A stretch of DNA of 64,000 nt, from IMG/VR virus record IMGVR_UViG_3300029922_000005, positions 62,001 through 126,000 of that record; one strand, 5' to 3'. Below the pieces are notes generated by a model. That model was not told the origin of the DNA and ran no database searches. It saw only the letters and a program-made list of their open reading frames with translations. Below, in pieces: positions 1 through 64,000 of this stretch. The translations under genes were made by a program, and so were the position numbers. Source of the stretch: a virus. Numbering within the stretch: the first letter of the stretch is position 1; each line of letters opens with the position of its first letter.

Positions 1-660
1 GATCGGTTTTTAGATGAACAACGTAAAATGTTATTTGAAACTTATAACATTGATGGTAATAATAAAGAAGCGTTAGAAGCGATTGAAAAAAATGGATTAA
101 TTACCTTTAATTTCTATAAAGAATATTGGAGAAGTAATAATACTAATGAAGTAAATGTAAATTATGAATTTCCACCTAAGCCTTATAATTATAATAATCT
201 TAATAACACTGGAACATATTATGGAAATTATTTTGGAAATTCTTCAATAACATCATTAACTGGAAATTCTATAAGTTTTTCTGGATTTTTTGATACTAAT
301 AATTCTAATTCTAAATATAATTCAGATACTAGTTGTGTTTATACTCAAAGTTGCAATTCATTAAATAATAATATATTTAATTCATCAAGTAATATTGGAG
401 GATCAACATTTACATCTAGTTTAAATATTAATTCTATTGAAACTGGTAGAGTTGAAAAAGGAGAATTATCAGATCAAAAATTAAAAAATGTAAACGTCGA
501 ATTTTCAAATACATCATTCTATTCAATATCTTATAAACTTATGCCTTATTCTTCTAAATCTCAGAGTATCAATGAGATACGTGAATATTGTAATGAGTGC
601 GGATATCGTTTAAGAAAAAGTTCTTGGAAATTCTGTCCGAAATGCGGAACTAAAATTTAA
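1..660 (+). CDS. Asn/Ser-rich protein with C-terminal zinc ribbon (5' partial)
   Basis: The frame is open from the first base. An ATG lies at 28, but the codons before it continue in frame (DRFLDEQRK), so the real start is probably left of the window. The first 45 visible residues look globular, the middle is low-complexity Asn/Ser/Gly/Tyr-rich, and the last 30 residues form a zinc ribbon with CNEC and CPKC pairs about 16 residues apart. It lies 8 bases before the vWA gene and is probably co-transcribed. I do not recognise the family; the linker-plus-zinc-ribbon layout suggests a scaffold or adaptor. Confidence 0.75.
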   Translation, partial: DRFLDEQRKMLFETYNIDGNNKEALEAIEKNGLITFNFYKEYWRSNNTNEVNVNYEFPPKPYNYNNLNNTGTYYGNYFGNSSITSLTGNSISFSGFFDTNNSNSKYNSDTSCVYTQSCNSLNNNIFNSSSNIGGSTFTSSLNINSIETGRVEKGELSDQKLKNVNVEFSNTSFYSISYKLMPYSSKSQSINEIREYCNECGYRLRKSSWKFCPKCGTKI

Positions 661-668
661 TTTATAAT

Positions 669-1277
669 ATGAATAAGGTAGATATAGTTTGCATATTGGA
701 TATGTCTGGCTCAATGGGGTCGATAATAGTAAAAGCGAGAGAAGGATTTAACAAATTCTTAACGGAACAAAAGGAAAATGGAAATAAAATAAATTTTTCA
801 TTGATGTTTTTTGATACAAGTTTTTATATGCCATATAAAAACGTTGACATTAAAGAAGTAAATGAACTTAATGAAAACACTTATTATGCTAATGGTGGTA
901 CTAGTTTATATGATGCGTTAGGATTTGCTTCAGATAATTATATAAAGCAACTAGGATCAACTAAAAAAAGTAAAAGAAGTGATAAAACATTATTTGTTAT
1001 ATTAACAGACGGAGAAGAAAATTCTTCTACTATATATAGTCGTGATATGATTAAATTAATGGTGACAGATATGAGAGAAAATTTAAATATTGAATTTATT
1101 TATTTAGGTGCAAATCAAGATTCATGTTTTGTCGCAGAATCAATGGGAATGAGTAGAAGCAATTCATTTAATTATGATGCTACGAATGACGGAATAATAG
1201 TAGCATATTCAAATATTTCTGCTGCAACGACTTATTATACCGAAAATAATGTAAAGGATAATCTTTTCCAAAAATAA
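669..1277 (+). CDS. von Willebrand factor A (vWA) domain protein
   Basis: A single vWA domain fills the 202 residues. The metal-ion-dependent adhesion site is complete: DMSGSMGS at residues 11-18 (D-x-S-x-S), a Thr in GGTSLYDAL near residue 78, and TDGEENSS near 116. vWA proteins bind partners through a divalent metal. Phage-encoded stand-alone vWA proteins are known, but their roles are mostly unassigned. The upstream zinc-ribbon protein is the likeliest functional neighbour. A bidirectional terminator follows. Confidence 0.9.
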   Translation: MNKVDIVCILDMSGSMGSIIVKAREGFNKFLTEQKENGNKINFSLMFFDTSFYMPYKNVDIKEVNELNENTYYANGGTSLYDALGFASDNYIKQLGSTKKSKRSDKTLFVILTDGEENSSTIYSRDMIKLMVTDMRENLNIEFIYLGANQDSCFVAESMGMSRSNSFNYDATNDGIIVAYSNISAATTYYTENNVKDNLFQK

Positions 1278-1316
1278 AGATAAAATAGTGAGATTTAATG
1301 AACCTTAAATAACAAA

Positions 1317-1346
1317 AAAGAGAATCAATTGATTCTCTTTTTTTAT
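1317..1346. terminator. bidirectional intrinsic terminator
   Basis: The palindrome GAGAATCAATTGATTCTC is flanked by an A-run on the left and a T-run on the right. It sits between the converging vWA gene and the minus-strand cassette block and should stop transcription from both sides. Confidence 0.85.
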
Positions 1347-1753
1347 AAATTAAATTTTAATGCATTTAGATAAATTTCGTAATTTTCTTTTGATATATCA
1401 TTTATAATATTATCTATTTCTGTGATTTTTATTCTACCTAATTCTGAATATTTATCCATTATATATTTTATAAATTTTGATATTTTTTCTATTTCTGAAT
1501 CTATCCATCCTGGATTATCTAGTATAGTATTAATATCAAACAAAAAATAATCATTATTTGTGGATAATCTTAAATTTAAAAAATAATTTCTTTGTATATC
1601 ATTTTTATTATAACTAAACGCATAATCACAATTATATTCATATGAATAAATAATTTCATTTTGATTTTTATTTATAAAATTATGTATATAATAAGCGAGT
1701 TCTTGAATTTTCTCTTTACTATTTGATTTTTCAAACTTTTTAATATATTTCAA
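1343..1753 (-). CDS. tagged cassette protein (MKYIKKFE ... ALKFNL)
   Basis: Unknown function, 136 residues. It has the N-terminal tag MKYIKKFEKS and the C-terminal tag ALKFNL that recur in this window on proteins with unrelated middles. The N-terminal tag resembles the T4 capsid-targeting sequence MKTYQEFIAEA, so an internal head protein is possible (inference). The middle is mixed alpha/beta and Tyr/Asn-rich, with no enzymatic motif. It is the last gene of a minus-strand run that starts near 4.8 kb. Confidence 0.75.
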   Translation of the reverse strand: MKYIKKFEKSNSKEKIQELAYYIHNFINKNQNEIIYSYEYNCDYAFSYNKNDIQRNYFLNLRLSTNNDYFLFDINTILDNPGWIDSEIEKISKFIKYIMDKYSELGRIKITEIDNIINDISKENYEIYLNALKFNL

Positions 1754-1754
1754 T

Positions 1755-2000
1755 TTATTTAAATTTTATTTTTCCTTTTGCATTGGTTTTTTTATCTATT
1801 TCTTCTTCATCGATCCATATTTTAACTATTTCTTGAGTTTTAATATTAAATGCTTCAATATAATAATCTGGTGATTTTAACTCATCATTTACATCTAAAA
1901 TATGTACTAAATTTTCAACTTTCAAATTATTCTCAATCAACTTAACGAAATCTCCTTTCTTATATTTAGGATTTTTTTCTATGTATTTAGCATTTTTCAT
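1755..2000 (-). CDS. small SH3-like protein
   Basis: 81 residues with KKGDFVKL, then VHILDVN, then KTQEIVKIWIDEEEID. The same order of segments occurs in the genes at 2554-2916 and 8124-8411, so this is a paralogue that has lost the usual end tags (it ends GKIKFK). The GD-(F/Y)-V-K-L opening is typical of SH3/KOW-like barrels. Function unknown. Confidence 0.7.
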   Translation of the reverse strand: MKNAKYIEKNPKYKKGDFVKLIENNLKVENLVHILDVNDELKSPDYYIEAFNIKTQEIVKIWIDEEEIDKKTNAKGKIKFK

Positions 2001-2024
2001 AAGATATTATTTTTTTAAAATATG

Positions 2025-2549
2025 TTATAAATTAAATTTATTTACTGTTTTATCAAATTCTATTTTCTTTTTATATTCATCTACATTAAAAGTTTTATAT
2101 TTATCATTTGAATGATGATATATATTACCATCATCTCCTATTTCAGCATCTACATTTCCTAAAACATCACATAATTTAGTAATGATTGTTAAGTTTTCAC
2201 TATCATTTATTCTTTCAAAAAATCCAGATCCATGTCCATTTCTTGTCAACCATAAATCATTACCAATTTGGTCATCTGTCATATCTTCAAAAACATCTCC
2301 TGCTGAATTAATAAACCATTCAACTTCTTTTACAATCTCATCTTTAGAATTTTCATCGATATCATATATATTTTTTCCTTCCCATGGATCATAATCTGTT
2401 TCATGACCTTCTTCAGTCCAAATTAATGCTGTTATATAGCTATCAACAGCAGTATCTATATCGTAATCATTTTCAAATTCATTAATATCATGATATTCTT
2501 CGAAATCTTCATCATCGTCAAATTCTTCAAATATTTTTAAATGTTTCAT
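2025..2549 (-). CDS. acidic tagged cassette protein
   Basis: 174 residues starting MKHLKIFEEFDDDEDFEEY and ending TVNKFNL. The first 40 residues are extremely acidic. The rest contains SYITALIWTEEGHETDYDP and WFINSAGDVFEDM, suggesting a helical globular domain with no recognised motif. The N-terminus is nearly identical to that of the next gene (2554-2916), showing shared or recombined 5' ends. An ORF on the opposite strand here is a shadow. Confidence 0.75.
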   Translation of the reverse strand: MKHLKIFEEFDDDEDFEEYHDINEFENDYDIDTAVDSYITALIWTEEGHETDYDPWEGKNIYDIDENSKDEIVKEVEWFINSAGDVFEDMTDDQIGNDLWLTRNGHGSGFFERINDSENLTIITKLCDVLGNVDAEIGDDGNIYHHSNDKYKTFNVDEYKKKIEFDKTVNKFNL

Positions 2550-2553
2550 AGTT

Positions 2554-2916
2554 TTACATATTAAATTTGTTTGCTGTTAATAATAGTTCAAGTTCTTCAA
2601 TTTCACTTGAAGTTAAATCTCTATCAATCTCACTTTCACCTATCCAAAATTCTTTTAATTCTCTTGTCTTTTTATGAATAGATATTACTTTATATCTTGG
2701 CTCATACATATCATCATCATTTTCATCAAAATCTGTATCGTTAACTTCAATAATTTTAACAAATGGACCTACAACATTCAATTCACTTTCAGAATCATCT
2801 AATTTTACATAATCTTCTAATTTTACATAATCTCCTACATGTTGAGATGTATAATGTCCTACTGGTGATAATTCGTCATCATCGTCAAATTCTTCAAATA
2901 TTTTTAAGTGTTTCAT
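2554..2916 (-). CDS. tagged cassette protein with SH3-like middle
   Basis: 120 residues: MKHLKIFEEFDDDDELSP, a short internal repeat (DYVKLEDYVKLDD), an SH3-like stretch ending KKTRELKEFWIGESEID, and the tag TANKFNM. The body matches 1755-2000 and 8124-8411. Function unknown. Confidence 0.75.
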   Translation of the reverse strand: MKHLKIFEEFDDDDELSPVGHYTSQHVGDYVKLEDYVKLDDSESELNVVGPFVKIIEVNDTDFDENDDDMYEPRYKVISIHKKTRELKEFWIGESEIDRDLTSSEIEELELLLTANKFNM

Positions 2917-2921
2917 AATTT

Positions 2922-4304
2922 TTACATATTAAATTTATCTACATTTACAATATAACTATATTCATTTATAATTTCAGGATTCAATATATTTGATTTCATT
3001 ATTAATTTATAATTTTCATTATCATTTTCAATTAAGTATTTTTGAAATTCATAAGTTTTAAACCATTCTAATATTTTTCCATTATATAATTTAGCAATTT
3101 CTAATAAATTTATATGCTTTCTATAATATTTAAACCAAATATCATAGTCATAATCATAAAATGCATATTTTTTTTCCATTTTTTTAAACATTTCTAAATT
3201 ATCTGTTTTAATCCAAATCGGAAATATATCATCAGGACTGTCTACATATTTACTAACTACATCATCAATAGAGTTTTTTAAATTATCAAAATTAAGATGA
3301 CTATAACTATCTTCATATTCAATAGTTTCATATCTTAAGTCATCAGAATCATATATATTAGATAAAAATTCTTTAATAGTTTTAACATTTAATTTATATT
3401 TTATCATATACTTAATCATAGTTTTATACTCAAAAACCAATTCTATCTGATATTTTTTTGTGTCACTATCATGATTAGTATTATCATTAATATTAAAAGG
3501 CATTTTTTCTAATGCTTTCTTTGCTGCTATTTCTACTGCACGTTCATGAGCCATTGAAATTTCACTTTCAAATGTTTCTAAATCATCAGTTAAATCTAAA
3601 TATTTAAATAAGTCTGCTATTTTACCTTGTTCTGTAGGATCTATATTATCGTCAAAATAAAATAACTTGGATAATTCTATAATTTTATCATTAGTTTCTT
3701 TTTTTGTATAATTACCCAAATAATCTAATTCTTCTTTATCAACATAGAATTCATAATTATTATTATCTCGAGTTAATTGTAAAATAGAACTTATAGAACC
3801 ATTTTCGATATCAAGTAAATTTTCAAGAACCTCAATATTAATAATTAAAGTGAATCCTTTCTCATCATATGAAAATTCTTTTTCATATGGATAATGATAA
3901 TTTTTTTCTGAATTTATTATTGCTTCATCTTCATCGAATCCAATATATTTGTTGATATCTTCTGGTTTAAATTTCTTTGATGATAATACTTTTATTAAAT
4001 TTGGTATATTATCTATATTATCTTCAACATCAGAACTTTCTGTTATTGGATTATTTTTTAAATATGCAACTTGTTTAGTTTGTTTAAATGTTAAGTCACT
4101 AAGTTTTTTAACTTTAATATTTATTTCATTATTTAATTCTGCTTGTGTTTTTCTATCTTTTTCGTTTTGAACTCTCTTTCTAAGTTTTTTGAGACTATCT
4201 TGCATATATGCAATCTTATCTGCAATGTTATCATCAATTTTGAAAGGTTTTTCGTTATTTATTTTGATTGGAGTAAAATATTCATAATTTTTAATATATC
4301 TCAT
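2922..4304 (-). CDS. large tagged cassette protein
   Basis: 460 residues, the largest of the tagged family. It begins MRYIKNYEYF and ends NVDKFNM. Residues about 30-75 are a charged coiled-coil-like helix (DKIAYMQDSLKKLRKRVQ). The centre is mixed, and the C-terminal 150 residues are helical with a loose ankyrin-like feel (DNLEMFKKMEKKY, INLLEIAKLYNGKILEWF). No catalytic motif is visible. Two ORFs on the plus strand inside it are shadows. Confidence 0.75.
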   Translation of the reverse strand: MRYIKNYEYFTPIKINNEKPFKIDDNIADKIAYMQDSLKKLRKRVQNEKDRKTQAELNNEINIKVKKLSDLTFKQTKQVAYLKNNPITESSDVEDNIDNIPNLIKVLSSKKFKPEDINKYIGFDEDEAIINSEKNYHYPYEKEFSYDEKGFTLIINIEVLENLLDIENGSISSILQLTRDNNNYEFYVDKEELDYLGNYTKKETNDKIIELSKLFYFDDNIDPTEQGKIADLFKYLDLTDDLETFESEISMAHERAVEIAAKKALEKMPFNINDNTNHDSDTKKYQIELVFEYKTMIKYMIKYKLNVKTIKEFLSNIYDSDDLRYETIEYEDSYSHLNFDNLKNSIDDVVSKYVDSPDDIFPIWIKTDNLEMFKKMEKKYAFYDYDYDIWFKYYRKHINLLEIAKLYNGKILEWFKTYEFQKYLIENDNENYKLIMKSNILNPEIINEYSYIVNVDKFNM

Positions 4305-4322
4305 AATAATATATATAATTTT

Positions 4323-4772
4323 TTATAGATTAAATTTTTTTGCACTTATTTTAATTAAAAGGTTATTAATATATTCTTTTAATTCTATCATATCGTCTGA
4401 GGTTTTAATTGTAAAATCTCTAAATATAACATCAGGATTATATTTTTGAAATTTATTTTTATACCAATTCAATTGTAATTTACTCAATATATCATCTCTA
4501 TTATAATCATCCGATAACGGAATTATATGTTCCATACTATTATAGTTATATGGTAATAAATTAATATCATCAACATGATTTAATATTATAAAAAAATATA
4601 TATCATTAGTAAATAATTCAAATTTTATTTTTTTTGAATTTAAAAAATTAATAATATATGGTATTTTTTCAAAAAATTTATCACTAATAATTACTCCTGG
4701 TAATTTACCATATTCTCCTCCAACTTTAATATCGGACGGTTCTATTACTTTATAACTTTCTAAATATTTCAT
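4323..4772 (-). CDS. tagged cassette protein
   Basis: 149 residues, starting MKYLESYKVIEPSDIKVGGEYGKLPG and ending SAKKFNL. It is the first gene of the minus-strand run 4772-1343. The body is mixed alpha/beta without a recognised motif. It diverges from the plus-strand gene at 4876 across a promoter-bearing gap. Confidence 0.7.
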   Translation of the reverse strand: MKYLESYKVIEPSDIKVGGEYGKLPGVIISDKFFEKIPYIINFLNSKKIKFELFTNDIYFFIILNHVDDINLLPYNYNSMEHIIPLSDDYNRDDILSKLQLNWYKNKFQKYNPDVIFRDFTIKTSDDMIELKEYINNLLIKISAKKFNL

Positions 4773-4821
4773 ATATAAACTTTATTTTATTATATTATTA
4801 TATATAAAAAATATAAAATCA

Positions 4822-4853
4822 TTTGTGGGTATGCAAATTAATTTATATATTTG
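4822..4853 (+). promoter_or_regulatory. Bacteroidota-type promoter
   Basis: TTTG at 4822-4825, a 20-base spacer, then TATATTTG at 4846-4853. This is an exact fit to TTTG-N19-21-TAnnTTTG. It lies inside the longest possible reading frame of the following gene, which argues for the downstream ATG at 4876. Confidence 0.8.
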
Positions 4854-4875
4854 CTTAAATAAAAATAAAATAAAA

Positions 4876-5151
4876 ATGGCTAAGAAAAAAGATTCATATG
4901 TCTGTTCAGAGTGTTTAAATGAATTTCCTTCAAAGGAAATTTTTGCTGCATTAGTGCCCAATAGAGAGTATTATACAAATTATTGTAAAAAATGTTTAAT
5001 TGATTTAGAAATTGATAAATGTAAAGCATATACAAGTAGTACATTCAAAGGTCCTTATATTTTAGTTAAAGATATTGGCAGTGAAAAAAAAGTAACGAAA
5101 AAGAAAACAACAACGAAAAAAACTACTAAAAAGATTATTAAAGAAAAATAA
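4876..5151 (+). CDS. zinc-ribbon protein with Lys/Thr-rich tail
   Basis: 91 residues from ATG 4876 (MAKKKDSYVCSEC). A longer in-frame start at 4825 would overlap the promoter and is disfavoured. Two Cys pairs, CSEC and CKKC, about 30 residues apart suggest one zinc site. The last 25 residues are a run of Lys and Thr (KKVTKKKTTTKKTTKK), likely disordered and nucleic-acid-binding. Function unknown. Confidence 0.8.
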   Translation: MAKKKDSYVCSECLNEFPSKEIFAALVPNREYYTNYCKKCLIDLEIDKCKAYTSSTFKGPYILVKDIGSEKKVTKKKTTTKKTTKKIIKEK

Positions 5152-5159
5152 TTATTTTT

Positions 5160-5585
5160 ATGAAAGATAATAAAGAGAAAATAAAAAAATTACGAAAATA
5201 TTATTGGGATAATTGTAGTCATGCATCAAGAGAAGAGTGGTCAAATGAAGAAAATGATTTAAAAAATGATATATCTTCAATATTTGGCAAATTTGATGTC
5301 ACGGAAGAAAATATTAGTGATGATGAAATAGATAATTTAAAAAACTTAATAGATAATTGTGCTATAGAAGTTAAAAAAAGCAAAATAAATAGTTATTTAA
5401 AATATTTAGATGAAAAAATTATATGGAGATGTGAATCACCATATAACATTATTGAAAAAGAAAAAATTCAAACAAAATTTGATTATTTTTATAATTTAGA
5501 TTATGATAAGATAGAAGAATCAGAATTGGATGATTTTTATGATTTAATTCAAAATTTTATGTGGAGTAAAAATGAAAAGAATTAA
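5160..5585 (+). CDS. acidic helical hypothetical protein
   Basis: 141 residues, charged and predicted helical (two similar halves, each with WS/WRCE-type aromatic spots and many Asp/Glu). No known motif. Its end overlaps the start of the gmhA-like gene by 14 bases, implying translational coupling. Confidence 0.7.
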   Translation: MKDNKEKIKKLRKYYWDNCSHASREEWSNEENDLKNDISSIFGKFDVTEENISDDEIDNLKNLIDNCAIEVKKSKINSYLKYLDEKIIWRCESPYNIIEKEKIQTKFDYFYNLDYDKIEESELDDFYDLIQNFMWSKNEKN

Positions 5586-6147
5586 AAATATAATAAGAGA
5601 ATCAATAAATGTAAAAGAATTAATTTATTCTGATGATACTTTAATTAAAACAATAGAAGATATTACTAATTTGATGATTAAGTGCTTTAAAAATGACGGT
5701 AAAGTTCTTTTATGTGGAAATGGTGGAAGTGCTGCTGATGCTCAGCACATTGCTGCAGAATTATCAGGTAGATTTTATATAGATAGAGATCCATTATTTG
5801 CTGAAGCATTACATGTAAATACATCATATTTGACTGCTGTTGCAAACGATTATTCCTTTGATAATATATATTCAAGATTAATAAAAGGAATGGGTAGAAA
5901 AAATGATATTCTAATTGCAATCTCAACCTCAGGTAACTCTAATAATGTTTTTAATGCTTGTTATGAAGCTAATAAATTAGGAATGATAACTATTGCATTA
6001 ACAGGTAAAGATGGTGGAAAACTCAAAGGAATAAGTAATTACACAATTAATGTTCCATCTGATAATACACCAAGAATACAAGAATCTCATATTATGATTG
6101 GACATATCATATGTGAAATGGTAGAAGAAATAATGTTTAAAAAATAA
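5572..6147 (+). CDS. gmhA: phosphoheptose isomerase-like SIS protein (GmhA)
   Basis: 191 residues, the usual length of GmhA, which converts sedoheptulose 7-phosphate to D-glycero-D-manno-heptose 7-phosphate in bacterial heptose synthesis. Conserved parts are GNGGSAADAQH (49-59), ELSGRF (63-68), the phosphate loop STSGNS (118-123) and RIQESH (168-173). H59, E63, Q170 and H178 match the positions of the zinc ligands in the E. coli enzyme. The N-terminal 15 residues (MKRIKNIIRESI) are extra and resemble the tag seen on neighbouring proteins. No other heptose gene is in the window, so the pathway role (surface sugar, nucleotide-heptose or DNA modification) is open. Confidence 0.85.
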   Translation: MKRIKNIIRESINVKELIYSDDTLIKTIEDITNLMIKCFKNDGKVLLCGNGGSAADAQHIAAELSGRFYIDRDPLFAEALHVNTSYLTAVANDYSFDNIYSRLIKGMGRKNDILIAISTSGNSNNVFNACYEANKLGMITIALTGKDGGKLKGISNYTINVPSDNTPRIQESHIMIGHIICEMVEEIMFKK

Positions 6148-6156
6148 TAAAATCAA

Positions 6157-6555
6157 ATGAAAATACGAAATGGATTTGTAAGTAACTCATCATCAAGCAG
6201 TTTTGTAGTAATTAAAGATTCTTTAACTAATAAACAAAAAGAAATGATTTATGATTATCAAAGTTATGTTGAGTTTTTTAAAACTATTGATGAAATATGT
6301 ATAGATAAATTCGAATATTGTGATACTGATCCATGGAGAATAGTTGATTATAATGATTTTATATTTGGTGAAACTTCAATGGATAATTTTAGTATGCAAG
6401 ATTTTTTAGATTATATAAAAGTTGATCCAGATTCAATTAATTGGAACGAAGGATATAATGACGAGCCATATCAAAGTCAATTAGATTTTATAACTGAGTC
6501 AAAAAAAAAGTTTCGTAAAAAAAAACTTATTAAATTAAAATATAAAAAATATTAA
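6157..6555 (+). CDS. phage protein of the MKIRNGFVSNSSSSSF type
   Basis: 132 residues opening MKIRNGFVSNSSSSSFVV, an N-terminus I recognise from many phage proteins of unknown function. The body (YNDFIFGETS, DFLDYIKVD) is shared with the next gene, so the two are tandem duplicates. The C-terminus is a Lys-rich tail. Function unknown. Confidence 0.75.
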   Translation: MKIRNGFVSNSSSSSFVVIKDSLTNKQKEMIYDYQSYVEFFKTIDEICIDKFEYCDTDPWRIVDYNDFIFGETSMDNFSMQDFLDYIKVDPDSINWNEGYNDEPYQSQLDFITESKKKFRKKKLIKLKYKKY

Positions 6556-6560
6556 AATAG

Positions 6561-7037
6561 ATGAAAATTGAACCAAGTAGTTTTGTAGTTTCAAAAAAAG
6601 CGTTAAGTAAGAGACAAAAAGATATGATTATTAATTATGTTGATTGGATAAATATATTTATAACAAATGAAGATGATATTGATAAATTTAAAAATTATGA
6701 ACCAAAATCTTGGAATATAACAGAATATAATGATTTAATATTTGGTGAAACATCTAAATATATATTTGATATGATTGAATATTTAAAATATATAAGTGTT
6801 GATAGTAATTATATAATGTTTGATGACGGATGTACTGAACCAAGTGAAAATCAACTTGAATTTATTAGTAATATTAAACAAGTAATTAAAAGTTCTGAAA
6901 TTGAAAAAAATGAAAACATAAAAAAAGATTTTAAAACATCAGTAAATAGTTTAGATTTTAGTAAATCAAAACCTAGTATTAATGGCATAATTTTTAATCA
7001 ATCTAAGTCAAAAAGGCACGAAAAAAAGAAAAAATGA
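6561..7037 (+). CDS. paralogue of the preceding gene
   Basis: 158 residues. It has lost the NGFVSNSSS part (starts MKIEPSSFVVSKKALSKRQK) but keeps YNDLIFGETS and the spacing of the 6157-6555 protein. The last 60 residues are a different, Ser/Lys-rich extension. It arose by tandem duplication with N-terminal erosion. Overlaps the next gene by 4 bases. Confidence 0.7.
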   Translation: MKIEPSSFVVSKKALSKRQKDMIINYVDWINIFITNEDDIDKFKNYEPKSWNITEYNDLIFGETSKYIFDMIEYLKYISVDSNYIMFDDGCTEPSENQLEFISNIKQVIKSSEIEKNENIKKDFKTSVNSLDFSKSKPSINGIIFNQSKSKRHEKKKK

Positions 7038-7297
7038 GTCAAAAATTTTTAAAATATAATTTTAATGAGGTTGATAATTCATCAAATCTACATAAGTATA
7101 TTGATAAATATAATAGTTTAGTACTTTATATTTTCAAATCTAGTTGGGAAAAATATTATATTTGTGTAGAAGAATGGGGTGATGAAGAAAAATCAGAATT
7201 AAAATGCTTAACAGTAAAAGATATTAATAAAATTTATGGAATAAATAATTTTTTAAGAAAGGAAAAAATAAATGAAATTAATGAAAGCTCATTGTAA
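7034..7297 (+). CDS. small hypothetical protein
   Basis: 87 residues, starting MSQKFLKYNFNEVDN, with an aromatic-rich central beta-like stretch (SSWEKYYICVEEWGD). No recognised family. ATGA-type overlap with the gene before; its end overlaps the next gene by 26 bases. Confidence 0.65.
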   Translation: MSQKFLKYNFNEVDNSSNLHKYIDKYNSLVLYIFKSSWEKYYICVEEWGDEEKSELKCLTVKDINKIYGINNFLRKEKINEINESSL

Positions 7298-7550
7298 AAA
7301 TAATTTTTATCAATTTGAAAAAAATAAATATTATATTATTAATAACATTTATTCAGTATTTGATAAAGATGATTTTATATCAATTGAAGATAATGAACAT
7401 TTGGTATTTAGATTTAGATTAAATAAATCTATGACATATGTTGATGATTTTATAGGTGATAATGAATATTATTTTTATGACTATTTTTGTTTTTTAAATG
7501 AAGAAAGAAAGAAAAAATTAGAAAAACTATCTGAGTTAGAAAAAAGTTAG
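7272..7550 (+). CDS. small protein of the KYYI / EERK..LEKL type
   Basis: 92 residues. The body has NKYYIINNIYSVFD and the end is FLNEERKKKLEKLSELE, the same layout as the 15 tandem paralogues at 56.1-60.0 kb (K-Y-Y-I core, basic helix ending K-L-x-K-L). It is probably a distant member of that family. The terminator hairpin begins inside its last codons. Confidence 0.7.
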   Translation: MKLMKAHCKNNFYQFEKNKYYIINNIYSVFDKDDFISIEDNEHLVFRFRLNKSMTYVDDFIGDNEYYFYDYFCFLNEERKKKLEKLSELEKS

Positions 7551-7572
7551 TAATTTTTACTAACTTTTTTTT
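7542..7572 (+). terminator. intrinsic terminator
   Basis: A 12-bp perfect stem (AAAAGTTAGTAA / TTACTAACTTTT) with a 3-base loop, followed by T's. The 5' arm covers the stop codon of the preceding gene. Confidence 0.85.
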
Positions 7573-7584
7573 ATATATATTAGT

Positions 7585-8127
7585 ATGAAATATTTGAAAA
7601 AATTTGAAAATTATGATTTAAGAGGAGAATATCCTGATATGTTTGAACCAAGAACAGAAGAGGACGAGCCTCAAATTGTACCAGGGTTTGAAGATGGTAC
7701 AATAGATCCAGATGATGATGAGGTATATCATATTAGTAGTGAAGTTAGTGAGAAGGAACAATATGAAAATTTTAAAAAAATAACAAAAGAAAGAAATTTC
7801 AAAGAAACTAATAATGAAATAATTATAAACATTCACAAATTATATCATGATTTTTATATGTCTATTTATAATCCTAATAAGCATTATTCAAAATTTCTAA
7901 GAGAAGAAATTATAGGTAAATATATATCAGATGGAGTAATTGATTTTATGACTGATATAAAATATCATGGTATAATAAAAGGATTAAACTTTCAATATAT
8001 TAATGAAAGTGCTCTTGTTTCTGCTGAATTAGTCGGAATAGATGAGTTAAAATACGAAAATTCAATATGTATGAATATTATTACTATTGATAAACTAAAG
8101 ACTAATGCAAATAAATTCAATTTATGA
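7585..8127 (+). CDS. tagged cassette protein
   Basis: 180 residues: MKYLKKFENYDLRGEYPDMFE, an acidic region (residues 15-60, EEDEPQ, DPDDDEVYH), then a helical/beta domain (IIINIHKLYHDFYMSIYNP), ending NANKFNL. Its TGA overlaps the next ATG (ATGA). No recognised function. Confidence 0.75.
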   Translation: MKYLKKFENYDLRGEYPDMFEPRTEEDEPQIVPGFEDGTIDPDDDEVYHISSEVSEKEQYENFKKITKERNFKETNNEIIINIHKLYHDFYMSIYNPNKHYSKFLREEIIGKYISDGVIDFMTDIKYHGIIKGLNFQYINESALVSAELVGIDELKYENSICMNIITIDKLKTNANKFNL

Positions 8128-8411
8128 AACATATTAATAAATTTAAAATGAATGAGAAAAAGTCAGATAATATACAGAAATATAATATAGGAAATTATGT
8201 TAAATTAAAAGCAATAATTTTTATTGATAATATTCCAAGATATACAAAAATAATAAAAATAGATCCAACTGTTAATGGCTATTATTATTTATGTAATGAT
8301 CCTAATAACAAAACAATTTGGGTATCGAATGATGAAATTGAAAGAAAATTAACAACTAATGAGATTGAAAAATATGAATTAGATTCAAATGTAAATAAAT
8401 TTAATTTATGA
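8124..8411 (+). CDS. tagged SH3-like cassette protein
   Basis: 95 residues: MKHINKFKMNEKK, then YNIGNYVKLKAI...TKIIKIDPT...KTIWVSNDEIERKL, ending NVNKFNL. It is a paralogue of 1755-2000 and 2554-2916 on the opposite strand. The last four bases overlap the following start. Confidence 0.75.
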   Translation: MKHINKFKMNEKKSDNIQKYNIGNYVKLKAIIFIDNIPRYTKIIKIDPTVNGYYYLCNDPNNKTIWVSNDEIERKLTTNEIEKYELDSNVNKFNL

Positions 8412-8743
8412 ATAACCACAAATCAGATATAGTAATAGAGCATGAAATAGAATATCATTCATTAAAATTTAATTCTATAGATAAAGATGATGTTAAATTT
8501 ATTACTAAATTTATACAAAAATATAAATATGTGAAAATAATACATGAATTAAATAATAATATTGAAATATCATATTATAAAAATAATGCATTTCATAATG
8601 ATTTCGGACCATCTATATTATATAAAAAAGATAATGAAATAATTATTAATAAAAAATATTATTTGAATGGAGTTGAATTAAGTTATGATACTTGGAAAAA
8701 TGGATTTCGTAAATACAAATTATTAAAATTAAAAGAACTATAA
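8408..8743 (+). CDS. MORN-like repeat protein
   Basis: 111 residues. The segment YYKNNAFHNDFGPSILYKKDNEIIINKKYYLNGVELSYDTW resembles MORN-like/toxin-antitoxin-associated repeats common in phages (NDFGPS-, YYLNG-). The end KYKLLKLKEL matches the K-L-x-K-L ending of other small proteins here. Its 3' 83 bases are part of a tandem DNA duplication. Confidence 0.7.
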   Translation: MNNHKSDIVIEHEIEYHSLKFNSIDKDDVKFITKFIQKYKYVKIIHELNNNIEISYYKNNAFHNDFGPSILYKKDNEIIINKKYYLNGVELSYDTWKNGFRKYKLLKLKEL

Positions 8744-8762
8744 TTAAATTATAGATTTTTAT
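8738..8762 (+). terminator. intrinsic terminator, copy 1
   Basis: The stem CTATAAT / ATTATAG with a 3-base loop is followed by TTTTTAT. The same hairpin recurs at 8838-8862, so the region carries two terminators in series. Confidence 0.7.
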
Positions 8763-8842
8763 TTAGATGGAGTTGAATTAAATTATGAAAAATGTAAAAA
8801 TAAATTTCGTAATTATAAGTTATTAAAATTAAAAAATCTATA
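8763..8842 (+). pseudogene. duplicated 3' fragment of the MORN-like gene
   Basis: Copy 2 of the duplication still reads as an open C-terminus (YLDGVELNYEKCKN.. KLLKLKNL-stop) but has no start codon and lies in a frame shifted by one relative to the intact gene. It is a non-coding remnant whose coding character survived. Confidence 0.6.
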
Positions 8843-8862
8843 ATTAAATTATAGATTTTTAT
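8838..8862. terminator. intrinsic terminator, copy 2
   Basis: Identical hairpin to 8738-8762. It lies at the boundary with the convergent minus-strand gene ending at 8859 and may serve both strands. Confidence 0.65.
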
Positions 8863-9518
8863 AAATTAAATTTGTTGGTAGATTTTTTTATCTTTAAATA
8901 ATCTTCAACCTCTTTTTTGCTTTTAGAATATAATTTAATATCTTTAATTCTAAATTCATGTTTTCCTAGATTTTTAATAATAGGATTTGTATCATTATAA
9001 AACTGATTTATCTCTCCTATCATTTTTTTAGGTATATCTCTATATTCAATTACATATGTATTTTTCTCGTTTTGTCTAATAACTCTTCCAATGTTATTAT
9101 TTATATATTCATCAAAAATATTGTCGTCATCACTATATCTATTACTATTTATTTCGCATAATACATAATCTCCTATCATTGGTTCATCTGGAATCTTCCA
9201 GTCAGATTTCAATGTAAACATATATGCATTTTTCATAGTTATTATTTCATCTGTTTTAATATCTTGAACATCTACATAAGCATTATATAATAAATTAGTT
9301 GTTACATTCCTATAACCTCTTCCACTCCAATATATTTGTATAACTTTATATTCTCTACCATATTTAATTTCTTTTTCATTACCATATTCTAATTCACCAT
9401 ACTGAGTTATTCTACCTGTATAGTCACGATATGCGTCAAATTTTGTAGAACAAATTACAATATCATTTACTGAATATACAATATCATCGTTACTCTCATA
9501 TTTTTTTATATATTTCAT
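8859..9518 (-). CDS. tagged cassette protein with two SH3-like units
   Basis: 219 residues, MKYIKKYESNDDI ... STNKFNL. Two barrel-like units are visible: SVNDIVICSTKFDAYRDYTGRI..YKVIQIYW and, near residue 120, MIGDYVLCEIN...NNNIGRVIRQNEKNTYVIEYRDIPKKM. The second unit (GDYVL - NNIGRV - I.Y..IP) is the same domain as in 10125-10454, 10860-11207, 11638-11973, 11970-12302, 25714-26058 and 31271-31600. Confidence 0.8.
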   Translation of the reverse strand: MKYIKKYESNDDIVYSVNDIVICSTKFDAYRDYTGRITQYGELEYGNEKEIKYGREYKVIQIYWSGRGYRNVTTNLLYNAYVDVQDIKTDEIITMKNAYMFTLKSDWKIPDEPMIGDYVLCEINSNRYSDDDNIFDEYINNNIGRVIRQNEKNTYVIEYRDIPKKMIGEINQFYNDTNPIIKNLGKHEFRIKDIKLYSKSKKEVEDYLKIKKSTNKFNL

Positions 9519-9521
9519 AAT

Positions 9522-9710
9522 TTAAAATTTTGTTTGAAATGATACCATATCTTTTGTTTTATTGGGCATTACATCAACTGGCTCAAGTGTACCTCCACCT
9601 TTTTTCTTTTTCTTTTTCTTTTTCTCTTCATTTTTATATGATTTGTGCTGTGGTTTATATGGAACATATTCAACACCAACATATTCTTCAAATGTTTTTA
9701 AATTTTTCAT
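9522..9710 (-). CDS. short Lys-rich tagged protein
   Basis: 62 residues: MKNLKTFEEYVGVEYVPYKP, a Lys run with three Gly (KKKKKKKKGGG), and the end VSFQTKF, a diverged C-terminal tag. A small, very basic tagged protein would fit an internal head protein (inference). The plus-strand ORF here is a shadow. Confidence 0.6.
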   Translation of the reverse strand: MKNLKTFEEYVGVEYVPYKPQHKSYKNEEKKKKKKKKGGGTLEPVDVMPNKTKDMVSFQTKF

Positions 9711-9729
9711 AAATTAAATTTTTTTTGTA

Positions 9730-10128
9730 TCATATATTATATTTTTTAGATTTAATATAAAGTAATATATTATCATCTTCAATATCTACATTGTAAAAAT
9801 TTATAATAATTCCTGGAGAACCTTTTTCGTTTAATGCTCTTAAATAACCATAACTAAAACCATAATCACCTATTCTTAATCCAATTGAATCACCATCATT
9901 AATATAAAAATCATTATGTATATTTATTTCAAGCATCTCAATATTATCAGATTTTTTATAATAATGTTTATTTGTATTAATATTAATAGTAAATCCAACT
10001 GCTTTTGAATTATCTTTTAATATTATTAATTTTTTAATAGCTTCATGCATACCAAAAAATTCACAAAAATCAAATAATTCAATAGTTATTTTTGTTTCTA
10101 ATGATTCAAATGTTTTTAAATATTTCAT
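9730..10128 (-). CDS. tagged cassette protein
   Basis: 132 residues, MKYLKTFESLETKITIELFDF ... KSKKYNI. The body is beta-rich (GFTININTNKHYYKKSDNIEMLEINIH) with GDSIGLRIGDYGFSYGYLRAL. No recognised family. Its ATG overlaps the stop of the preceding gene (ATGA). Confidence 0.75.
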   Translation of the reverse strand: MKYLKTFESLETKITIELFDFCEFFGMHEAIKKLIILKDNSKAVGFTININTNKHYYKKSDNIEMLEINIHNDFYINDGDSIGLRIGDYGFSYGYLRALNEKGSPGIIINFYNVDIEDDNILLYIKSKKYNI

Positions 10129-10454
10129 ATGTTAAATTTATTTGCAATAATATTCAATTTATATTTTTTTATTTCTTTATCAGTTGCTAATTTTAACTCA
10201 TTTGAATATGCTTTATATAAATTTTTATTTCTACCATTAAATGCCCATTTTATATCATCTGGAATATTTTCATATTTCACATTATATATAATATATTTTG
10301 GTATTTCAAAATGCTCAGTTATACTAACAATTTTTCCTATATTGTTATTTAAAAAATCATATAATTGTGGAGTATATGATATGTATTTAACTATTACATA
10401 TTGACCAACTTTAAATTTTTTACTTATATTTTCAAATGTTTTAATATATTTCAT
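10125..10454 (-). CDS. tagged cassette protein, GDYV/NNIGK barrel
   Basis: 109 residues. MKYIKTFENISKKFKVGQYVIVKY, then NNNIGKIVSITEHFEIPKYIIYNVKYENIP, ending IANKFNI. Single SH3-like domain between the two tags. ATGA overlaps on both sides. Confidence 0.8.
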   Translation of the reverse strand: MKYIKTFENISKKFKVGQYVIVKYISYTPQLYDFLNNNIGKIVSITEHFEIPKYIIYNVKYENIPDDIKWAFNGRNKNLYKAYSNELKLATDKEIKKYKLNIIANKFNI

Positions 10455-10863
10455 AAGTTAAATTTACTTGTCATTTTATATATTTCATATTTAGAGTCAA
10501 AATCATCATTTGTTATTTGTTCAATAATATCATTTATATTACCAATTATATCAAATTTTATTCTATTTGAATATTCAGAATAAATTTCTAATCCTTTTAT
10601 AGTTTTAAAATATTCTAATATATATTTATAAAATGATTCATTATTCTCTATTCTAATAGATAAATGTTTACCAAGAATATTATCTACTGATATATCAAAT
10701 AATAATCTTCTATCTGAAATAAAATATTCTGTTTCATATGTTCTATTTTCAAAATAATTTGAATAATTAATTCCATAAAAACTAAAAAATTTATTTAAAT
10801 GACTTAATATTTTTTTATATCAGTGACTTCATTAATGTCTTCATATATTTTTAAATGTTTCAT
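10451..10863 (-). pseudogene. frameshifted tagged cassette gene
   Basis: From ATG 10863 the frame reads MKHLKIYEDINEVTDIKKY-stop. A -1 shift at a run of seven A's (coding strand, near 10811-10817) restores an open frame to the expected ending MTSKFNL at 10451. The restored protein resembles the neighbour 11204-11641 (both contain E.Y......GN.NDII.QI). The heptamer A-AAA-AAA is also a possible -1 slippery site; a homopolymer sequencing error is the third explanation. Confidence 0.75.
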
Positions 10864-11207
10864 ATATTAAATTTTTTTGCCGCTATTATTGCTTCTAACT
10901 CTTCTTTATTTTTAGAATTATAATTTATTTCATTTCTAGACATTACTCTACAATATTTATCTATATCGCCTTCTTTCATAAAAAATTTATCTTTAAATTT
11001 TTGAGGTAAATCATCATAATAAATAGCATATTTGAATTTTCCATTATCAGGAATATATTTTACATATTTACCTATATTATTTTTTTCAAATTCAATAATA
11101 TCTTTATAATTTTCTTTATCAAACATATCAGGAATTTCCTTGCATATAACATAGTCTCCTAAATTGAGTCTTTTATTACTAGTTTCAAATGTTTTTATAT
11201 ATTTCAT
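10860..11207 (-). CDS. tagged cassette protein, GDYV/NNIGK barrel
   Basis: 115 residues, MKYIKTFETSNKRLNLGDYVICKE ... KNNIGKYVKYIPDNGKFKYAIYYDDLPQKF ... IAAKKFNI. Clear paralogue of 10125-10454. Four-base overlaps with both neighbours. Confidence 0.8.
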   Translation of the reverse strand: MKYIKTFETSNKRLNLGDYVICKEIPDMFDKENYKDIIEFEKNNIGKYVKYIPDNGKFKYAIYYDDLPQKFKDKFFMKEGDIDKYCRVMSRNEINYNSKNKEELEAIIAAKKFNI

Positions 11208-11641
11208 ATGTTAAATTTATTTGTAATTGCGAACAATTTTATTTTTTCATTATCTATTTGATTAATAATATCATTAACATTTCCTTCAATATAAAATTCA
11301 TATTCATCACTTACTTTTTTATTAAATCTTATTCCTTTTATTGTTTTCATATATTCAGGTATAGATGAAATAATAATATCGTTACTATTATTAAATGAAT
11401 CTAAAACAAAGTATTCATCATTTCCCGTCATTATAGAAAATAACACTTTTTCAGTATTCTTTAAATAAAATGAGAATTGAATATCTTCGTCTTCACTAAA
11501 ATTAACGCACTCATAACCAAAATTCATGATAATTTTCCTAATATATTTTGCAAATTTAGGTAAATTATCTTTCATACGTTTAATATCATCGTCTGTATAA
11601 TATTCTCCTTCAAATATGGTATATTCTTTAATATGTTTCAT
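11204..11641 (-). CDS. tagged cassette protein
   Basis: 145 residues, MKHIKEYTIFEGEYYTDDDIKRM ... ITNKFNI. The body has IQFSFYLKNTEKVLFSIMTGNDEYFVLDSF and YEFYIEGNVNDIINQID, and is the intact relative of the frameshifted gene at 10451-10863. Function unknown. Confidence 0.8.
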   Translation of the reverse strand: MKHIKEYTIFEGEYYTDDDIKRMKDNLPKFAKYIRKIIMNFGYECVNFSEDEDIQFSFYLKNTEKVLFSIMTGNDEYFVLDSFNNSNDIIISSIPEYMKTIKGIRFNKKVSDEYEFYIEGNVNDIINQIDNEKIKLFAITNKFNI

Positions 11642-11973
11642 ATGTTAAATTTATTTGATTGTAATATAAGTTTTAATTCTTTTTTATTTTTAGACCAATA
11701 TTTTATATCTTCTTTATTTAATGCTAATATATTATCTCCATATTCAGCAAATTTAAAAAAACTTAATTCATCTGGTATATGATAATATTCTATCAAATAA
11801 GAATCATCAATATCATCATATTTACTCTCTAATATTTCAATTAGTTTACCAATATTATTTTTAGTAAAATCGTTAACTTCAGTAAAAAATTCAAGATTAC
11901 TATATCCTATTACATAATCACCAACTTCTGGTTCATTTACATTCAATTTTTCGTATTCTTTTATATATTTCAT
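11638..11973 (-). CDS. tagged cassette protein, GDYV/NNIGK barrel
   Basis: 111 residues, MKYIKEYEKLNVNEPEVGDYVIGYSNL ... KNNIGKLIEI ... YLIEYYHIPDEL ... QSNKFNI. The segment NEPEVGDYI is shared almost exactly with the next gene upstream (11970-12302), pointing to a recent duplication. Confidence 0.8.
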   Translation of the reverse strand: MKYIKEYEKLNVNEPEVGDYVIGYSNLEFFTEVNDFTKNNIGKLIEILESKYDDIDDSYLIEYYHIPDELSFFKFAEYGDNILALNKEDIKYWSKNKKELKLILQSNKFNI

Positions 11974-12302
11974 ATGTTAAATTTATTTGTTTGTAATATC
12001 ATTTCTAAATATTCTTTATTTTTTGAATATTTTATTAAATCTTCTTTTTTAAATCTAAACGAAGTATCATTATTCATAGATTTATATATATCTATTTCTT
12101 TTGGTATATTATTATATTTTACTAAATATGTAACAATATTATACATATCTTTTTCTATTTTAATTAATTGCCCTATATTATTTGTTACAAAAATATTCGC
12201 AGGATGATCATCATCAGCGTTTTTCCATTTTGCTAATATATAATCACCAACTTCTGGCTCATTTGAATCTTCATACTCCTCATATAATTTCAAATGCTTC
12301 AT
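11970..12302 (-). CDS. tagged cassette protein, GDYV/NNIGK barrel
   Basis: 110 residues, MKHLKLYEEYEDSNEPEVGDYILAKW ... TNNIGQLIKIEKD ... YLVKYNNIPKEI ... QTNKFNI. First cassette of the unbroken series 12302-9730. Its start abuts the end of the Nudix gene, which is probably co-transcribed. Confidence 0.8.
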   Translation of the reverse strand: MKHLKLYEEYEDSNEPEVGDYILAKWKNADDDHPANIFVTNNIGQLIKIEKDMYNIVTYLVKYNNIPKEIDIYKSMNNDTSFRFKKEDLIKYSKNKEYLEMILQTNKFNI

Positions 12303-12883
12303 TATGATTCAATTCTTTTTAGTAATTTTGTTATTAAACATTTAGTAATTAAGTCATTATTTACTATTTGATTAACATCAGCAATAGAAACTCGTATACA
12401 TTTAGATAATTTTTCATTTTTTGATCCATCAGTAGGTGGTTTCATTTGACGATAAGTATTTACTGGTAGCTCTAAAAAACAAAGATATACTTGATTAGTA
12501 CTATATTTATCTGTAAAAAAAGGTCCTTCAATATCAAATGGATATAAATTATTTAAAACTATACCACCTTCTTCATATAATTCTCTTCTTATTGTTTGTT
12601 CTGGAGTTTCATTTTTTTCTATACTTCCTGTAATTACGGTTAAATAATTAGTTACATTTCTAAGATTTGGTATTTCTCTATTTTTATGTTGATATGCTGT
12701 AAGATATTCTAATCTCATAAGAAATGTTGCCTCATCTCTGAAATATGGTAATATAGCAACACAATCATGACCTTTTAGTATTTCATTTTCTTTATATTGA
12801 ATCATATCTAAATATTTACCATTAAATAATACTTCTTCATCTGGTATAACTGGTATGTCTTTTATTTGTGTAAATTTTTCCAT
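12302..12883 (-). CDS. Nudix hydrolase
   Basis: 193 residues. The Nudix box G-x5-E-x7-REL-YEEGG is complete (GSIEKNETPEQTIRRELYEE around residues 91-110), so the metal-binding and catalytic residues are present. The N-terminal part (VAILPYFRDEATFLMRLEYL) resembles ADP-ribose/NDP-sugar pyrophosphatases. Substrate cannot be read from the sequence. An NDP-sugar would be interesting beside the gmhA-like gene 6 kb away, but no direct link is visible. Confidence 0.9.
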   Translation of the reverse strand: MEKFTQIKDIPVIPDEEVLFNGKYLDMIQYKENEILKGHDCVAILPYFRDEATFLMRLEYLTAYQHKNREIPNLRNVTNYLTVITGSIEKNETPEQTIRRELYEEGGIVLNNLYPFDIEGPFFTDKYSTNQVYLCFLELPVNTYRQMKPPTDGSKNEKLSKCIRVSIADVNQIVNNDLITKCLITKLLKRIES

Positions 12884-12960
12884 TAATATTCTTTTTTCTT
12901 TATATATTAAAAAACTAAAAGCTTTTTTTTATCTATAAAAATAAAAAATAATTTATAAAA

Positions 12961-13224
12961 ATGAAAGATAATAATGTAGTTCAAAAATTAGAAAAATATG
13001 CTGAATATTTTAGTGATGCAATAGAATCTAAATTTATAAATTTTTCAGAATCTAAATATAATGAAGCATTAAAATATATTAATAATATAATTTCTAATAA
13101 AAATAATTATGATTCTACAGTATTTTTATATGCCGAATATTTATTATCTATATTAACACATAATAAAATATTTAGAAAATATAAATTAAAAATATTAAAC
13201 CAATACTATGAATCCAATAATTAA
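12961..13224 (+). CDS. small helical hypothetical protein
   Basis: 87 residues, all-helical by eye (LEKYAEYFSDAIESKF, KYNEALKYINNIISN). First gene of the plus-strand run to 17.6 kb. Overlaps the next gene by 17 bases. No family recognised. Confidence 0.7.
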   Translation: MKDNNVVQKLEKYAEYFSDAIESKFINFSESKYNEALKYINNIISNKNNYDSTVFLYAEYLLSILTHNKIFRKYKLKILNQYYESNN

Positions 13225-14062
13225 TATATCAGAACTAGATAATGATTTATTCTCTATATCTCCTGTAAATAATTTAAAATGCGAGATTAATTATATAGAT
13301 ATGCAAAATTATGTAAATCCTATGACTACTCCAGCTAGTTTAACTAGGATGTCATATCCAAATCTAAGTGTAAATCTTTGTAGTAAAACTATAAATCTTA
13401 TAAAATTAACATTTGATATAAATAAAAAATATAATGAAGAACAAATAACTAAATATTTAAAATCTGGTATAATTAATGAACTAAAAAATAAATTTATACC
13501 TATAATTTTAGAATTAGGTAATAAAAATAGAGAAAATTTAAAATTAGATTCAAAAAATGATGATTACTTTGATATTATTATAGATAAAATAGAAAAAAAA
13601 TATAATCAAGAATTACCTAATGATAAACAAAAAAAAATAAAAAATAATATTTGTTCTAGAATTATAAGTGCTAGTAATTATATAACAACAAAAGGTAGAT
13701 ATGGTCATCCTAATTTTTATATTTCAAATTATAAAACTCATAATTGTATAAACAAATATATTTATGATATAAATAATATTAAATATGAAATAGTTAATTC
13801 AATTAAAGAAAATTATATTATTCTAGGTAGAAAAAATTCAATAGATAATAATGGAGTTCATTGCTTTATATATTCAGATAATAATAAAAATATAATATTT
13901 AACAAAATTGAAACTCCATATAATATAACATATGAAATGTATTATTCAATTGAAACTATTGGTGGTTCTGCAGAAAATCAATTTTTAGTAATAGATACAA
14001 AAGACATATCATATTATCGACGTGAAAAAATTAAAAAAATAAATGATAGCATAAATGATTAA
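13208..14062 (+). CDS. hypothetical protein, 284 aa
   Basis: Not recognised. Residues 1-60 are beta-rich with NPMTTPASLTRMSYPNLSVNLC, the middle is helical and charged (TKYLKSGIINELKNKFIPIILELG), and the C-terminal third is beta-rich with GVHCFIYSD and ETIGGSAENQFLVIDTKD. Length and mixed layout would fit an enzyme or virion component, but no motif decides this. Confidence 0.7.
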   Translation: MNPIINISELDNDLFSISPVNNLKCEINYIDMQNYVNPMTTPASLTRMSYPNLSVNLCSKTINLIKLTFDINKKYNEEQITKYLKSGIINELKNKFIPIILELGNKNRENLKLDSKNDDYFDIIIDKIEKKYNQELPNDKQKKIKNNICSRIISASNYITTKGRYGHPNFYISNYKTHNCINKYIYDINNIKYEIVNSIKENYIILGRKNSIDNNGVHCFIYSDNNKNIIFNKIETPYNITYEMYYSIETIGGSAENQFLVIDTKDISYYRREKIKKINDSIND

Positions 14063-14519
14063 AGATTTTAAACTTGAAATTGTAGAAAATAAATATTCAA
14101 TCAAAATAGAAAATATAGAATATTTTATTTATGAATCTTATATTAAAAATGGTACTGGCTATACCTTTAGAATATATACAAATTCTAAATGTAGAACTAA
14201 ACGTGAAAATTATTTTATTACAGAAAATTATGATAATATTGTTGTGGTTGGTAAAAAATATAATTATTTATTAATTAAGAAAAAAGATAGTTTTGAATAT
14301 GATATCACATTATATAATAAGGATATATTAAAACTCGAACTTGATTATACTCACGTTAATGCACTATTTATGTATATTTATATCAATGATAAAAATATTG
14401 CTTCATACTATGGAGATATAAATAATCCAGATAAAATATTTTTGAATGAAATTGAATTATGTAAAAAAATTATCAGAAAGAAAAAAATAATTAAATTAAA
14501 TGACAATATGGTTTTATAA
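14055..14519 (+). CDS. hypothetical beta-rich protein
   Basis: 154 residues with many short beta-like segments (YIKNGTGYTFRIYTNSKC, NIVVVGKKYNYLLIKKKD) and a basic C-terminus (KKIIRKKKIIKLN). Overlaps both neighbours. The basic end resembles the K-L-x-K-L tails of other small proteins in this window. Confidence 0.65.
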   Translation: MIKDFKLEIVENKYSIKIENIEYFIYESYIKNGTGYTFRIYTNSKCRTKRENYFITENYDNIVVVGKKYNYLLIKKKDSFEYDITLYNKDILKLELDYTHVNALFMYIYINDKNIASYYGDINNPDKIFLNEIELCKKIIRKKKIIKLNDNMVL

Positions 14520-14787
14520 AAAAATAGGAAGTAAAAAAATATATTGTAGTAAATCTATAACTATAAATTTTCATATAAAATATTTTTTCAAATTCAAATG
14601 TTATACAAATGGTGCTAAAAAAGGAAATATAAAAGATATATGTTTTGATTTAAATATTCATTTATTTGGAATATTATTATCGTATACTAATTGGGATTAT
14701 AATTCTGAATATAAAATTGATAATATTAAAACTATACGCTTGAAAAAATTAAAAAAATTAAAAAAGATAAATGATAGAAATAAATAA
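14500..14787 (+). CDS. small basic hypothetical protein
   Basis: 95 residues, opening MTIWFYKKIGSKKIYCSKSI and ending in a strongly basic repeat (RLKKLKKLKKINDRNK). No family recognised. It overlaps the upstream gene by 20 bases and the methyltransferase start by 17, so it is coupled to both. Confidence 0.65.
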   Translation: MTIWFYKKIGSKKIYCSKSITINFHIKYFFKFKCYTNGAKKGNIKDICFDLNIHLFGILLSYTNWDYNSEYKIDNIKTIRLKKLKKLKKINDRNK

Positions 14788-15538
14788 AATATATAATGAG
14801 GATAATTTGATCACTATGAACAGAATGTCTAATCAATTTTTAAATGGAATTATATGCAGTCCGCCTTATAATTTAGGCAAAAATCCTAATCATAGACGAA
14901 AAGATCAAGATGATTTCAATTTATATGAAAATAATATTGATAATCTTACTATTAAAGAATATTTAAAAATAAGATTAAATGAATTTAAAGAATTTGATAG
15001 AATACTTAAATATGATGGAGTAATTTGTTATAATATGTCATATTCAGGAGATAACCCTATTTTACCAACTCTTCTTTTAAATAAGATTAATGAAGAAACT
15101 AATCTAACACTTACAGATATTGTAATATGGAAAAAGAACTCAGCCAGTCCATTTCAAACAAGTCCAAACAAAGTAACAAGACTATGTGAATTGGTTTATA
15201 TAATTGTACATAAAGATTATTTAAATACATTTAAAGCTAATAAAGAAGTAAGTTCGATAAATGAAAGAACTGGCCAGAAATTTTATAAAAATTATACTAA
15301 TCTTATTGAAGCAAAAAATAATGACGGATTTAAATCTGAACTTAAAGCATCATACTCAAGTGAATTTGTAGAAAAATTAATAAATATATATTTTCCTGAA
15401 AATTCTTTAATTTATGATCCTTTTATGGGCATCGGAACAACAGCAAAAGGATGTATTAATAAAAAATGTGATTTTATTGGTAGTGAAAGAGTTGAAAAAT
15501 TTTATAATGATTCTAAAATAAATGTAAAATATGATTAA
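14771..15538 (+). CDS. DNA methyltransferase, beta-type motif order
   Basis: 255 residues. The catalytic motif IV SPPYNLG is at about residues 30-36, and the S-adenosylmethionine site FMGIGTTAKG is near the C-terminus (about 217-226). The order IV before I is that of beta-class amino-methyltransferases. SPPY rather than DPPY is typical of N4-cytosine enzymes but also occurs in N6-adenine ones. The target site is unknown and no restriction enzyme is adjacent, so self-modification of phage DNA is likeliest. Confidence 0.9.
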   Translation: MIEINKIYNEDNLITMNRMSNQFLNGIICSPPYNLGKNPNHRRKDQDDFNLYENNIDNLTIKEYLKIRLNEFKEFDRILKYDGVICYNMSYSGDNPILPTLLLNKINEETNLTLTDIVIWKKNSASPFQTSPNKVTRLCELVYIIVHKDYLNTFKANKEVSSINERTGQKFYKNYTNLIEAKNNDGFKSELKASYSSEFVEKLINIYFPENSLIYDPFMGIGTTAKGCINKKCDFIGSERVEKFYNDSKINVKYD

Positions 15539-15899
15539 AGAACTAGCATTACAATATAATTATATTGCAATTATATGTAAAAAATATAATAATTTTTTAG
15601 ATTTTATTGACATGGCAACAAAAGAAATAGATTTTTCTAAAACCTTATCTGAACATGATAGATTTTTTGAAAATAGAGAATATATTTTAAAAAATTTCCA
15701 AAAAGGATTAAATAAAAAAGAAACAATTGCGTTAATTGATGTTGAAAGATATGATAATTATACTGAATTTAGATTTTATTGTAGAAATTATAGTGATTAT
15801 AATGATTATCCTGATTGGAATATGTATAAATTTATAGATTATAATATCTTAAAACGGAAAGAAAAATTGGAAAAATTAAAACAAATTTGTAATAATTGA
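15531..15899 (+). CDS. hypothetical protein
   Basis: 122 residues. Overlaps the methyltransferase by 8 bases. Contains HDRFFENREYILKNFQKG and a Tyr/Asp-rich stretch, ending in KRKEKLEKLKQICNN, the basic amphipathic K-L-x-K-L tail seen in several small proteins here. Function unknown. Confidence 0.65.
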   Translation: MIKELALQYNYIAIICKKYNNFLDFIDMATKEIDFSKTLSEHDRFFENREYILKNFQKGLNKKETIALIDVERYDNYTEFRFYCRNYSDYNDYPDWNMYKFIDYNILKRKEKLEKLKQICNN

Positions 15900-15924
15900 A
15901 TATAAATAAAAAAGAAAATATAAA

Positions 15925-16248
15925 ATGAATTTTAGATTAAAATATAAAAAAATGACTATTGTAGATATTGAAGTATATAAAAATGATAACTATATTGAAA
16001 TAGATTCTGTAGTTTGTATTGAACCGTATTCTAATTTGCTAATTGAAGTATATTTAGATGATTCAAATAGGGTTACAGAATTTATTGAAACTTTTGATAA
16101 TTTACAAGAATTAAGAGGCTGGTTATGGGAAGTATATTTTATGGATAATAAAAATACGATTGATAAATATGATGATGTAGTTGATGATATTAATAAAAGA
16201 TTAACAGATATAGCAGGCGAATATAATTTATTTTTTATGAAAGATTAA
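15925..16248 (+). CDS. hypothetical acidic protein
   Basis: 107 residues, beta-rich N-terminus (FRLKYKKMTIVDIEVYKNDNYIEID) and acidic C-terminal helix (YDDVVDDINKRLTDIAGEYN). No family recognised. Confidence 0.7.
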   Translation: MNFRLKYKKMTIVDIEVYKNDNYIEIDSVVCIEPYSNLLIEVYLDDSNRVTEFIETFDNLQELRGWLWEVYFMDNKNTIDKYDDVVDDINKRLTDIAGEYNLFFMKD

Positions 16249-16274
16249 TATATTCAAAAAAATAAAATTCAATA

Positions 16275-16475
16275 ATGTATAATTTTTTTACTTTACCTGG
16301 AATTATCATATATTGCGATTTATATATGGAAGATAATAAAATAATGATTTCTAATGATTCTTCTTATATTATAGTCAATCCTAAAACAGCATTATCAATA
16401 AAAAATACATTTCTGAAAAAAGAAAGAAAAAATAAATTATTAAATATTAGAAGTTTAGATAATAATATATCATGA
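16275..16475 (+). CDS. small hypothetical protein
   Basis: 66 residues; opens MYNFFTLPGIIIYCDLYMEDNK and ends in a basic segment. Its 3' end runs into the 24-bp tandem repeat at 16469. Only moderate coding evidence beyond its snug fit between neighbours. Confidence 0.5.
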   Translation: MYNFFTLPGIIIYCDLYMEDNKIMISNDSSYIIVNPKTALSIKNTFLKKERKNKLLNIRSLDNNIS

Positions 16476-16540
16476 AAAACTAATGACAGCACATCATGAA
16501 AAACTAATAACAGCACATCATAAAAAACTAATGAATATGC
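16469..16540 (+). repeat. 24-bp tandem repeat, three copies
   Basis: The unit ATCATGAAAAACTAATGACA+GCAC is repeated three times with a few changes, the last copy being the most diverged. It spans the stop of one gene and the first 20 codons of the next, giving the repeated peptide TAHH(E/K)KL. Each unit carries its own ATG, so the repeat may create alternative starts. Confidence 0.85.
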
Positions 16541-16746
16541 ATAGAATGTTTGGAGAAATAAAAGAAAATAATGTCTATTATTGCAAAGAATGCAATAAAA
16601 TTTATAATAGTTGTTATGAATTAGAAGGTGATTATATGTGCTCAAATTGCTGGTCTGAAGTTAAAGTTATTGAAGAAAAAAATATAACAGCTTTCATACG
16701 AAATAAAAGATTAAAAAGATTAAAAGAAATATCTAATAATGAGTAA
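16483..16746 (+). CDS. zinc-ribbon small protein
   Basis: 87 residues from the first ATG. The first 18 are the repeat-encoded TAHHEKL units, so the real start may be a later ATG near 16530. CKEC and CSNC about 20 residues apart form a zinc ribbon (YYCKECNKIY...YMCSNCW). The end KRLKRLKEIS is a K-L-x-K-L type tail. Overlaps the Dam-like gene by 8 bases. Confidence 0.7.
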   Translation: MTAHHEKLITAHHKKLMNMHRMFGEIKENNVYYCKECNKIYNSCYELEGDYMCSNCWSEVKVIEEKNITAFIRNKRLKRLKEISNNE

Positions 16747-17560
16747 TTATATAAACACAGCACTAAATTTCACTGGATCTAAATATAAAATTTTAGATCC
16801 AATATTAATAGAGATGGATTATGAAAAAGATTATTTTATAGATTTGTTTGCAGGTAGCGGAGTTGTAGGATTTAATGTTGTTGATAAATATAAAAAAGTA
16901 TTACTTAATGACATTATAAAAGATTTAATCGATATACATAAAGAAACAATTTATAATTCTGAAATGTTCATAAATAAAGTTAAAAATTTATGTGTAGAAA
17001 AAGATGATCAAGACGGATTTAATAAATTAAGAAAAGAATACAATGAAAATAATACACCAGAAGGTTTATATGCTTTGATGTTATGCTCAACTAATAATAT
17101 GATGAGATTTAATAAAAAATTTGAATATAATCAGACTTTTGGTCGTAGAAATTTTTCAAATAGTACACAAAAAAAATTAGATTTATTTATTGATTATATT
17201 CAACCATATAAAGATAAAATATTATTTTCATCAAAACATTTTTCTGATGTTAAAATATTAAAACCTTGTATGGTATATTTAGATCCACCATATTTAGAAA
17301 CTGAAGCTGGATATAATAATTATTTTTCTAATAGTGATGGTAATAAATTATATGATTATTGTAAAGAGTTAGATAAAAAAGGATGTTCTTTTATGATGTC
17401 TGGAGTTGTAGGCGAGCATAAAAATGGCAAAAGATCTAAACTTATAGATGATCTAATATCTGATGGCTATAGATATAAAATTTTAGATTTCGACTATGAA
17501 AAAGTTGCTAGAAATAAAAATACAAAAAATTCAAAAGAAATAATAATAATGAATTATTAA
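16739..17560 (+). CDS. dam: Dam-type N6-adenine DNA methyltransferase
   Basis: 273 residues, alpha-class order. The N-terminal FTGSKYKI segment and DLFAGSGVVGFN (about 38-49) bind S-adenosylmethionine. MVYLDPPYLETEAGY (about 178-192) carries catalytic DPPY. This is the D12/Dam family that includes T4 Dam, usually modifying GATC, although specificity cannot be read here. No partner nuclease is nearby, consistent with protection of phage DNA. Confidence 0.92.
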   Translation: MSNYINTALNFTGSKYKILDPILIEMDYEKDYFIDLFAGSGVVGFNVVDKYKKVLLNDIIKDLIDIHKETIYNSEMFINKVKNLCVEKDDQDGFNKLRKEYNENNTPEGLYALMLCSTNNMMRFNKKFEYNQTFGRRNFSNSTQKKLDLFIDYIQPYKDKILFSSKHFSDVKILKPCMVYLDPPYLETEAGYNNYFSNSDGNKLYDYCKELDKKGCSFMMSGVVGEHKNGKRSKLIDDLISDGYRYKILDFDYEKVARNKNTKNSKEIIIMNY

Positions 17561-17597
17561 AAAACTCAGTAAAAATTAAATTTTACTGAGTTTTTTA
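17558..17597. terminator. bidirectional intrinsic terminator
   Basis: AAAAACTCAGTAAAA pairs with TTTTACTGAGTTTTT across a 5-base loop, with T-runs on both strands. Ends the 12.96-17.56 kb plus-strand block. Confidence 0.9.
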
Positions 17598-17700
17598 AGT
17601 TTTTCTTCTCTTAACATTATAATTGATTTATCATAATATTTTTGATATTTATCACGATGTTCAAAATTATTAGTTATCCAAATATAACTATTTATAAATT
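17576..17700 (-). pseudogene. possible remnant of a small K-L-x-K-L tail protein
   Basis: On the minus strand an open stretch without a start codon reads WITNNFEHRDKYQKYYDK..REEKLKKLSKI-stop. The EEKLKKL ending matches the tails of the small-protein family elsewhere in the window. There is an in-frame stop upstream and no usable start. It overlaps the terminator. Confidence 0.4.
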
Positions 17701-17775
17701 ACCTACCAAATAAATATAGATATTATTATTTGAAATTAATATTTTTTATATATAAGAAAAATAATATTTTATATC

Positions 17776-19080
17776 GTGCCAACAATAAAAATAGCAGCAA
17801 ATAGAGTAACAATAAATACATCTGGAGTATCATCATCAAATGTATCATCATCATTGAATGGTAATATGAATTTAATAAAATCCCAAGTGACTCAAAAAAC
17901 TAATGATTATATTAATGTTAAAAATGCTGTTAATATATTAGAAATTTATTCTAATTGGAATGGTTATATAAAACTTTATACCGAAGTTCAAAGTAATTTT
18001 ATAGTTGGTGACACTGCATATATTACTTATACTTCAACAAATACAGAGCCAAATATATTTAATCTTGAAAATCCTTCTATACCTGATGAGGGAAGTAATA
18101 GATTTTATTTAGGATATAAAATATTATACGTTAATCAATTTAAAAATGAAATAGTAATAAATAGACATTATAATGATATACCGATTGGTTATTCATTAGC
18201 AAATCAACAAATCAGTAAAATATCATGTAGAGGTGGATATTTATATAACTCTGTATCTGATGGAGTTGTATTTTATAACTGTAGTATTCTTAATGCTGGA
18301 TTTGCTACAATTAGTGGTATTATTAGTATAGGAAATATACCGATATCAGGAGCATTAATTACAGTATCAGGAACAAAAATAATACATACAACAGATTCAA
18401 ATGGATATTATATCATAAATGCGGCATCAGGAGATAATTTAATAAAATGTTATTCTCCTGGATTTATAATAAATACTATTAATGTGCATATCAATTTAGA
18501 TGAGAAAGTAACTCAAAATATTTCAATGATTGAAGGTAATAATAGTATAACTATATCATCTATTAATATACAACCTAATTTTGGTACAAATATTATTTCT
18601 ACATGTTCAACTAATATTATTAACTTTACATCAACAAATTTAGGATATTCACAAAATATTAATTATAAATGGTTTATAACAAGAACTGGAATTAATATAC
18701 CAGTTGGATCTAATAATAGTAATTTTTCATATAATAATTTTAATAACAATGATATGATTTATTGTACAATTATAGATAATGATTTTATTGATGTTTTAAC
18801 TGGATATACCAGTAATGTTATTTATATTAATATATTACAACCAATATTTGAAATTACCGCAGATAAATATACTATAAATAGTAGTGATAGTGTTACATTT
18901 TACGCAAATATTCAATGTTATTCAAATCCAACATTTCAATGGTATATACATAATACACCTGTCGGTACAAATAGTAATATATTTATTTCTGTTCCAGGTG
19001 AAATAGCTAATAATGATATAATAAGTTGTTATATGGGATCTATTTCTAGTACTAATAATATAAGAATGATTGTTATATAA
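17776..19080 (+). CDS. tail/fibre-type protein with carboxypeptidase-regulatory-like and Ig-like domains
   Basis: 434 residues from a GTG start (MPTIKIAANRVTINTSG). Residues 1-160 are a beta-rich N-terminal region. Residues about 175-255 look like a CarboxypepD_reg-like domain (ISGIISIGNIPISGALITVSG...DSNGYYIINA). Then follow two Ig/PKD-like domains (YKWFITRTGINIPVGSN; FQWYIHNTPVGTNSN). Such domains decorate virions of Bacteroidota phages and may bind glycans. No chaperone or receptor-binding tip is recognisable. Confidence 0.75.
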   Translation: MPTIKIAANRVTINTSGVSSSNVSSSLNGNMNLIKSQVTQKTNDYINVKNAVNILEIYSNWNGYIKLYTEVQSNFIVGDTAYITYTSTNTEPNIFNLENPSIPDEGSNRFYLGYKILYVNQFKNEIVINRHYNDIPIGYSLANQQISKISCRGGYLYNSVSDGVVFYNCSILNAGFATISGIISIGNIPISGALITVSGTKIIHTTDSNGYYIINAASGDNLIKCYSPGFIINTINVHINLDEKVTQNISMIEGNNSITISSINIQPNFGTNIISTCSTNIINFTSTNLGYSQNINYKWFITRTGINIPVGSNNSNFSYNNFNNNDMIYCTIIDNDFIDVLTGYTSNVIYINILQPIFEITADKYTINSSDSVTFYANIQCYSNPTFQWYIHNTPVGTNSNIFISVPGEIANNDIISCYMGSISSTNNIRMIVI

Positions 19081-19082
19081 TT

Positions 19083-19117
19083 CAAAAAAAATCTTTACAA
19101 TTTGTAAAGATTTTTTA
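19083..19117. terminator. bidirectional intrinsic terminator
   Basis: AAAAATCTTTACAA pairs with TTGTAAAGATTTTT, with A and T runs either side, between the convergent genes 17776-19080 and 19095-19403. Its right arm is inside the coding end of the latter. Confidence 0.85.
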
Positions 19118-19403
19118 TATTTTCTAACTTATATTTTCTCATATATTTTAATCCTTCTGATTTATTTTTAACTAAATTATATAATTTAGTTGATGATAAT
19201 GATTCAGGTATTTTAATTATTCTTTCATATTTCGCAATACCAACTTTATTTATAAATCCAACATGTTTCATTAGTAATATATAATTTTCTCCAGTAGTAT
19301 AAAAACCATTTTTATATAAATCTTTTCTTGTGAATTTTTCATGTGAATTTACAAAATCTTTAATATCTCTCCATATAGTACTACACAAATCATTAGTTAC
19401 CAT
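19095..19403 (-). CDS. small basic hypothetical protein
   Basis: 102 residues, helical and basic (FTRKDLYKNGFYTTGENYILLMKHVGFI reads like a winged-helix or swapped-hairpin unit). Overlaps the spanin-like gene by 7 bases. Function unknown. Confidence 0.65.
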   Translation of the reverse strand: MVTNDLCSTIWRDIKDFVNSHEKFTRKDLYKNGFYTTGENYILLMKHVGFINKVGIAKYERIIKIPESLSSTKLYNLVKNKSEGLKYMRKYKLENIKNLYKL

Positions 19404-20203
19404 TGAAATATACTATATTGTATACCAAATCCTATACTCCATCCAAATTGTGGATTACCTAAATTAGGTAAAGTATTCAATCCAAATCCTACATAAGGAC
19501 CAAATCCCCATTTTTTTGCTTTAATTGGAGCTTGAATTTGTTTATCAATAAAATATCCTCCAGTTAAATCAGTTATTTTAATATTTGGAGATTTAGATAT
19601 TGCAAATACTTGATATTTATTTTTCAAATCTTTAAATCCATAAGTTACACTAATACTAGTTAAATTAGTATCAAGAACAGTAACATCAGGTTTTAATGTC
19701 CATTTCTTGGTATCTTCATTTGGAATAGCATAAAATTTGCTCATACCAACAATTTTTTGCTGAAATCCACTATCAACATAATTAGTTGAAAACTTCAATC
19801 CATAATGATTTGTTGTACTATCTAAAACAGCTAAATTGTTAGATCCTTGTATACCACCAAGATTACCTTCAACATTAGTTTGTATTGCAGATAAAACATC
19901 TCCTTTAACATTTTTTAATTCATTTGATAATGATTTATTATATTGTTCTAAATCAGATAATTTATTTAAAACTAAATTATCTTTAGTAAATTCATAAGCA
20001 TTTAATTTAGTATTAAATACTTTTGTAATACTATCAGTCATTGCTTTAACATTTTGAGTATATAATTTTTGTTGAAATTCTGCGTTTGCTTTTTCATTTT
20101 TAAGATTTGAGCAAGTCTTAAAAAGAAATATTGATAACAAAATGATAACAACAAAAAATAACAAAGGGTAATATTTTTTTATAAAAGTTAAAAAATTTTC
20201 CAT
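19397..20203 (-). CDS. membrane-anchored coiled-coil protein, possible unimolecular spanin
   Basis: 268 residues. A transmembrane segment at about 13-30 (YPLLFFVVIILLSIFLF) is followed by a long coiled-coil-like region (NEKANAEFQQKLY ... LSDLEQYNKSLSNELKNVKGD), then a beta-rich part and a glycine/aromatic C-terminus (WGFGPYVGFGLNT, FGWSIGFGIQYSIFQW) ending in a terminal aromatic as outer-membrane strands do. Inner-membrane anchor, periplasmic coil and outer-membrane-like tail are the layout expected of a spanin that joins both membranes during lysis (inference). An endolysin is not seen in the window. Confidence 0.65.
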   Translation of the reverse strand: MENFLTFIKKYYPLLFFVVIILLSIFLFKTCSNLKNEKANAEFQQKLYTQNVKAMTDSITKVFNTKLNAYEFTKDNLVLNKLSDLEQYNKSLSNELKNVKGDVLSAIQTNVEGNLGGIQGSNNLAVLDSTTNHYGLKFSTNYVDSGFQQKIVGMSKFYAIPNEDTKKWTLKPDVTVLDTNLTSISVTYGFKDLKNKYQVFAISKSPNIKITDLTGGYFIDKQIQAPIKAKKWGFGPYVGFGLNTLPNLGNPQFGWSIGFGIQYSIFQW

Positions 20204-20248
20204 ATTTATTTTTTATTTTTTTATTATTAAAAAACAGATAAGTTTAAT

Positions 20249-20611
20249 TTAAATGAGTTTTTCAATAAAAGTTTTTTTATTTATATTTATTTGATTGATA
20301 TCATAGCCATTTAATGTACCATAATTAAATGTTCCTCCTCCAAAAAATCCTTCAAATGTTCCACCATAAAAATTACCGCCAGTCCAAGATTCAGGATAAT
20401 TAGATACATCTAATGATATTGAAAAATCTCCGATATCACTAAATATTACAGTACATCCACTATTAGTACTTATTAAAGTCGTTGTACTACCTGATACTAA
20501 ATACCATTGATAAGTTGAATATGCAGTATATCCACTAACTATAAAAAATGTTACTGGTTGACCAATATCAATATTACCTGATGGTAATCTATCTATTATT
20601 ATTTCTGACAT
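20249..20611 (-). CDS. tail-associated protein, PKD-like plus pentapeptide-like repeats
   Basis: 120 residues. An N-terminal PKD/Ig-like domain (GQPVTFFIVSGYTAYSTYQWYLVSG ... DIGDFSISLDVSN) is followed by GGNFYGGTFEGFFGGGTF, the same aromatic-Gly repeat that fills the next upstream gene. Likely a virion or fibre component. Confidence 0.7.
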   Translation of the reverse strand: MSEIIIDRLPSGNIDIGQPVTFFIVSGYTAYSTYQWYLVSGSTTTLISTNSGCTVIFSDIGDFSISLDVSNYPESWTGGNFYGGTFEGFFGGGTFNYGTLNGYDINQININKKTFIEKLI

Positions 20612-20649
20612 TTATTTTTATTTTTATTTTTATTTTTATTATATCAACA

Positions 20650-22515
20650 TTAAACTATTCCACAATATCCATCGACTACAATTGTTATATAATTACCTGT
20701 TGGATATGTATAAGAGCAAAGTGTTAATGTACCTAGTTTCTCTAAAAATTGACTTTGAGTTTGATGTGTATAATTTGTCCAATATACATAAGTATTATTT
20801 GGACTATTATTGGTGACAATATATTGTATCATTTGAATTACTGTGGTTGTAGTTGTTGTAGTTGGAGGAATATATGAAGAATTATCATAAAAGTATGAAT
20901 TCGAATATACAGGAATCATACTACCTATACCTGTTGCTAATAATATAAATGTTAATCCTGTACTAGGAACTCCAACCAAACTAAATTGTCTTGGAGAGAT
21001 AGTATTTCCAGCTAATTGCTTATCAGATGTTGAACCTGTAGAATATTCATAAATTATGATATTATTTGCTCCAGATGGACATCCATTAAAATAAATATTA
21101 AGATTATTTTCTAATGAATTATAATAAATTCCAGTTATATTAAATCCTTCTGATGTAGTAGTTGTAGTTGTTGTAATTGGAATATAAGTTGTAGTAGTTG
21201 TAGTATAAGTTGTAGTAGTTGTGGTTGTTCCAGTTATAGGATATATTACAGATATAGATAATGAATTAGATATACCAGAATTTATTAAAGTTGATATAAA
21301 TGTTCCATCATTCCAATAACCGTCATTCCAAACGCAATCAAGCATATTACCATCACTATATACACTATAATCAAAAATACAATTATTTGAATAACAATTA
21401 GTAAAATTACCATTTTTAATATTTGCATATGTAAAATTACTATTTTTAAAAATTCCATTATGAATTTTTAATCCTAATGAATTATTCATACTTTCCATCG
21501 TTTCAATATTATTATCTTCCATAATTAATATATTACCATCTTCACTTAGCATATTAAAACTTAAAGATTTTATATTAACATAAAATCCATTATATATATC
21601 TCCACCATAAAAATTTACATTATTATATTTACCATTATAAAAACTACCTCCAATAATATTTAAATTTGATATATTTGCATTATATATATTTGCATTATAT
21701 ATAGTATAAGTATCTGAATCATTTTCAATATATCCGCCATTAATATCTACATTTCCATCAATATTACAATTAAAAATTGTACCATTATTAATGACTACAT
21801 TTGTAGTATCACCAGAAATATTTGAATTCGTCATAGCGCCACCATTAAAATATCCTCCATTAAATGAACCATCAGTAAATGTACCATCATTAAAAACTCC
21901 ATCTTCAAATGTACAATCAATAAAATCAGCATAACGAACTAAACCATCACTCCATATAATACCGTTAAATGTTCCTCCATTAGCTGTTCCACCAGACCAA
22001 AAAGTATTTTGAAATGTTCCTCCATTAAATGTACCACCATACCATCCATATGGATTATCAAATACTCCACTATTCCAAATTCCACTAGTCCATGGTTGAG
22101 TCCATTTAATATCTGAATTTATATTATTCCAAAATCCATTATTAAAATAATTAGTATCATCTAAAATACAATCAATAAACTTACCATCATCTATAGTATA
22201 ATTTAAAAATGTACAACCACTAAAATATCCATTTTTTATATAATTAGATTTATTAGTATTACCATTTATATTACAATTAATAAATCTACCAGTTTCAATA
22301 TTACAATTTGTTAATGTACAACTTTCAACTATATTATAATATGTAGTATCATCTGATATTATAGTAGATGTTTGAGATGTATTTGTATTAATATTACTTA
22401 AAAATTGTGAATTATATCCTTCACTTGTAATAATAGTTTTTATTCCTGCATATTTATCTATAAATGTCATTCCATAGATATTAGTATTTTTAAAACCCCC
22501 TTGAGTTACGTTCAT
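20650..22515 (-). CDS. tail fibre-like beta-solenoid protein with Thr-run linkers
   Basis: 621 residues. The first 410 residues are degenerate pentapeptide-like repeats (GGTFNGG, NDGTFTDGSF, WNDGYWNDG), expected to form a beta-solenoid. Two Thr runs near residues 425-455 and 550 separate globular beta domains (FNITGIYYNSLENNLNIYFNG, fibronectin-like; and a C-terminal domain ending IVVDGYCGIV). Thr-run linkers also occur in 24119-24472 and are typical of extended, possibly O-glycosylated virion proteins. Confidence 0.75.
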   Translation of the reverse strand: MNVTQGGFKNTNIYGMTFIDKYAGIKTIITSEGYNSQFLSNINTNTSQTSTIISDDTTYYNIVESCTLTNCNIETGRFINCNINGNTNKSNYIKNGYFSGCTFLNYTIDDGKFIDCILDDTNYFNNGFWNNINSDIKWTQPWTSGIWNSGVFDNPYGWYGGTFNGGTFQNTFWSGGTANGGTFNGIIWSDGLVRYADFIDCTFEDGVFNDGTFTDGSFNGGYFNGGAMTNSNISGDTTNVVINNGTIFNCNIDGNVDINGGYIENDSDTYTIYNANIYNANISNLNIIGGSFYNGKYNNVNFYGGDIYNGFYVNIKSLSFNMLSEDGNILIMEDNNIETMESMNNSLGLKIHNGIFKNSNFTYANIKNGNFTNCYSNNCIFDYSVYSDGNMLDCVWNDGYWNDGTFISTLINSGISNSLSISVIYPITGTTTTTTTYTTTTTTYIPITTTTTTTSEGFNITGIYYNSLENNLNIYFNGCPSGANNIIIYEYSTGSTSDKQLAGNTISPRQFSLVGVPSTGLTFILLATGIGSMIPVYSNSYFYDNSSYIPPTTTTTTTVIQMIQYIVTNNSPNNTYVYWTNYTHQTQSQFLEKLGTLTLCSYTYPTGNYITIVVDGYCGIV

Positions 22516-22589
22516 TTAATTTATTAATTTTTTCATTATTATATATAAAAAAATATAACTTATAAATAAAAATATTTATATATACTAAT

Positions 22590-22946
22590 ATGAGAATAAA
22601 TGAAAGAAAAAAAGTTATAAAAGAAGCGTTAATAAACTCATTTGTTGAAGAACATAACTCTTATAAAAATACTGTCAATATTATTAATAAAGAATTATCT
22701 GATAATGGTATTAAATATCAATATTCATATGACGAGTTTTGTATCGAATTTTTAAATCAAACATTAAAAGAAATTGAAAATGTAGATATATTTAATTTTG
22801 ATGAATATGATTCTTTTTATTCAAACTTTTGGGTATTTAATTTATACAATTTAAAAAATATGTTATCTAATAAACTAGATACACTTGGATATAAATATGA
22901 AGATATTTATAAAAAAGATGTTAATATGAATATTTTATCAGAATAA
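22590..22946 (+). CDS. hypothetical protein
   Basis: 118 residues, charged and helical at the start (MRINERKKVIKEALINSFVEEHNSY), aromatic-rich in the middle (FDEYDSFYSNFWVFNLYNLKNM). No family recognised. Lies alone ahead of the single-strand binding protein. Confidence 0.7.
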   Translation: MRINERKKVIKEALINSFVEEHNSYKNTVNIINKELSDNGIKYQYSYDEFCIEFLNQTLKEIENVDIFNFDEYDSFYSNFWVFNLYNLKNMLSNKLDTLGYKYEDIYKKDVNMNILSE

Positions 22947-23002
22947 TTATATTTTTTGAAATTAAATAAAACTTTTTATATATTCTCATATATAAATTAT
23001 AA

Positions 23003-23071
23003 ATGTTGCAGGAATTAAAAAAATTGAAACATTTAAAGCTAAAAGGCTATAAAAAAAAATTAAAGGCATGA
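23003..23071 (+). CDS. possible leader peptide of the single-strand-binding protein gene
   Basis: A 22-codon ORF, Lys/Leu-rich (MLQELKKLKHLKLKGYKKKL..), whose TGA overlaps the ATG of the gp32-like gene as ATGA. The overlap would couple translation of the two. Too short to judge coding from composition. Confidence 0.4.
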   Translation: MLQELKKLKHLKLKGYKKKLKA

Positions 23072-24042
23072 AAGAATTTGAAAATGTCGATTTATTCGAC
23101 GCAATTGACGCACAAAGCGAAACTCTAGATTTTCTAGAAAAAAAAGGTGGTAGTTTAGATGGTATTTATCGTCCTAAAATTACAGACAAAAAGAAAGGTT
23201 ATGTTTCTACTATTAGATTTTTACCAAATCTTACAAAAGATGGTAAAGTATCATTATCAGCAATTGAAAAACATCAGCATTATGTTGATTTTAAAAATCA
23301 TCCAGAACTTCAAGGTTACTATGATTGTATGAAAAATTTCACAGATAAATGTGATATTTGTACTATGTACTGGAAGTTGAAGAACTCAAAAAACGCATCA
23401 GATGTTGAAAAAGCAGATTTGATTAGTAGAAGTACTAAATATTATTCTTATATTTTAGTAATTGAAGATGAACAAAATCGTGATTTAGAAGGCAAAATTT
23501 TAATTTATCCTTATGGTTACAAAATCAAAGAAAAAATTAAAGATCAAAAAGATGGTATATCATCAGATGCTTGTAATGTTTTTGATTTGGCAAATGGTAA
23601 AGACTTCAAATTGGTTATGAAGCAATTAGGAGAATTTCCTAATTATGATTCTAGTACTTTTTTAGAAGTATCTCCTATTAAAATTATGACTCCAAAAGGT
23701 TTGGTTAAAGTTCCAATTGAAGTTGATGAAAAAACAGGAAAAAATAAAATTACTAATCCTAAAGTTAAAGAAAAAGTAATGACGTTTTTAAAGGAACGTA
23801 CAATTGATCTTGAAGATCATCAACCAAAAGAATGGACTTCTGAAGATAGATTTAAAGTAACTCAAATACTTGATATTATTTCAGGTAATGAAACATCTTT
23901 TGCTAAAAAAGAAGCTGAAAATTCATCTAATGATAATGTATCAACAAAAGAATCAAAATCTAGTAAAATTAATGATGAAGCATTTGGAGATGACGATGAT
24001 GACGCTAACAATTTTTTTGATATTGATTCATCAGAAGAATAA
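23068..24042 (+). CDS. 32: single-stranded DNA-binding protein, T4 gp32-like
   Basis: 324 residues. The core segment GYVSTIRFLPNL (44-55) and a zinc site made by H69/H71, C87, C95 and C98 (KHQHY; DC...KCDIC) match the T4 gp32 DNA-binding core. The N-terminal 30 residues would mediate cooperativity, and the acidic tail (DEAFGDDDDDANNFFDIDSSEE) is the protein-recruiting end. It coats replication intermediates and recruits helicase and recombination proteins. T4 gp32 represses its own translation; the short coupled ORF upstream could serve a similar purpose. Confidence 0.9.
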   Translation: MKEFENVDLFDAIDAQSETLDFLEKKGGSLDGIYRPKITDKKKGYVSTIRFLPNLTKDGKVSLSAIEKHQHYVDFKNHPELQGYYDCMKNFTDKCDICTMYWKLKNSKNASDVEKADLISRSTKYYSYILVIEDEQNRDLEGKILIYPYGYKIKEKIKDQKDGISSDACNVFDLANGKDFKLVMKQLGEFPNYDSSTFLEVSPIKIMTPKGLVKVPIEVDEKTGKNKITNPKVKEKVMTFLKERTIDLEDHQPKEWTSEDRFKVTQILDIISGNETSFAKKEAENSSNDNVSTKESKSSKINDEAFGDDDDDANNFFDIDSSEE

Positions 24043-24061
24043 TTAAACTCACATATAAATT

Positions 24062-24104
24062 AAAAAAATAAGTTACTATAAATAGTAACTTATTTTTTTT
24101 TGCT
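24062..24104. terminator. bidirectional intrinsic terminator
   Basis: AAATAAGTTACTAT and ATAGTAACTTATTT form a long stem, flanked by A's and T's, between the converging gp32-like and Thr-rich genes. Confidence 0.9.
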
Positions 24105-24118
24105 TAATTATTAAATAA

Positions 24119-24472
24119 TTATGCTGTTGTAGTTGTTGTAGTTGTAGGAGCATGAGTTGTAGTTGTTGTAGTTGTAGGAGCATTAGTTGTAGTTGTAGTT
24201 GTAGTTGGATATGCATAAATACTAATTGTTCCTGATACAACAGTAACGCCAGATAAATAAGTATAATCAACATAAACATCGTTATCAACAGGAATTGTAG
24301 TACCTGTAATAAAATTATCTGTAATTGTTCTAATTCCAGTAATTGTAAATCCTGGATAAGATAAAATTGCTGAATCGTCTACGTGAAATGAATATCCTTC
24401 ACCGTAAGGAGCTGTATTACCAGTTGGTTGATAGCTATAAAATGCTCCGTCTATAATTTTTGTTTGTTTCAT
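24119..24472 (-). CDS. virion-type protein with Thr-run repeats
   Basis: 117 residues. A beta-rich first 85 residues (AILSYPGFTITGIRTITDNF, VSGTISIYAYP) is followed by three runs of seven Thr separated by NAP and HAP, a mucin-like tail. The DNA of the tail is a repeat of GTAGTTGTAG type. Probably a head or tail decoration protein. Confidence 0.7.
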   Translation of the reverse strand: MKQTKIIDGAFYSYQPTGNTAPYGEGYSFHVDDSAILSYPGFTITGIRTITDNFITGTTIPVDNDVYVDYTYLSGVTVVSGTISIYAYPTTTTTTTNAPTTTTTTTHAPTTTTTTTA

Positions 24473-24585
24473 ATTTTTTAATTTATTTTTTAATTTCTAT
24501 TATATATTAAATAAAAAAACTGATTTTTTTATAAATATTTTTATTTTCTTTTTTTATATATATAATTATAAAAAAATGATATTTT

Positions 24586-24855
24586 ATGATAACTAATTTC
24601 AAATTATTTGAAAATAATGAACAAATAAAAATAGGAGATGTGGTTAAATGTATAGATCATTCAGATACTGAAGAGTTATTAGAATATGGCAAATTTTACA
24701 AAATTGAAAATATTATAACATATAGGAGTGGTGTTACACAATACAATTTTTATAATATTAATTATGATTGGAATGATAATAGATTTAGATTAGCAACGCC
24801 AGAAGAAAAAATACAATATGAATTAGAACAATCAGCAAATAAATTTAACATATGA
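24586..24855 (+). CDS. tagged cassette protein, SH3-like
   Basis: 89 residues: MITNFKLFENNEQIKIGDVVKCIDHSD...YGKFYKIENII...RFRLATPEEK...QSANKFNI. GDVVKCID - Y.I..I is the common phage SH3-like opening. The MITNFK(L/I)FE tag variant recurs at 38454-38786. Stop and next start share ATGA. Confidence 0.8.
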   Translation: MITNFKLFENNEQIKIGDVVKCIDHSDTEELLEYGKFYKIENIITYRSGVTQYNFYNINYDWNDNRFRLATPEEKIQYELEQSANKFNI

Positions 24856-25712
24856 TACATATAAAAACATATAAAATTTTTGAAAAAACATCCCTTATTA
24901 ATATAGGAGTGCCATATTCTGTTATGAAAAGTATGCAGAAAAATTATGAAATATCAAGTGATGCAGAATGGAAATTATTAAAAGTAAAAAAAGATATTAT
25001 AAAATATTTAACAGAACCTACTAATAATCTAATAGTTTCAATTTGTAAAAATAATATATTTGTTTCATTCTCTTATGAATCAGAATATTATATAGAAACA
25101 TTTAAGTTAATTGAAAAAGATGATTTTGGAAATGAAGATTGGGGAAAAGTAGATAGAGTAAAAACAACAATATCTGATATTTTAAGTAAAATTAAAAGAG
25201 GATGTAAATCATATGTTATAGTATCAGGAGGTTGGTTACCTGAATATTCATCTGAACGAAAATTAAAAAAATCTGAAGTTGAATTTGATGAGGTTACAAA
25301 TCAATTCAAAAGAGATTTTGCTGAAAACTTTACAAGAATTGTTAAAAATATGTACGGTAAAAAAGCTAATATAGTATCAGATATTATTGTAAATCATTTA
25401 AAAAATGTGCAATTTAATATAAGTGATAAAGAAATTCGTGAAATTTTATTTCTAAATGTAGAAAGAGCAAAAAATGTAGATGAATTTAAACAAAAATCAA
25501 AAGATAAAGATCCATATAAACTTTATAATGAGATAATTATGAATAACAGCCTGACAATTTTTGATGAATATATTGTCACATTTGAAGATGAAATGTCAGA
25601 TAAATATAAAGAATATTTAAATATTCCTATTATGATAGAAAATTATACCAGAGATAAGGTATTTACCGCTTTTTTATATTATCTTTACTGTAAAAAACTG
25701 ATGAAACTATAA
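24852..25712 (+). CDS. hypothetical protein with N-terminal tag
   Basis: 286 residues. Starts MIHIKTYKIFEKTSL but ends KKLMKL, so it lacks the NKFN end. The body has GCKSYVIVSGGWLPEYSSERKLKKSEVEFD and a helical C-terminal half. No catalytic motif recognised. Confidence 0.75.
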   Translation: MIHIKTYKIFEKTSLINIGVPYSVMKSMQKNYEISSDAEWKLLKVKKDIIKYLTEPTNNLIVSICKNNIFVSFSYESEYYIETFKLIEKDDFGNEDWGKVDRVKTTISDILSKIKRGCKSYVIVSGGWLPEYSSERKLKKSEVEFDEVTNQFKRDFAENFTRIVKNMYGKKANIVSDIIVNHLKNVQFNISDKEIREILFLNVERAKNVDEFKQKSKDKDPYKLYNEIIMNNSLTIFDEYIVTFEDEMSDKYKEYLNIPIMIENYTRDKVFTAFLYYLYCKKLMKL

Positions 25713-25713
25713 A

Positions 25714-26058
25714 ATGAAATATATTAAAGAATTTGAAAATATTAGTAATGATGATATAAAAGTAGGAGATTATGTTTTAATAAATATTAATTATAATTCT
25801 ACAGTTGTTGGTTCAAAAGAATTTATGAAATTTATAAATAATAATATTGGTAAAGTTATAGAAATATTTAGTCCTAATAAGTTATATAATAATATAACAA
25901 TAGAATATAATAATGTTCCAGAACGTATACGTAAGATATGGTTTATAGAAGAAAATGGTAAAATAATAAAAAATGTTAGATATAATAGAATAGTTGAACA
26001 TGGTAAAACAATTGAAGAATTAGAATTAAAATTACAAGCAAATAAATTTAATTTATGA
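25714..26058 (+). CDS. tagged cassette protein, GDYV/NNIGK barrel
   Basis: 114 residues, MKYIKEFENISNDDIKVGDYVLININ ... NNNIGKVIEIFSP ... IEYNNVPERIRK ... RIVEHGKTIEELELKLQANKFNL. The last 25 residues are nearly identical to those of 31271-31600 on the other strand. Confidence 0.8.
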   Translation: MKYIKEFENISNDDIKVGDYVLININYNSTVVGSKEFMKFINNNIGKVIEIFSPNKLYNNITIEYNNVPERIRKIWFIEENGKIIKNVRYNRIVEHGKTIEELELKLQANKFNL

Positions 26059-26585
26059 AATACGTAAAAACCTTTGAAAATATAATAGAAGGAAAACGTC
26101 GAAACGATGTACTTGATATTATTATTGAAGATAATTCATTAAAAATGAAGAAGCTATTAGATAAAAACAAGATAAATATAAATGATAGAATTTATAAACT
26201 TAATGGTATAATTTTTGGAGTATCTTATGATATTAAACGTACATTAGATATAATTCCAGATATCGATAATGCAAATTGGACATTATTAATGATTGCATCT
26301 TATATTGGAAAAATTGATATAATTGAAACATTAATAGAATTTGGAGATGAAGAATATATAAATGAAAATTATAAAGGATTAACAGCGTTAATGTTAGCTT
26401 CTATGAATAATAAAATATTAGCAGTTGAAACATTAATTAAATTAGGTTCTAATATATATTTAACTAATGATAAAGGTCAAGATTTCTTGGATATTTCAAC
26501 AAAAGAATTTAGAAAAGAAATTATTGATACTATTGATGATGAAAATGTTATACGATTTATTACAGCAAAAAAATTTAACATATAA
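26055..26585 (+). CDS. tagged ankyrin-repeat protein
   Basis: 176 residues, MKYVKTFENIIEG ... TAKKFNI. Residues about 75-145 hold two clear ankyrin repeats (NWTLLMIASYIGKIDIIETLIEFG; GLTALMLASMNNKILAVETLIKLG) with flanking half-repeats. Ankyrin repeats bind proteins. Combined with a capsid-targeting-like tag, an injected host-directed protein is conceivable (inference). Four-base overlap with the preceding gene. Confidence 0.8.
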   Translation: MKYVKTFENIIEGKRRNDVLDIIIEDNSLKMKKLLDKNKININDRIYKLNGIIFGVSYDIKRTLDIIPDIDNANWTLLMIASYIGKIDIIETLIEFGDEEYINENYKGLTALMLASMNNKILAVETLIKLGSNIYLTNDKGQDFLDISTKEFRKEIIDTIDDENVIRFITAKKFNI

Positions 26586-26599
26586 AAATAAATAAAAAT

Positions 26600-27052
26600 A
26601 TGAAACACGTTAAAGCATTTGAGTCATTAACAGAAAAAGAACAAGAAAAAGTTGATTTATTAGCAGATTTGATGAGTAGAAATCCAAAAAGTGAAGACAA
26701 TGATTTTTATATTTTTCTTGCAAAAGATACATTTAAAGAAACTAAAGGAGGATTATATAAAAAAGAATTAGAAATCGAAAATATGATTAGAATTACTCCT
26801 GATTATCATGGATTATTTTCAATTCATGGATTAGAAATGAGAGAAAAATTTCAAATTGATAGTAAAATATATCATATATGGTTACCAAAAGAAATGAGAA
26901 CGGATATTGAAGGTAAATCTGACGGTGATATGAAGCCTTGGCTATTAAAAATGATAAATAAAAATAAAAGTTACGGAGCTGATGAATATGGTAAAAAAGT
27001 TTATAAAGATGCAATTGATATGAGAAAAAATGCTTCAAAATTTAACATATAA
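26600..27052 (+). CDS. tagged cassette protein
   Basis: 150 residues, MKHVKAFESLTEKEQEKVDLLADLMSRNP ... NASKFNI. The body contains HIWLPKEMRTDIEGKSDGDMKPWLLKMINKNKSYGADEYGKKVYKD cut into helical segments. Not recognised. Unlike most cassettes it ends with TAA and leaves a 14-base gap before its position's upstream neighbour. Confidence 0.75.
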   Translation: MKHVKAFESLTEKEQEKVDLLADLMSRNPKSEDNDFYIFLAKDTFKETKGGLYKKELEIENMIRITPDYHGLFSIHGLEMREKFQIDSKIYHIWLPKEMRTDIEGKSDGDMKPWLLKMINKNKSYGADEYGKKVYKDAIDMRKNASKFNI

Positions 27053-27054
27053 AT

Positions 27055-27432
27055 ATGGAAAAATATACTAAAATATTTGAAGAAGCAAGCAAAGAAAAAT
27101 GGAATAATTATTGCACAATTATAAGTTATATTGATGAAGATGACAATAATCCAGATGTTTATCTTTGTGATAATGAATATCAAGGATTTATTTATCTTAA
27201 AAATTTAATTTATGATGAATATGCTGAAAAATATAATTCAGAATATTGTAGCAAGATATTAATAGAATTTAGTACTGCTGATAATCTTAATGATTTATAT
27301 GAAATTTTTTGTAGTAAAAATCATAGAATGAGAGTATATTTAATTTATTGTGAATTGAATGAAAAAGTTGAACTTAATGACTGGATAAAAGATTGGGAAT
27401 TAAAAAATACAGCAAGCAAATTTAACGTATAA
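27055..27432 (+). CDS. tagged cassette protein
   Basis: 125 residues, MEKYTKIFEEASKEKWNNYCTIISY ... NTASKFNV, a diverged tag at both ends. The body is acidic with aromatic residues and no known motif. Starts 2 bases after the previous stop. Confidence 0.75.
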   Translation: MEKYTKIFEEASKEKWNNYCTIISYIDEDDNNPDVYLCDNEYQGFIYLKNLIYDEYAEKYNSEYCSKILIEFSTADNLNDLYEIFCSKNHRMRVYLIYCELNEKVELNDWIKDWELKNTASKFNV

Positions 27433-27433
27433 T

Positions 27434-27457
27434 ATGAAATATTTAAAATATTTATGA
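27434..27457 (+). pseudogene. bare N-terminal tag remnant
   Basis: ATG 27434 reads MKYLKYL-stop: the cassette N-terminal tag directly following the previous NKFN-type end, then a stop. It looks like the junction left after loss of a cassette body. Confidence 0.5.
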
Positions 27458-27469
27458 AACACTGAATAA

Positions 27470-27496
27470 TAAAAAACTATTCATTTTTTGAATAGT
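27470..27496 (-). terminator. intrinsic terminator
   Basis: Stem ACTATTCA / TGAATAGT with a short loop; on the minus strand it is followed by TTTTTTATTATT, so it ends the polymerase-like gene. Confidence 0.75.
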
Positions 27497-27498
27497 AA

Positions 27499-28683
27499 TT
27501 ATAAATTTTTAATCAATTCTTTAAAATGTTTATCAAATATGATTTTAACTTTATCGTAATTAGATTTAGAACATACAATTGAATCATGTACAGTAAATAA
27601 TATTATATCTGGATAGGTATCATAAATTTCTTTTATAACAGTATTAAATATAAAATCACTCTCCATTTTCTGAAGTTCATGTGATAATTCTTTATAATTA
27701 TTTCTTTTATCTTTAAATTCTAAAATGTACTCATAAACAGATGGATACAAATTTTGAAATATTCTATTTAATTTCTTATTTGTTTTTAAATTATTACCGA
27801 ACAGAACTTTATAAATAAGTTCTTTAGCTTCATATCTTTCTTTTAATTTTGAATTTTTAATAATATCTTCATATATTAATCCTTCTTTTACTAATTCAAA
27901 ATATCTTTTAGTATCACCATTTATATATGACAATTCTTTTTTTAATAGAACAGCAAAAAATAATGGCTGAGAATTATTAATATCAATTTCTGAAAGATTC
28001 TCATTATTAATACTTAAATATTGATTACGAATTTCTTTTTTAAGAATTGTAAAATTTGTATGGAATCTACCATAATCATCAAAATTAAAATAAATACTTT
28101 TGGAATTTATATTTTCAATTGATATTAAATTTTTTTGATATTTAGGCTCACACATTTCACCACTTTTTCGTCTACAATCAAGTAGTTTTAAAGCTCCTTC
28201 ATAATCAATATCTATCTTGTTTAATGATTCTATTAACCTTGCTCTAATATCTACTTGGATAGAGCTAAAACTCATCTCTGTAATAGATGTCTCATACCTA
28301 TTATTGATTTTTTTCAATAACATATTATCGTAATTTTTCCATCTTAATACATCATAAGTATAATCAATACACAATTTATATGTCTTAGTTTTTTTACCTA
28401 CACAATAATTAGATATCATAGTCATGAAACCTTGCTCACATAAATAATTTATATAATAATTATAATATTCTCCATATCGTTTTTTTAATATTATTGATGA
28501 TAATTTAAATTTAGAATCTGTATTGTTACTGAAATAATATTTGATAATAAGTTCATGTACTATATTAATAAGGTACGAACATTTCAAATTTATACCTTTA
28601 TATTCTAATTTTTTTTGCTGAGTTAAATAATTTAAGTCCTTTGAAACAAATTGCCAAATATAATCACTAGATTTTGAAACCAC
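27499..28683 (-). CDS. minimal family-A polymerase-like protein
   Basis: 394 residues from a GTG start (a stop lies three codons upstream and no ATG is near). The C-terminal half shows the family-A order. A YGRFHT segment takes the place of the TGR motif. Motif A is EIDINNSQ, where D705-YSQ stands in E. coli Pol I. Motif B is RYEAKELIYKVLFG, with R, K, Y and F at the exact Pol I spacing R754-K758-F762-Y766. Motif C is FTVHDSIV. There is no 3'-5' exonuclease domain. The N-terminal 170 residues are helical and unrecognised. A primer-dependent or RNA-polymerase-like activity is possible; it may belong to a replicon-type rather than the main replisome. Confidence 0.75.
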   Translation of the reverse strand: MVSKSSDYIWQFVSKDLNYLTQQKKLEYKGINLKCSYLINIVHELIIKYYFSNNTDSKFKLSSIILKKRYGEYYNYYINYLCEQGFMTMISNYCVGKKTKTYKLCIDYTYDVLRWKNYDNMLLKKINNRYETSITEMSFSSIQVDIRARLIESLNKIDIDYEGALKLLDCRRKSGEMCEPKYQKNLISIENINSKSIYFNFDDYGRFHTNFTILKKEIRNQYLSINNENLSEIDINNSQPLFFAVLLKKELSYINGDTKRYFELVKEGLIYEDIIKNSKLKERYEAKELIYKVLFGNNLKTNKKLNRIFQNLYPSVYEYILEFKDKRNNYKELSHELQKMESDFIFNTVIKEIYDTYPDIILFTVHDSIVCSKSNYDKVKIIFDKHFKELIKNL

Positions 28684-28823
28684 TGAACGTTATTTTTTCT
28701 TTCATATATAAGATTTATGAGTGTTTGTTTTCTTATATTATTTTTATTTTTAAAATAAATATTTATAACAAAATATAAACTTTTAATTATAAATAATATA
28801 CGAATTAAAAACAATTAATAATA

Positions 28824-29009
28824 ATGGATACATTTATATTTATATTAAATATTTTATATTTAGTAATAATGATGACTTTAGTTTCATTAAACATAAAATA
28901 TGGTAATAAATCACCAATATATGAAATATTTGGAATAATAATAATATCAATACTTATATTAACAGTATTATCATATGCAATATTAATAACCCCAATTATA
29001 GCGATATAA
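28824..29009 (+). CDS. small membrane protein
   Basis: 61 residues, two hydrophobic segments (FIFILNILYLVIMMTLVSL; IFGIIIISILILTVLSYAILI) joined by a short polar loop. Function unknown. Confidence 0.6.
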   Translation: MDTFIFILNILYLVIMMTLVSLNIKYGNKSPIYEIFGIIIISILILTVLSYAILITPIIAI

Positions 29010-29027
29010 ATAAAAAATCATTTTATT

Positions 29028-29057
29028 TTGTATATTTGAAAAAATATATTATCTTTA
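29028..29057 (+). promoter_or_regulatory. probable Bacteroidota-type promoter
   Basis: TTTG 29028-29031 and TATCTTTA 29050-29057, spacer 18. It lies within a longer in-frame extension of the next ORF and so supports the ATG at 29081. Confidence 0.55.
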
Positions 29058-29080
29058 CACAAAATTTAAAATATATCACA

Positions 29081-29515
29081 ATGAAAAGATTTATAACTAT
29101 CAATCAAAAAGACAAAGATTTCTTTAAAATGATTAATCAATCTGAACATGGATTTGATTTAATTATTACGGCAGATTCAAAAATGAAATCATTATTAGAT
29201 ATTATAAATTTTAATAATCAAGAAGATGAAATTTATATATCTTGGCAACAAAAATTCAAAAATGAGAATTTTACATTATATAAAAAATGTATATTTTCAA
29301 ATCCAGAAGATAATTATTTTAAAGAACAAGGATTTTTTTCAATACAAAAAAAATGTGGTACTAAAATTCATGTTAGTTGTTCAGGAATATCTTATTTTAC
29401 TTCGAATAAAATGTTTATAAATAAAAATGTAAAATATTCTACATATTCATTTAAAGATTCTAAATCATTAATTAGAATGTTAAAAATTGGAGAATTAAAC
29501 TCAATTGAATTATGA
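29081..29515 (+). CDS. hypothetical protein
   Basis: 144 residues from ATG 29081 (MKRFITINQKDKDFFKM). Beta-rich with EDEIYISWQQKFKNENFTLYKKC and KCGTKIHVSCSGISYF. No family recognised. Overlaps the next start by 4 bases. Confidence 0.7.
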   Translation: MKRFITINQKDKDFFKMINQSEHGFDLIITADSKMKSLLDIINFNNQEDEIYISWQQKFKNENFTLYKKCIFSNPEDNYFKEQGFFSIQKKCGTKIHVSCSGISYFTSNKMFINKNVKYSTYSFKDSKSLIRMLKIGELNSIEL

Positions 29516-29850
29516 AAATAACTATAAATCAAGTAAATCCTCCTATTAATATTATTAGAAAAATTAAACTTAATAAGATTAATAGAAATAAAATTCAAAC
29601 AGATTATATAAAATATAATTGGAAAATTACTACTGAAAATATAAACGAAGATTTGAGAGATTTTCATTTATTTTGTTTATCTATTGCAATGGAGTTAATT
29701 GATGATAATTCAAAAACAAACGAAATAGGAAAAATTGAATACATTAAAATAAAAAAGTCAAAAAAAGACATTTCAAAAATTAAAGAATTATTTGAATATA
29801 TTGCTAATGATAAAAAAAAATATCCTGATAAATACAAAAAAAATAAATAA
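29512..29850 (+). CDS. hypothetical basic protein
   Basis: 112 residues, basic first half (NPPINIIRKIKLNKINRNKIQ) and helical second half, ending in Lys-rich KKYPDKYKKNK. Function unknown. Followed by a 365-base stretch without ordinary genes. Confidence 0.65.
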   Translation: MKITINQVNPPINIIRKIKLNKINRNKIQTDYIKYNWKITTENINEDLRDFHLFCLSIAMELIDDNSKTNEIGKIEYIKIKKSKKDISKIKELFEYIANDKKKYPDKYKKNK

Positions 29851-29915
29851 ATATTAAAAAATATTAAATGTTCAATAAAAATATCATTTAATTTTCATAT
29901 ATCATTAAAAAACTA

Positions 29916-29923
29916 TATCTTTG
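29916..29923 (+). promoter_or_regulatory. -7 box of a Bacteroidota-type promoter
   Basis: TATCTTTG followed by TAC. The -33 position holds only a T-rich stretch. It opens the non-coding transcript candidate at 29.93-30.19 kb. Confidence 0.65.
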
Positions 29924-29969
29924 TACTGTAATTAAAACTTAATATATTTACTTTAAAAAAATATTTAAT

Positions 29970-30005
29970 ATGGAAGATAGTTGCAATTCACCGCCGATAC
30001 AATAA
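29970..30005 (+). CDS. micro-ORF MEDSCNSPPIQ
   Basis: Eleven codons, ATG within the repeated block; the peptide DSCNSPPI is repeated in the second copy. Both copies keep an in-frame ATG with different flanks, which favours translation, but identity at every base means that selection on the peptide alone is not shown. Confidence 0.35.
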   Translation: MEDSCNSPPIQ

Positions 30006-30067
30006 TAGATAAAAATATAATAGATAAAATATAAATAAATTAGATAAAATATAAATAATATAATAAT

Positions 30068-30100
30068 ATGAAAGATAGTTGCAATTCACCGCCGATATAA
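30068..30100 (+). CDS. micro-ORF MKDSCNSPPI
   Basis: Ten codons, second copy of the repeated block, with ATG preceded by an A/T-rich stretch as in other genes here and a different stop position from copy 1. Confidence 0.35.
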   Translation: MKDSCNSPPI

Positions 30101-30161
30101 CAAAATATAAGATATATAATCGAAAAATATAGATAAAAATATAAATGAAAGCCATAAAAGC

Positions 30162-30196
30162 AAAAAGTCATTCTTTTTAAAGAATGACTTTTTATT
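30162..30196. terminator. bidirectional intrinsic terminator
   Basis: AAAAAGTCATTCTTT / AAAGAATGACTTTTT with a 2-base loop. It closes the small transcript and, on the minus strand, the gene ending at 30216. Confidence 0.9.
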
Positions 30197-30215
30197 TTAT
30201 AATACATTTTAATAT

Positions 30216-30689
30216 TTAAACTTCTTCAGCGGCTTCTTTAGCATTAGTTACTTTTTTAGCAAGATTTACACCTTCTTCACCTAATTCACCATTATTTAAT
30301 TGTCCAATAACATCTTGATATTTACTAAATTCACTATTAACTTGTTCAGGAAAAGATTCGTCTTTTTGCTTAGTTTTAAATAATTCTGCTCCTTTTTTGC
30401 CCAATTCTATGACTTTTTCAGCGAATTCTTTACCACGCTCTCCTAATTTATTATTTTTTAATAATTCTAAAACTCCACTTGTTGTAACTTTAACGATACC
30501 TGTTCCAATTGCTCCTACTGCTAATGCATCAATTGCTATTCCAGCCCAATAATACACTTGTTCAAGAGCACCTAATGATGCTGCATTAGAAAATAATTCA
30601 GACCATATATTTTCATTTAAGTTATTTTCTTCGTTATTAGTTTTTACTTTTTCAGTTATAAATGAACCAAAATCTTTAAGTTTTTTCAT
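30216..30689 (-). CDS. membrane-segment protein with capsid-targeting-like N-terminus
   Basis: 157 residues. MKKLKDFGSFITEKVK is close to the T4 CTS pattern (M-K-x-x-x-x-F-I-T-E). Residues about 45-75 form a hydrophobic stretch (YYWAGIAIDALAVGAIGTGIVKV). Two similar segments follow (LLKNNKLGERGKEFAEKVIELGKK; QLNNGELGEEGVNLAKKV), indicating an internal repeat. A small internal or injected membrane-active protein is possible. Confidence 0.75.
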   Translation of the reverse strand: MKKLKDFGSFITEKVKTNNEENNLNENIWSELFSNAASLGALEQVYYWAGIAIDALAVGAIGTGIVKVTTSGVLELLKNNKLGERGKEFAEKVIELGKKGAELFKTKQKDESFPEQVNSEFSKYQDVIGQLNNGELGEEGVNLAKKVTNAKEAAEEV

Positions 30690-30761
30690 ATAATTTATTT
30701 TTTTATTTTTTATTTATTATTTATTCTATATATAATTTTTATTTATTCTTTTTTATTTACA

Positions 30762-31274
30762 TTATATATTAAATTTATCAGTATTAAATATATATGAAAA
30801 TGCATTTTTTACTTTAGATGTAAAATAATAAGAATATTCGTTGTAATATTTTTTAATTATTTCTAAATTCGGAATATTTGATAATAATTCAATTATTTTA
30901 TTGTCTAATTTATTAGTAAATTCAGGTTTATAATATTTATAAATATTATCTTCTATTTTAAATATAGATTTACGATTAATTAAACTAGAAGAATTAATGT
31001 TTTTTTCTTTAATAAATTTGTCTATATTTTTATAAAAACTATTAGTATCAGTATATGAATTATTTATTCCAATAAGATTATTGAAAATTGTTCTATGTTG
31101 AAACCTATCTGATTCAAGTTCTGTTAATGTTAAATCATCAATTTTATCTAAAATATTTAATCTTTTTATATAATCAGTGATAAACACTGAAAGTAAAGAT
31201 TCTTCTTCTTTTGTTAAATATTGATTATTATAATCAGATGATTTTCTTTCTTCAAATGTTTTTACGTATTTCAT
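30762..31274 (-). CDS. tagged cassette protein
   Basis: 170 residues, MKYVKTFEERKSSDYNNQYLTKEEESLLSVF ... NTDKFNI. Mostly helical, Asn/Tyr-rich, with no recognised domain. Its start shares ATGA with the preceding gene. Confidence 0.75.
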   Translation of the reverse strand: MKYVKTFEERKSSDYNNQYLTKEEESLLSVFITDYIKRLNILDKIDDLTLTELESDRFQHRTIFNNLIGINNSYTDTNSFYKNIDKFIKEKNINSSSLINRKSIFKIEDNIYKYYKPEFTNKLDNKIIELLSNIPNLEIIKKYYNEYSYYFTSKVKNAFSYIFNTDKFNI

Positions 31275-31600
31275 AAATTAAATTTATTTGCTTGTAATTT
31301 TAATTCTAATTGCTCTTTTGTTTTACCATGCTCAACTATTCTATTAATATCAAAAGTTCGAATATCTAATCCATTATTAATATTAAAATAAGATTTAATA
31401 GTTTCAGGCACATTTTCATATAACACAACAACATCATTACGGTCAGTAATAATATCAATTATTTTACCAATAGTATTATTTATAAAATTCTCTGTATCTA
31501 TTTGTTTTTGAGTATAAGGAAGTATATTAATTTTAATTAATACATAATCACCAACTTCTAAATTATCTTCTATATTTTCATAATATTTTAAATATTTCAT
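31271..31600 (-). CDS. tagged cassette protein, GDYV/NNIGK barrel
   Basis: 109 residues using ATG at 31600 (MKYLKYYENIEDNLEVGDYVLIK); a longer in-frame ATG at 31621 would prefix the tag and is disfavoured. NNTIGKIIDIITDRNDVVVLYENVPE and RIVEHGKTKEQLELKLQANKFNL follow; the last part duplicates the end of 25714-26058. Confidence 0.8.
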   Translation of the reverse strand: MKYLKYYENIEDNLEVGDYVLIKINILPYTQKQIDTENFINNTIGKIIDIITDRNDVVVLYENVPETIKSYFNINNGLDIRTFDINRIVEHGKTKEQLELKLQANKFNL

Positions 31601-31652
31601 ATTATTATATATAAAAATCATTATATCATTTTTTTATTTCAAAATAATGTAT

Positions 31653-31660
31653 TATCTTTG
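31653..31660 (+). promoter_or_regulatory. -7 box TATCTTTG
   Basis: Exact TAnnTTTG, 37 bases before ATG 31697; it lies inside a longer in-frame ORF extension and supports the later start. The -33 region is T-rich without a clear TTG. Confidence 0.55.
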
Positions 31661-31696
31661 TTGAAAATATTATATAACCTATTCAATAAAAATATC

Positions 31697-31873
31697 ATGA
31701 AAAAAATATTAATTTTAATTGCATATCCTATTATTTTTGCTATATTAGGATTATTAGTATTTTCTTATGTTGGATTGATATTTGGATTCCTATTTGGTTT
31801 AATTATTGATTTTTTTTGGTTCGAAATATCAAAATCAATTATACACGGAGAAACATTATATGATGAATATTAA
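31697..31873 (+). CDS. small two-helix membrane protein
   Basis: 58 residues from ATG 31697 (MKKILILIAYPIIFAILGLLVFSYVGLIFGFLFGLIIDFFWFE as two hydrophobic spans). The C-terminus is short and polar. Holin-like size and layout, but nothing specific. Overlaps the next gene by 14 bases. Confidence 0.65.
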   Translation: MKKILILIAYPIIFAILGLLVFSYVGLIFGFLFGLIIDFFWFEISKSIIHGETLYDEY

Positions 31874-32189
31874 AACATTAGTAATACGACTTAAAGAATC
31901 ATGTAAAAATGCGATAATTCAATGTTCAACAAGAACATTTGAAATTAATAATTGGTCAACATTATATAATAAAGATAGAACAAATTTTAGGGAGTATAAG
32001 TTAACTGATAGAGGATGGATTAATTTAAATCTTTCTGATTTTCAATTTTCAAATATTAAACCTATTAATATTAAACTTCAAAGAAATATGAAAATAAAAT
32101 CATTAGAATTAATACCAGAATATGATTATAAAATTTGGACTGATGATGAAGTTTATAAACATTCTAGATTTAAAGAATTACCATTTTAA
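31860..32189 (+). CDS. hypothetical protein
   Basis: 109 residues from the double Met at 31860/31863 (MMNIKTLVIRLKESCKNAIIQC). Beta-rich, Arg/Trp-containing (TFEINNWSTLYNKDRTNFREYKL). Function unknown. Confidence 0.65.
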   Translation: MMNIKTLVIRLKESCKNAIIQCSTRTFEINNWSTLYNKDRTNFREYKLTDRGWINLNLSDFQFSNIKPINIKLQRNMKIKSLELIPEYDYKIWTDDEVYKHSRFKELPF

Positions 32190-32201
32190 AAATAATAAAA
32201 A

Positions 32202-32510
32202 ATGAAAACAGAAATTGAAAAAATTAAAGAAGAAATTGAACTCAAGAAAAAAGAACTTGAACAATTAGAGCTAAAAGCTGAATTAAAAAATAAAGAAGTA
32301 GCAATCAAAAATTTATCTGAATTTACAGATTTAGAAAAATGTAATTTTTTTGATAAATTATACAAATTAGCATCAGATCAATTTGAAACATCAAAAGAAA
32401 ATGGTGATCGAAATGATGATGATGAACATTATGCATGGGAAGTATGCATGGAAATATTAGCACGTGATAGTACTACATTTTGGAATTATTATAATTCATT
32501 ATTTTATTAA
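32202..32510 (+). CDS. coiled-coil protein
   Basis: 102 residues. The first 45 form a heptad-rich coil (EKIKEEIELKKKELEQLELKAELKNKE), the rest a small acidic domain with WEVCMEILARDSTTFWNYYNS. Function unknown. Confidence 0.7.
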   Translation: MKTEIEKIKEEIELKKKELEQLELKAELKNKEVAIKNLSEFTDLEKCNFFDKLYKLASDQFETSKENGDRNDDDEHYAWEVCMEILARDSTTFWNYYNSLFY

Positions 32511-32560
32511 AAAATAAAATATCTAATATTTTATATATACAAAAAAATATTAGATACTTA

Positions 32561-33295
32561 ATGAAAAGCTATAATAACTTCATAACAGAAAGAAAAATAT
32601 CATATAAAAAATTACTTTGCCCTGATATTTGGGAAAATAAAGTAATTATACCAAGAATCGAAGAAAAATTATTAAGAATTGCAAGAGATTTTTATAAAGA
32701 GTTAGATGTAGAAGCAGAAATAAAAGATATTATATTAACAGGATCAATTACCAATTTTAATTATACAAAATTATCAGATTTAGACGTACATATTATAATT
32801 GATTTTTCTGAAGTAGATGATAATGTTGAATTAGTTAAAAAAGCATTTGATGGGCAAAGATTCATGTGGAACATAAGACATAACATTATTATAAAAGAAC
32901 ATGATGTTGAGTTATATGTACAAGATGTAAATGAAGAAAATATATCATCAGGTAGTTATTCATTAATGAATCATATATGGTTAAAAGAGCCATCTTATAG
33001 TCAGCCAAATGTAGACAATAAAGAAGTTAATTCTAAATATGAACTAAGAGCATCAGATATTAATGAATTTGAAAAATTATCAAAACAAAATTTAGATCCT
33101 TATGATTCTGAGCAATATTATAACAAAGCAAAAGAATTAAAAACTAAGATAATGAAATCTAGAAAAGATGGATTATCAGAAAGTGGAGAATTTTCAATTG
33201 AAAATTTAGTATTCAAAAAATTAAGAAATGAAGGAAAATTTAAAAAATTAATTGATATAATAGGCATTTTATATGATAAAATATATTCTCAGTAA
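32561..33295 (+). CDS. nucleotidyltransferase-fold protein with capsid-targeting-like N-terminus
   Basis: 244 residues. ILTGSITNFNYTKLSDLDVH (about 59-78) is the pol-beta-type nucleotidyltransferase signature: a G-S motif and D-x-D about 12 residues on. HDVELYVQD could supply the third acidic residue. The N-terminus MKSYNNFITERK is very close to the T4 capsid-targeting sequence. Related proteins occur in large T4-like phages; substrate unknown. Packaging in the capsid would be testable by virion proteomics. Confidence 0.8.
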   Translation: MKSYNNFITERKISYKKLLCPDIWENKVIIPRIEEKLLRIARDFYKELDVEAEIKDIILTGSITNFNYTKLSDLDVHIIIDFSEVDDNVELVKKAFDGQRFMWNIRHNIIIKEHDVELYVQDVNEENISSGSYSLMNHIWLKEPSYSQPNVDNKEVNSKYELRASDINEFEKLSKQNLDPYDSEQYYNKAKELKTKIMKSRKDGLSESGEFSIENLVFKKLRNEGKFKKLIDIIGILYDKIYSQ

Positions 33296-33315
33296 TTAAA
33301 TTGTTAAAAAAGAAT

Positions 33316-33347
33316 AAAAGTTAATCATTTTTGATTAACTTTTTTAG
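33316..33347 (+). terminator. intrinsic terminator
   Basis: AAAAGTTAATCA / TGATTAACTTTT with a 4-base loop and a T-run. Confidence 0.85.
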
Positions 33348-33365
33348 TATGCCAATATTTATTAT

Positions 33366-33373
33366 TATCTTTG
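33366..33373 (+). promoter_or_regulatory. -7 box TATCTTTG, leaderless start
   Basis: The box ends 4 bases before the ATG at 33378, so transcription should begin at or just before the start codon. The -33 side overlaps the preceding terminator's T-run. Confidence 0.65.
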
Positions 33374-33377
33374 TACT

Positions 33378-33647
33378 ATGAAAACAGAAGATAAAATACA
33401 ACAAGTAATTGATTTATCAGAACAGAAAACAAGTCTTTTAAAAGAATTGAAAGAATCTGTTATATATGAACAAAAATCATATGACTTAATTAAATTCAAT
33501 ATTGGATTTGAAAATACATATCTTCTGATCCGTATTTCTGATAAAATAGAAGTTTCATCAGGAGGAATTAATATAATTAAATCTTTCATAAAAATAAGAA
33601 ATATTGATATTGATACTATATATAACAATAAATGTTTAATCAACTAA
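33378..33647 (+). CDS. hypothetical protein
   Basis: 89 residues. Helical start (EDKIQQVIDLSEQKTSLLKELKES) and beta-rich end (GFENTYLLIRISDKIEVSSGG). Probably translated from a leaderless message. First gene of a run to 36.1 kb. Confidence 0.7.
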   Translation: MKTEDKIQQVIDLSEQKTSLLKELKESVIYEQKSYDLIKFNIGFENTYLLIRISDKIEVSSGGINIIKSFIKIRNIDIDTIYNNKCLIN

Positions 33648-33659
33648 ATTATTAAAATC

Positions 33660-34022
33660 ATGAAAGTAAGTTTTGAAAAAGTTAGTGCTATTGCACTTGA
33701 TGAAGTATCAAAAAGCAAATACATTTATTTTAATCAAATGACAGGTGTTATAGCCACAGTATTAGACAGATCAGGCGTAGAAAAAATTAATCCTATTCCT
33801 GAAGATTATTTTATTGCAATTAAAAATGCTCTCGCAGATGAATTTCATGGTGGAATGGAGCCAGAATTTAAAACTGAAGAAGAATTTAATAATTGGAATA
33901 ATTTAGATTCTAACCATTTTTTCTATATCACAATAGAAGAAGCAAAAATTGATCCAAGATTCAGATTTACTCATTCTCCTTATCAAGATAAAAAACTTCC
34001 TTTTTTAGTTTACTCTAAATAA
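33660..34022 (+). CDS. hypothetical protein
   Basis: 120 residues, MKVSFEKVSAIALDEVSKSKYIYF, with FHGGMEPEF and a Phe/Pro-rich end. Less A/T-biased amino acids than neighbours. No family recognised. Confidence 0.7.
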   Translation: MKVSFEKVSAIALDEVSKSKYIYFNQMTGVIATVLDRSGVEKINPIPEDYFIAIKNALADEFHGGMEPEFKTEEEFNNWNNLDSNHFFYITIEEAKIDPRFRFTHSPYQDKKLPFLVYSK

Positions 34023-34025
34023 TAT

Positions 34026-34628
34026 ATGGCAACTATAAAATTAACAAATAAACAGCTTACTTTAATTCAAAGGGCTTTAGATTTATATTCAAGAATTGGA
34101 ATTTTACAACTAAATGAAATTGTATCACATCCAACTATTGATAAATGTATAACTGATCAATTTACAGTTAAAAAAACTCTTGAAGTTGGTGATGATACTA
34201 TGAGAGGAAAAATAGTTGAAATAGGTGAAGATTTTATAAAAACAGAAGGTAGTTGGGGTAATGGAAATGAAATAAGAACTTGGAATGACATTAAAAATAT
34301 AAAAATGTCGCCAGATTGGTCAAAATTGCAATTTACTCGTGATGAAATTGATAAAAAATTAAAAGAAATTAAATATTTAATTACGGGAGATATCACTTTT
34401 TATAATGGAGATTTTGGAATTTATAATCCACAAACTGATGAAACATGTAGAGAAGCTTATGATATTTTACAAGTTATAAGATACGAATTCTGGAAAAATC
34501 AAAAAGATAAAAGTAATTATACAGTAGACTCATCTATTACTAAATCTACAATGGATTATTCTGTTGAAGTTAAATTAGATACATTACAAGAATTAAGAAA
34601 AAGAAAAATTAACAAATTAAATCAATAA
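34026..34628 (+). CDS. hypothetical protein with inserted beta domain
   Basis: 200 residues. The N-terminal helix TNKQLTLIQRALDLYSRIG and the C-terminal helices (REAYDILQVIRYEFWKN; LQELRKRKINKL) flank a beta-type insertion (LEVGDDTMRGKIVEIGEDFIKTEGSWG) that looks SH3-like. A common-looking phage protein; function unknown. Confidence 0.7.
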   Translation: MATIKLTNKQLTLIQRALDLYSRIGILQLNEIVSHPTIDKCITDQFTVKKTLEVGDDTMRGKIVEIGEDFIKTEGSWGNGNEIRTWNDIKNIKMSPDWSKLQFTRDEIDKKLKEIKYLITGDITFYNGDFGIYNPQTDETCREAYDILQVIRYEFWKNQKDKSNYTVDSSITKSTMDYSVEVKLDTLQELRKRKINKLNQ

Positions 34629-34629
34629 T

Positions 34630-34800
34630 ATGAATTACTACTTTTTTTTATACGGAGAAACCTTAATTTGGTGTGCATCAGAGAAAGATTTTAATATTAT
34701 GCTTCATGATAATAAATATAAATACATGGGAACAATATTAGAACGTGGAATTAGTACTGGACCAAATATTGAACCATTTAACGGAAAAAACTTATGCTAA
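34630..34800 (+). CDS. small hypothetical protein, 56 aa
   Basis: ATG 34630 reads MNYYFFLYGETLIWCASEKD ... NIEPFNGKNLC-stop. It fits tightly between the genes at 34026 and 34794, overlaps the latter by 7 bases and has normal-looking composition, so it is likely real. Confidence 0.65.
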   Translation: MNYYFFLYGETLIWCASEKDFNIMLHDNKYKYMGTILERGISTGPNIEPFNGKNLC

Positions 34801-35225
34801 ATTTAATTTTTATTTTATTTATTGGAATATTTCTTTCATTTGAAATTCATAAACTGTTCAGAGCTAATCTATTTTATAGAATTACCACAATTTCAGTTTA
34901 TTATGGTAAAAATATACAAAAAAAATTGAATTCTAATATGTTATCGTTATTTTCTAAAATAGCACTTGCTGATATTATTTATTCAATTATAACACTGATA
35001 GGAATATTTACAATAAATTTTGAATTGTTCTTTATTTTAATATTAATGTCATTTATAAAAACATTTTCTTTTAAATATTTAAAAAATATAAATATAAGAA
35101 AATTAATTTTAATAATTGACTCAGTTTTATCAATATTAATATTAACTATAATACTAATAAATTTATTATTCTATAAAATACCTGATATAGTATTACTTAC
35201 AAATTTATATAAACAAATATTTTAA
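34794..35225 (+). CDS. integral membrane protein
   Basis: 143 residues with about four hydrophobic segments (LIFILFIGIFLSF; ALADIIYSIITLIGIFTI; LFFILILMSFI; LILIIDSVLSILILTIILINLLF) and short basic loops. No family recognised. Confidence 0.7.
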   Translation: MLNLIFILFIGIFLSFEIHKLFRANLFYRITTISVYYGKNIQKKLNSNMLSLFSKIALADIIYSIITLIGIFTINFELFFILILMSFIKTFSFKYLKNINIRKLILIIDSVLSILILTIILINLLFYKIPDIVLLTNLYKQIF

Positions 35226-35231
35226 TAAATT

Positions 35232-35438
35232 ATGAATATAGAATCTGAAGCAATTTATCGTGAAATAAAGAAAGTAATACCAACTCTAAATATAATAATT
35301 ACTTATAACACTGGAATTGTAATGATTGAAAATAATATTAAATATTCTACTCAAGTACCAATGACAGAAGATATGATACAATGCTATTTAGCAGGATTAT
35401 ATGAAGGTACAGTAGGTGGACTTAAATATTTAAAATAA
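35232..35438 (+). CDS. small hypothetical protein
   Basis: 68 residues (MNIESEAIYREIKKVIPTLN ... EDMIQCYLAGLYEGTVGGLKYL). Its stop overlaps the next start by one base (TAATG). Function unknown. Confidence 0.65.
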   Translation: MNIESEAIYREIKKVIPTLNIIITYNTGIVMIENNIKYSTQVPMTEDMIQCYLAGLYEGTVGGLKYLK

Positions 35439-36148
35439 TGAATGATCAAATAAAATTAATAAATTCTCCAATTAAAGTAATTTGTATTGATACAAAAGAT
35501 GCAATAAATTTAATAAAAGGTGGAATATATTATGCTATTAATTTATATCAATATGATAATGAAACAAATAAGCGTGTTGTTATAAAAGGATTGAGTACTT
35601 ATTCTGCAGAAAAATTCAAATTAGAAAATGATGAATTATTAATTAATCATGAATTGTTTCGTATTACTGATAAATATTTAGATAGTTATAATATTAATTA
35701 TGTTGGACAATATATTAGAAGTAGATATAGCTCAAAATTAATTAAAGAAAATGAAATATACTACGTAGAAAAACAATATTCTAATGATTATATAAAAGTT
35801 AAAGGAATAAAAAATAAATTATCAACATATAATTTTTGTGAAGTTAGTATAAGAGAGCAAAGAGAATTAAAATTAAATCAAATAAACGGAAATATTATAA
35901 AAATATCTCGTACTCCAAATGATTTTGAAAGTTATTCAGAAATAGAAAAACTTAATATTTTTTTAAAATCGTTAACAATGTCATTATCAGATATTAATAA
36001 AATAGAAAATTCTGACACTTTAAAAATAGATATTAAGCAAATGATATTAAATAGATTAAAAAAATATAGTAATATTGAAGAATTTTCTGAAAAATTTTTT
36101 AACCTTAATATAAAAAGCATAATTGATAAATATAGCAAAACCACATAA
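35438..36148 (+). CDS. hypothetical protein with SH3-like repeats
   Basis: 236 residues. Two barrel-like units (VICIDTKDAINLIKGGIYYAINLYQYD; RSRYSSKLIKENEIYYVEKQY) resemble the GDK/YYI small proteins; the C-terminal 80 residues are helical. Function unknown. Confidence 0.7.
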   Translation: MNDQIKLINSPIKVICIDTKDAINLIKGGIYYAINLYQYDNETNKRVVIKGLSTYSAEKFKLENDELLINHELFRITDKYLDSYNINYVGQYIRSRYSSKLIKENEIYYVEKQYSNDYIKVKGIKNKLSTYNFCEVSIREQRELKLNQINGNIIKISRTPNDFESYSEIEKLNIFLKSLTMSLSDINKIENSDTLKIDIKQMILNRLKKYSNIEEFSEKFFNLNIKSIIDKYSKTT

Positions 36149-36174
36149 TTTCTATATCATAATAATGTTTGTTG

Positions 36175-36234
36175 AATAAGTACTAAGTTAGTATATCTGT
36201 GAAGATAAAAAACTTAGTACTTATTTTTTATATA
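36175..36234 (+). terminator. structured terminator with GTGA tetraloop arm
   Basis: AATAAGTACTAAGTT pairs perfectly with AACTTAGTACTTATT (15 bp) and is followed by T's. The 21-base loop itself folds as TATCT-GTGA-AGATA, a GNRA-closed hairpin like those at 37.2 and 37.4 kb. Confidence 0.8.
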
Positions 36235-36254
36235 TAACATAAAAAAAATAAAGC

Positions 36255-36533
36255 ATGAAATTTATTAAAACTTATGAATTTTTCGAATATAACATTCCTG
36301 AAAAAATTAAAAAATTAGCAATTGAATTAGAGTTTAAATTTAGAACTACAAGTAAAGAAGATATGAAAAATAAAACTATCTTCCAAATTATAAAAGAACT
36401 TGGATTTGATTCAGGTGAATTATCTGGAGCTGAATTAGGACAAATTCTAATGTACCAAATGAAATTTAATAAACAAACAGATGAAGAATATCTTAAATTC
36501 TATAATGATTATAAAAAAAATCCTGAAATTTAA
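36255..36533 (+). CDS. N-terminally tagged small protein
   Basis: 92 residues, MKFIKTYEFFEYNIPEKIKKLAIELEFKF, without an NKFN end. Helical throughout; GFDSGELSGAELGQILMYQM is its most distinctive part. Function unknown. Confidence 0.7.
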   Translation: MKFIKTYEFFEYNIPEKIKKLAIELEFKFRTTSKEDMKNKTIFQIIKELGFDSGELSGAELGQILMYQMKFNKQTDEEYLKFYNDYKKNPEI

Positions 36534-36550
36534 ATTTCAGGATTTTTTTG
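36519..36550 (+). terminator. intrinsic terminator
   Basis: CCTGAAATTT / AAATTTCAGG with a T-run; its left arm is inside the final codons of the preceding gene. Confidence 0.85.
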
Positions 36551-36627
36551 TTCTTTCTCTAAGATTTGAACTTAGTCATTCATTGTCAGAAAATGATATG
36601 CTATCATTACATCAAGAAAGAATATTG

Positions 36628-36713
36628 TCGCCTTGGTGGGGTTCGAACCCACAAGCTCACAATGAGCATCAGTTTCAAAGACTGAAATGTTTAGCCAATT
36701 CCATCACAAGGCA
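36628..36713 (-). tRNA. tRNA with UUG anticodon and class II (Leu-like) body
   Basis: An 86-nt cloverleaf. Acceptor TGCCTTG/CAAGGCG (first pair U-G); D stem ATG/CAT with 12-nt loop GAATTGGCTAAA; anticodon stem TCAGT/ACTGA with loop CTTTGAA, anticodon TTG; long variable arm GCTCA-TTG-TGAGC; T arm GTGGG-TTCGAAC-CCCAC; discriminator A; no encoded CCA. UUG reads the Gln codon CAA, but the long variable arm, 3-bp D stem and A73 are typical of tRNA-Leu. Anticodon and body therefore disagree on amino-acid identity. Apart from this tRNA and the leader at 36808, 36534-36907 holds only hairpins. Confidence 0.9.
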
Positions 36714-36723
36714 GTATATTAAC

Positions 36724-36747
36724 AAAAAACCCAACATAAAATGTTGG
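36724..36747 (-). terminator. intrinsic terminator 2 upstream of the tRNA
   Basis: On the minus strand CCCAACAT-TTT-ATGTTGGG is followed by TTTTTT, ending 11 bases before the tRNA. Confidence 0.8.
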
Positions 36748-36749
36748 GC

Positions 36750-36781
36750 ACAAAAAAACCCAAACCATTTCAGGATTGGGT
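36750..36781 (-). terminator. intrinsic terminator 1 / attenuator upstream of the tRNA
   Basis: On the minus strand ACCCAA-T-CC-loop-GG-T-TTGGGT is followed by seven T's. The left arm ACCCAATC is also perfectly complementary to GATTGGGT at 36804-36811, so an antiterminator hairpin is possible. Confidence 0.7.
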
Positions 36782-36807
36782 AAAAAACAGACATGACTCT
36801 AACCCAA

Positions 36808-36840
36808 TCAAACGTAAGTTTGTTGTTGTTGCTGAATCAT
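36808..36840 (-). CDS. possible glutamine-rich leader peptide MIQQQQQTYV
   Basis: Ten codons with five consecutive Gln codons (one CAG, four CAA). The stop codon is embedded in the arm that would pair with the terminator, so a ribosome reaching the stop would cover that arm. This is the classical layout of amino-acid attenuation in front of a tRNA that reads CAA. Confidence 0.45.
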   Translation of the reverse strand: MIQQQQQTYV

Positions 36841-36907
36841 GTTTGAAATATTATTATTCATAAGAATTTTAATTTTTGTTTGTAATGTATATAGTAATAT
36901 AATTTTA

Positions 36908-37111
36908 TTAAGTTTTTTCTATTTTTAAATTTTCTAAATCTTTTTTTGTTGCAATTTCGAATAATTGAATATATTCATGTAATTCCAAATCACATAATCT
37001 TTTTTTATCAAATAATCTTAGCATAGTTTCCCATCTATCGGCTTCATTCCAATCTAATAAATAATAATATCCTCTATCTGGAACCTGAGTATCATCTATT
37101 AATTCTTTCAT
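36908..37111 (-). CDS. small hypothetical protein
   Basis: 67 residues (MKELIDDTQVPDRGYYYLLDWNEADRW...KKRLCDLELHEYIQLFEIATKKDL). Trp/Asp-rich, helical C-terminus. Preceded by the duplicated promoter/hairpin leader; function unknown. Confidence 0.7.
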   Translation of the reverse strand: MKELIDDTQVPDRGYYYLLDWNEADRWETMLRLFDKKRLCDLELHEYIQLFEIATKKDLENLKIEKT

Positions 37112-37288
37112 ATTTTTAATTTTTTAATTTATTAAACTTCCTTACTGAATATATCAGTAAGGAAGTCTTTCTAAAAACTAAGTAATACAACTAACAAAAT
37201 TTAACAAAAAGAAACATCTTTTGCTTCACAGCAAATTGTAGATGTAAAAAGAAATCCAAAGATAAGTAAAATATTTTATTCCTACAAT
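37112..37288 (-). promoter_or_regulatory. promoter and structured leader, copy B
   Basis: -7 box TATCTTTG at 37257-37264 (minus) with TTG at 37285-37287, a 20-base spacer. The leader of about 140 nt contains a hairpin at 37214-37245 (outer stem ACATCT/AGATGT, inner TTTGCT-GTGA-AGCAAA) and a second hairpin at 37138-37166 (CTTCCTTACTGA/TCAGTAAGGAAG), and ends at the ATG of 36908-37111. Confidence 0.65.
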
Positions 37289-37339
37289 AGGAAAATGATT
37301 TTATTTATAAAAATATTATATATTGATGTCTTTTAATAT

Positions 37340-37494
37340 TTTAATTTTATTAAACTCTCTTACTGATAAACAGCAAGAGAGTTTTTTATAAAACAATATA
37401 ACTAATAAAATTAAAAATTAAATATCTCTTGCTTCACAACAAATAGATATTAAAATCAAATACAAAGATAATATAAATATTTTTATTGTGCAAG
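37340..37494 (-). ncRNA. promoter and structured RNA, copy A
   Basis: Same order as copy B: TTG at 37491-37493, TATCTTTG 37463-37470, GTGA hairpin at 37421-37451 (outer stem AATATCT/AGATATT, inner TTGTT/AGCAA) and a second hairpin at 37354-37382 (CTCTCTT..AAGAGAG). Relative to B the outer stem differs on both arms so that pairing is kept. No ORF follows. On the plus strand the second hairpin has a T6 tail and could be a terminator. Nothing else is seen in 37289-37340. Confidence 0.55.
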
Positions 37495-37523
37495 TTTTTT
37501 ATATATAAATAAAAAATATTTTT

Positions 37524-37964
37524 ATGAAACATTTAAAAACATTTAAAATATACGAAACAGGAGAATGGAGTAGAGATGTAAATTGGAACTATGTTAAAGA
37601 TAATCCTGATGATGATAGTGAAGAAGCAAGTTTAATTAGGTATTTAGAAGAAAGATTAGATTATATAATTTCAAATTTAGATAATGATACTATATTAAAA
37701 ATAAAAGATATTAGAGGACACGATTTATATCAAGGTGCTTATGCTATAGTTAGTATATTTGGGAAAACATATAAAATTTGGAGTATGGAAAGTTCTGGAT
37801 TAGAAGATGAATTATATATTGAAGGATTTCCAATTAACAATTTAGATGAAAATTCTAATCCTGGATATGTTGGTGACACAGAAAATATAGCAGAATTATT
37901 AAATAGTATTAATGAAGTTGGAGGAATTGAAATATATAAAACAACAAATAAATTTAACATATAA
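37524..37964 (+). CDS. tagged cassette protein
   Basis: 146 residues, MKHLKTFKIYETGEWSRDVNW ... TTNKFNI. The body is acidic, with LKIKDIRGHDLYQGAYAIVSIFGKTYKIW. Function unknown. Confidence 0.75.
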   Translation: MKHLKTFKIYETGEWSRDVNWNYVKDNPDDDSEEASLIRYLEERLDYIISNLDNDTILKIKDIRGHDLYQGAYAIVSIFGKTYKIWSMESSGLEDELYIEGFPINNLDENSNPGYVGDTENIAELLNSINEVGGIEIYKTTNKFNI

Positions 37965-37965
37965 T

Positions 37966-38457
37966 ATGATAACAAAATTTAATATATTTACTCTAAATGA
38001 GACTATGATATCTCATGATACACGTGAGTTACGCAGTGGTAATTATTTAACATTAGAAAGATTAGAAAATGGGAATCTTAAAATATCATTAACTGAAGAA
38101 GGAAAAGAAAAAGTTGAAGAAGATATTGATATAAAGGAAGCAGATTTTTTTGATTATTTTGAAAATATATCTTCAAACTCTGAATTATTATATATTTATA
38201 ATATTTCTGATATTGGTATTATGATGGAAGCTCCTTGTATTACAATAGGATATTATATTGATGATTCTGGTGAATTAACTGACGAAGGTAATGAAGATTA
38301 CTCAGAAATTTTTTATTATGCTGATTATGCTATTAAAAATTTCACAGAAGAATTAAAAAATAACGGATTTGTAATATTCCAAACATCTGGTGTATTAACT
38401 CCAGAAGAATTTGAAGAATTTAAATTAAATAAATCAGCAAACAAATTTAACATATGA
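37966..38457 (+). CDS. tagged cassette protein
   Basis: 163 residues from ATG 37966 (MITKFNIFTLNETM), immediately after the previous stop; a longer ORF start at 37912 lies within the upstream gene and is rejected. Acidic body, ends KSANKFNI. ATGA overlap with the next gene. Confidence 0.75.
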   Translation: MITKFNIFTLNETMISHDTRELRSGNYLTLERLENGNLKISLTEEGKEKVEEDIDIKEADFFDYFENISSNSELLYIYNISDIGIMMEAPCITIGYYIDDSGELTDEGNEDYSEIFYYADYAIKNFTEELKNNGFVIFQTSGVLTPEEFEEFKLNKSANKFNI

Positions 38458-38786
38458 TAACAAATTTTAAAATATTTGAAGAAAATGACGATATATATTT
38501 TTCAGTAGGTGATGAAGTAATATGCATTCACGGTGAAAAAAGGAAAAATTATAATAGTACTGAACCAAAAGAAGGTAAAAAATATTTAGTATTAAAAATA
38601 TATGAGGAAAATTTTGATGATGAAGGAAATCCATTTATAATTGATCATCAATATGTAACAGAAAAATATAAAGGGGATTGGTGGATTGACGTTAAAGACA
38701 TAAAACATAATATAATTTTAAATCAATGCTTAGCTAATGATTTTAAATCAGAAATTATATTAGCATCAAACAAATTTAATTTATAA
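38454..38786 (+). CDS. tagged cassette protein, SH3-like
   Basis: 110 residues, MITNFKIFEENDDIYFSVGDEVICIHGEK ... GKKYLVLKIYEE ... WWIDVKDIKHNIIL ... ASNKFNL. Same MITNFK variant and GD-V-C opening as 24586-24855. Confidence 0.8.
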   Translation: MITNFKIFEENDDIYFSVGDEVICIHGEKRKNYNSTEPKEGKKYLVLKIYEENFDDEGNPFIIDHQYVTEKYKGDWWIDVKDIKHNIILNQCLANDFKSEIILASNKFNL

Positions 38787-38815
38787 AAAAAGCTACTAAA
38801 TTTTTAGTAGCTTTT
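38786..38815 (+). terminator. intrinsic terminator
   Basis: AAAAAGCTACTAAA / TTTAGTAGCTTTTT with a short loop after the cassette stop codon. Confidence 0.85.
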
Positions 38816-38860
38816 TAATTAATCTAATTTTTTACTTAGTAATAGTTGTATATATTACAA

Positions 38861-39412
38861 TTATACAGCTTTCACAGGTACTGTTGTAGTATCTGTTACA
38901 GTTTCTACTACTTTAACAGGTACTGTTGTAGCATCTGTTATTAAAGCGTCTACTACTTTAACAGGCTCTTCTGTTGTAGTTTTTTCTGCATCTGATTTAA
39001 CATCAGATATAATTTTTTCAATATTAGCAACAAAAGTTTTAACGTCATCAACGGTAGTAACAATTGAATTTTTTGATTTTTCTTTAAAATCTAAAATAAT
39101 TTTCTCAATTTTAGAAACAATATCTTCAACATTAGCAACTTCTGTGACAAATGTCTTTTTAACATTATCAACATCTGTTACAATTGAATCTTTAATTTCA
39201 TCAACTTTAGTAACAATTGAATCTTTTACATCAATAACATCTTTAACGATATCATCGACTTTAGTAACAACTGAATCTTTTACATTATCAACGTCTTTTA
39301 CGACATTATCTGCATTAGTAATAATTGTTTTAGAATTATTTTTATACCAACCAATTCCAAAAATAAGTGCTAACACACCAAAAACAATAGTCAAAATTTG
39401 AAATATTCCCAT
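38861..39412 (-). CDS. membrane-anchored repetitive coiled protein
   Basis: 183 residues. A single N-terminal transmembrane segment (FQILTIVFGVLALIFGIGWY) is followed by at least five repeats of about 15 residues built on V-K-D-S-(I/V)-V-T-K-V-D-x-(I/V), then a Val/Thr/Pro tail with two copies of TTVPVKVVE. Looks like an elongated helical bundle or apolipoprotein-like rod outside the membrane. Function unknown. Confidence 0.75.
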   Translation of the reverse strand: MGIFQILTIVFGVLALIFGIGWYKNNSKTIITNADNVVKDVDNVKDSVVTKVDDIVKDVIDVKDSIVTKVDEIKDSIVTDVDNVKKTFVTEVANVEDIVSKIEKIILDFKEKSKNSIVTTVDDVKTFVANIEKIISDVKSDAEKTTTEEPVKVVDALITDATTVPVKVVETVTDTTTVPVKAV

Positions 39413-39478
39413 AATCTTTTTTCTTTTTTATATTATAATAATTTGAATAAGTTTAAAATTTAATCAAAATAATTATAT

Positions 39479-40075
39479 TTATTTCCAAATATATAATCCT
39501 TTATTATCTATAAATCCTTTACAATAGTCAATTTTTATATTATAATTAGGAAAAACATAAATCATAAATTTTTTATATAATAATATCTTTTTTTCTAAAA
39601 AAGTATTACCTATTATAAATATTTTATCAACTGTAAAATTATTTAATATATCACTAATTCTAAGCAGAACTTCTTTTTCTTCATTTAATCCAGTTAATTC
39701 TTCATAATTTATATCATCAATATCATATTTACTTAATGTAAAAGATATATACCAAACAAAATCTGATGATATATCTTTATTGTAATTTTTTATAGGAATT
39801 AAATCTATTCTATATTCAGTGTTAGAATTTGTTAAAAAATATATTTTATATCCATTAGAAGGTATATAATTTGTATATTGTTTATCAAATTTAAACTTTT
39901 CAACTCTATATTTAGTATTTGTATATAATTTATCAAATGATTCAATTATAATATTTTCATTAAATTTTTCAAATGTATAAATTTTCAAAAACCTATCTAT
40001 TCTATCAGTATTATATTTACTGATATATTTTTTATATGTTTCATTAGTTACTATTATGCTCTTAGTTTTTATCAT
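39479..40075 (-). CDS. hypothetical protein
   Basis: 198 residues (MIKTKSIIVTNETYKKYISKY...). Mixed alpha/beta with GYKIYFLTNSNTEYRIDLIPI and KIFIIGNTFLEKKILLYKKF. It starts directly against the stop of the ligase-like gene and is probably its partner; no family recognised. Confidence 0.7.
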   Translation of the reverse strand: MIKTKSIIVTNETYKKYISKYNTDRIDRFLKIYTFEKFNENIIIESFDKLYTNTKYRVEKFKFDKQYTNYIPSNGYKIYFLTNSNTEYRIDLIPIKNYNKDISSDFVWYISFTLSKYDIDDINYEELTGLNEEKEVLLRISDILNNFTVDKIFIIGNTFLEKKILLYKKFMIYVFPNYNIKIDYCKGFIDNKGLYIWK

Positions 40076-41410
40076 TTAAAATTTACCTTTTTTTATATCA
40101 AAAGGTTTACCTCCTTTTAATTCTTCTTTAGGATTTTCTTTCTTTTTTTCTCCACCTGAAGGTATTTCTGCTCCTAATTTTTTTACGTCAGGATAAATAT
40201 TTTTTTCTGAATCAGTATTAAAATTAACATTAAAATAATCTTTAAAATTCAATAAATCATTATTTCTCAATAAATATTCACGATTCACTTTCAGCATATT
40301 ATCCAAATAAATAGAAATTTTATCTACTTCTCTATTAAACATTTCTAAAGTTTTTTCGTTAAAAATGCCAATAGGCTTCTTTAATTTTTTATTAAATGAA
40401 CTCAATATAAGTTTAAAAATATACTCAATTTTATCATCAGATTTTATATAATCAATTGTTTTATCATTCTTCAATAAAAATGTATTGATTTTAAATTTAT
40501 CCTCTGAAAAAAATGTAGGTATTGATAAATTCCAATCTTTTATTTCTTTAGTAATATTCTCAACATAATCATTAAATATTGCTGAAATTAATTCAATATA
40601 TAATTCTTCTTTTGTAATCTCTTTTAGTTTTATTTTATCAAAACTAATAAGTTGTAAAAATTCTAAGAAATTTAATAATATTAACGAATAATTCTCTAAA
40701 TAATCTGTTCTACTATCAAGATTCATTTTTTCATACGACGGATTTAATATCTCAAATGAAAATTCATCATCTCCGTTTATTCTAACTATTATCTTTTCTA
40801 AATTATCATTGAAACTATCCATTAAAAATGAATTGTTTAATTGAGGATTTAATATCTTATAAAAAAAATATGCAAAATTAGATTCTCCATATACATAATC
40901 TAAATCTTCTTTTGATGTATGTAAGAACAAGTTAATTACCTCTAACTGCTTATCATTCAATTTACCTTTAAATATCACTGGTAATGCATCTACGTTGAAT
41001 AATTTAGCATATTCTAATATCTCATTGTAATTATATTTATATTTTGTACCTTTAACTATACACGTTAATATTAAATTATTCTTCGGAATTTTCTTATATT
41101 CAATATTACCTGGCTGATTATCTGGAAAATATTCAAAACAAAACCACCAAGTTTTTGATAATAAATTAGTTACAAAATCCGGTAATGTGTAAAAATATTG
41201 AAATACGAAATTATAATATTTTTGTATAGCTAAATCTACAAAATTTAGATCTGTATTATTAATTGATTTTGGTCTTATTGAGAATTTATTTCCGTCCCAT
41301 TGTACAAATACTTGAGATCCTTGAATATCTTCATATATTAATAATTCTTTATCTTTTAATTGACTTATTAAGTCATCAGGTTGGTTGTTTAATTTGATTA
41401 TTTGTGTCAT
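40076..41410 (-). CDS. RNA-ligase-like protein lacking the catalytic lysine
   Basis: 444 residues. LLIYEDIQGSQVFVQWDG (23-40) occupies the place of ligase motif I (E-K-x-D-G), followed by FSIRPKS (motif Ia-like), WWFCFEYF (motif III/IIIa-like) and a tyrosine/proline stretch YKKIPKNNLILTCIV seen in phage ligase-like proteins. The nucleotidyl-accepting Lys is replaced by Asp28. The C-terminal 270 residues are helical, ending in a Lys/Glu/Gly/Pro tail. If the reading is right it is a catalytically dead or altered ligase fold. Confidence 0.6.
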   Translation of the reverse strand: MTQIIKLNNQPDDLISQLKDKELLIYEDIQGSQVFVQWDGNKFSIRPKSINNTDLNFVDLAIQKYYNFVFQYFYTLPDFVTNLLSKTWWFCFEYFPDNQPGNIEYKKIPKNNLILTCIVKGTKYKYNYNEILEYAKLFNVDALPVIFKGKLNDKQLEVINLFLHTSKEDLDYVYGESNFAYFFYKILNPQLNNSFLMDSFNDNLEKIIVRINGDDEFSFEILNPSYEKMNLDSRTDYLENYSLILLNFLEFLQLISFDKIKLKEITKEELYIELISAIFNDYVENITKEIKDWNLSIPTFFSEDKFKINTFLLKNDKTIDYIKSDDKIEYIFKLILSSFNKKLKKPIGIFNEKTLEMFNREVDKISIYLDNMLKVNREYLLRNNDLLNFKDYFNVNFNTDSEKNIYPDVKKLGAEIPSGGEKKKENPKEELKGGKPFDIKKGKF

Positions 41411-41466
41411 AATAATTCTTTTGTTTTTTGAATTTTTATTTATATAGTTATTTATAAAGGTTCATT

Positions 41467-42216
41467 TTAAAATAAATCAGGAGTCCAGTTGAACAATTCA
41501 GGTTTAAATATAAGTTTTTTTGTACCTAATTCATTTTCAAAGAAATCTATTTCAATTAAATTTCCATTAACAGATATCACATCTCCTCTACCAAATTTTT
41601 TATGATTAAGAATATCACCAACTTGAACAAATGATTGTTCATCTGATTTTATATCATTAAGTTTTGATATTGGTCTACCATATGAATCAGTTGAATCATC
41701 TACTGGTATATTTTTTATTTCTATATCACTAGAACTTGGTCTTCCTATTCTTCTACCTGGATTCATTTCTTTTGCCTTTCTTTTAGATTCTCTTCTTTTA
41801 AGAACTTCTTTTCTTTGATTTTCTGCTTGTGATACATTCTTAAATATTTGAGATTCAGTTGTATTATCTATAATATTCTCTACAACTTCTCTTAATTCTG
41901 GTTCAGAAAAACTATCGTATTCATTTATAACTTTCACATGTAATTTTGAAAATCTAGATAATCCTTCTGGTTCTTCATTATATTTTAATCCTAATGCATA
42001 TCTTATGTTCAATGCTTCCATTTTTAATGATGATTCATTTGAACCAATATATTCATTTACAAATTTTTCAATTTTATCATCTTTAATACCAAGTTTACTA
42101 AATCCAAATTTTTCATAATATAATGCTATAATTACATCATTTTCTGTCCATCTGGTTTTTATTTTTTCACCTGTGGCATATTCAAACATTTTTTGAAAAC
42201 TTATCAAGTTTCTCAT
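41467..42216 (-). CDS. protein with UvrD/PcrA-type C-terminal Tudor-like domain
   Basis: 249 residues. The N-terminal domain (TRWTENDVIIALYYEKFGFSKLGI; FVNEYIGSNESSLKMEALNIRYAL) is shared with 44713-45471. The C-terminal 60 residues (QVGDILNHKKFGRGDVISVNG..IEIDFFENELGTKKLIF) match the C-terminal domain of UvrD/PcrA helicases, which contacts RNA polymerase. No helicase part is present. A role at host RNA polymerase is a reasonable inference. Confidence 0.75.
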   Translation of the reverse strand: MRNLISFQKMFEYATGEKIKTRWTENDVIIALYYEKFGFSKLGIKDDKIEKFVNEYIGSNESSLKMEALNIRYALGLKYNEEPEGLSRFSKLHVKVINEYDSFSEPELREVVENIIDNTTESQIFKNVSQAENQRKEVLKRRESKRKAKEMNPGRRIGRPSSSDIEIKNIPVDDSTDSYGRPISKLNDIKSDEQSFVQVGDILNHKKFGRGDVISVNGNLIEIDFFENELGTKKLIFKPELFNWTPDLF

Positions 42217-42286
42217 ATTTAACTATTATTTTTTAGTATATATATTTTTTTGAAAACATAATAAATATTTTATACTAATATAAAAA

Positions 42287-42574
42287 ATGGAATACGACGA
42301 AAAAGAAACTGAGCTTGCTAAATATCTTAAAAATAGCACAGCATTAAGAAATTTATATAGACAATGTATATCTTACGGACTTAATAATTCAGGTGAAGAA
42401 TGGACAGATTGGATAAATGCAGGTGATGAATTTGCAAAAATTTCATTTGATATTTATCACCACGGATTTAAATTTAAACAAGAAACTTTAACTAAATTAT
42501 ATAATATGAAATTACCAAATAATATAATAGTCGTAAATAGAGTACTAAAATTAATAAAACTTGATAATGAGTAA
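42287..42574 (+). CDS. hypothetical protein
   Basis: 95 residues (MEYDEKETELAKYLKNSTALRNLYRQC ... EEWTDWINAGDEFAKISFDIYHHGFKF). Helical and acidic. Overlaps the next gene. Confidence 0.7.
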   Translation: MEYDEKETELAKYLKNSTALRNLYRQCISYGLNNSGEEWTDWINAGDEFAKISFDIYHHGFKFKQETLTKLYNMKLPNNIIVVNRVLKLIKLDNE

Positions 42575-43328
42575 AAAAGAAATTAAAAATAAATATTTTG
42601 AATTTACTCCAGAGTGGAGTGGATTTAGTATACAATATCATTTAGCAGGATATTATGATACAAAGCCAATACTTCAAATATATTTTATTTGGGGTAAATT
42701 ATTTTTATATTTACCTTGGAAGCATTATAAAAAAGTTGAAGTTGAAAAAAATATTAAAGAAAAAAGAAAAGATAAAATTTCTATTTTATCTAATAAAAAT
42801 ATAAAAATAAAGAAAAAATTTGATAAGGTTCTTTACGATCAATGTACTGCGCCAACATATGGAGTATATATTCTTGAAAGAAAAATATGGTTTAGTTGTG
42901 GAATGAAACACAAAGTTTTTTATTTACCTTGGAATTGGGAATGGATAAGAACAAGTTGCCTTGCTAAAAATGATACTTGGATTAATGAAACAAAGAAAAA
43001 TAGAAATATGGAGTTTTGGAATAAAAACAAATGGAAAGATATTATTTTTTCAGAAACATATCCGTATACATATAACACAAAATATGATGATGAACAAAAT
43101 TGTTTAGCAACAATTAGAGTACAAGAACGTGAATGGAGATGGAAATGGTTCACTTGGTTGAAGTTTCCTAGATTAATAAGTAAAGACATTGAAATAGAAT
43201 TTAGTGATGATATAGGTGAAAGGAAAGGTACCTGGAAAGGTGGTACAACTGGCTGTAATTATAAAATGAAAAAAGGTGAAACTCCATATGATACTTTAAA
43301 AAGAATGGAACGTGAAAGAAAATTTTAA
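42567..43328 (+). CDS. Trp-rich phage protein
   Basis: 253 residues from ATG 42567 (MSKKEIKNKYFEFTPEW), which overlaps the preceding stop. Many Trp residues (WGKLFLYLPWKHY, LPWNWEWIRTSC, EWRWKWFTWLKFPRLI) and the conserved-looking end GERKGTWKGGTTGCNYKMKK with a final RMERERKF. I recognise this as a widespread phage family without known function. Confidence 0.8.
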   Translation: MSKKEIKNKYFEFTPEWSGFSIQYHLAGYYDTKPILQIYFIWGKLFLYLPWKHYKKVEVEKNIKEKRKDKISILSNKNIKIKKKFDKVLYDQCTAPTYGVYILERKIWFSCGMKHKVFYLPWNWEWIRTSCLAKNDTWINETKKNRNMEFWNKNKWKDIIFSETYPYTYNTKYDDEQNCLATIRVQEREWRWKWFTWLKFPRLISKDIEIEFSDDIGERKGTWKGGTTGCNYKMKKGETPYDTLKRMERERKF

Positions 43329-43330
43329 AT

Positions 43331-43585
43331 ATGAATGATAATTGTTTAAATTGCATGTATTCAAAATACTCAGAAACATCAATATTTCTTGATGATATAT
43401 TAAAAGAATGTAATCAACAAGATAATCAGCATACAACATGTGATAATATAAATAGTCCATATTTTAATGAAATTGTTGACTATAATAATTCTTGTAGATT
43501 ATTTGTAGATGAATATAATTATTTCTTATTAAAAGATAGAAAAGACAAAATAGATAAATTAAATTCAAATGATTTAGATTATTAA
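43331..43585 (+). CDS. small Cys-rich protein
   Basis: 84 residues with six Cys (NCLNCMYSKY, KECNQQ, TTCDNI, SCRLF), possibly metal-binding, and a basic K-L-rich tail. Starts just after the Trp-rich gene; converges with the next gene by 4 bases. Confidence 0.7.
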   Translation: MNDNCLNCMYSKYSETSIFLDDILKECNQQDNQHTTCDNINSPYFNEIVDYNNSCRLFVDEYNYFLLKDRKDKIDKLNSNDLDY

Positions 43586-43824
43586 ATTTTATTTATAACA
43601 TCTTTAATCAATTTCATTCTTTCTTCTTCAGTCATATCAATCCATTTAGTTTGATTAATAAGATGATATTTAGTACAATATTTAGATTCTGAATTTTTAC
43701 ACAATTTAATTTCATCTGAATCTTTTCCATATTTACCTAAATATGCTAAATATGTCGGACAATATTCATATTGATCACATTCAATGTGAATAGGTTTTTT
43801 CTTAAACCAATTAAATAATTTCAT
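43582..43824 (-). CDS. small Cys-containing protein
   Basis: 80 residues, MKLFNWFKKKPIHIECDQYEYCPTYLAYLGKYG..KLCKNSESKYCTKYH. Four Cys in two pairs suggest a zinc site. Helical C-terminus (TEEERMKLIKDVI). Function unknown. Confidence 0.7.
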   Translation of the reverse strand: MKLFNWFKKKPIHIECDQYEYCPTYLAYLGKYGKDSDEIKLCKNSESKYCTKYHLINQTKWIDMTEEERMKLIKDVINKI

Positions 43825-43868
43825 ATATTTGATTTTTTACAGTATATATAAAAAAACTATAATAATGA

Positions 43869-44237
43869 TTATTCTACTTTTTCAATTTCAATTAATTTTT
43901 TCTTACGTGATATTATTGTTATATATTCATCAATGCACCCATTGTACCAATTTAATATATAAATTAACATCATATCAAAATTTGAAAATTTACTACCATA
44001 ATTATCATATTCAGACACAAATTTAATATCATAATATATACGTTTATTATTTATACACGAACGTCCACAACAAGTTTCAATTACTACAGAATTTATGATA
44101 TCACGATAAATTCTCCAATCAATCAATTCTGTTTTATTTTTATTTCTAGTTGTGAATGCTGATATTCTACCATATTTTAATCGTTTAACAAGATCATATA
44201 TTTCTTTCTCATCTTTATTTAAATTTTTTTTCAACAC
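43869..44237 (-). CDS. hypothetical protein
   Basis: 122 residues with a Cys cluster (ETCCGRSCINNKRIYYDIKFVSEYDNYG) and a basic helix at the start (KDEKEIYDLVKRLKYGRI). No family recognised. Follows the lipoprotein gene by 15 bases. Confidence 0.7.
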   Translation of the reverse strand: MLKKNLNKDEKEIYDLVKRLKYGRISAFTTRNKNKTELIDWRIYRDIINSVVIETCCGRSCINNKRIYYDIKFVSEYDNYGSKFSNFDMMLIYILNWYNGCIDEYITIISRKKKLIEIEKVE

Positions 44238-44252
44238 TTTTTTAATATCATA

Positions 44253-44606
44253 TTAATATATTTCAGTATTTATAAATCTATTAGTTTCATTATCTGTATT
44301 TTTTTCGACATCAGTTACATCTTCACCAGTTTTCATATTAAAATATCCTTCAGTATGAGTTTCATCTTTAAATCCATATATATCAACACTATTATAATTT
44401 AAAATATAATATCTTATGCTATCATTTACTTTTGAATGTTTCACATTTTCATAATTTATTATATTCAAATTACCATTATTATACTCATTAATTTGAGATT
44501 TTAGAGAAACTATAATAGATTTTTCTATTTTATTTTTATCATTCTTACATAAGCATAGCATAAATATTACACACACAGAAATAAAAATCATATACATTTT
44601 TTTCAT
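44253..44606 (-). CDS. small lipoprotein
   Basis: 117 residues. The signal peptide MKKMYMIFISVCVIFMLCLC has basic, hydrophobic and lipobox-like parts, with Cys 18 or 20 as the lipidation site. The mature part is polar, Asn-rich, with EGYFNMKTGEDVTDV. Surface or periplasmic; could act in exclusion of other phages (inference). Confidence 0.7.
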   Translation of the reverse strand: MKKMYMIFISVCVIFMLCLCKNDKNKIEKSIIVSLKSQINEYNNGNLNIINYENVKHSKVNDSIRYYILNYNSVDIYGFKDETHTEGYFNMKTGEDVTDVEKNTDNETNRFINTEIY

Positions 44607-44626
44607 ATTATTTATTTATTATCTTA

Positions 44627-44657
44627 TAAAGATAATCAAAAAAATTTGTATAACAAA
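44627..44657 (-). promoter_or_regulatory. Bacteroidota-type promoter of the lipoprotein gene
   Basis: TTTG at 44654-44657, 19-base spacer, TATCTTTA at 44627-44634, all on the minus strand, 20 bases before the ATG. Confidence 0.75.
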
Positions 44658-44690
44658 AAAGAGAAGAATAAATCTTCTCTTTTTATATTA
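44655..44690 (-). terminator. intrinsic terminator
   Basis: AAAAAGAGAAGA / TCTTCTCTTTTT hairpin with T's on the minus strand, between the UvrD-tail gene and the lipoprotein gene. It overlaps the -33 element of the next promoter. Confidence 0.75.
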
Positions 44691-44712
44691 ATATAACGAT
44701 TATAAATAATAA

Positions 44713-45471
44713 TTATTCTGAAAAAATAAAAAACTTTTCATCAAATAACATAACCTTACTGCCTATTTTACTATCACGAAAATTTATAGTAAGTCTATTA
44801 CCATCTATTTCTTTTACTGCGCCTTTACCATATGCTTTATGATCAAGAACATCTCCGATACTAGCAAATACATTATTAACAACAGTTTGAACATATGCTA
44901 CTTTTGAAGGATTCATTTGTTTAAATGTCATTGGTTTACAATCTCCTGATAATTTAGCATATTTTTCTTTCTGAGCTTTCTTAACAAGAGCTTTTCTTTT
45001 TTTCTCTTCTTTTTTTGCAAGAACTTCTAACCTATGTTTTTCTTTTTCTGCATTAAGTTCTGCATTTATACCTTCTGCAATTGATAAATTAATCTTTTTT
45101 TCTTCTTCGGTCATATTATCTAATATTAAGTTTACAATTTCTGCTAATTCATTTTCATCACATTTATCATATTCATTTACAACTTCTTCTTGTATTTTTG
45201 AATAATGTGCTAATCCTTCTACTTTTTCGTTATGTTTTATGCACAATGCATATTTTATATTTAATGCTTCCATTTTTATTGAATTCGCAATTGAACCAAT
45301 ATATTCATTAACAAAACTTTCAAGTTGAGTATCATCATCAGTTACTCCAACCTTTCTTAATGTAAATTTAGTATATAAAAAAGCTATAATGACATCATTT
45401 TTTGTCCATCTAGTTTTAATCTTTGAACCTGCTACGTGTTCAACTCTTTGTTCAATTTGTGTTTTTTCCAT
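44713..45471 (-). CDS. paralogue with UvrD/PcrA-type C-terminal Tudor-like domain
   Basis: 252 residues. Parallels 41467-42216: TRWTKNDVIIAFLYTKF..., SFVNEYIGSIANSIKMEALNIKYAL at the start, a charged helical linker, and SIGDVLDHKAYGKGAVKEIDGNRLTINF..SKIGSKVMLF at the end. The two are about 3 kb apart and have separate promoters. Confidence 0.75.
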   Translation of the reverse strand: MEKTQIEQRVEHVAGSKIKTRWTKNDVIIAFLYTKFTLRKVGVTDDDTQLESFVNEYIGSIANSIKMEALNIKYALCIKHNEKVEGLAHYSKIQEEVVNEYDKCDENELAEIVNLILDNMTEEEKKINLSIAEGINAELNAEKEKHRLEVLAKKEEKKRKALVKKAQKEKYAKLSGDCKPMTFKQMNPSKVAYVQTVVNNVFASIGDVLDHKAYGKGAVKEIDGNRLTINFRDSKIGSKVMLFDEKFFIFSE

Positions 45472-45502
45472 GTTTAAATGTTTTTATTAATATTTTTATA
45501 TG

Positions 45503-45534
45503 CAAAGATATAAAAAAACATTTAATTGGACAAA
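45503..45534 (-). promoter_or_regulatory. Bacteroidota-type promoter
   Basis: Exact TTTG (45531-45534), 20-base spacer, TATCTTTG (45503-45510) on the minus strand, 31 bases before the gene at 45471. Confidence 0.85.
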
Positions 45535-45571
45535 TAAAAAATAGATTTTTTTGGTTAATTGTAGTTAATAA

Positions 45572-45823
45572 TTAATTAGAACTCAAGCATTCAATATCAT
45601 CACTTAGCATGTCATATAAATCATTTTCTATATCCATATCTAAGTATTTCAAATCTCCACTATTTAATGATTCTATTAACTTCTTTACTTTATTTTGAAT
45701 TGAAATTGATTCCGTATCATTTTCATTTTCATCATAAAAAAAACACCATTTTTTATCATCATTAAAATAATAAACATTTTCACAATATTTTCTTAATTTT
45801 TCTTTTGATTCTAATATATTCAT
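45572..45823 (-). CDS. small acidic protein
   Basis: 83 residues (MNILESKEKLRKYCENVYYFNDDKKWCFFYDENEND...DIENDLYDMLSDDIECL). Acidic; function unknown. Two bases downstream of the next gene upstream. Confidence 0.65.
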   Translation of the reverse strand: MNILESKEKLRKYCENVYYFNDDKKWCFFYDENENDTESISIQNKVKKLIESLNSGDLKYLDMDIENDLYDMLSDDIECLSSN

Positions 45824-45825
45824 AA

Positions 45826-46281
45826 TTATATAGTTGATTTTAATTCTATTGTTTTTATAACATTATTGGTATTAATTCCTGGTAAAATAGTAATTATTTT
45901 TATTGTATTATCATTTTTGATTACAACAACGGAAAAATTATATTCAGAAAACCATAATGAATATTTACCATTCATCATAGCTCCTATTAAATGTGTAGTA
46001 TATAATTCTTCTATTCCATCTCCAATTAATTTATTTAATTCTTTAATACTTTTTAAATTAGTTCTTTTTTCTATTCTACCTTTCAAATCATGTAATAAAG
46101 AATCATTCCATAAAATAGATATTCTAATTTTTTTATTATTTATTCTTGCTGAAATTGTTTTATATTTTATAAATTCATCAGAATAATCACTTGAATTATT
46201 ATAGGAAATTTCAGAATCTATATTTTTATATACATCTGAAAATCTTGCTTCTTTAAATAATTCATAATTATATATGTACAT
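45826..46281 (-). CDS. hypothetical protein
   Basis: 151 residues, MYIYNYELFKEARFSDVYKNID, a loose version of the N-terminal tag (YELFKEARFS) without the C-terminal one. Mixed alpha/beta (KKIRISILWNDSLLHDLKGRIE). Function unknown. Confidence 0.7.
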   Translation of the reverse strand: MYIYNYELFKEARFSDVYKNIDSEISYNNSSDYSDEFIKYKTISARINNKKIRISILWNDSLLHDLKGRIEKRTNLKSIKELNKLIGDGIEELYTTHLIGAMMNGKYSLWFSEYNFSVVVIKNDNTIKIITILPGINTNNVIKTIELKSTI

Positions 46282-46351
46282 ATCTAAAATTTATTTATTC
46301 ATATATATTAATATTTTACTTGATTAAAATATTAATTATATATTTAAAGTA

Positions 46352-46383
46352 CAAAGGTACTATAAATTATTTAATTACGCAAA
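46352..46383 (-). promoter_or_regulatory. Bacteroidota-type promoter
   Basis: Exact TTTG (46380-46383), 20-base spacer, TACCTTTG (46352-46359) on the minus strand, driving 46281-45572. Confidence 0.85.
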
Positions 46384-46412
46384 AAAAGAAGATATAATCT
46401 TCTTTTTTTATA
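46378..46412 (-). terminator. intrinsic terminator of the helicase gene
   Basis: AAAAAAAGAAGAT / ATCTTCTTTTTTT hairpin; T-run on both strands. Immediately precedes the next promoter. Confidence 0.85.
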
Positions 46413-46417
46413 ATTTA

Positions 46418-48370
46418 TTAAAATTCAAATTCTAATAAATCAATAAATTTTTTACCATTTTTAGTTTTAATATCATTTATTGTTATTTTTGATGATATAA
46501 GTTGACAGTAATATGTTAATGCATTTTTTACATCAATTAAATTTGCACAAGGAGTTTTAATATCAGAAATAACAACATAATCTTCAATATATGATGCAAG
46601 AAAATTTGTTTCTACTTTTGATTTTTTAGATAATACTAAATTTTTATCTTTATCTAAATATATTGTTATGATATTATTATTTAATTCTATATAACCTTCA
46701 TTCGGTGTATTATGTACAATTTTTAATGAAAAATCATTTGTATGTGATGAATCATTTTGATCACTATATGATGAAGCTTGTTCTTTTATACCATTTTTAA
46801 AATTAAATTTATTTTTCTTAATTACATGTTTACATGGAGGAACATTATATTTATTTTTTAAATATGAAAGATGAAGTTTGATGTGTTTTATTTCTGTATA
46901 AATTATAAAATTATAATTATGATATCCACATGATCTACCTGCAAAACTTTGAACAATAAAACTTGTTCTATATGTAGAATCATTAACTGTAGTTCTATCA
47001 AATAACATTACAATATTTTCTTTCTCTAATTGATATGATTGCTTCATTTTCTCCTTAATAAATATTATGGTAGGAGCATCTGGTGCATTTTTTAATACAT
47101 CATTAATAACTTCTTTATCTTTCTCATAATATGTCAAAGTTTTAAATCCATCAGGTATTAGATTATTTGTATTTGTATTTTTATTTATTCTAACAATATA
47201 ATATCCTATTTTATTATTAAAGCTTTCTGCTTCATTTATAAAATGTTTTTCACCTTCTGTTGTTGATAAATCAAATGATTCTCTTAAAAAATTATTTTTT
47301 AAAAAATATTCTAAGCCTTTGTAATTAGGTCCGTGAGATAATTCAATAGTGTTCTTTCTTTTATATAAAATATTACCAACATGTTCTTCATACGGAGTTG
47401 CTGATATAGAAAATAAGAAAATATTTTTTTTTGATAAATCAGTTGAACCATTTAAATTTATACCATTTTTTTGAAGATAACTATTCATAGCACTATCAAC
47501 ATTTGATGCTAAATGAGCTTCATCAATAAATATAATACAATTATTTAAATCACCTACTTTATTTTTTCTTGACCAACGAATTAAATCTGGATTATGCATA
47601 ATACCATTCCTCTTTAATATTTTTTGATCATCTTGCCGACACTCTCCATGAGATATGTCAGTTTTTAATTGTTCTTTATTTGAATTATCACACATTGGAG
47701 TTATTAATACACTACTTCTAAATTTCAAATTTAGATATTCTCTTAATTCTTGATAAGTTTCTAATAAATATATTATATTACGTACAACACCAGTTTTACC
47801 TGCTTGAGTTTCTGCAGTTAACATATTATACCTACTATGTTTTGAATTAAGTTTTGATGATAACATATTATATATGCAACTTAATGATGCAAAAATCTGA
47901 TCATCAAATACGTGTGATTTATCATTAATATTATCAGTTCTATTTAATTTTTCTAATTTGATGCCAGTTAGACGATATATTTCAGAAATCAATTTATTAA
48001 TACGAAATTTTATACTATGAGCTAAATTAGTATTTGCTGGAATAGTTGTGGTGGTGGTAGTTGTTTTACTATTACTATTAGCAGATTTTATTAATTGGTG
48101 TTTTTTATTATATACAATATCTTTTAGATTTTCAATATCATATTTAGTACATTTATCATTTTTAATTCTAATATCTATTAATTTATTAATTGCAATAAGT
48201 GCTTTTTTTCGATTAGTATTCCATTTCTTACTATATAAAGCATCAACTAATTGATCATTGCTATAACGACTAAAATCAAATTTTCTTACGTATGGTTTAT
48301 TATTTTTAGTAAGTTGACCATTAATTAAATTTCTTTTAGCTTTAACACTAATAATGTTATTATTTACCAT
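46418..48370 (-). CDS. SF2-type helicase/ATPase next to cas3
   Basis: 650 residues. Walker A TAETQAGKTG, Walker B IIFIDEAH, motif III FSISATPY and motif VI-like VQSFAGRSCGYHN are in the right order. The N-terminal 120 residues are basic and end in a Thr run (SKTTTTTTTIP) acting as a linker; the C-terminal 150 residues are unrecognised. Domain 2 is reminiscent of phage and restriction-associated helicases with a DEAH box. It has its own promoter and follows the cas3 terminator, so it is not clearly part of the CRISPR operon. Confidence 0.8.
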   Translation of the reverse strand: MVNNNIISVKAKRNLINGQLTKNNKPYVRKFDFSRYSNDQLVDALYSKKWNTNRKKALIAINKLIDIRIKNDKCTKYDIENLKDIVYNKKHQLIKSANSNSKTTTTTTTIPANTNLAHSIKFRINKLISEIYRLTGIKLEKLNRTDNINDKSHVFDDQIFASLSCIYNMLSSKLNSKHSRYNMLTAETQAGKTGVVRNIIYLLETYQELREYLNLKFRSSVLITPMCDNSNKEQLKTDISHGECRQDDQKILKRNGIMHNPDLIRWSRKNKVGDLNNCIIFIDEAHLASNVDSAMNSYLQKNGINLNGSTDLSKKNIFLFSISATPYEEHVGNILYKRKNTIELSHGPNYKGLEYFLKNNFLRESFDLSTTEGEKHFINEAESFNNKIGYYIVRINKNTNTNNLIPDGFKTLTYYEKDKEVINDVLKNAPDAPTIIFIKEKMKQSYQLEKENIVMLFDRTTVNDSTYRTSFIVQSFAGRSCGYHNYNFIIYTEIKHIKLHLSYLKNKYNVPPCKHVIKKNKFNFKNGIKEQASSYSDQNDSSHTNDFSLKIVHNTPNEGYIELNNNIITIYLDKDKNLVLSKKSKVETNFLASYIEDYVVISDIKTPCANLIDVKNALTYYCQLISSKITINDIKTKNGKKFIDLLEFEF

Positions 48371-48392
48371 GGTTATATATTTTAATTACAGA

Positions 48393-48424
48393 CAAATATA
48401 AGGATAATATTTGAAACAAACAAA
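48393..48424 (-). promoter_or_regulatory. Bacteroidota-type promoter of the helicase gene
   Basis: Exact TTTG (48421-48424), 20-base spacer, TATATTTG (48393-48400) on the minus strand, 22 bases before the ATG. Confidence 0.85.
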
Positions 48425-48456
48425 AAAAGAAAGTATTTTTAACCTTCTTTTTTAAA
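48420..48456 (-). terminator. intrinsic terminator after cas3
   Basis: AAAGAAGGT / ACTTTCTTT (one G-T pair) with a T-run on the minus strand, just past the cas3 stop. Confidence 0.7.
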
Positions 48457-48462
48457 ATTTAA

Positions 48463-50760
48463 TTATATTAAATTATCGTAAATATCATTTTTTACTAATC
48501 CTAATTTTTCACAATAAACTTTATCAAATGCAATATATGGGGTTTCTTTTTTCCTGGCATAATCTTTAAGTATAGGTAAAGTATATTGATTATTTTTAAA
48601 TAACGAATATTTATTATAAAAAAATCTATCATCCTTAATTTTTATAATATTCTTTATTATTCTCTTAATTTTACTATCTAAACCTGTTATTGGTTCAGAT
48701 TTTTTAATATCTCGATTAAAATCTACACTAAATGAGTCCGTCATTTGTCTTTTTTTTGCATATTTATATATACAATATATATCTCCTCCACTTCTTAATT
48801 TAGTATTATTATTTTTAATTGTATTGTTTTTAGATTTCTCCATCATCTTATACGGTTCAATTTTACATAAATTTAATAAACTTGTTTTTAGTTTAGATGT
48901 GATAAACTTTTTTAAATTTTCATTATTTTCATTATTAAACATATTATAATATTCATATAATTCATTTATTGAATATAAATTTCCGTTAATAATATGTTTT
49001 TTAATAAATGAAATCCATAATTTATTTAATTCTAAATCATATTGATTTGATATACTAGTGTTTTCTGAGTTTCTAAATTCACTTTTATTTTCATTAAAAA
49101 ATAAATTTATTTTTGGAGTTTTATTTTTTTTATAATAAAAATGTCCCCACCTATCACATCGACCTATTCTTTGTAAAGTAGTTTCTGGAGACATCACACT
49201 ATCTGTTAAATTTAAAAATGATATATCCATAGATGCTTGTAAAATAGGTGCTGATATAATACTATCTTTATTCAAAATATTTTTATTTTCTTTGCCATAT
49301 AAATGAATAATTTTATTCATTATTTTTTCTTTATCAGAATCTATATATCTACTATGTATTAAAATATCGCCTTTTTTATAACAATATAATCTTTGAGAAT
49401 TTGAAATAGAATTCATAATAACAACTGAATCTTTTTCATTAGTTATTGTATCAATATCATCAATATAATTAATCAAATATTTACCATTATGTGCAGATGT
49501 ATAATGAGAATTTTTATTTGGTAAAATTTTAGTTTTTTTATCTATATTTGTTCCATCCCATAAATATTCCATTATAGTTTGTGTAGCACTTAATAATAAT
49601 GTGTGACTATTTGTTAACATATGTCTAGATTTCATGATATTAATAAAACATGCAAATAGTGCATCATCTTTAATTAATTCATGATATTCATCAAAAATCA
49701 CATCACAATAATTAATAACAAATAATCTATTTCTAATAGAATTATTCACATTAGGAGATAAATAATTATCTATATTAGTTATTATAATATCAGATGTAAA
49801 TTCTTTAGTGTTTTCATTATTTGTTTTCTGTCTATTACCTGTTAAATATAACTCAACTGATAATTCAACTGATATATTTTTTAATTCTTGTAAAACAGAA
49901 TTATATACATTTTCAGCAATAATATTTCTAGGGCATACCCATATTAATTTTTTATTAGATTTTAATGACCATAATAACCCCAATAATGTTTTACCAAAAC
50001 CGGCTGGGGCTTTCATTATTGTAGTTCGATTATTTAATGATTGATTTGCGTAATCAACTTGAGAATCAAAACGAATAGAATCATAATTAATAGGTTTGCT
50101 ATATACTTTAGTATCTTTATATGATAAATTGTTTATTAATTCTTCACAATAATCATCATCATACAATATTTTTTCTTGATCTGATGCTGATACAAGTCTA
50201 TCAGCAGTTATAACACAAGATCTTACTAATGAATTTTTAGAATTTGTTAAACTATTTGGTTCATTTAAATAATATAATGGAGTATTGATAGATTTTTCAA
50301 AATTTATATCTTCAAATAATATATTTTCATTCATTAAAAAATTATACATTGATAAAATATTTTTTTTATCATCATCACACATATCACTTAAAATTAATGA
50401 TATATTATCATTACTTATATAATTTATTTTTGGTTTAGAATGATGCCAATATATTGAATCTAAAGAATATCTATATTCATCATTATTTAAAATACATGAC
50501 ACAAATGCCCAACTTATTTCATGATGAAATATTGGAGAATTAATAAAAGAAATTGTTTTACTTTTTGATTTTATATAATTTTGAAAATCTAAATTACATT
50601 TACCTAAATCATGCAATAAACAAGCTATTGAAATTTGTTTTTCAAGGTCTTCATTTAATGATAACTTTTTTGATAACATCATTCCTATTTTTTTAACTGC
50701 TTTTGAATGAGTTATTAATGATATTCCACTACTATTTGATACAATTTCTTCTAATTTCAT
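48463..50760 (-). CDS. cas3: Cas3 nuclease-helicase (HD domain + SF2 helicase)
   Basis: 765 residues. The N-terminal HD nuclease has H18 (THSKAV), H50-D51 (LLHDLGK), H79/H80 (IFHHEISW), H106/H107 (YWHHSKP) and the terminal TADR (186-189). The helicase has Walker A APAGFGKT (251-258), DEYH (357-360), SAT (391-393), an ASMDISF segment and QRIGRCDRWG motif VI. Cas3 is recruited by a type I effector and degrades target DNA. There is no N-terminal Cas2 fusion, which type I-F Cas3 normally has. Located downstream of the array, in the same direction as cas7-cas5-cas6, and probably expressed from the same operon or array transcript; no exact promoter is seen in the 64 bases before the array remnant. 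Confidence 0.92.
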   Translation of the reverse strand: MKLEEIVSNSSGISLITHSKAVKKIGMMLSKKLSLNEDLEKQISIACLLHDLGKCNLDFQNYIKSKSKTISFINSPIFHHEISWAFVSCILNNDEYRYSLDSIYWHHSKPKINYISNDNISLILSDMCDDDKKNILSMYNFLMNENILFEDINFEKSINTPLYYLNEPNSLTNSKNSLVRSCVITADRLVSASDQEKILYDDDYCEELINNLSYKDTKVYSKPINYDSIRFDSQVDYANQSLNNRTTIMKAPAGFGKTLLGLLWSLKSNKKLIWVCPRNIIAENVYNSVLQELKNISVELSVELYLTGNRQKTNNENTKEFTSDIIITNIDNYLSPNVNNSIRNRLFVINYCDVIFDEYHELIKDDALFACFINIMKSRHMLTNSHTLLLSATQTIMEYLWDGTNIDKKTKILPNKNSHYTSAHNGKYLINYIDDIDTITNEKDSVVIMNSISNSQRLYCYKKGDILIHSRYIDSDKEKIMNKIIHLYGKENKNILNKDSIISAPILQASMDISFLNLTDSVMSPETTLQRIGRCDRWGHFYYKKNKTPKINLFFNENKSEFRNSENTSISNQYDLELNKLWISFIKKHIINGNLYSINELYEYYNMFNNENNENLKKFITSKLKTSLLNLCKIEPYKMMEKSKNNTIKNNNTKLRSGGDIYCIYKYAKKRQMTDSFSVDFNRDIKKSEPITGLDSKIKRIIKNIIKIKDDRFFYNKYSLFKNNQYTLPILKDYARKKETPYIAFDKVYCEKLGLVKNDIYDNLI

Positions 50761-50814
50761 ATTTTTTATTTTAATTGTGAATAAAAATAATTTTTTAATT
50801 ATTTATAATATAAA

Positions 50815-50850
50815 TCATAAATTTAATTACTGATTTATATAAATATAATA
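50815..50850 (-). repeat. degenerate terminal CRISPR repeat
   Basis: The part TTACTGATTTATATAAATAT is recognisable as the AT-rich half of the repeat while the GTTGAGACTC half is lost. It lies 29 bases (one spacer length) from the first intact repeat, so it is an eroded repeat at the array's far end. Confidence 0.7.
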
Positions 50851-50879
50851 AACACATATTTAAATAGTGTCACTATTTT

Positions 50880-53287
50880 GTTGAGATTCCCTTACGGATT
50901 TATATAAATAATATCGAATTCGACTTCTGTGCGACCTTGTTCGTCGTTGAGACTCCCTTACGGATTTATATAAATAATATCTTCACTTAATGTAATAAAT
51001 TCTAAATCATGTTGAGACTCCCTTACGGATTTATATAAATAATATCTTATCATTTTTTTCAAAAATAGAAAGAGAAGTTGAGATTCCCTTACGGATTTAT
51101 ATAAATAATATCTTATCATTCAGAATTATTTTTTCTTCTTTAGTTGAGACTCCCTTACGGATTTATATAAATAATATCAACTATAGAAACAATAGAAAGA
51201 GATTTATTGTTGAGACTCCCTTACAGATTTATATAAATAATATCAATATTTGTCATTTGTTTTTCTTCTATATATGTTGAGACTCCATTACGGATTTATA
51301 TAAATAATATCTAAACTGTCATCTAAATGATCATTTGATTTGTTGAGACTCCCTTACGGATTTATATAAATAATATCATTATCTGAATATGCTGCAAATC
51401 ATAAACTGTTAAGACTCCTTTACGGATTTATATAAATAATATCTGCATACAGAATTCACCGTTGTAATTCATTGTTGAGACTCCATTACGGATTTATATA
51501 AATAATATCTTTAACAAGTGTCTTCCCTCCTTTTCTATAGTTGAGATTCCCTTACGGATTTATATAAATAATATCTAAATACTCTGAATATTCAACTGGT
51601 AAGAAGTTGAGATTCCCTTACGGATTTATATAAATAATATCAAAATCATCTGTGAAAATTGGAGTTACACCGTTGAGACTCCCTTACGGATTTATATAAA
51701 TAATATCAAATTATTTTATAACTGAATATCAATCAATGTTGAGACTCCCTTACGGATTTATATAAATAATATCTGTTGTACCTAAAACTAAAACTGTTTC
51801 TCTGTTGAGACTCCCTTACGGATTTATATAAATAATATCTAATTCTAATTCTAAATCTGTATAATCACCGTTGAGACTCCCTTACGGATTTATATAAATA
51901 ATATCTTATTTGAAAATCTTTACAAGAAAATCAGGGTTGAGACTCCCTTACGGATTTATATAAATAATATCTTACCAATTAAGAAAAAGAATTGATACCT
52001 TGTTAAGACTCCCTTACGGATTTATATAAATAATATCTTATTAATAGATGTGCTGGCACCACCTTCGTTGAGACTCCCTTACGGATTTATATAAATAATA
52101 TCTTTTGTATTTGAAATAATATCACTTCCTTTGTTGAGACTCCCTTACGGATTTATATAAATAATATCTTATATTACTATATTTATTAAATATGATAAGT
52201 TGAGACTCCCTTACGGATTTATATAAATAATATCTGAATCACTTTTTGTTTTACGTAGTAATTCGTTGAGACTCCCTTACGGATTTATATAAATAATATC
52301 ATCAAGAACTTCGGTTGCCTTTAATTCATTGTTGAGACTCCCTTACGGATTTATATAAATAATATCCTATAACCTCCCTATTTTTTTCATCAACTGTTGA
52401 GACTCCCTTACGGATTTATATAAATAATATCATATAATCACTTCTTTTCCTGCTCTGCTTTGTTGAGACTCCCTTACGGATTTATATAAATAATATCATT
52501 GCACTAAAAATGTCATTAATAGGGTTCGTTGAGACTCCCTTACGGATTTATATAAATAATATCGCACTTTTCCCATTTTTTCTGGCTACACTTGTTGAGA
52601 CTCCCTTACGGATTTATATAAATAATATCATTTCTTCTTTGAATGATTTGTAGAAATATGTTGAGACTCCCTTACGGATTTATATAAATAATATCTAGCG
52701 TATTTGATTCTAATAAGCAATATGTGTTGAGACTCCCTTACGGATTTATATAAATAATATCACCGATTAACTCTTTTCTTAATTGACTATAGTTGAGACT
52801 CCCTTACGGATTTATATAAATAATATCTAGCGTATTTAATGTAAATAAGCAATATGTGTTGAGACTCCCTTACGGATTTATATAAATAATATCAAAAGCG
52901 AATTCAACATTGACTGACGCTCGTTGAGACTCCCTTACGGATTTATATAAATAATATCGACAAATTAAATACATATATATAACATATGTTGAGACTCCCT
53001 TACGGATTTATATAAATAATATCTGATATAATTGAAAGTCAATCATTTTATTTGTTGAGACTCCCTTACGGATTTATATAAATAATATCCTGTTATGTTA
53101 GAATAAGTAATTGCACTATGTTGAGACTCCCTTACGGATTTATATAAATAATATCAAATCTATTTAAAGAGATTGAACAGCTAGAGTTGAGACTCCCTTA
53201 CGGATTTATATAAATAATATCTAGCAGAACAGGATAGACATCAATTCATTGGTTGAGACTCCCTTACGGATTTATATAAATAATATC
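50880..53287 (-). CRISPR. CRISPR array, 37 repeats and 36 spacers
   Basis: Repeat 36 bp: on the plus strand GTTGAGACTCCCTTACGG followed by ATTTATATAAATAATATC. Spacers are 29-31 nt, mostly 30. The last 19 repeats (52067-53287) are identical, while variant repeats lie at 50880, 51077, 51209, 51276, 51408, 51474, 51540, 51606 and 52002. The degenerate end is therefore at low coordinates, the leader is on the cas6 side and the array reads on the minus strand like the cas genes. In that direction TCC-GTAAG-GGA forms a small hairpin and is followed by exactly eight bases, GTCTCAAC, as a type I 5' handle would be. The repeat also has a 12-bp palindrome, ATTTATATAAAT. Confidence 0.98.
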
Positions 53288-53388
53288 AGGATATTTATAA
53301 TTAATTGATATTGAGTTATTTATAGTATATATTAATAAATAAAAATGAGTTATTAATATACGTATATCATTATATTTATTCATTTTTA
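53288..53388 (-). promoter_or_regulatory. probable CRISPR leader
   Basis: 101 A/T-only-type bases between the cas6 stop and the first (cas6-side) repeat. No TAnnTTTG box is visible, so the array may be co-transcribed with the cas genes. Confidence 0.5.
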
Positions 53389-54093
53389 TCATACTAATTT
53401 ATATTTATCTTTATTTTCTGTTTTATAAATTGTACCAAATCCAGAACCAGTTGATTGTCCTATACCTAAATTATAAATTTTTTCTGCCACATCAGATGAA
53501 CAAAATATACTAATGTGACATTGATTAGCTTCATTTTTGACATTTTTAACCATTATTTTCTTTACTTTATGTGAAGGATGATTTATTATTTTAACATCAA
53601 AATCTTTTAAATTAATACCGTTATAAATTTTACTCAATTTTTTTATAATATGGTTTTTTACAATATATACGAAATCAGAATCATTTAAAGTTGAATAAGT
53701 ATATTTCTTTTTATTAATATGCTTTCTAATAATAAATGGAGATAATGTTGCGAAATGATTCCATCCATTTATAAATTTTTCAAAGATAAAATTAATTTTA
53801 TTAAATTTCATTCCCCAATTTAAATCTTGATTAGACATCACTCCACTTATTAAATCATTCAAAAATTCTTCATTTTTTGAAGTTACTACAATAATTCCTC
53901 CATTCTTAAATGATAAATGTAACTTATCTTCAGTTAGGTTTCCACCATATAAAGATGATATAGAGTAATCATTTTTAGAATCATGATATTTATTATTAAC
54001 TCCAAGACATTTGTGTATATAATAATTAATATATGATTGATTCTTAATCGGTACCAATGTTTTATTTTCTGTAAATTCAATTTTTATTCTCAT
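53389..54093 (-). CDS. cas6: Cas6 crRNA endonuclease (type I-B/III-like)
   Basis: 234 residues. MRIKIEFTENKTLVPIKNQSYINYYIHKCLG is the usual Cas6 opening strand and helix. The C-terminal glycine-rich loop GIGQSTGSGFGTIYK (about 214-228) is the Cas6 hallmark. It has the two-ferredoxin-fold layout of Cas6 from type I-B and III systems rather than the shorter Cas6f of type I-F. Likely cuts the repeat 8 nt before the spacer. Overlaps cas5 by 17 bases. Confidence 0.88.
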   Translation of the reverse strand: MRIKIEFTENKTLVPIKNQSYINYYIHKCLGVNNKYHDSKNDYSISSLYGGNLTEDKLHLSFKNGGIIVVTSKNEEFLNDLISGVMSNQDLNWGMKFNKINFIFEKFINGWNHFATLSPFIIRKHINKKKYTYSTLNDSDFVYIVKNHIIKKLSKIYNGINLKDFDVKIINHPSHKVKKIMVKNVKNEANQCHISIFCSSDVAEKIYNLGIGQSTGSGFGTIYKTENKDKYKLV

Positions 54094-54976
54094 ATTCTTC
54101 TAATTTATTAATATTAATATAACTATCTAAATCATTTTCAATCATTTCATCTTCATTTATCAAATCTTCTATCCAAACAAATCCTCCATCTAATAACGTT
54201 GCACAACCTTTTGAATTTTTAATTTTGTCAACATATTCTGATGTTAAAGGAATTATTATAGAACCACTAATTTTTGTAATATTATCAATTCCTCTAATAT
54301 TTGTTAATGTAGTTTTTGGATTTTGACCAATTGTTATTGCTGATTGATTTACAATACCAATAAGAAGATTTGCAATTGGAGTTTTATTATTTTTAACTAA
54401 TTTTTTACAAAAAATTGTAAAATCAGAATTATCATTATATTGTTTAATGAAATTTGCAAATTTTATTTTGCTATTATTTTTTATTTCATTATTAATATCT
54501 ATAACTAATTTAGAACTACTATAATATGTAATAATCTCTTTTATTATATACATTGCAGGTTTTGATTTAACATCATAACCTAATATATTATTAAATAAAT
54601 TAATCATTTCTATAAATAGATCAGTAGTTAAATAACATTCTAGATTTTCCCAATAAATAAAACTTCTTTTTTTATCTCTATAGCTATCATAAGCAAATTT
54701 ATTTGTTTGTATAAACTCATTCATATAACACATTTTACCACTAGATTTATTTAAAAATCTTGTTGTATCTATTTTTATATAAGCTAAATTAGCTATATTA
54801 AATATATCTGATATAGGTTTAATTAATGTATCTCTATATGTTGGACTTGGACGTTCACCCATTAAAACATGCAGCATGTTACTTATTTGATGAACACTTA
54901 TACTAGGTTTTTGATTATTAGTTGCTTTTTCAAAAAATCCAGCATCTTTAAATGACAATTTTAAAAAATATTCCAT
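54077..54976 (-). CDS. cas5: Cas5 of the Cas8-less I-F2 (Cas5fv) type
   Basis: 299 residues. Similar in layout to Cas5fv of Shewanella putrefaciens as I remember it: an N-terminal strand (FLKLSFKDAGFFEKATNN), LMGERPSPTYRDTL, a central helical insertion of about 130 residues that in I-F2 stands in for the large subunit, and a C-terminal ferredoxin half (KISGSIIIPLTSEYVDKI; GCATLLDGGFVWIEDL). Caps the crRNA 5' handle and may read the PAM. Followed by an acidic Asn-rich tail overlapping cas6. The family call is from memory of sequence patterns and needs a profile search. Confidence 0.7.
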   Translation of the reverse strand: MEYFLKLSFKDAGFFEKATNNQKPSISVHQISNMLHVLMGERPSPTYRDTLIKPISDIFNIANLAYIKIDTTRFLNKSSGKMCYMNEFIQTNKFAYDSYRDKKRSFIYWENLECYLTTDLFIEMINLFNNILGYDVKSKPAMYIIKEIITYYSSSKLVIDINNEIKNNSKIKFANFIKQYNDNSDFTIFCKKLVKNNKTPIANLLIGIVNQSAITIGQNPKTTLTNIRGIDNITKISGSIIIPLTSEYVDKIKNSKGCATLLDGGFVWIEDLINEDEMIENDLDSYININKLEEYENKN

Positions 54977-54986
54977 ATTATTAGAA

Positions 54987-56060
54987 TTATTTAGCTTCTT
55001 TTTGAGATTTTAATTTAGCTTCTTTTTTTTCTTTTTTATCATCTTTAGCTTTCAATTTAGCATCTATTCTTTTTTTAATTATAATAGATCTCTTATCTGA
55101 CAATTCTATATCTAAAGTTTTTGCATTTTCAAAATCATATTCAGTATAAAAATTTTCATTTTCAAAATTTAAATTATCTATAACATCTTTTGTTAATTCA
55201 ATCCATCCATCAGAATTATTTTTTTTATCATTAAATACGTCATATACTAATTTAATTTTAAGTTTAGACGTAACAACACTAGATCCAGATTTATAAATAT
55301 TCATTTTTAGCATTTTATATAATAGATTTTTTGTTAGTTCAACAACATCTGTATTGGATAATAAAAAACCATATTCTGGTAATTCAACAACACTATTTGT
55401 AATCCTATAATATTTTAATTCCGAATTAAATGATGGTAATCTTTTTTTCAATAATTCTGAATATAAAGGAAATAAATCTGGATTGAATGCTAATCGATCT
55501 AAATTTTTAGAACAACTAATAAATTGCATTTGCATTAAATCAATATTACCATCAGTCTCATATGTTATATCTCCTACAGTTTCTTTGTTAAATAATGAAG
55601 TATCACTTATTTTTTCACCACTAACTGTCATAAGTTCTATTTTTGATTTACAATTATTTGTTTGTTCAGCGTCAATTATACATAAAACACTTTTTCTTCT
55701 AATTGTTTTATCAATCTCATCTTCATTCAATGCAAATAAATGACCTCTATTTATAATTGCAGGAGAAGCCAACATTGACACAAGTAAATAATTATTATGC
55801 AATATATTTGGAGATTGAAATGGAATATCATCAATAAAAATATTATGTCTTAAACAATTACTAGAAATTTTTATTTTATAATCATATTCACCATTACTTT
55901 TCTGATATATATTTTTTTTTGCAAATATTAAATTATTATCAGTTTCATACTTTCCACCACTAATTTCATTCCATATCCATTTTTGTCCATTACTATCACA
56001 GTTAACAACACCATTACCTTCTAATTCCATTTTAAATAAAATGTTCTTTACTTTTTTCAT
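54987..56060 (-). CDS. cas7: Cas7 backbone protein of the I-F2 (Cas7fv) type
   Basis: 357 residues. GNGVVNCDSNG, then KISSNCLRHNIFIDDIPF (about 65-82), SLFNKETVGDITYETDG and LMQMQFISCSKNLDRLAFNPD follow the order and spacing of Cas7fv (in which GHGVVNWNG, ISQNCIRHHLF and FSKTTFGDTEY occur). Forms the filament along the spacer. The last 35 residues are a Lys-rich tail (KAKDDKKEKKEAKLKSQKEAK). First gene of the operon, 10 bases before cas5. Confidence 0.78.
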   Translation of the reverse strand: MKKVKNILFKMELEGNGVVNCDSNGQKWIWNEISGGKYETDNNLIFAKKNIYQKSNGEYDYKIKISSNCLRHNIFIDDIPFQSPNILHNNYLLVSMLASPAIINRGHLFALNEDEIDKTIRRKSVLCIIDAEQTNNCKSKIELMTVSGEKISDTSLFNKETVGDITYETDGNIDLMQMQFISCSKNLDRLAFNPDLFPLYSELLKKRLPSFNSELKYYRITNSVVELPEYGFLLSNTDVVELTKNLLYKMLKMNIYKSGSSVVTSKLKIKLVYDVFNDKKNNSDGWIELTKDVIDNLNFENENFYTEYDFENAKTLDIELSDKRSIIIKKRIDAKLKAKDDKKEKKEAKLKSQKEAK

Positions 56061-56092
56061 ATTAAATAATTTTAAATTGTTTTTATAAAGTA

Positions 56093-56124
56093 CAAAAGTA
56101 AAGTAAATATTTGGTATAACCTAA
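56093..56124 (-). promoter_or_regulatory. promoter of the cas operon
   Basis: TACTTTTG at 56093-56100 (minus) fits TAnnTTTG; the -33 position 20 bases upstream is TTAG, a weak match. It lies in the 65-base gap between the last tandem paralogue and cas7. Confidence 0.65.
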
Positions 56125-56125
56125 T

Positions 56126-56389
56126 TTAATTAAAAATATTATTCAATTTTTTCAATTTAATTTTTCTAATCTCATTTTTTCTATAAAAATAAGTATATAA
56201 ATATTCTTCATCACGTTTAAAAGATGAATAAGCATTTTTATCATCAGATATCAAATACTGATAATCATCATCATAATTAATAATAAAATGAACAATATAA
56301 TATCTATCTTTATGATATATTGAATATGATGTTGTTAAATCTTTTTTACATAATAACTTATCTCCTACATTAAGATTCTGATTCTTCAT
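56126..56389 (-). CDS. tandem small-protein family, copy 1
   Basis: 87 residues: MKNQNLNVGDKLLCKKDLTTSY, DRYYIVHFIINYDDDYQYL, and the basic end YFYRKNEIRKIKLKKL. Family layout: GDKLLCKK opening strand, KYY(I/V) core, and a C-terminal amphipathic basic helix, consistent with an SH3-like barrel (inference). Last gene of the cluster and nearest to cas7; overlaps copy 2 by 20 bases. Confidence 0.85.
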   Translation of the reverse strand: MKNQNLNVGDKLLCKKDLTTSYSIYHKDRYYIVHFIINYDDDYQYLISDDKNAYSSFKRDEEYLYTYFYRKNEIRKIKLKKLNNIFN

Positions 56390-56636
56390 AAATTTTTTCT
56401 AATTTAATTTTTCTTTCTTCTTGTTTAGTATAAAAATGTTCAGACATCTCTTTTATGCTAAATGAAAATGGTAATATTCTATCATTTTCATCATTAAAAT
56501 AATAACAATATTCATAAGGACCGTATACTACCATAACAATATAATAATTATCAACATATAAATATTTATTTGCTCCAACTAGAAGATTTTTTTTACATAA
56601 TAATTTATCTTCATCATTAATATCCTGTTTCTTCAT
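56370..56636 (-). CDS. tandem small-protein family, copy 2
   Basis: 88 residues, MKKQDINDEDKLLCKKNLLVG with DEDK instead of VGDK; core DNYYIVMVVYGPYEYCYYF; end TKQEERKIKLEKIYEESES. The codons for its last residues overlap, in another frame, the start of copy 1. Confidence 0.85.
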   Translation of the reverse strand: MKKQDINDEDKLLCKKNLLVGANKYLYVDNYYIVMVVYGPYEYCYYFNDENDRILPFSFSIKEMSEHFYTKQEERKIKLEKIYEESES

Positions 56637-56889
56637 AAAGTTTTTCTAATTTTATTTTTCTCTCCTCTTGTTTAGTATAAAAATGTTCATAAAAAAATCT
56701 AACGCTATATCTAAAAGAATAATATTTTTTTTTATCAAATTCTATATAATAACAATAATCAGTATTATTGTCAAATAATTTAATATCATAAACAATATAA
56801 TATTTATTTTTATTAAAACTTGCATATAATTCATTTAAATTTTTTTTACACAATAACTTATCACCTACATTAAGATTCTGATTCTTCAT
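56617..56889 (-). CDS. tandem small-protein family, copy 3
   Basis: 90 residues, MKNQNLNVGDKLLCKKNLNELYASF; core KYYIVYDIKLFDNNTDYCYYIEF; end TKQEERKIKLEKLYEETGY. Overlap with copy 4 is 20 bases. Confidence 0.85.
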   Translation of the reverse strand: MKNQNLNVGDKLLCKKNLNELYASFNKNKYYIVYDIKLFDNNTDYCYYIEFDKKKYYSFRYSVRFFYEHFYTKQEERKIKLEKLYEETGY

Positions 56890-57136
56890 AAAGTTTTTCT
56901 AATTTAATTTTTCTCTCTTCTTGTTTAGTATAAAAATGATTTAGTAATTCATTTTTATTTAAAAAATATGGATATATTCCATTAGATTCATTAAATATAC
57001 AGCAGGCAAAACCTTTAAATGAATCATTCAGAATTTTATGATAAATATAATATTTACATTCTATAAAATGTGTACTATAATTAGCTATTAAATCTTTTTT
57101 ACATAATATTTTATCACCTTCATTAAAATTATTCAT
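56870..57136 (-). CDS. tandem small-protein family, copy 4
   Basis: 88 residues with the short N-terminus MNNFNEGDKILCKKD shared only with copy 6; core CKYYIYHKILNDSFKGFACCIF. Overlap with copy 5 is 8 bases instead of 20. Confidence 0.85.
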   Translation of the reverse strand: MNNFNEGDKILCKKDLIANYSTHFIECKYYIYHKILNDSFKGFACCIFNESNGIYPYFLNKNELLNHFYTKQEERKIKLEKLYEESES

Positions 57137-57380
57137 AAAGTTTTTCTAATTTGATTTTTCTTTCTTCTTGTTTAGTATAAAAATACTGATGTAAATATGA
57201 TTCACTAAAAAATGGTAATATTGTATTGAATTCTGATCTTAAATCATAAAAATATTCACTATAATCAGTTGAAAAATTTTTAATATCATCTACATAATAA
57301 TATTTATCTTTAATAAATATTTTATCAATCTCCTCTTTACATAATAATCTATCTCCTACATTAATATTCTGTTTCTTCAT
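57129..57380 (-). CDS. tandem small-protein family, copy 5
   Basis: 83 residues, the shortest copy. MKKQNINVGDRLLCKEEIDKIFIKDKYYYVDDI; its C-terminus stops at EKLYE because the 8-base junction truncates the usual EES tail. Confidence 0.85.
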   Translation of the reverse strand: MKKQNINVGDRLLCKEEIDKIFIKDKYYYVDDIKNFSTDYSEYFYDLRSEFNTILPFFSESYLHQYFYTKQEERKIKLEKLYE

Positions 57381-57627
57381 AAAGTTTTTCTAATTTTAAT
57401 TTTCTAATCTCATTTTTCATAAAAAAATGACCAACTAAATCATGTTCAGTTAAATAATATGAAAATATATTATTAGATTCACTTATATAACAGCAGTAAA
57501 AATCATTAAAAATACCACTAAACATATTATCATGAAAAATATAATAATCACCTTCTATAATATGGTTACCATAATAAGTTAAATCCTTTTTACATAATAT
57601 TTTATCACCATCATTAAAATTATTCAT
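57361..57627 (-). CDS. tandem small-protein family, copy 6
   Basis: 88 residues, MNNFNDGDKILCKKDLTYYG; sister of copy 4 (EGDYYIFHDNM, CCYISESNNIF). The end FFMKNEIRKLKLEKLYEE has NEIRK in place of QEERK. Copies 4-5 and 6-7 may be a duplicated two-gene unit. Confidence 0.85.
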   Translation of the reverse strand: MNNFNDGDKILCKKDLTYYGNHIIEGDYYIFHDNMFSGIFNDFYCCYISESNNIFSYYLTEHDLVGHFFMKNEIRKLKLEKLYEETEY

Positions 57628-57895
57628 AATTTTCTATTTTATCTAATTTTCTTTTTCTTTCTTCTTGTTTAGTATAAAAATATTCATATAAATCTTCTTC
57701 ACCACAAAATAATATTAAATTATCATCATCATCAAATAAATAATAATAATAAAAATCCACACCGCTTATAGTATTAGAAATAATATAAATTGATATCATA
57801 GCATAATATTTGTCTATTTTGAAATTTTTATTTATATTAATTATATTATATTTACATAATAAATTATCTCCTACTTTAAGATTTTGATTCTTCAT
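57620..57895 (-). CDS. tandem small-protein family, copy 7
   Basis: 91 residues, MKNQNLKVGDNLLCKYNIININ; core DKYYAMISIYIISN; ends EERKRKLDKIENYE, truncated at an 8-base junction like copy 5. Confidence 0.85.
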   Translation of the reverse strand: MKNQNLKVGDNLLCKYNIININKNFKIDKYYAMISIYIISNTISGVDFYYYYLFDDDDNLILFCGEEDLYEYFYTKQEERKRKLDKIENYE

Positions 57896-58151
57896 AAAGT
57901 TTTTCTAATTTGATTTTTCTTTCTTCTTGTTTAGTATAAAAATATTCACAAAATTCTCCGTAATATCTAAAATTAACAGGTTGATATTGTTCACATATAA
58001 GCATATAAATATAATCAGTATAATTATTATTAGTTGGAGTAATTTCACAAACATAATAATATTCAAATTCAATAAGATATGTACTTTCTGAATTAAAAAG
58101 ATTTTTTTTGCATAATAATTTATCTCCTACATTAATATTCTGCTTCTTCAT
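57876..58151 (-). CDS. tandem small-protein family, copy 8
   Basis: 91 residues, MKKQNINVGDKLLCKKNLFNSESTYLIEFEYYYVCEI; ends EERKIKLEKLYEESKS. 20-base overlaps on both sides. Confidence 0.85.
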   Translation of the reverse strand: MKKQNINVGDKLLCKKNLFNSESTYLIEFEYYYVCEITPTNNNYTDYIYMLICEQYQPVNFRYYGEFCEYFYTKQEERKIKLEKLYEESKS

Positions 58152-58401
58152 AAAGTTTTTCTAATTTAATTTTTCTTTCTTCTTGTTTAGTATAAAAATA
58201 TTTACAAAATTCTTTTTCATCACAACATACCAATGATTCGAAATCGTCTAAATAATAGAAATAATAATCTTTACGAGCTACATTAATAATATCAATATAT
58301 TTAATATAATAATATTTACCTTTTATAATATATGTAGAATTTGATAAAAAACTAATCTTACATAATAACTTATCTCCAATATTAATATTCTGCTTCTTCA
58401 T
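58132..58401 (-). CDS. tandem small-protein family, copy 9
   Basis: 89 residues, MKKQNINIGDKLLCKISFLSNSTYIIKGKYYYIKYI; Cys-containing middle (SLVCCDEKEFCKYF). 20-base overlaps on both sides. Confidence 0.85.
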   Translation of the reverse strand: MKKQNINIGDKLLCKISFLSNSTYIIKGKYYYIKYIDIINVARKDYYFYYLDDFESLVCCDEKEFCKYFYTKQEERKIKLEKLYEEAEY

Positions 58402-58666
58402 TTTTTAATTTTTCTAATTTAATTTTTCGTACTTCATTTTTAGTATAAAAATAATCATCAAATTCTTCTATATAATAGAAATCTTTATTGGTATCATCTA
58501 TTATATTATATTTATAATAAAGTACATCAATGTCAGCACTCAAAAGTACATCAAAGTCAGCACTCAAAATTATATATTCTACACCTTTCGTTAATGTCAG
58601 ATATGATTTATTAACATCAATTTTACACAATAATTTATCTCCTATATTAAAATTTTGATTCTTCAT
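58382..58666 (-). CDS. tandem small-protein family, copy 10
   Basis: 94 residues from ATG 58666 (MKNQNFNIGDKLLCKIDVNKS); a longer ORF start at 58744 lies inside copy 11 and is rejected. A 24-base direct duplication gives the repeat LLSADFDV/LLSADIDV. Confidence 0.85.
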   Translation of the reverse strand: MKNQNFNIGDKLLCKIDVNKSYLTLTKGVEYIILSADFDVLLSADIDVLYYKYNIIDDTNKDFYYIEEFDDYFYTKNEVRKIKLEKLKNEEAEY

Positions 58667-58934
58667 GAAGTTTTTGTAATTTAATTTTTCTAGTTTCGTT
58701 TTTTGTGTAAAAATAAGTATAAATATCTTCATATGAACAAACAATATTCATTTTTTCATTTCCTATGGTCATATAATAATATGCATTATCAATATTAAAA
58801 AATTTATTATCAATATTAAAAAATTTAATATCATAAACAGTATAACATGAATTTAGTATATAATATTCAAAATTTGGATGAAATATACGTTTACATATTA
58901 ATTCATCTCCTATATTAAGATTCTGTTCCTTCAT
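58647..58934 (-). CDS. tandem small-protein family, copy 11
   Basis: 95 residues, MKEQNLNIGDELICKRIFHPN; a short duplication yields KFFNIDNKFFNIDN. Shows that these genes also grow by internal slippage. Confidence 0.85.
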   Translation of the reverse strand: MKEQNLNIGDELICKRIFHPNFEYYILNSCYTVYDIKFFNIDNKFFNIDNAYYYMTIGNEKMNIVCSYEDIYTYFYTKNETRKIKLQKLHEESKF

Positions 58935-59184
58935 TACCCAACTTTTTTAATTTAATATTCCTAACTTCCTTCTCAGTGTAAAAAAATTCATAAATATCTT
59001 TTTCATACTGAACTTCTACCTTTACATTATTATCATCAATTATATAAATAAAAGTATAATATTCAGTCTCAAATAAACTATCACTTATAATATATTCGTT
59101 CCCTTTATGAATAGATATCTTATGATGAATATAATCTTTTTTGCATAATAATTTATCTCCTACTTTAAAATTATGATCCTTCAT
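58915..59184 (-). CDS. tandem small-protein family, copy 12
   Basis: 89 residues, MKDHNFKVGDKLLCKKDYIHHKISIHKGNEYIISDS; tail TEKEVRNIKLKKLGNEGTES. Overlap with copy 13 is 14 bases, the only such case. Confidence 0.85.
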   Translation of the reverse strand: MKDHNFKVGDKLLCKKDYIHHKISIHKGNEYIISDSLFETEYYTFIYIIDDNNVKVEVQYEKDIYEFFYTEKEVRNIKLKKLGNEGTES

Positions 59185-59464
59185 TTATTTCATTTAATTT
59201 CATGCTTCTAATTTCATTTTTAGTATAAAAATAAGTATATAAATATCTTTCCATCCAAAATGAATATCGTTCATTATTATCATCAATTATATAATAAAAA
59301 TATTCATTATAATCCACAAAAATATCATTAATTAATCTAATTTCATCAACAACATAATATTTACCTTTTTTAAAAAATAATAATGAAGTATTATTAGATA
59401 CCAATGATTTTAAATCATTTTTGCATAATAATTTATCTCCAATATTAAGATTCTGTTTATCCAT
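59171..59464 (-). CDS. tandem small-protein family, copy 13
   Basis: 97 residues, MDKQNLNIGDKLLCKNDLKSLVSN; core KGKYYVVDEIRLINDIFVDY; end NEIRSMKLNEINEGS. 8-base overlap with copy 14. Confidence 0.85.
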   Translation of the reverse strand: MDKQNLNIGDKLLCKNDLKSLVSNNTSLLFFKKGKYYVVDEIRLINDIFVDYNEYFYYIIDDNNERYSFWMERYLYTYFYTKNEIRSMKLNEINEGS

Positions 59465-59780
59465 TTATTTTCTGCAATTTCTTATTTCTTAATTCTTTTT
59501 TTTCATAAAAATAATCATGAAAAAAACTTTCAGACCAAAATGAACATGATTTATTCATTTCTCCATTTATATAATAAATATAATCATCTTGTCCAAATAT
59601 ATGATCACATGTATTCTTATAAGCATATTTATCATCTATTATTTTTATATCAACAATAGAATAATATTTATCTTTTATAAAATGAGAAAATATTATTAAT
59701 TTATCATCACTAATTAAATTTTGAAATAAATCTTTTTTACATAATAACTTATCTCCTAAATTAATATTCTTTTTCGTCAT
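59457..59780 (-). CDS. tandem small-protein family, copy 14
   Basis: 107 residues, the longest copy. MTKKNINLGDKLLCKKDLFQN; a longer loop between core strands (DKYAYKNTCDHIFGQDDYIYYI); end KKELRNKKLQKING. Confidence 0.85.
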   Translation of the reverse strand: MTKKNINLGDKLLCKKDLFQNLISDDKLIIFSHFIKDKYYSIVDIKIIDDKYAYKNTCDHIFGQDDYIYYINGEMNKSCSFWSESFFHDYFYEKKELRNKKLQKING

Positions 59781-60027
59781 TTTTTAATTTGTTTAATTTT
59801 ATTTTTCTTTCTTCTTGTTTAGTATAAAAAACATCATAAAAATCAACTTTACGTAGATATAATAAATTTTTGCTATTTTTTTCTTTTAATGAATAAAAAT
59901 TACTACTATAAAATATGTTAGTATTAACTATTTCATATTCTCTATCTTTATAAAAAACTTCAGTATAATTATAATAACTATTTTTGCATAATAATTTATC
60001 TCCAATATTAATATTCTGTTTATCCAT
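59761..60027 (-). CDS. tandem small-protein family, copy 15
   Basis: 88 residues, MDKQNINIGDKLLCKNSYYNYTEVFYKDREYEIVNT; end EERKIKLNKLKNDEKEY. First intact gene of the cluster; its start overlaps the decayed copy upstream. Confidence 0.85.
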   Translation of the reverse strand: MDKQNINIGDKLLCKNSYYNYTEVFYKDREYEIVNTNIFYSSNFYSLKEKNSKNLLYLRKVDFYDVFYTKQEERKIKLNKLKNDEKEY

Positions 60028-60080
60028 AAAGTGGTTCTAATTTTATTTTTCTATCATGAACTGTTGCTAATGTAAAGTAA
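60020..60080 (-). pseudogene. decayed upstream copy of the tandem family
   Basis: Only the end survives: ...ATVHDRKIKLEPLYG-stop, matching EERKIKLEKLYE and overlapping copy 15 by 8 bases. Upstream of it (60081-60210) the minus strand has several stops and no start; nothing else is seen there. Confidence 0.65.
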
Positions 60081-60210
60081 TTCTAAACTAATTTCATTGT
60101 TTTTCACCGAAATTAGAAACTCTGACTCCAACTGTATTCAATTTTCCATTCAATATCAAATATAATCATTTTATTCCGTATTATATGTATTTTTTAAATT
60201 TTTCTTTCAT

Positions 60211-60339
60211 CTATTCATATTTTAATCTGTAACATTTACCACCACTCTTAAATTCTATAACATCAAATCCAATATAAGTCCTTTCATTCACTGGAATAAC
60301 CTTCTTTTTAGATCTTTTAATAGTCTTAATATCCTTCAT
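60211..60339 (-). CDS. small basic protein
   Basis: 42 residues, MKDIKTIKRSKKKVIPVNERTYIGF..GGKCYRLKYE. Its ATG overlaps the stop of the upstream regulator (TAATG). Basic N-terminus, function unknown. Confidence 0.6.
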   Translation of the reverse strand: MKDIKTIKRSKKKVIPVNERTYIGFDVIEFKSGGKCYRLKYE

Positions 60340-60497
60340 TAAATTTTTAATTTTTCAATTATTATCTTCTCAATATATCCAGAATAATTCTCAATCTCAT
60401 TCTGCTCACAATATCTAACAAACATATCATAAACCCTTGGATCTATCGAAAATGAAATCTTCTTCCTTTTTTGATCATCAGGTATCTTTTTCCGCAT
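60339..60497 (-). CDS. ribbon-helix-helix-like regulator
   Basis: 52 residues: KKISFSIDPRVYDMFVRYCEQN and YSGYIEKIIIEKLKI, i.e. an N-terminal basic strand (K-x-S-F-S-I) then two helices, as in CopG/Arc-type repressors. Divergent from a second such gene at 60632; the shared 134-base gap would be their operator region. Confidence 0.65.
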   Translation of the reverse strand: MRKKIPDDQKRKKISFSIDPRVYDMFVRYCEQNEIENYSGYIEKIIIEKLKI

Positions 60498-60631
60498 AAT
60501 ATAATTTTTATCTATTATATGAAAAATAATTTAAAAAGTTATTTTAAATTTTATATAGTAAGATTTTAGTAAAAATATAGCAATTTACGACCTTAAGTTA
60601 TTTATATATAGAAGAAAAATAACTAAAATAT
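60498..60631. promoter_or_regulatory. divergent intergenic region between two RHH-like genes
   Basis: 134 A/T-rich bases between opposite starts. Contains AAAAAGTTATTTTAAATTTT and TAAGTTATTTATATATAG segments; no exact TAnnTTTG box is visible. Likely holds both promoters and operator sites. Confidence 0.4.
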
Positions 60632-60814
60632 ATGAAATCACCAAAGAAAAATAGAAAATTGTCGATATCTATATCACTAGACGTTAATATTATTAAACAA
60701 ATAGATGATAATTTTACAAATAAATCAAAATTTTTAGAATATAGCATAATAGAAGAACTCTGTAAAGATCTAAAATTTAAAGATGAACTAAAAAATAAAC
60801 ATATTATACTATGA
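60632..60814 (+). CDS. ribbon-helix-helix-like regulator
   Basis: 60 residues: basic start MKSPKKNRK, strand KLSISISLDVN, helices IIKQIDDNF and KSKFLEYSIIEELCKDL. Same fold pattern as the divergent gene. Overlaps the endonuclease gene by 4 bases and may control it. Confidence 0.65.
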   Translation: MKSPKKNRKLSISISLDVNIIKQIDDNFTNKSKFLEYSIIEELCKDLKFKDELKNKHIIL

Positions 60815-61710
60815 AATTAAAATGGACTTATGAAAAATGTAAAGAAGAAGCTTTGAAATATAATACAAGAGGTAGCTTTAGTTTAAATTCTGGCTCTGCG
60901 TATTTCGCATCTGCAAAAAATAAATGGTTAGACGATATTTGTTCACATATGATTAAATTAAAACATCATGAAGATTATTGGACAAAAGAAATATGTTTAG
61001 AACTAGCATTAAAATGTAAAAATAGAAAAGAATTTGGTGAAAAATATTATGCTGCTCATAACGTTTCTATAAAAAATAACTGGATAGATGAAATTTGTTC
61101 TCATATGATACAACCTAACGATTTTTTAAGATGTATATATTCTTATGAATTTAGTGATAAGAATGTATATGTTGGCTTGACATATAATTTAAAAAATAGA
61201 AATAGTAGACATTTCAATGAATATAATAATAGTATTGTATATAAATATTTTAAAGAATTTAAATTAAATCCAACACTTATTCAATTAACAGATTATTTAA
61301 ATATTAGTGATGCAAAAATTATGGAAGAAACACATTTAGAAATATATAAAAAAAAATGGTTGGATTATTTTAAATACAGCGAAAACAGGAAGTTTAGGAG
61401 GAATTACTTTAATATGGACAAAAGAAAAATGTCAAGAAGTTGCATTACAATGCAAAACTAAAAGTGAATTTTACTTAAAATATGCAAGTGCTGCTGGATC
61501 AGCATTAAAAAATGGTTGGATTGATGATATATGTTCACACATGGAAAATAAAACAAAACCTAAAGGTTATTGGAATTATGAAAATTGTTTGAATGAAACA
61601 ATAAAAATAAATAATAAAAAATTATTAAATAGTTCTGGCGCTTATAAATCAATGATTAGAAATAATTGGAAAGATAAGATTTATGATTATATGAATTGGA
61701 ATAAACAATA
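60811..61710 (+). pseudogene. GIY-YIG homing endonuclease, frameshifted
   Basis: The first frame (60811-61461) has two DNA-binding-type repeats ending in (W)xD(D/E)ICSHM, then a GIY-YIG domain (CIYSYEFSDKNVYVGLTYNLKNR..RHF). A run of nine A's at 61348-61356 shifts the frame. Removing one A gives ...KNGWIILNTAKTGSLGG and continues to 61710 with two more repeats (WTKEKCQEVALQCKTKSEF...WIDDICSHM). The restored protein would be about 299 residues. The repeat-plus-GIY-YIG layout is that of phage homing endonucleases. Either decayed or a homopolymer error. Confidence 0.85.
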
Positions 61711-61748
61711 ATAATATTTTTATATACAATAAATAAAATTACAATTAA

Positions 61749-63383
61749 ATGATTCAAATAGACGACAAAAAAATATTTTTTCCTCTCAAATACGAACCAA
61801 AATCTTACCAAATTGATGGACTAAATTTTATTAAAAATAGTATATTGACAGGTAAACGTTTTATTTTAGAAAATTTGCCGACTGGGGTTGGTAAGTCATT
61901 CATGGTCATAATGCTAGCCAATTGGTATAAAGGATTCGTGAATCCAGATGCCAAATTTGATATTCTTACAGCATCGAAGGTACTTCAAGGCCAGTATATC
62001 AGAGATTTTCCGTTCATAAATGATTATAGAGGCAAATCTAACTATTATTGTAAAGATTTTGATTGTGATTGCGGTACAGCTAAAGAACTCTGTGCTATAA
62101 TGAAAAAACATTGTGATCAATGTCCATATGACATTGCTAAAAATTCCTGGATATCTGGAGATATAGGTTTGAGTAATTTTCATCTATTTGATACATTATC
62201 ATTATTTCAACCTGATATTTTAAAAAGAAGAGATGGTAATGTACTTATAATTGATGAGTGTCAATCATTCGAAGAAACCTTCTCATCCTATCTTTCCTCA
62301 AAATTAAGTTCAAAAACTTTAAAAAGATGTGGATTTGGATTAAAAGAAATTGAAGAGATTGATAGCAAATATATTTCAAAAATTAAATTTTTAGATAAAT
62401 ATTTAGAATTTTTAGAAAGAAAGTTAATACCAATGTTAGAGAAAAAAAGAACTCAATTTGAATCTGATATTGCTGGATCATCAAAATCAAAACAAAAAGT
62501 AGAGTTATCTAAATATTTACAAAATATTGATAGTAAACTATTATCGTTTAAACATTTATTTGATTCACATAAAAATGATCCAGATAATGTAGTTCTTGAT
62601 ATCAATAAAAATAAGAGTGAAAAAAATTATAGTGGGATAGAGTTGGTAACTGAACATATTTTCGTTTATGAGTACCTAAATCAATATGTATGGTCTAAAT
62701 ACGATCATATAATTTTTATGTCTGCTTCTGTACTCGATTCTAAAATGTTTAGTTTCATTAATGGATTAGATGAAGAATTAACAAGTTATCATGAAATGGA
62801 TTCTCCTTTTGAATTAAAAAATCATCCTATATTTTATATGAAACTTGGTAAAATGTCTTTTTATAGTAAAGAAGAGACTTTTAAGAATCAGATACCTTGG
62901 ATAAAAAAAATATTAGCTAAATATAAAAACAAAAAAGGAATAATTCACACATCAAATTATGAAATAACAGAATGGTTAAAAGAAAATATTATGGATGAAA
63001 GGTTATTATTTCACACTACTGAAGATAGAAATGAAATTCTTGAAAAACATTTAACAAGTACAGCTCCAACAGTTTTAGTAAGTCCATCTATGATGGAAGG
63101 AATTTCTTTAGATGATGAATTAGCTCGTTTTCAAATAGTGTTAAAAATATCATTCGCAAATTTGGGTAGTAAAAAAATTAAAGCAAGACAAAAAATGATG
63201 CCTGAATGGTATAGCTGGAATGCATGTGTTCAAACAATACAAGAAGTAGGTAGAGGAATTCGTAGTGAAACAGATTACTGCGATACGTTTATATTAGACT
63301 CAAACTTTTCAGATTTATTAAAATATAATTCTAATATATTACCTAAGCACTTTACAGATTCTATAAAAGTTTTAAAAACATAA
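61749..63383 (+). CDS. XPD/DinG-like iron-sulfur helicase
   Basis: 544 residues. Walker A LPTGVGKS (about 43-50); a four-Cys Fe-S region (YYCKDFDCDCGTAKELC..HCDQCPYD, about 98-128); motif II IIDECQ (DECx, not DEAH); helicase domain 2 with GIIHTSNYEI, SPSMMEGISL and motif VI QEVGRGIRSETDYCDTFILD. 5'-3' SF2 helicases of this kind occur in large phages for replication or recombination. Context gives no further clue. Confidence 0.85.
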   Translation: MIQIDDKKIFFPLKYEPKSYQIDGLNFIKNSILTGKRFILENLPTGVGKSFMVIMLANWYKGFVNPDAKFDILTASKVLQGQYIRDFPFINDYRGKSNYYCKDFDCDCGTAKELCAIMKKHCDQCPYDIAKNSWISGDIGLSNFHLFDTLSLFQPDILKRRDGNVLIIDECQSFEETFSSYLSSKLSSKTLKRCGFGLKEIEEIDSKYISKIKFLDKYLEFLERKLIPMLEKKRTQFESDIAGSSKSKQKVELSKYLQNIDSKLLSFKHLFDSHKNDPDNVVLDINKNKSEKNYSGIELVTEHIFVYEYLNQYVWSKYDHIIFMSASVLDSKMFSFINGLDEELTSYHEMDSPFELKNHPIFYMKLGKMSFYSKEETFKNQIPWIKKILAKYKNKKGIIHTSNYEITEWLKENIMDERLLFHTTEDRNEILEKHLTSTAPTVLVSPSMMEGISLDDELARFQIVLKISFANLGSKKIKARQKMMPEWYSWNACVQTIQEVGRGIRSETDYCDTFILDSNFSDLLKYNSNILPKHFTDSIKVLKT

Positions 63384-63418
63384 TTAATAATAATGAATAA
63401 TAGTTCATTATTTTTCAT

Positions 63419-63426
63419 TATCTTTA
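63419..63426 (+). promoter_or_regulatory. -7 box TATCTTTA, near-leaderless
   Basis: Ends 6 bases before ATG 63433. No good -33 element 20 bases upstream, so moderate support only. Confidence 0.5.
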
Positions 63427-63432
63427 TATAAT

Positions 63433-63756
63433 ATGAAAGAGATAGAAGAATGGTTTTATGATTGTAAATTTATTTATTTTAGTTTCAATTTAGATATTGA
63501 GCCTACAAATAAAATAAATGAATTTAGAATAATAGCAGAATCTGAAATACCTAAGATACCAAATAAATATATATCTGGATTTTATGGATATGTAGAAAAA
63601 GGAATATCATATTGTTGGTTAGATTTAATAAATTGTAACATTATCATGACTGATTATGATCATAGTATTATACCATCTGTATTTGAGTTTAATAGAACTG
63701 ATTGGATTAAGAATAAAAGAAAGAAAAAATTAGAAAATATAATTAATAATGTATAA
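63433..63756 (+). CDS. hypothetical protein
   Basis: 107 residues (MKEIEEWFYDCKFIYFSFNLDIEPTNK ... SGFYGYVEKGISYCWLDLINC ... RKKKLENIINNV). Basic K-L tail. Overlaps the next gene by 8 bases. Confidence 0.7.
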   Translation: MKEIEEWFYDCKFIYFSFNLDIEPTNKINEFRIIAESEIPKIPNKYISGFYGYVEKGISYCWLDLINCNIIMTDYDHSIIPSVFEFNRTDWIKNKRKKKLENIINNV

Positions 63757-64000
63757 AGTTGGCGATAAAGTTTTTTGCATAAAGGACTGTTACAGAGAGT
63801 TTGATAAACTATTGATTTTTAAAAAAAATTATTCATATTTTATTTACGAGAAAAAAGATTATAATAATATTATTGTAATAAAATACACTAATGATGGTTA
63901 TGGTTGTGATGGTGATGGTTGGTATTCATTTTGGTTCACCCCAAGAATGGAAGATTATGATTTTGATACATATTTTTGTGATTTAAAAGAATTTAGAAAA
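63749..64000 (+). CDS. SH3-like small protein (3' partial)
   Basis: MYKVGDKVFCIKDCYREFDK then KNYSYFIYEKK and GDGWYSFWFTPRMEDYDF; open to the window end (84 codons). The GDKVFCIKD opening and Y-S-F-W-F segment fit the common phage SH3-like family and relate it to the tandem array at 56-60 kb. The 8-base overlap with the previous gene equals a junction length used in that array. Confidence 0.8.
   Translation, partial: MYKVGDKVFCIKDCYREFDKLLIFKKNYSYFIYEKKDYNNIIVIKYTNDGYGCDGDGWYSFWFTPRMEDYDFDTYFCDLKEFRK

Follow-up and report, generated by a model that had tools for sequence, protein, structure and literature searches.

Cas8-less and phage-borne CRISPR systems

The closest described systems are those of type I-F2 (I-Fv), known from Shewanella putrefaciens CN-32 and from copies on Legionella and Acinetobacter plasmids (L059-L061). 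Type I-F2 has neither Cas8 nor Cas11, is active without Cas8 and uses Cas5fv to read the PAM (PMC4605320, PMC6546366). The locus described here resembles I-F2 in its Cas7fv-type backbone, its Cas3fv-type helicase-nuclease and its cas7-cas5-cas6 gene order, and Cas8 was likewise not found, either with the Csy1 profile in nine records or in a PADLOC scan of ten additional large ORFs from the virus record. It differs from I-F2 in several ways: the phage locus has no cas1 (in nine viral records, which may be incomplete), its Cas3 has no Cas2 domain, a Cas6b-like enzyme takes the place of Cas6f, its Cas5 is barely similar to Cas5fv and has no match to the PF20158 helical domain profile, and its array has a 36/30 (repeat/spacer) format instead of 28/32. 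It is a new variant of the I-F2-like systems and not a member of I-F2 itself.

Other systems share some features with this locus. The type VI-B system of Flavobacterium columnare also has 36-bp repeats, a leader-distal GTTGT-type motif and no cas1 or cas2 of its own, although its effector is the RNA-targeting Cas13b and it is encoded by a bacterium, not a phage. In F. columnare both the II-C and the VI-B repeats carry the leader-distal GTTGT motif, and use of the II-C Cas1 in trans by the VI-B array has been proven (PMC8092290). Phage CRISPR systems without cas1 and cas2 are common (PMC7162821). The I-C variant of huge phages (Al-Shayeb 2020) is, like this locus, a phage-borne type I system without these two genes, but it has a Cas5d-like protein, no Cas6 and another helicase in place of Cas3 (PMC7162821). 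Phage ICP1 carries a type I-F1 system, which makes it another phage-borne relative of type I-F. This system has Csy1/Cas8f and Cas6f. It differs from the present locus in being complete, with its own adaptation module (PMC11656645).

Organization of the locus and its relatives

The window, a stretch of 64,000 nucleotides, comes from a virus record of 181 kb. At positions 48463-56060 it carries cas7, cas5 and cas6, a CRISPR array and an HD-type cas3, every element lying on the minus strand; the initial annotation had described these elements as running in one direction. That annotation had begun the interval at 46418, which is too far out: the 650-residue P-loop/DEAH-like ORF at 46418-48370 was left out of the locus because it matches no CRISPR family and blastp gave no relative for it in two other phage contigs (L009 and L057) that carry the same four cas genes and an array. 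A DinG-like helicase was also rejected as a member of the cassette, its counterpart being absent from both of these phages.

The two contigs are otherwise nearly unrelated, which implies that the cassette moves between phages; since it recurs in three phage contigs with little else in common, the operon is kept. The gene order differs between contigs, and that of L057, cas3-cas7-cas5-cas6-array, is the order of I-F2 without cas1. The content of the cassette and its spread among phages can be read from the DNA itself, and so can the I-F2 affinity of Cas7 and Cas3, the missing Cas2 domain, the type of Cas6, the format of the array and a difference in the leader-end spacer within one family of relatives.

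The reported lack of cas1, cas2 and cas8 held in the records searched, which may be incomplete: profile searches did not detect Cas1 (PF01867) in the 181-kb record or eight related viral records, Cas2 (PF09827) in eight records or Csy1/Cas8f (PF09611) in nine, and PADLOC, run on the cas genes and on a set of large ORFs, gave no match to Cas9. No gene matched Cas8b, Cas7b or Cas5b of type I-B, matches to this subtype being limited to Cas6 and to secondary scores of Cas3, and no complete bacterial cas operon lies nearby.

Effector and processing proteins

The cas7 gene (54987..56060) encodes a Cas7fv-like backbone subunit of 357 residues. It matches the NCBIfam family cas_Cas7fv with an E-value of 2.1e-19 and 70 bits, below the curated cut-off of 200, and PADLOC assigns it to Cas7fv. 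It also matches Cas7fv in PDB 5o6u (E 3.6e-16) and the Cas7 of 9g44 (E ~4e-16), and hhalign aligns it with plasmid Cas7fv at a probability of 99.5. Searches of genome contigs and of 396 genomes from the sampled phylum gave no cellular homologue of this Cas7.

The cas5 gene (54077..54976; 299 residues) has cas7 on one side and cas6 on the other, which is the I-F2 arrangement, and this position is conserved; its product has no Pfam, NCBIfam or PADLOC match to any Cas5. Its comparison with Cas5fv gave no significant match and the PF20158 profile was not matched, and both results count against the cassette model proposed below. The two proteins do share weak colinear blocks; for an ungapped block the p value is 0.003-0.007 when 24-30 columns are compared, against 0.20 with 18 columns and 0.06 with 40. 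The I-F2-like backbone suggested initially stands for Cas7. The assignment of Cas5 to Cas5fv has its basis in where the gene sits and in two weak motifs, and no profile match underlies it. The AlphaFold model of Cas5 averaged a pLDDT of 49 and that of Cas7 one of 36, which is too poor to use, and the fold search returned noise.

The 234-residue product of cas6 (53389..54093) is a Cas6b-like endoribonuclease. It scores above the cut-off of TIGR01877 (E 6e-22) and matches Pfam PF01881 and PADLOC Cas6b (E 6.5e-36), and its Gly-rich motif GIGQSTGSGFG is intact and conserved in the three phages. It has no similarity to Cas6f, in agreement with the type I-B/III-like Cas6 that had been proposed.

Cas3 (48463..50760; 765 residues) is matched by PADLOC Cas3fv with an E-value of 6.5e-66, and a profile of two phage Cas3 sequences matches PDB 9g44_A with an E-value of 4.4e-52; in tblastn, all of its plasmid matches are I-Fv. 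The protein begins at the HD domain and its N-terminal ~105 residues are missing; the Cas2 domain (PF21384), present in plasmid I-Fv Cas3, is absent. The stand-alone HD-Cas3 of the initial annotation is correct as to the missing Cas2 domain; the protein is not an unrelated Cas3, but an I-F2 Cas3 that has lost its N-terminal Cas2-like domain.

The CRISPR array

The array (50880..53287) consists of 37 repeats of 36 nt (GATATTATTTATATAAATCCGTAAGGGAGTCTCAAC) and 36 spacers, 30 of which are 30 nt long, five 29 nt and one 31 nt. Twenty-eight of the 37 repeats are identical, among them the 19 nearest cas6, which is far beyond chance. Because the repeats are identical at this side and degenerate at the opposite end, the leader was placed at the cas6 side, in the A+T-rich interval of about 100 bp from cas6 to the first repeat (53288..53388). 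Rfam gave no match, and folding of the repeat was no better than that of shuffles; the small stem we propose is our interpretation of one compensatory change, from C-G to U-A, across three repeats.

The phage arrays, with their 36-nt repeats, 30-nt spacers and CACAAC-type repeat ends, match the Cas9-linked arrays of the sampled phylum, which mostly have 36-nt repeats, 30-nt spacers and an ...ACAAC/ACAGC end and, where this is visible, have the degenerate repeat at the same end. They are unlike the Cas6-linked arrays of that phylum, with repeats of 29-35 nt and spacers of 36-39 nt, and unlike the 28/32 arrays of plasmid I-Fv. The repeat of the window ends in CTCAAC, compared with CACAAC in L009 and L057, and is the poorer match to the II-C motif; the leader-distal GTTGT is complete in the latter two and reads GTTGA in the window.

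Proposed mechanism and spacer turnover

We give a probability of roughly two in three to the locus being a compact phage-borne cassette, derived from an I-F2-like ancestor, that carries out DNA interference without Cas8 and acquires its spacers in trans. Transcription of the array would start from the leader adjoining cas6, and the Cas6b-like enzyme would cleave every 36-nt repeat just 3' of the putative stem, leaving an 8-nt 5' tag (GUCUCAAC in the window, AUCACAAC in L009 and L057). We infer that Cas5 caps this tag and that Cas7 coats the 30-nt guide, the complex assembling without Cas8 or Cas11, and that the PAM may be read by a mostly helical insertion of Cas5. Recruited by this complex, HD-Cas3 would shred DNA that belongs to competing phages or to other elements. 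A Cas1-Cas2 acting in trans would insert new spacers at the leader end; it would most likely come from a type II-C system of the host, whose array format the phage repeats may copy. If so, a virus would keep an updatable CRISPR memory with no adaptation gene of its own, by matching its array to the integrase of its host, and type I would have a DNA-targeting set of very small size, with four genes and without Cas8, from outside the Proteobacteria. In its fullest form, that of a mobile, phage-restricted variant whose I-F2-derived Cas8-less effector was rewired to a II-C-format array and whose memory is written by the Cas1-Cas2 of the host Cas9 system, the proposal is tentative and falls somewhat short of even odds.

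Ongoing acquisition is where the proposal meets its strongest rival, in which the effector is the same but the array is frozen, its spacers having been present before the cassette was captured or having come by rare recombination between phage arrays. The same 36 spacers occur in all eight IMG/VR contigs of the window phage (the window and seven further), the leader-distal repeats are degenerate, and cas1 and cas2 were not found in the viral records searched. However, two near-identical contigs of the L057 family, L056 and L051, differ at 26 positions over 13,959 bp, of which 25 fall within the leader-end spacer, which is wholly different, and the remaining one is an SNP. This speaks against a frozen array: recombination would need a donor that shares both leader and flank, and the lineage of that donor must itself have gained the spacer. 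A new leader-end entry where cas1 and cas2 were not detected suggests that these phages borrow the Cas1-Cas2 of the host, and we consider a frozen array unlikely, at about half the weight of a toss-up. Because all eight arrays of the window phage are identical, the turnover observed is confined to the L057 family, and there to a single contig (L056). No adaptation module of a host could be connected with these phages. The case makes spacer gain by phage systems without cas1 and cas2 testable.

Every spacer tested lacked a target in the searches made, which counts against the cassette model. The 36 window spacers had no match within five mismatches in their own phage genome, and the three phage genomes had none to foreign spacers within four mismatches. 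Matches of translated spacers to the ORFs of their own phage were close to the level given by shuffling, the exception being one weak A+T-rich match to L009; blastn matches to a phage collection were not significant, and an exact scan of viral contigs with four spacer patterns found solely the arrays themselves. The lack of targets could fit a complex that binds without destruction and silences genes of the host or of rivals, with Cas3 little used or serving another purpose, and there are precedents in phage systems without Cas3 and in type IV-A effectors that repress without cutting (PMC7162821, PMC12714560). We regard this as improbable, however, in view of the intact HD and helicase catalytic residues of Cas3 and the conservation of its sequenced HD-helicase part in four phage lineages. 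More improbable still is an array serving the Cas9 or Cas13b of the host, with the phage cas genes merely processing or protecting crRNAs, since, for all its Cas9-linked format and the likewise 36-bp repeats of F. columnare VI-B (PMC8092290), the array stays with the four cas genes in three phage contigs despite their different gene orders, and none of the host repeats in the 396 genomes fitted a degenerate pattern built after the L057 repeat.

Enrichment of a promoter motif, strong in the L057 phage and weak in the window phage, lends indirect support to the view that these are phages of Bacteroidota. The start codon of cas7 has a TAnnTTTG element (TACTTTTG) upstream of it.

Relationship of the Cas proteins to type I-F2

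In profile searches, the Cas7 of the window matches only Cas7fv and one Cas7f model, the latter being a model that also gives true Cas7fv 567 bits. A PDB search with a profile of this Cas7 and that of L009, another phage contig with the same genes, matched only I-Fv Cas7 chains, and the profile-profile match with plasmid Cas7fv spans 276 columns. The I-F2-like backbone proposed in the initial annotation is thus borne out for Cas7 by profile and PDB searches, while its Cas5 part is assigned by position. No profile match was found for Cas5, and hhalign and HMMER comparisons with Cas5fv were both empty. The best ungapped block between the two (SISVHQISNMLHVLMGER / EITLDTVLGVLNRLIGDQ) has a p of 0.003-0.007 at 24-30 columns in column shuffles, a level not reached at 18 or 40 columns; at 18 columns, the block ranked second is colinear and lies near the C terminus. 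The gene between cas7 and cas6 is therefore cas5 by position, and its product is probably derived from Cas5fv, with a different central part.

Cas3fv is the best model for the window Cas3 (221 bits versus 129 bits for the top I-B model) and likewise for the Cas3 of L009 and of L057, a third phage contig with the system. A tblastn search with Cas3 against 72,556 plasmids matched just four records, each of which is I-Fv. When aligned with three plasmid Cas3fv proteins, the phage proteins start at the HD domain and miss the N-terminal ~105 aa, the part that in plasmid Cas3fv holds the I-F Cas2 domain PF21384. The HD residues (H18, H50-D51, H79, H106-H107, D187) are intact, and so are those of Walker A and DEYH. 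Cas3 therefore stands alone, as first described, in having no Cas2 domain, but it is not unrelated to I-F2. Cas6 is Cas6b-like by profile with an intact Gly-rich motif, and similarity to Cas6f was not detectable, in agreement with the I-B/III kind originally suggested.

No Cas1 or Csy1/Cas8f was found in 9 viral records, no Cas2 in 8, and no Cas8 among ten additional large ORFs in the window's record, as the initial annotation had stated for the window; the case for absence is strong but not final, because these records may be incomplete. Since Cas6f, the Cas2-Cas3 fusion, cas1 and the I-F2 repeat type are all lacking, the phage system is not I-F2 by membership. In the 2025 classification, I-F4 with HNH is one of the rare variants (PMC12669027). 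Systems lacking cas1 and cas2 are described in the phage reviews and surveys searched, but this combination is not, although a prior mention is possible.

I-F2 functions with Cas5fv, Cas6f, Cas7fv and Cas2-Cas3 alone, and its GG PAM is read by Cas5fv via an added helical domain (PMC4605320, PMC6546366). The phage parts list is alike, except that Cas6 is swapped and Cas2 lost, and as far as sequence allows a judgement the cassette would work like I-F2. A small putative stem in the repeat (UCC/GGA in the window, UUU/GAA in L009) stops precisely 8 nt short of the spacer, where Cas6 would be expected to cleave; folding of single repeat sequences was no better than that of shuffles.

Organization of the locus

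The window covers bases 62001-126000 of a virus record of 181,039 bases and 22% G+C. It carries all the parts first noted, in one direction on the minus strand: cas7 (56060-54987), cas5 (54976-54077), cas6 (54093-53389, overlapping cas5), a leader of ~100 bp, the array (53287-50880; 37 repeats, 36 spacers) and, last in transcription order, cas3 (50760-48463). The leader is placed between cas6 and the array because the 19 repeats closest to cas6 are identical and substitutions lie at the opposite end.

A 650-aa ORF downstream of cas3 (46418-48370, minus) was excluded from the locus, having no CRISPR family match and no counterpart in related contigs; its protein has a P-loop (AETQAGKTG) and a DEAH-like motif, and its family matches are all below threshold. 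Directly upstream of cas7 are 14 tandem ORFs (56126-60027, minus), mostly of 83-107 aa and all alike, which share MKNQNLNVGDKLLCKK...FYTKQEERKIKLEKL and look like repeated gene duplication; the one member scanned has no Pfam or PHROGs match. A DinG/XPD-like helicase (61749-63383, plus; PHROG 2488, E 2e-81; PADLOC typeIV_DinG, E 6e-52) is encoded 5.7 kb from cas7. A DinG gene is likewise found near I-F2 in Shewanella, but neither the L009 nor the L057 phage has a counterpart of the helicase. Two adjoining tRNA-Gln genes (anticodons CTG and TTG) lie at 36550-36713, minus.

Distribution among phages

This locus, including every one of the 36 spacers, also occurs in seven more IMG/VR contigs of up to 256 kb, which are therefore the same phage. 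The search for the same genes in other phages, proposed at the outset, recovered the four cas genes and an array in differing order: array-cas3-cas7-cas5-cas6 in L009 (66 kb) and cas3-cas7-cas5-cas6-array in L057 (124 kb) and its sister contigs. A further contig, L058, has a fourth, truncated cas3. When the proteins of whole contigs are compared, the Cas proteins give the strongest matches between the phages (223-515 bits for Cas3, Cas7 and Cas6, 125-155 bits for Cas5); other shared proteins are few, the best reaching 132 bits. The simplest reading is that the cassette passes between unrelated phages. A limited search found no cellular homologue of Cas7.

L009 has a second mini-array downstream of cas6 (12709-12810; two degenerate repeats and one spacer, GTTGTCGGTGGTGCTGCTAATAGTATTT), separate from its main array (7051-7614). 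Adjoining the L057 array is a 421-aa protein (16767-18032; PHROG 23333, 'polymerase') whose sequence suggests a poly(ADP-ribose) polymerase. On the contig of L057, two short ORFs separated by 60 kb (G009:C1, 104508-104690 and 44471-44620) match the T4-like major capsid protein (Gp23, PF07068), and the gene is possibly split or interrupted.

None of the spacers tested matched a target in the searches made. As to the host, the Bacteroidota-type motif TTG-N16-22-TAnnTTTG shows an almost fourfold enrichment in the L057 phage, one of about 1.6-fold in the phage of the window and none in the L009 phage.

Array format and spacer gain

The phage arrays have 36-nt repeats, ending in ...ATCACAAC in L009 and L057 and ...GTCTCAAC in the window, and 30-nt spacers; plasmid I-Fv arrays are 28/32. 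Arrays adjoining Cas9 or Cas6 were compared across genomes from a single phylum, the one to which a Kapaibacterium assembly belongs and which is placed with Bacteroidota in GTDB. Nine of ten Cas9-linked arrays have a 64-67 bp unit or 30-nt spacers, whereas the five Cas6-linked loci have repeats of 29-35 nt and spacers of 36-39 nt (Fisher p 0.002, arrays classified by hand). Cas9-linked repeats end in ...ACAAC or ACAGC, and a degenerate repeat, where one can be seen, occupies the end that is also degenerate in the phages. The II-C and VI-B repeats of Flavobacterium columnare are each 36 bp long with the leader-distal motif GTTGT in common, and the VI-B array gains spacers in trans, as shown by II-C cas1 deletion (PMC8092290). 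The complement of this motif is found at the corresponding end of the phage repeats, and we infer that the phage array is adapted to a type II-C-like host integrase.

Two contigs of the L057 family, L056 and L051 (13,959 bp each), differ at 26 positions, of which 25 are in the leader-end spacer and one is a SNP. This spacer is wholly different (CGTCAACC... against AAAAGGCT...), and the repeats and leader are identical. The L051 spacer is present in the other sister contigs reaching the array, and it is probably the older one because L053, with nine other SNPs, has it too. It was then probably replaced in L056, or recombination between arrays took place; under either route a new leader-end spacer appears to have been gained in this lineage, as one event in one contig. 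In the window array, spacers 7 and 9 from the leader (52696-52857) have 26 of their 30 nucleotides in common (ACATATTGCTTATT...AAATACGCTA), as would be expected of spacers drawn from two variants of the same target.
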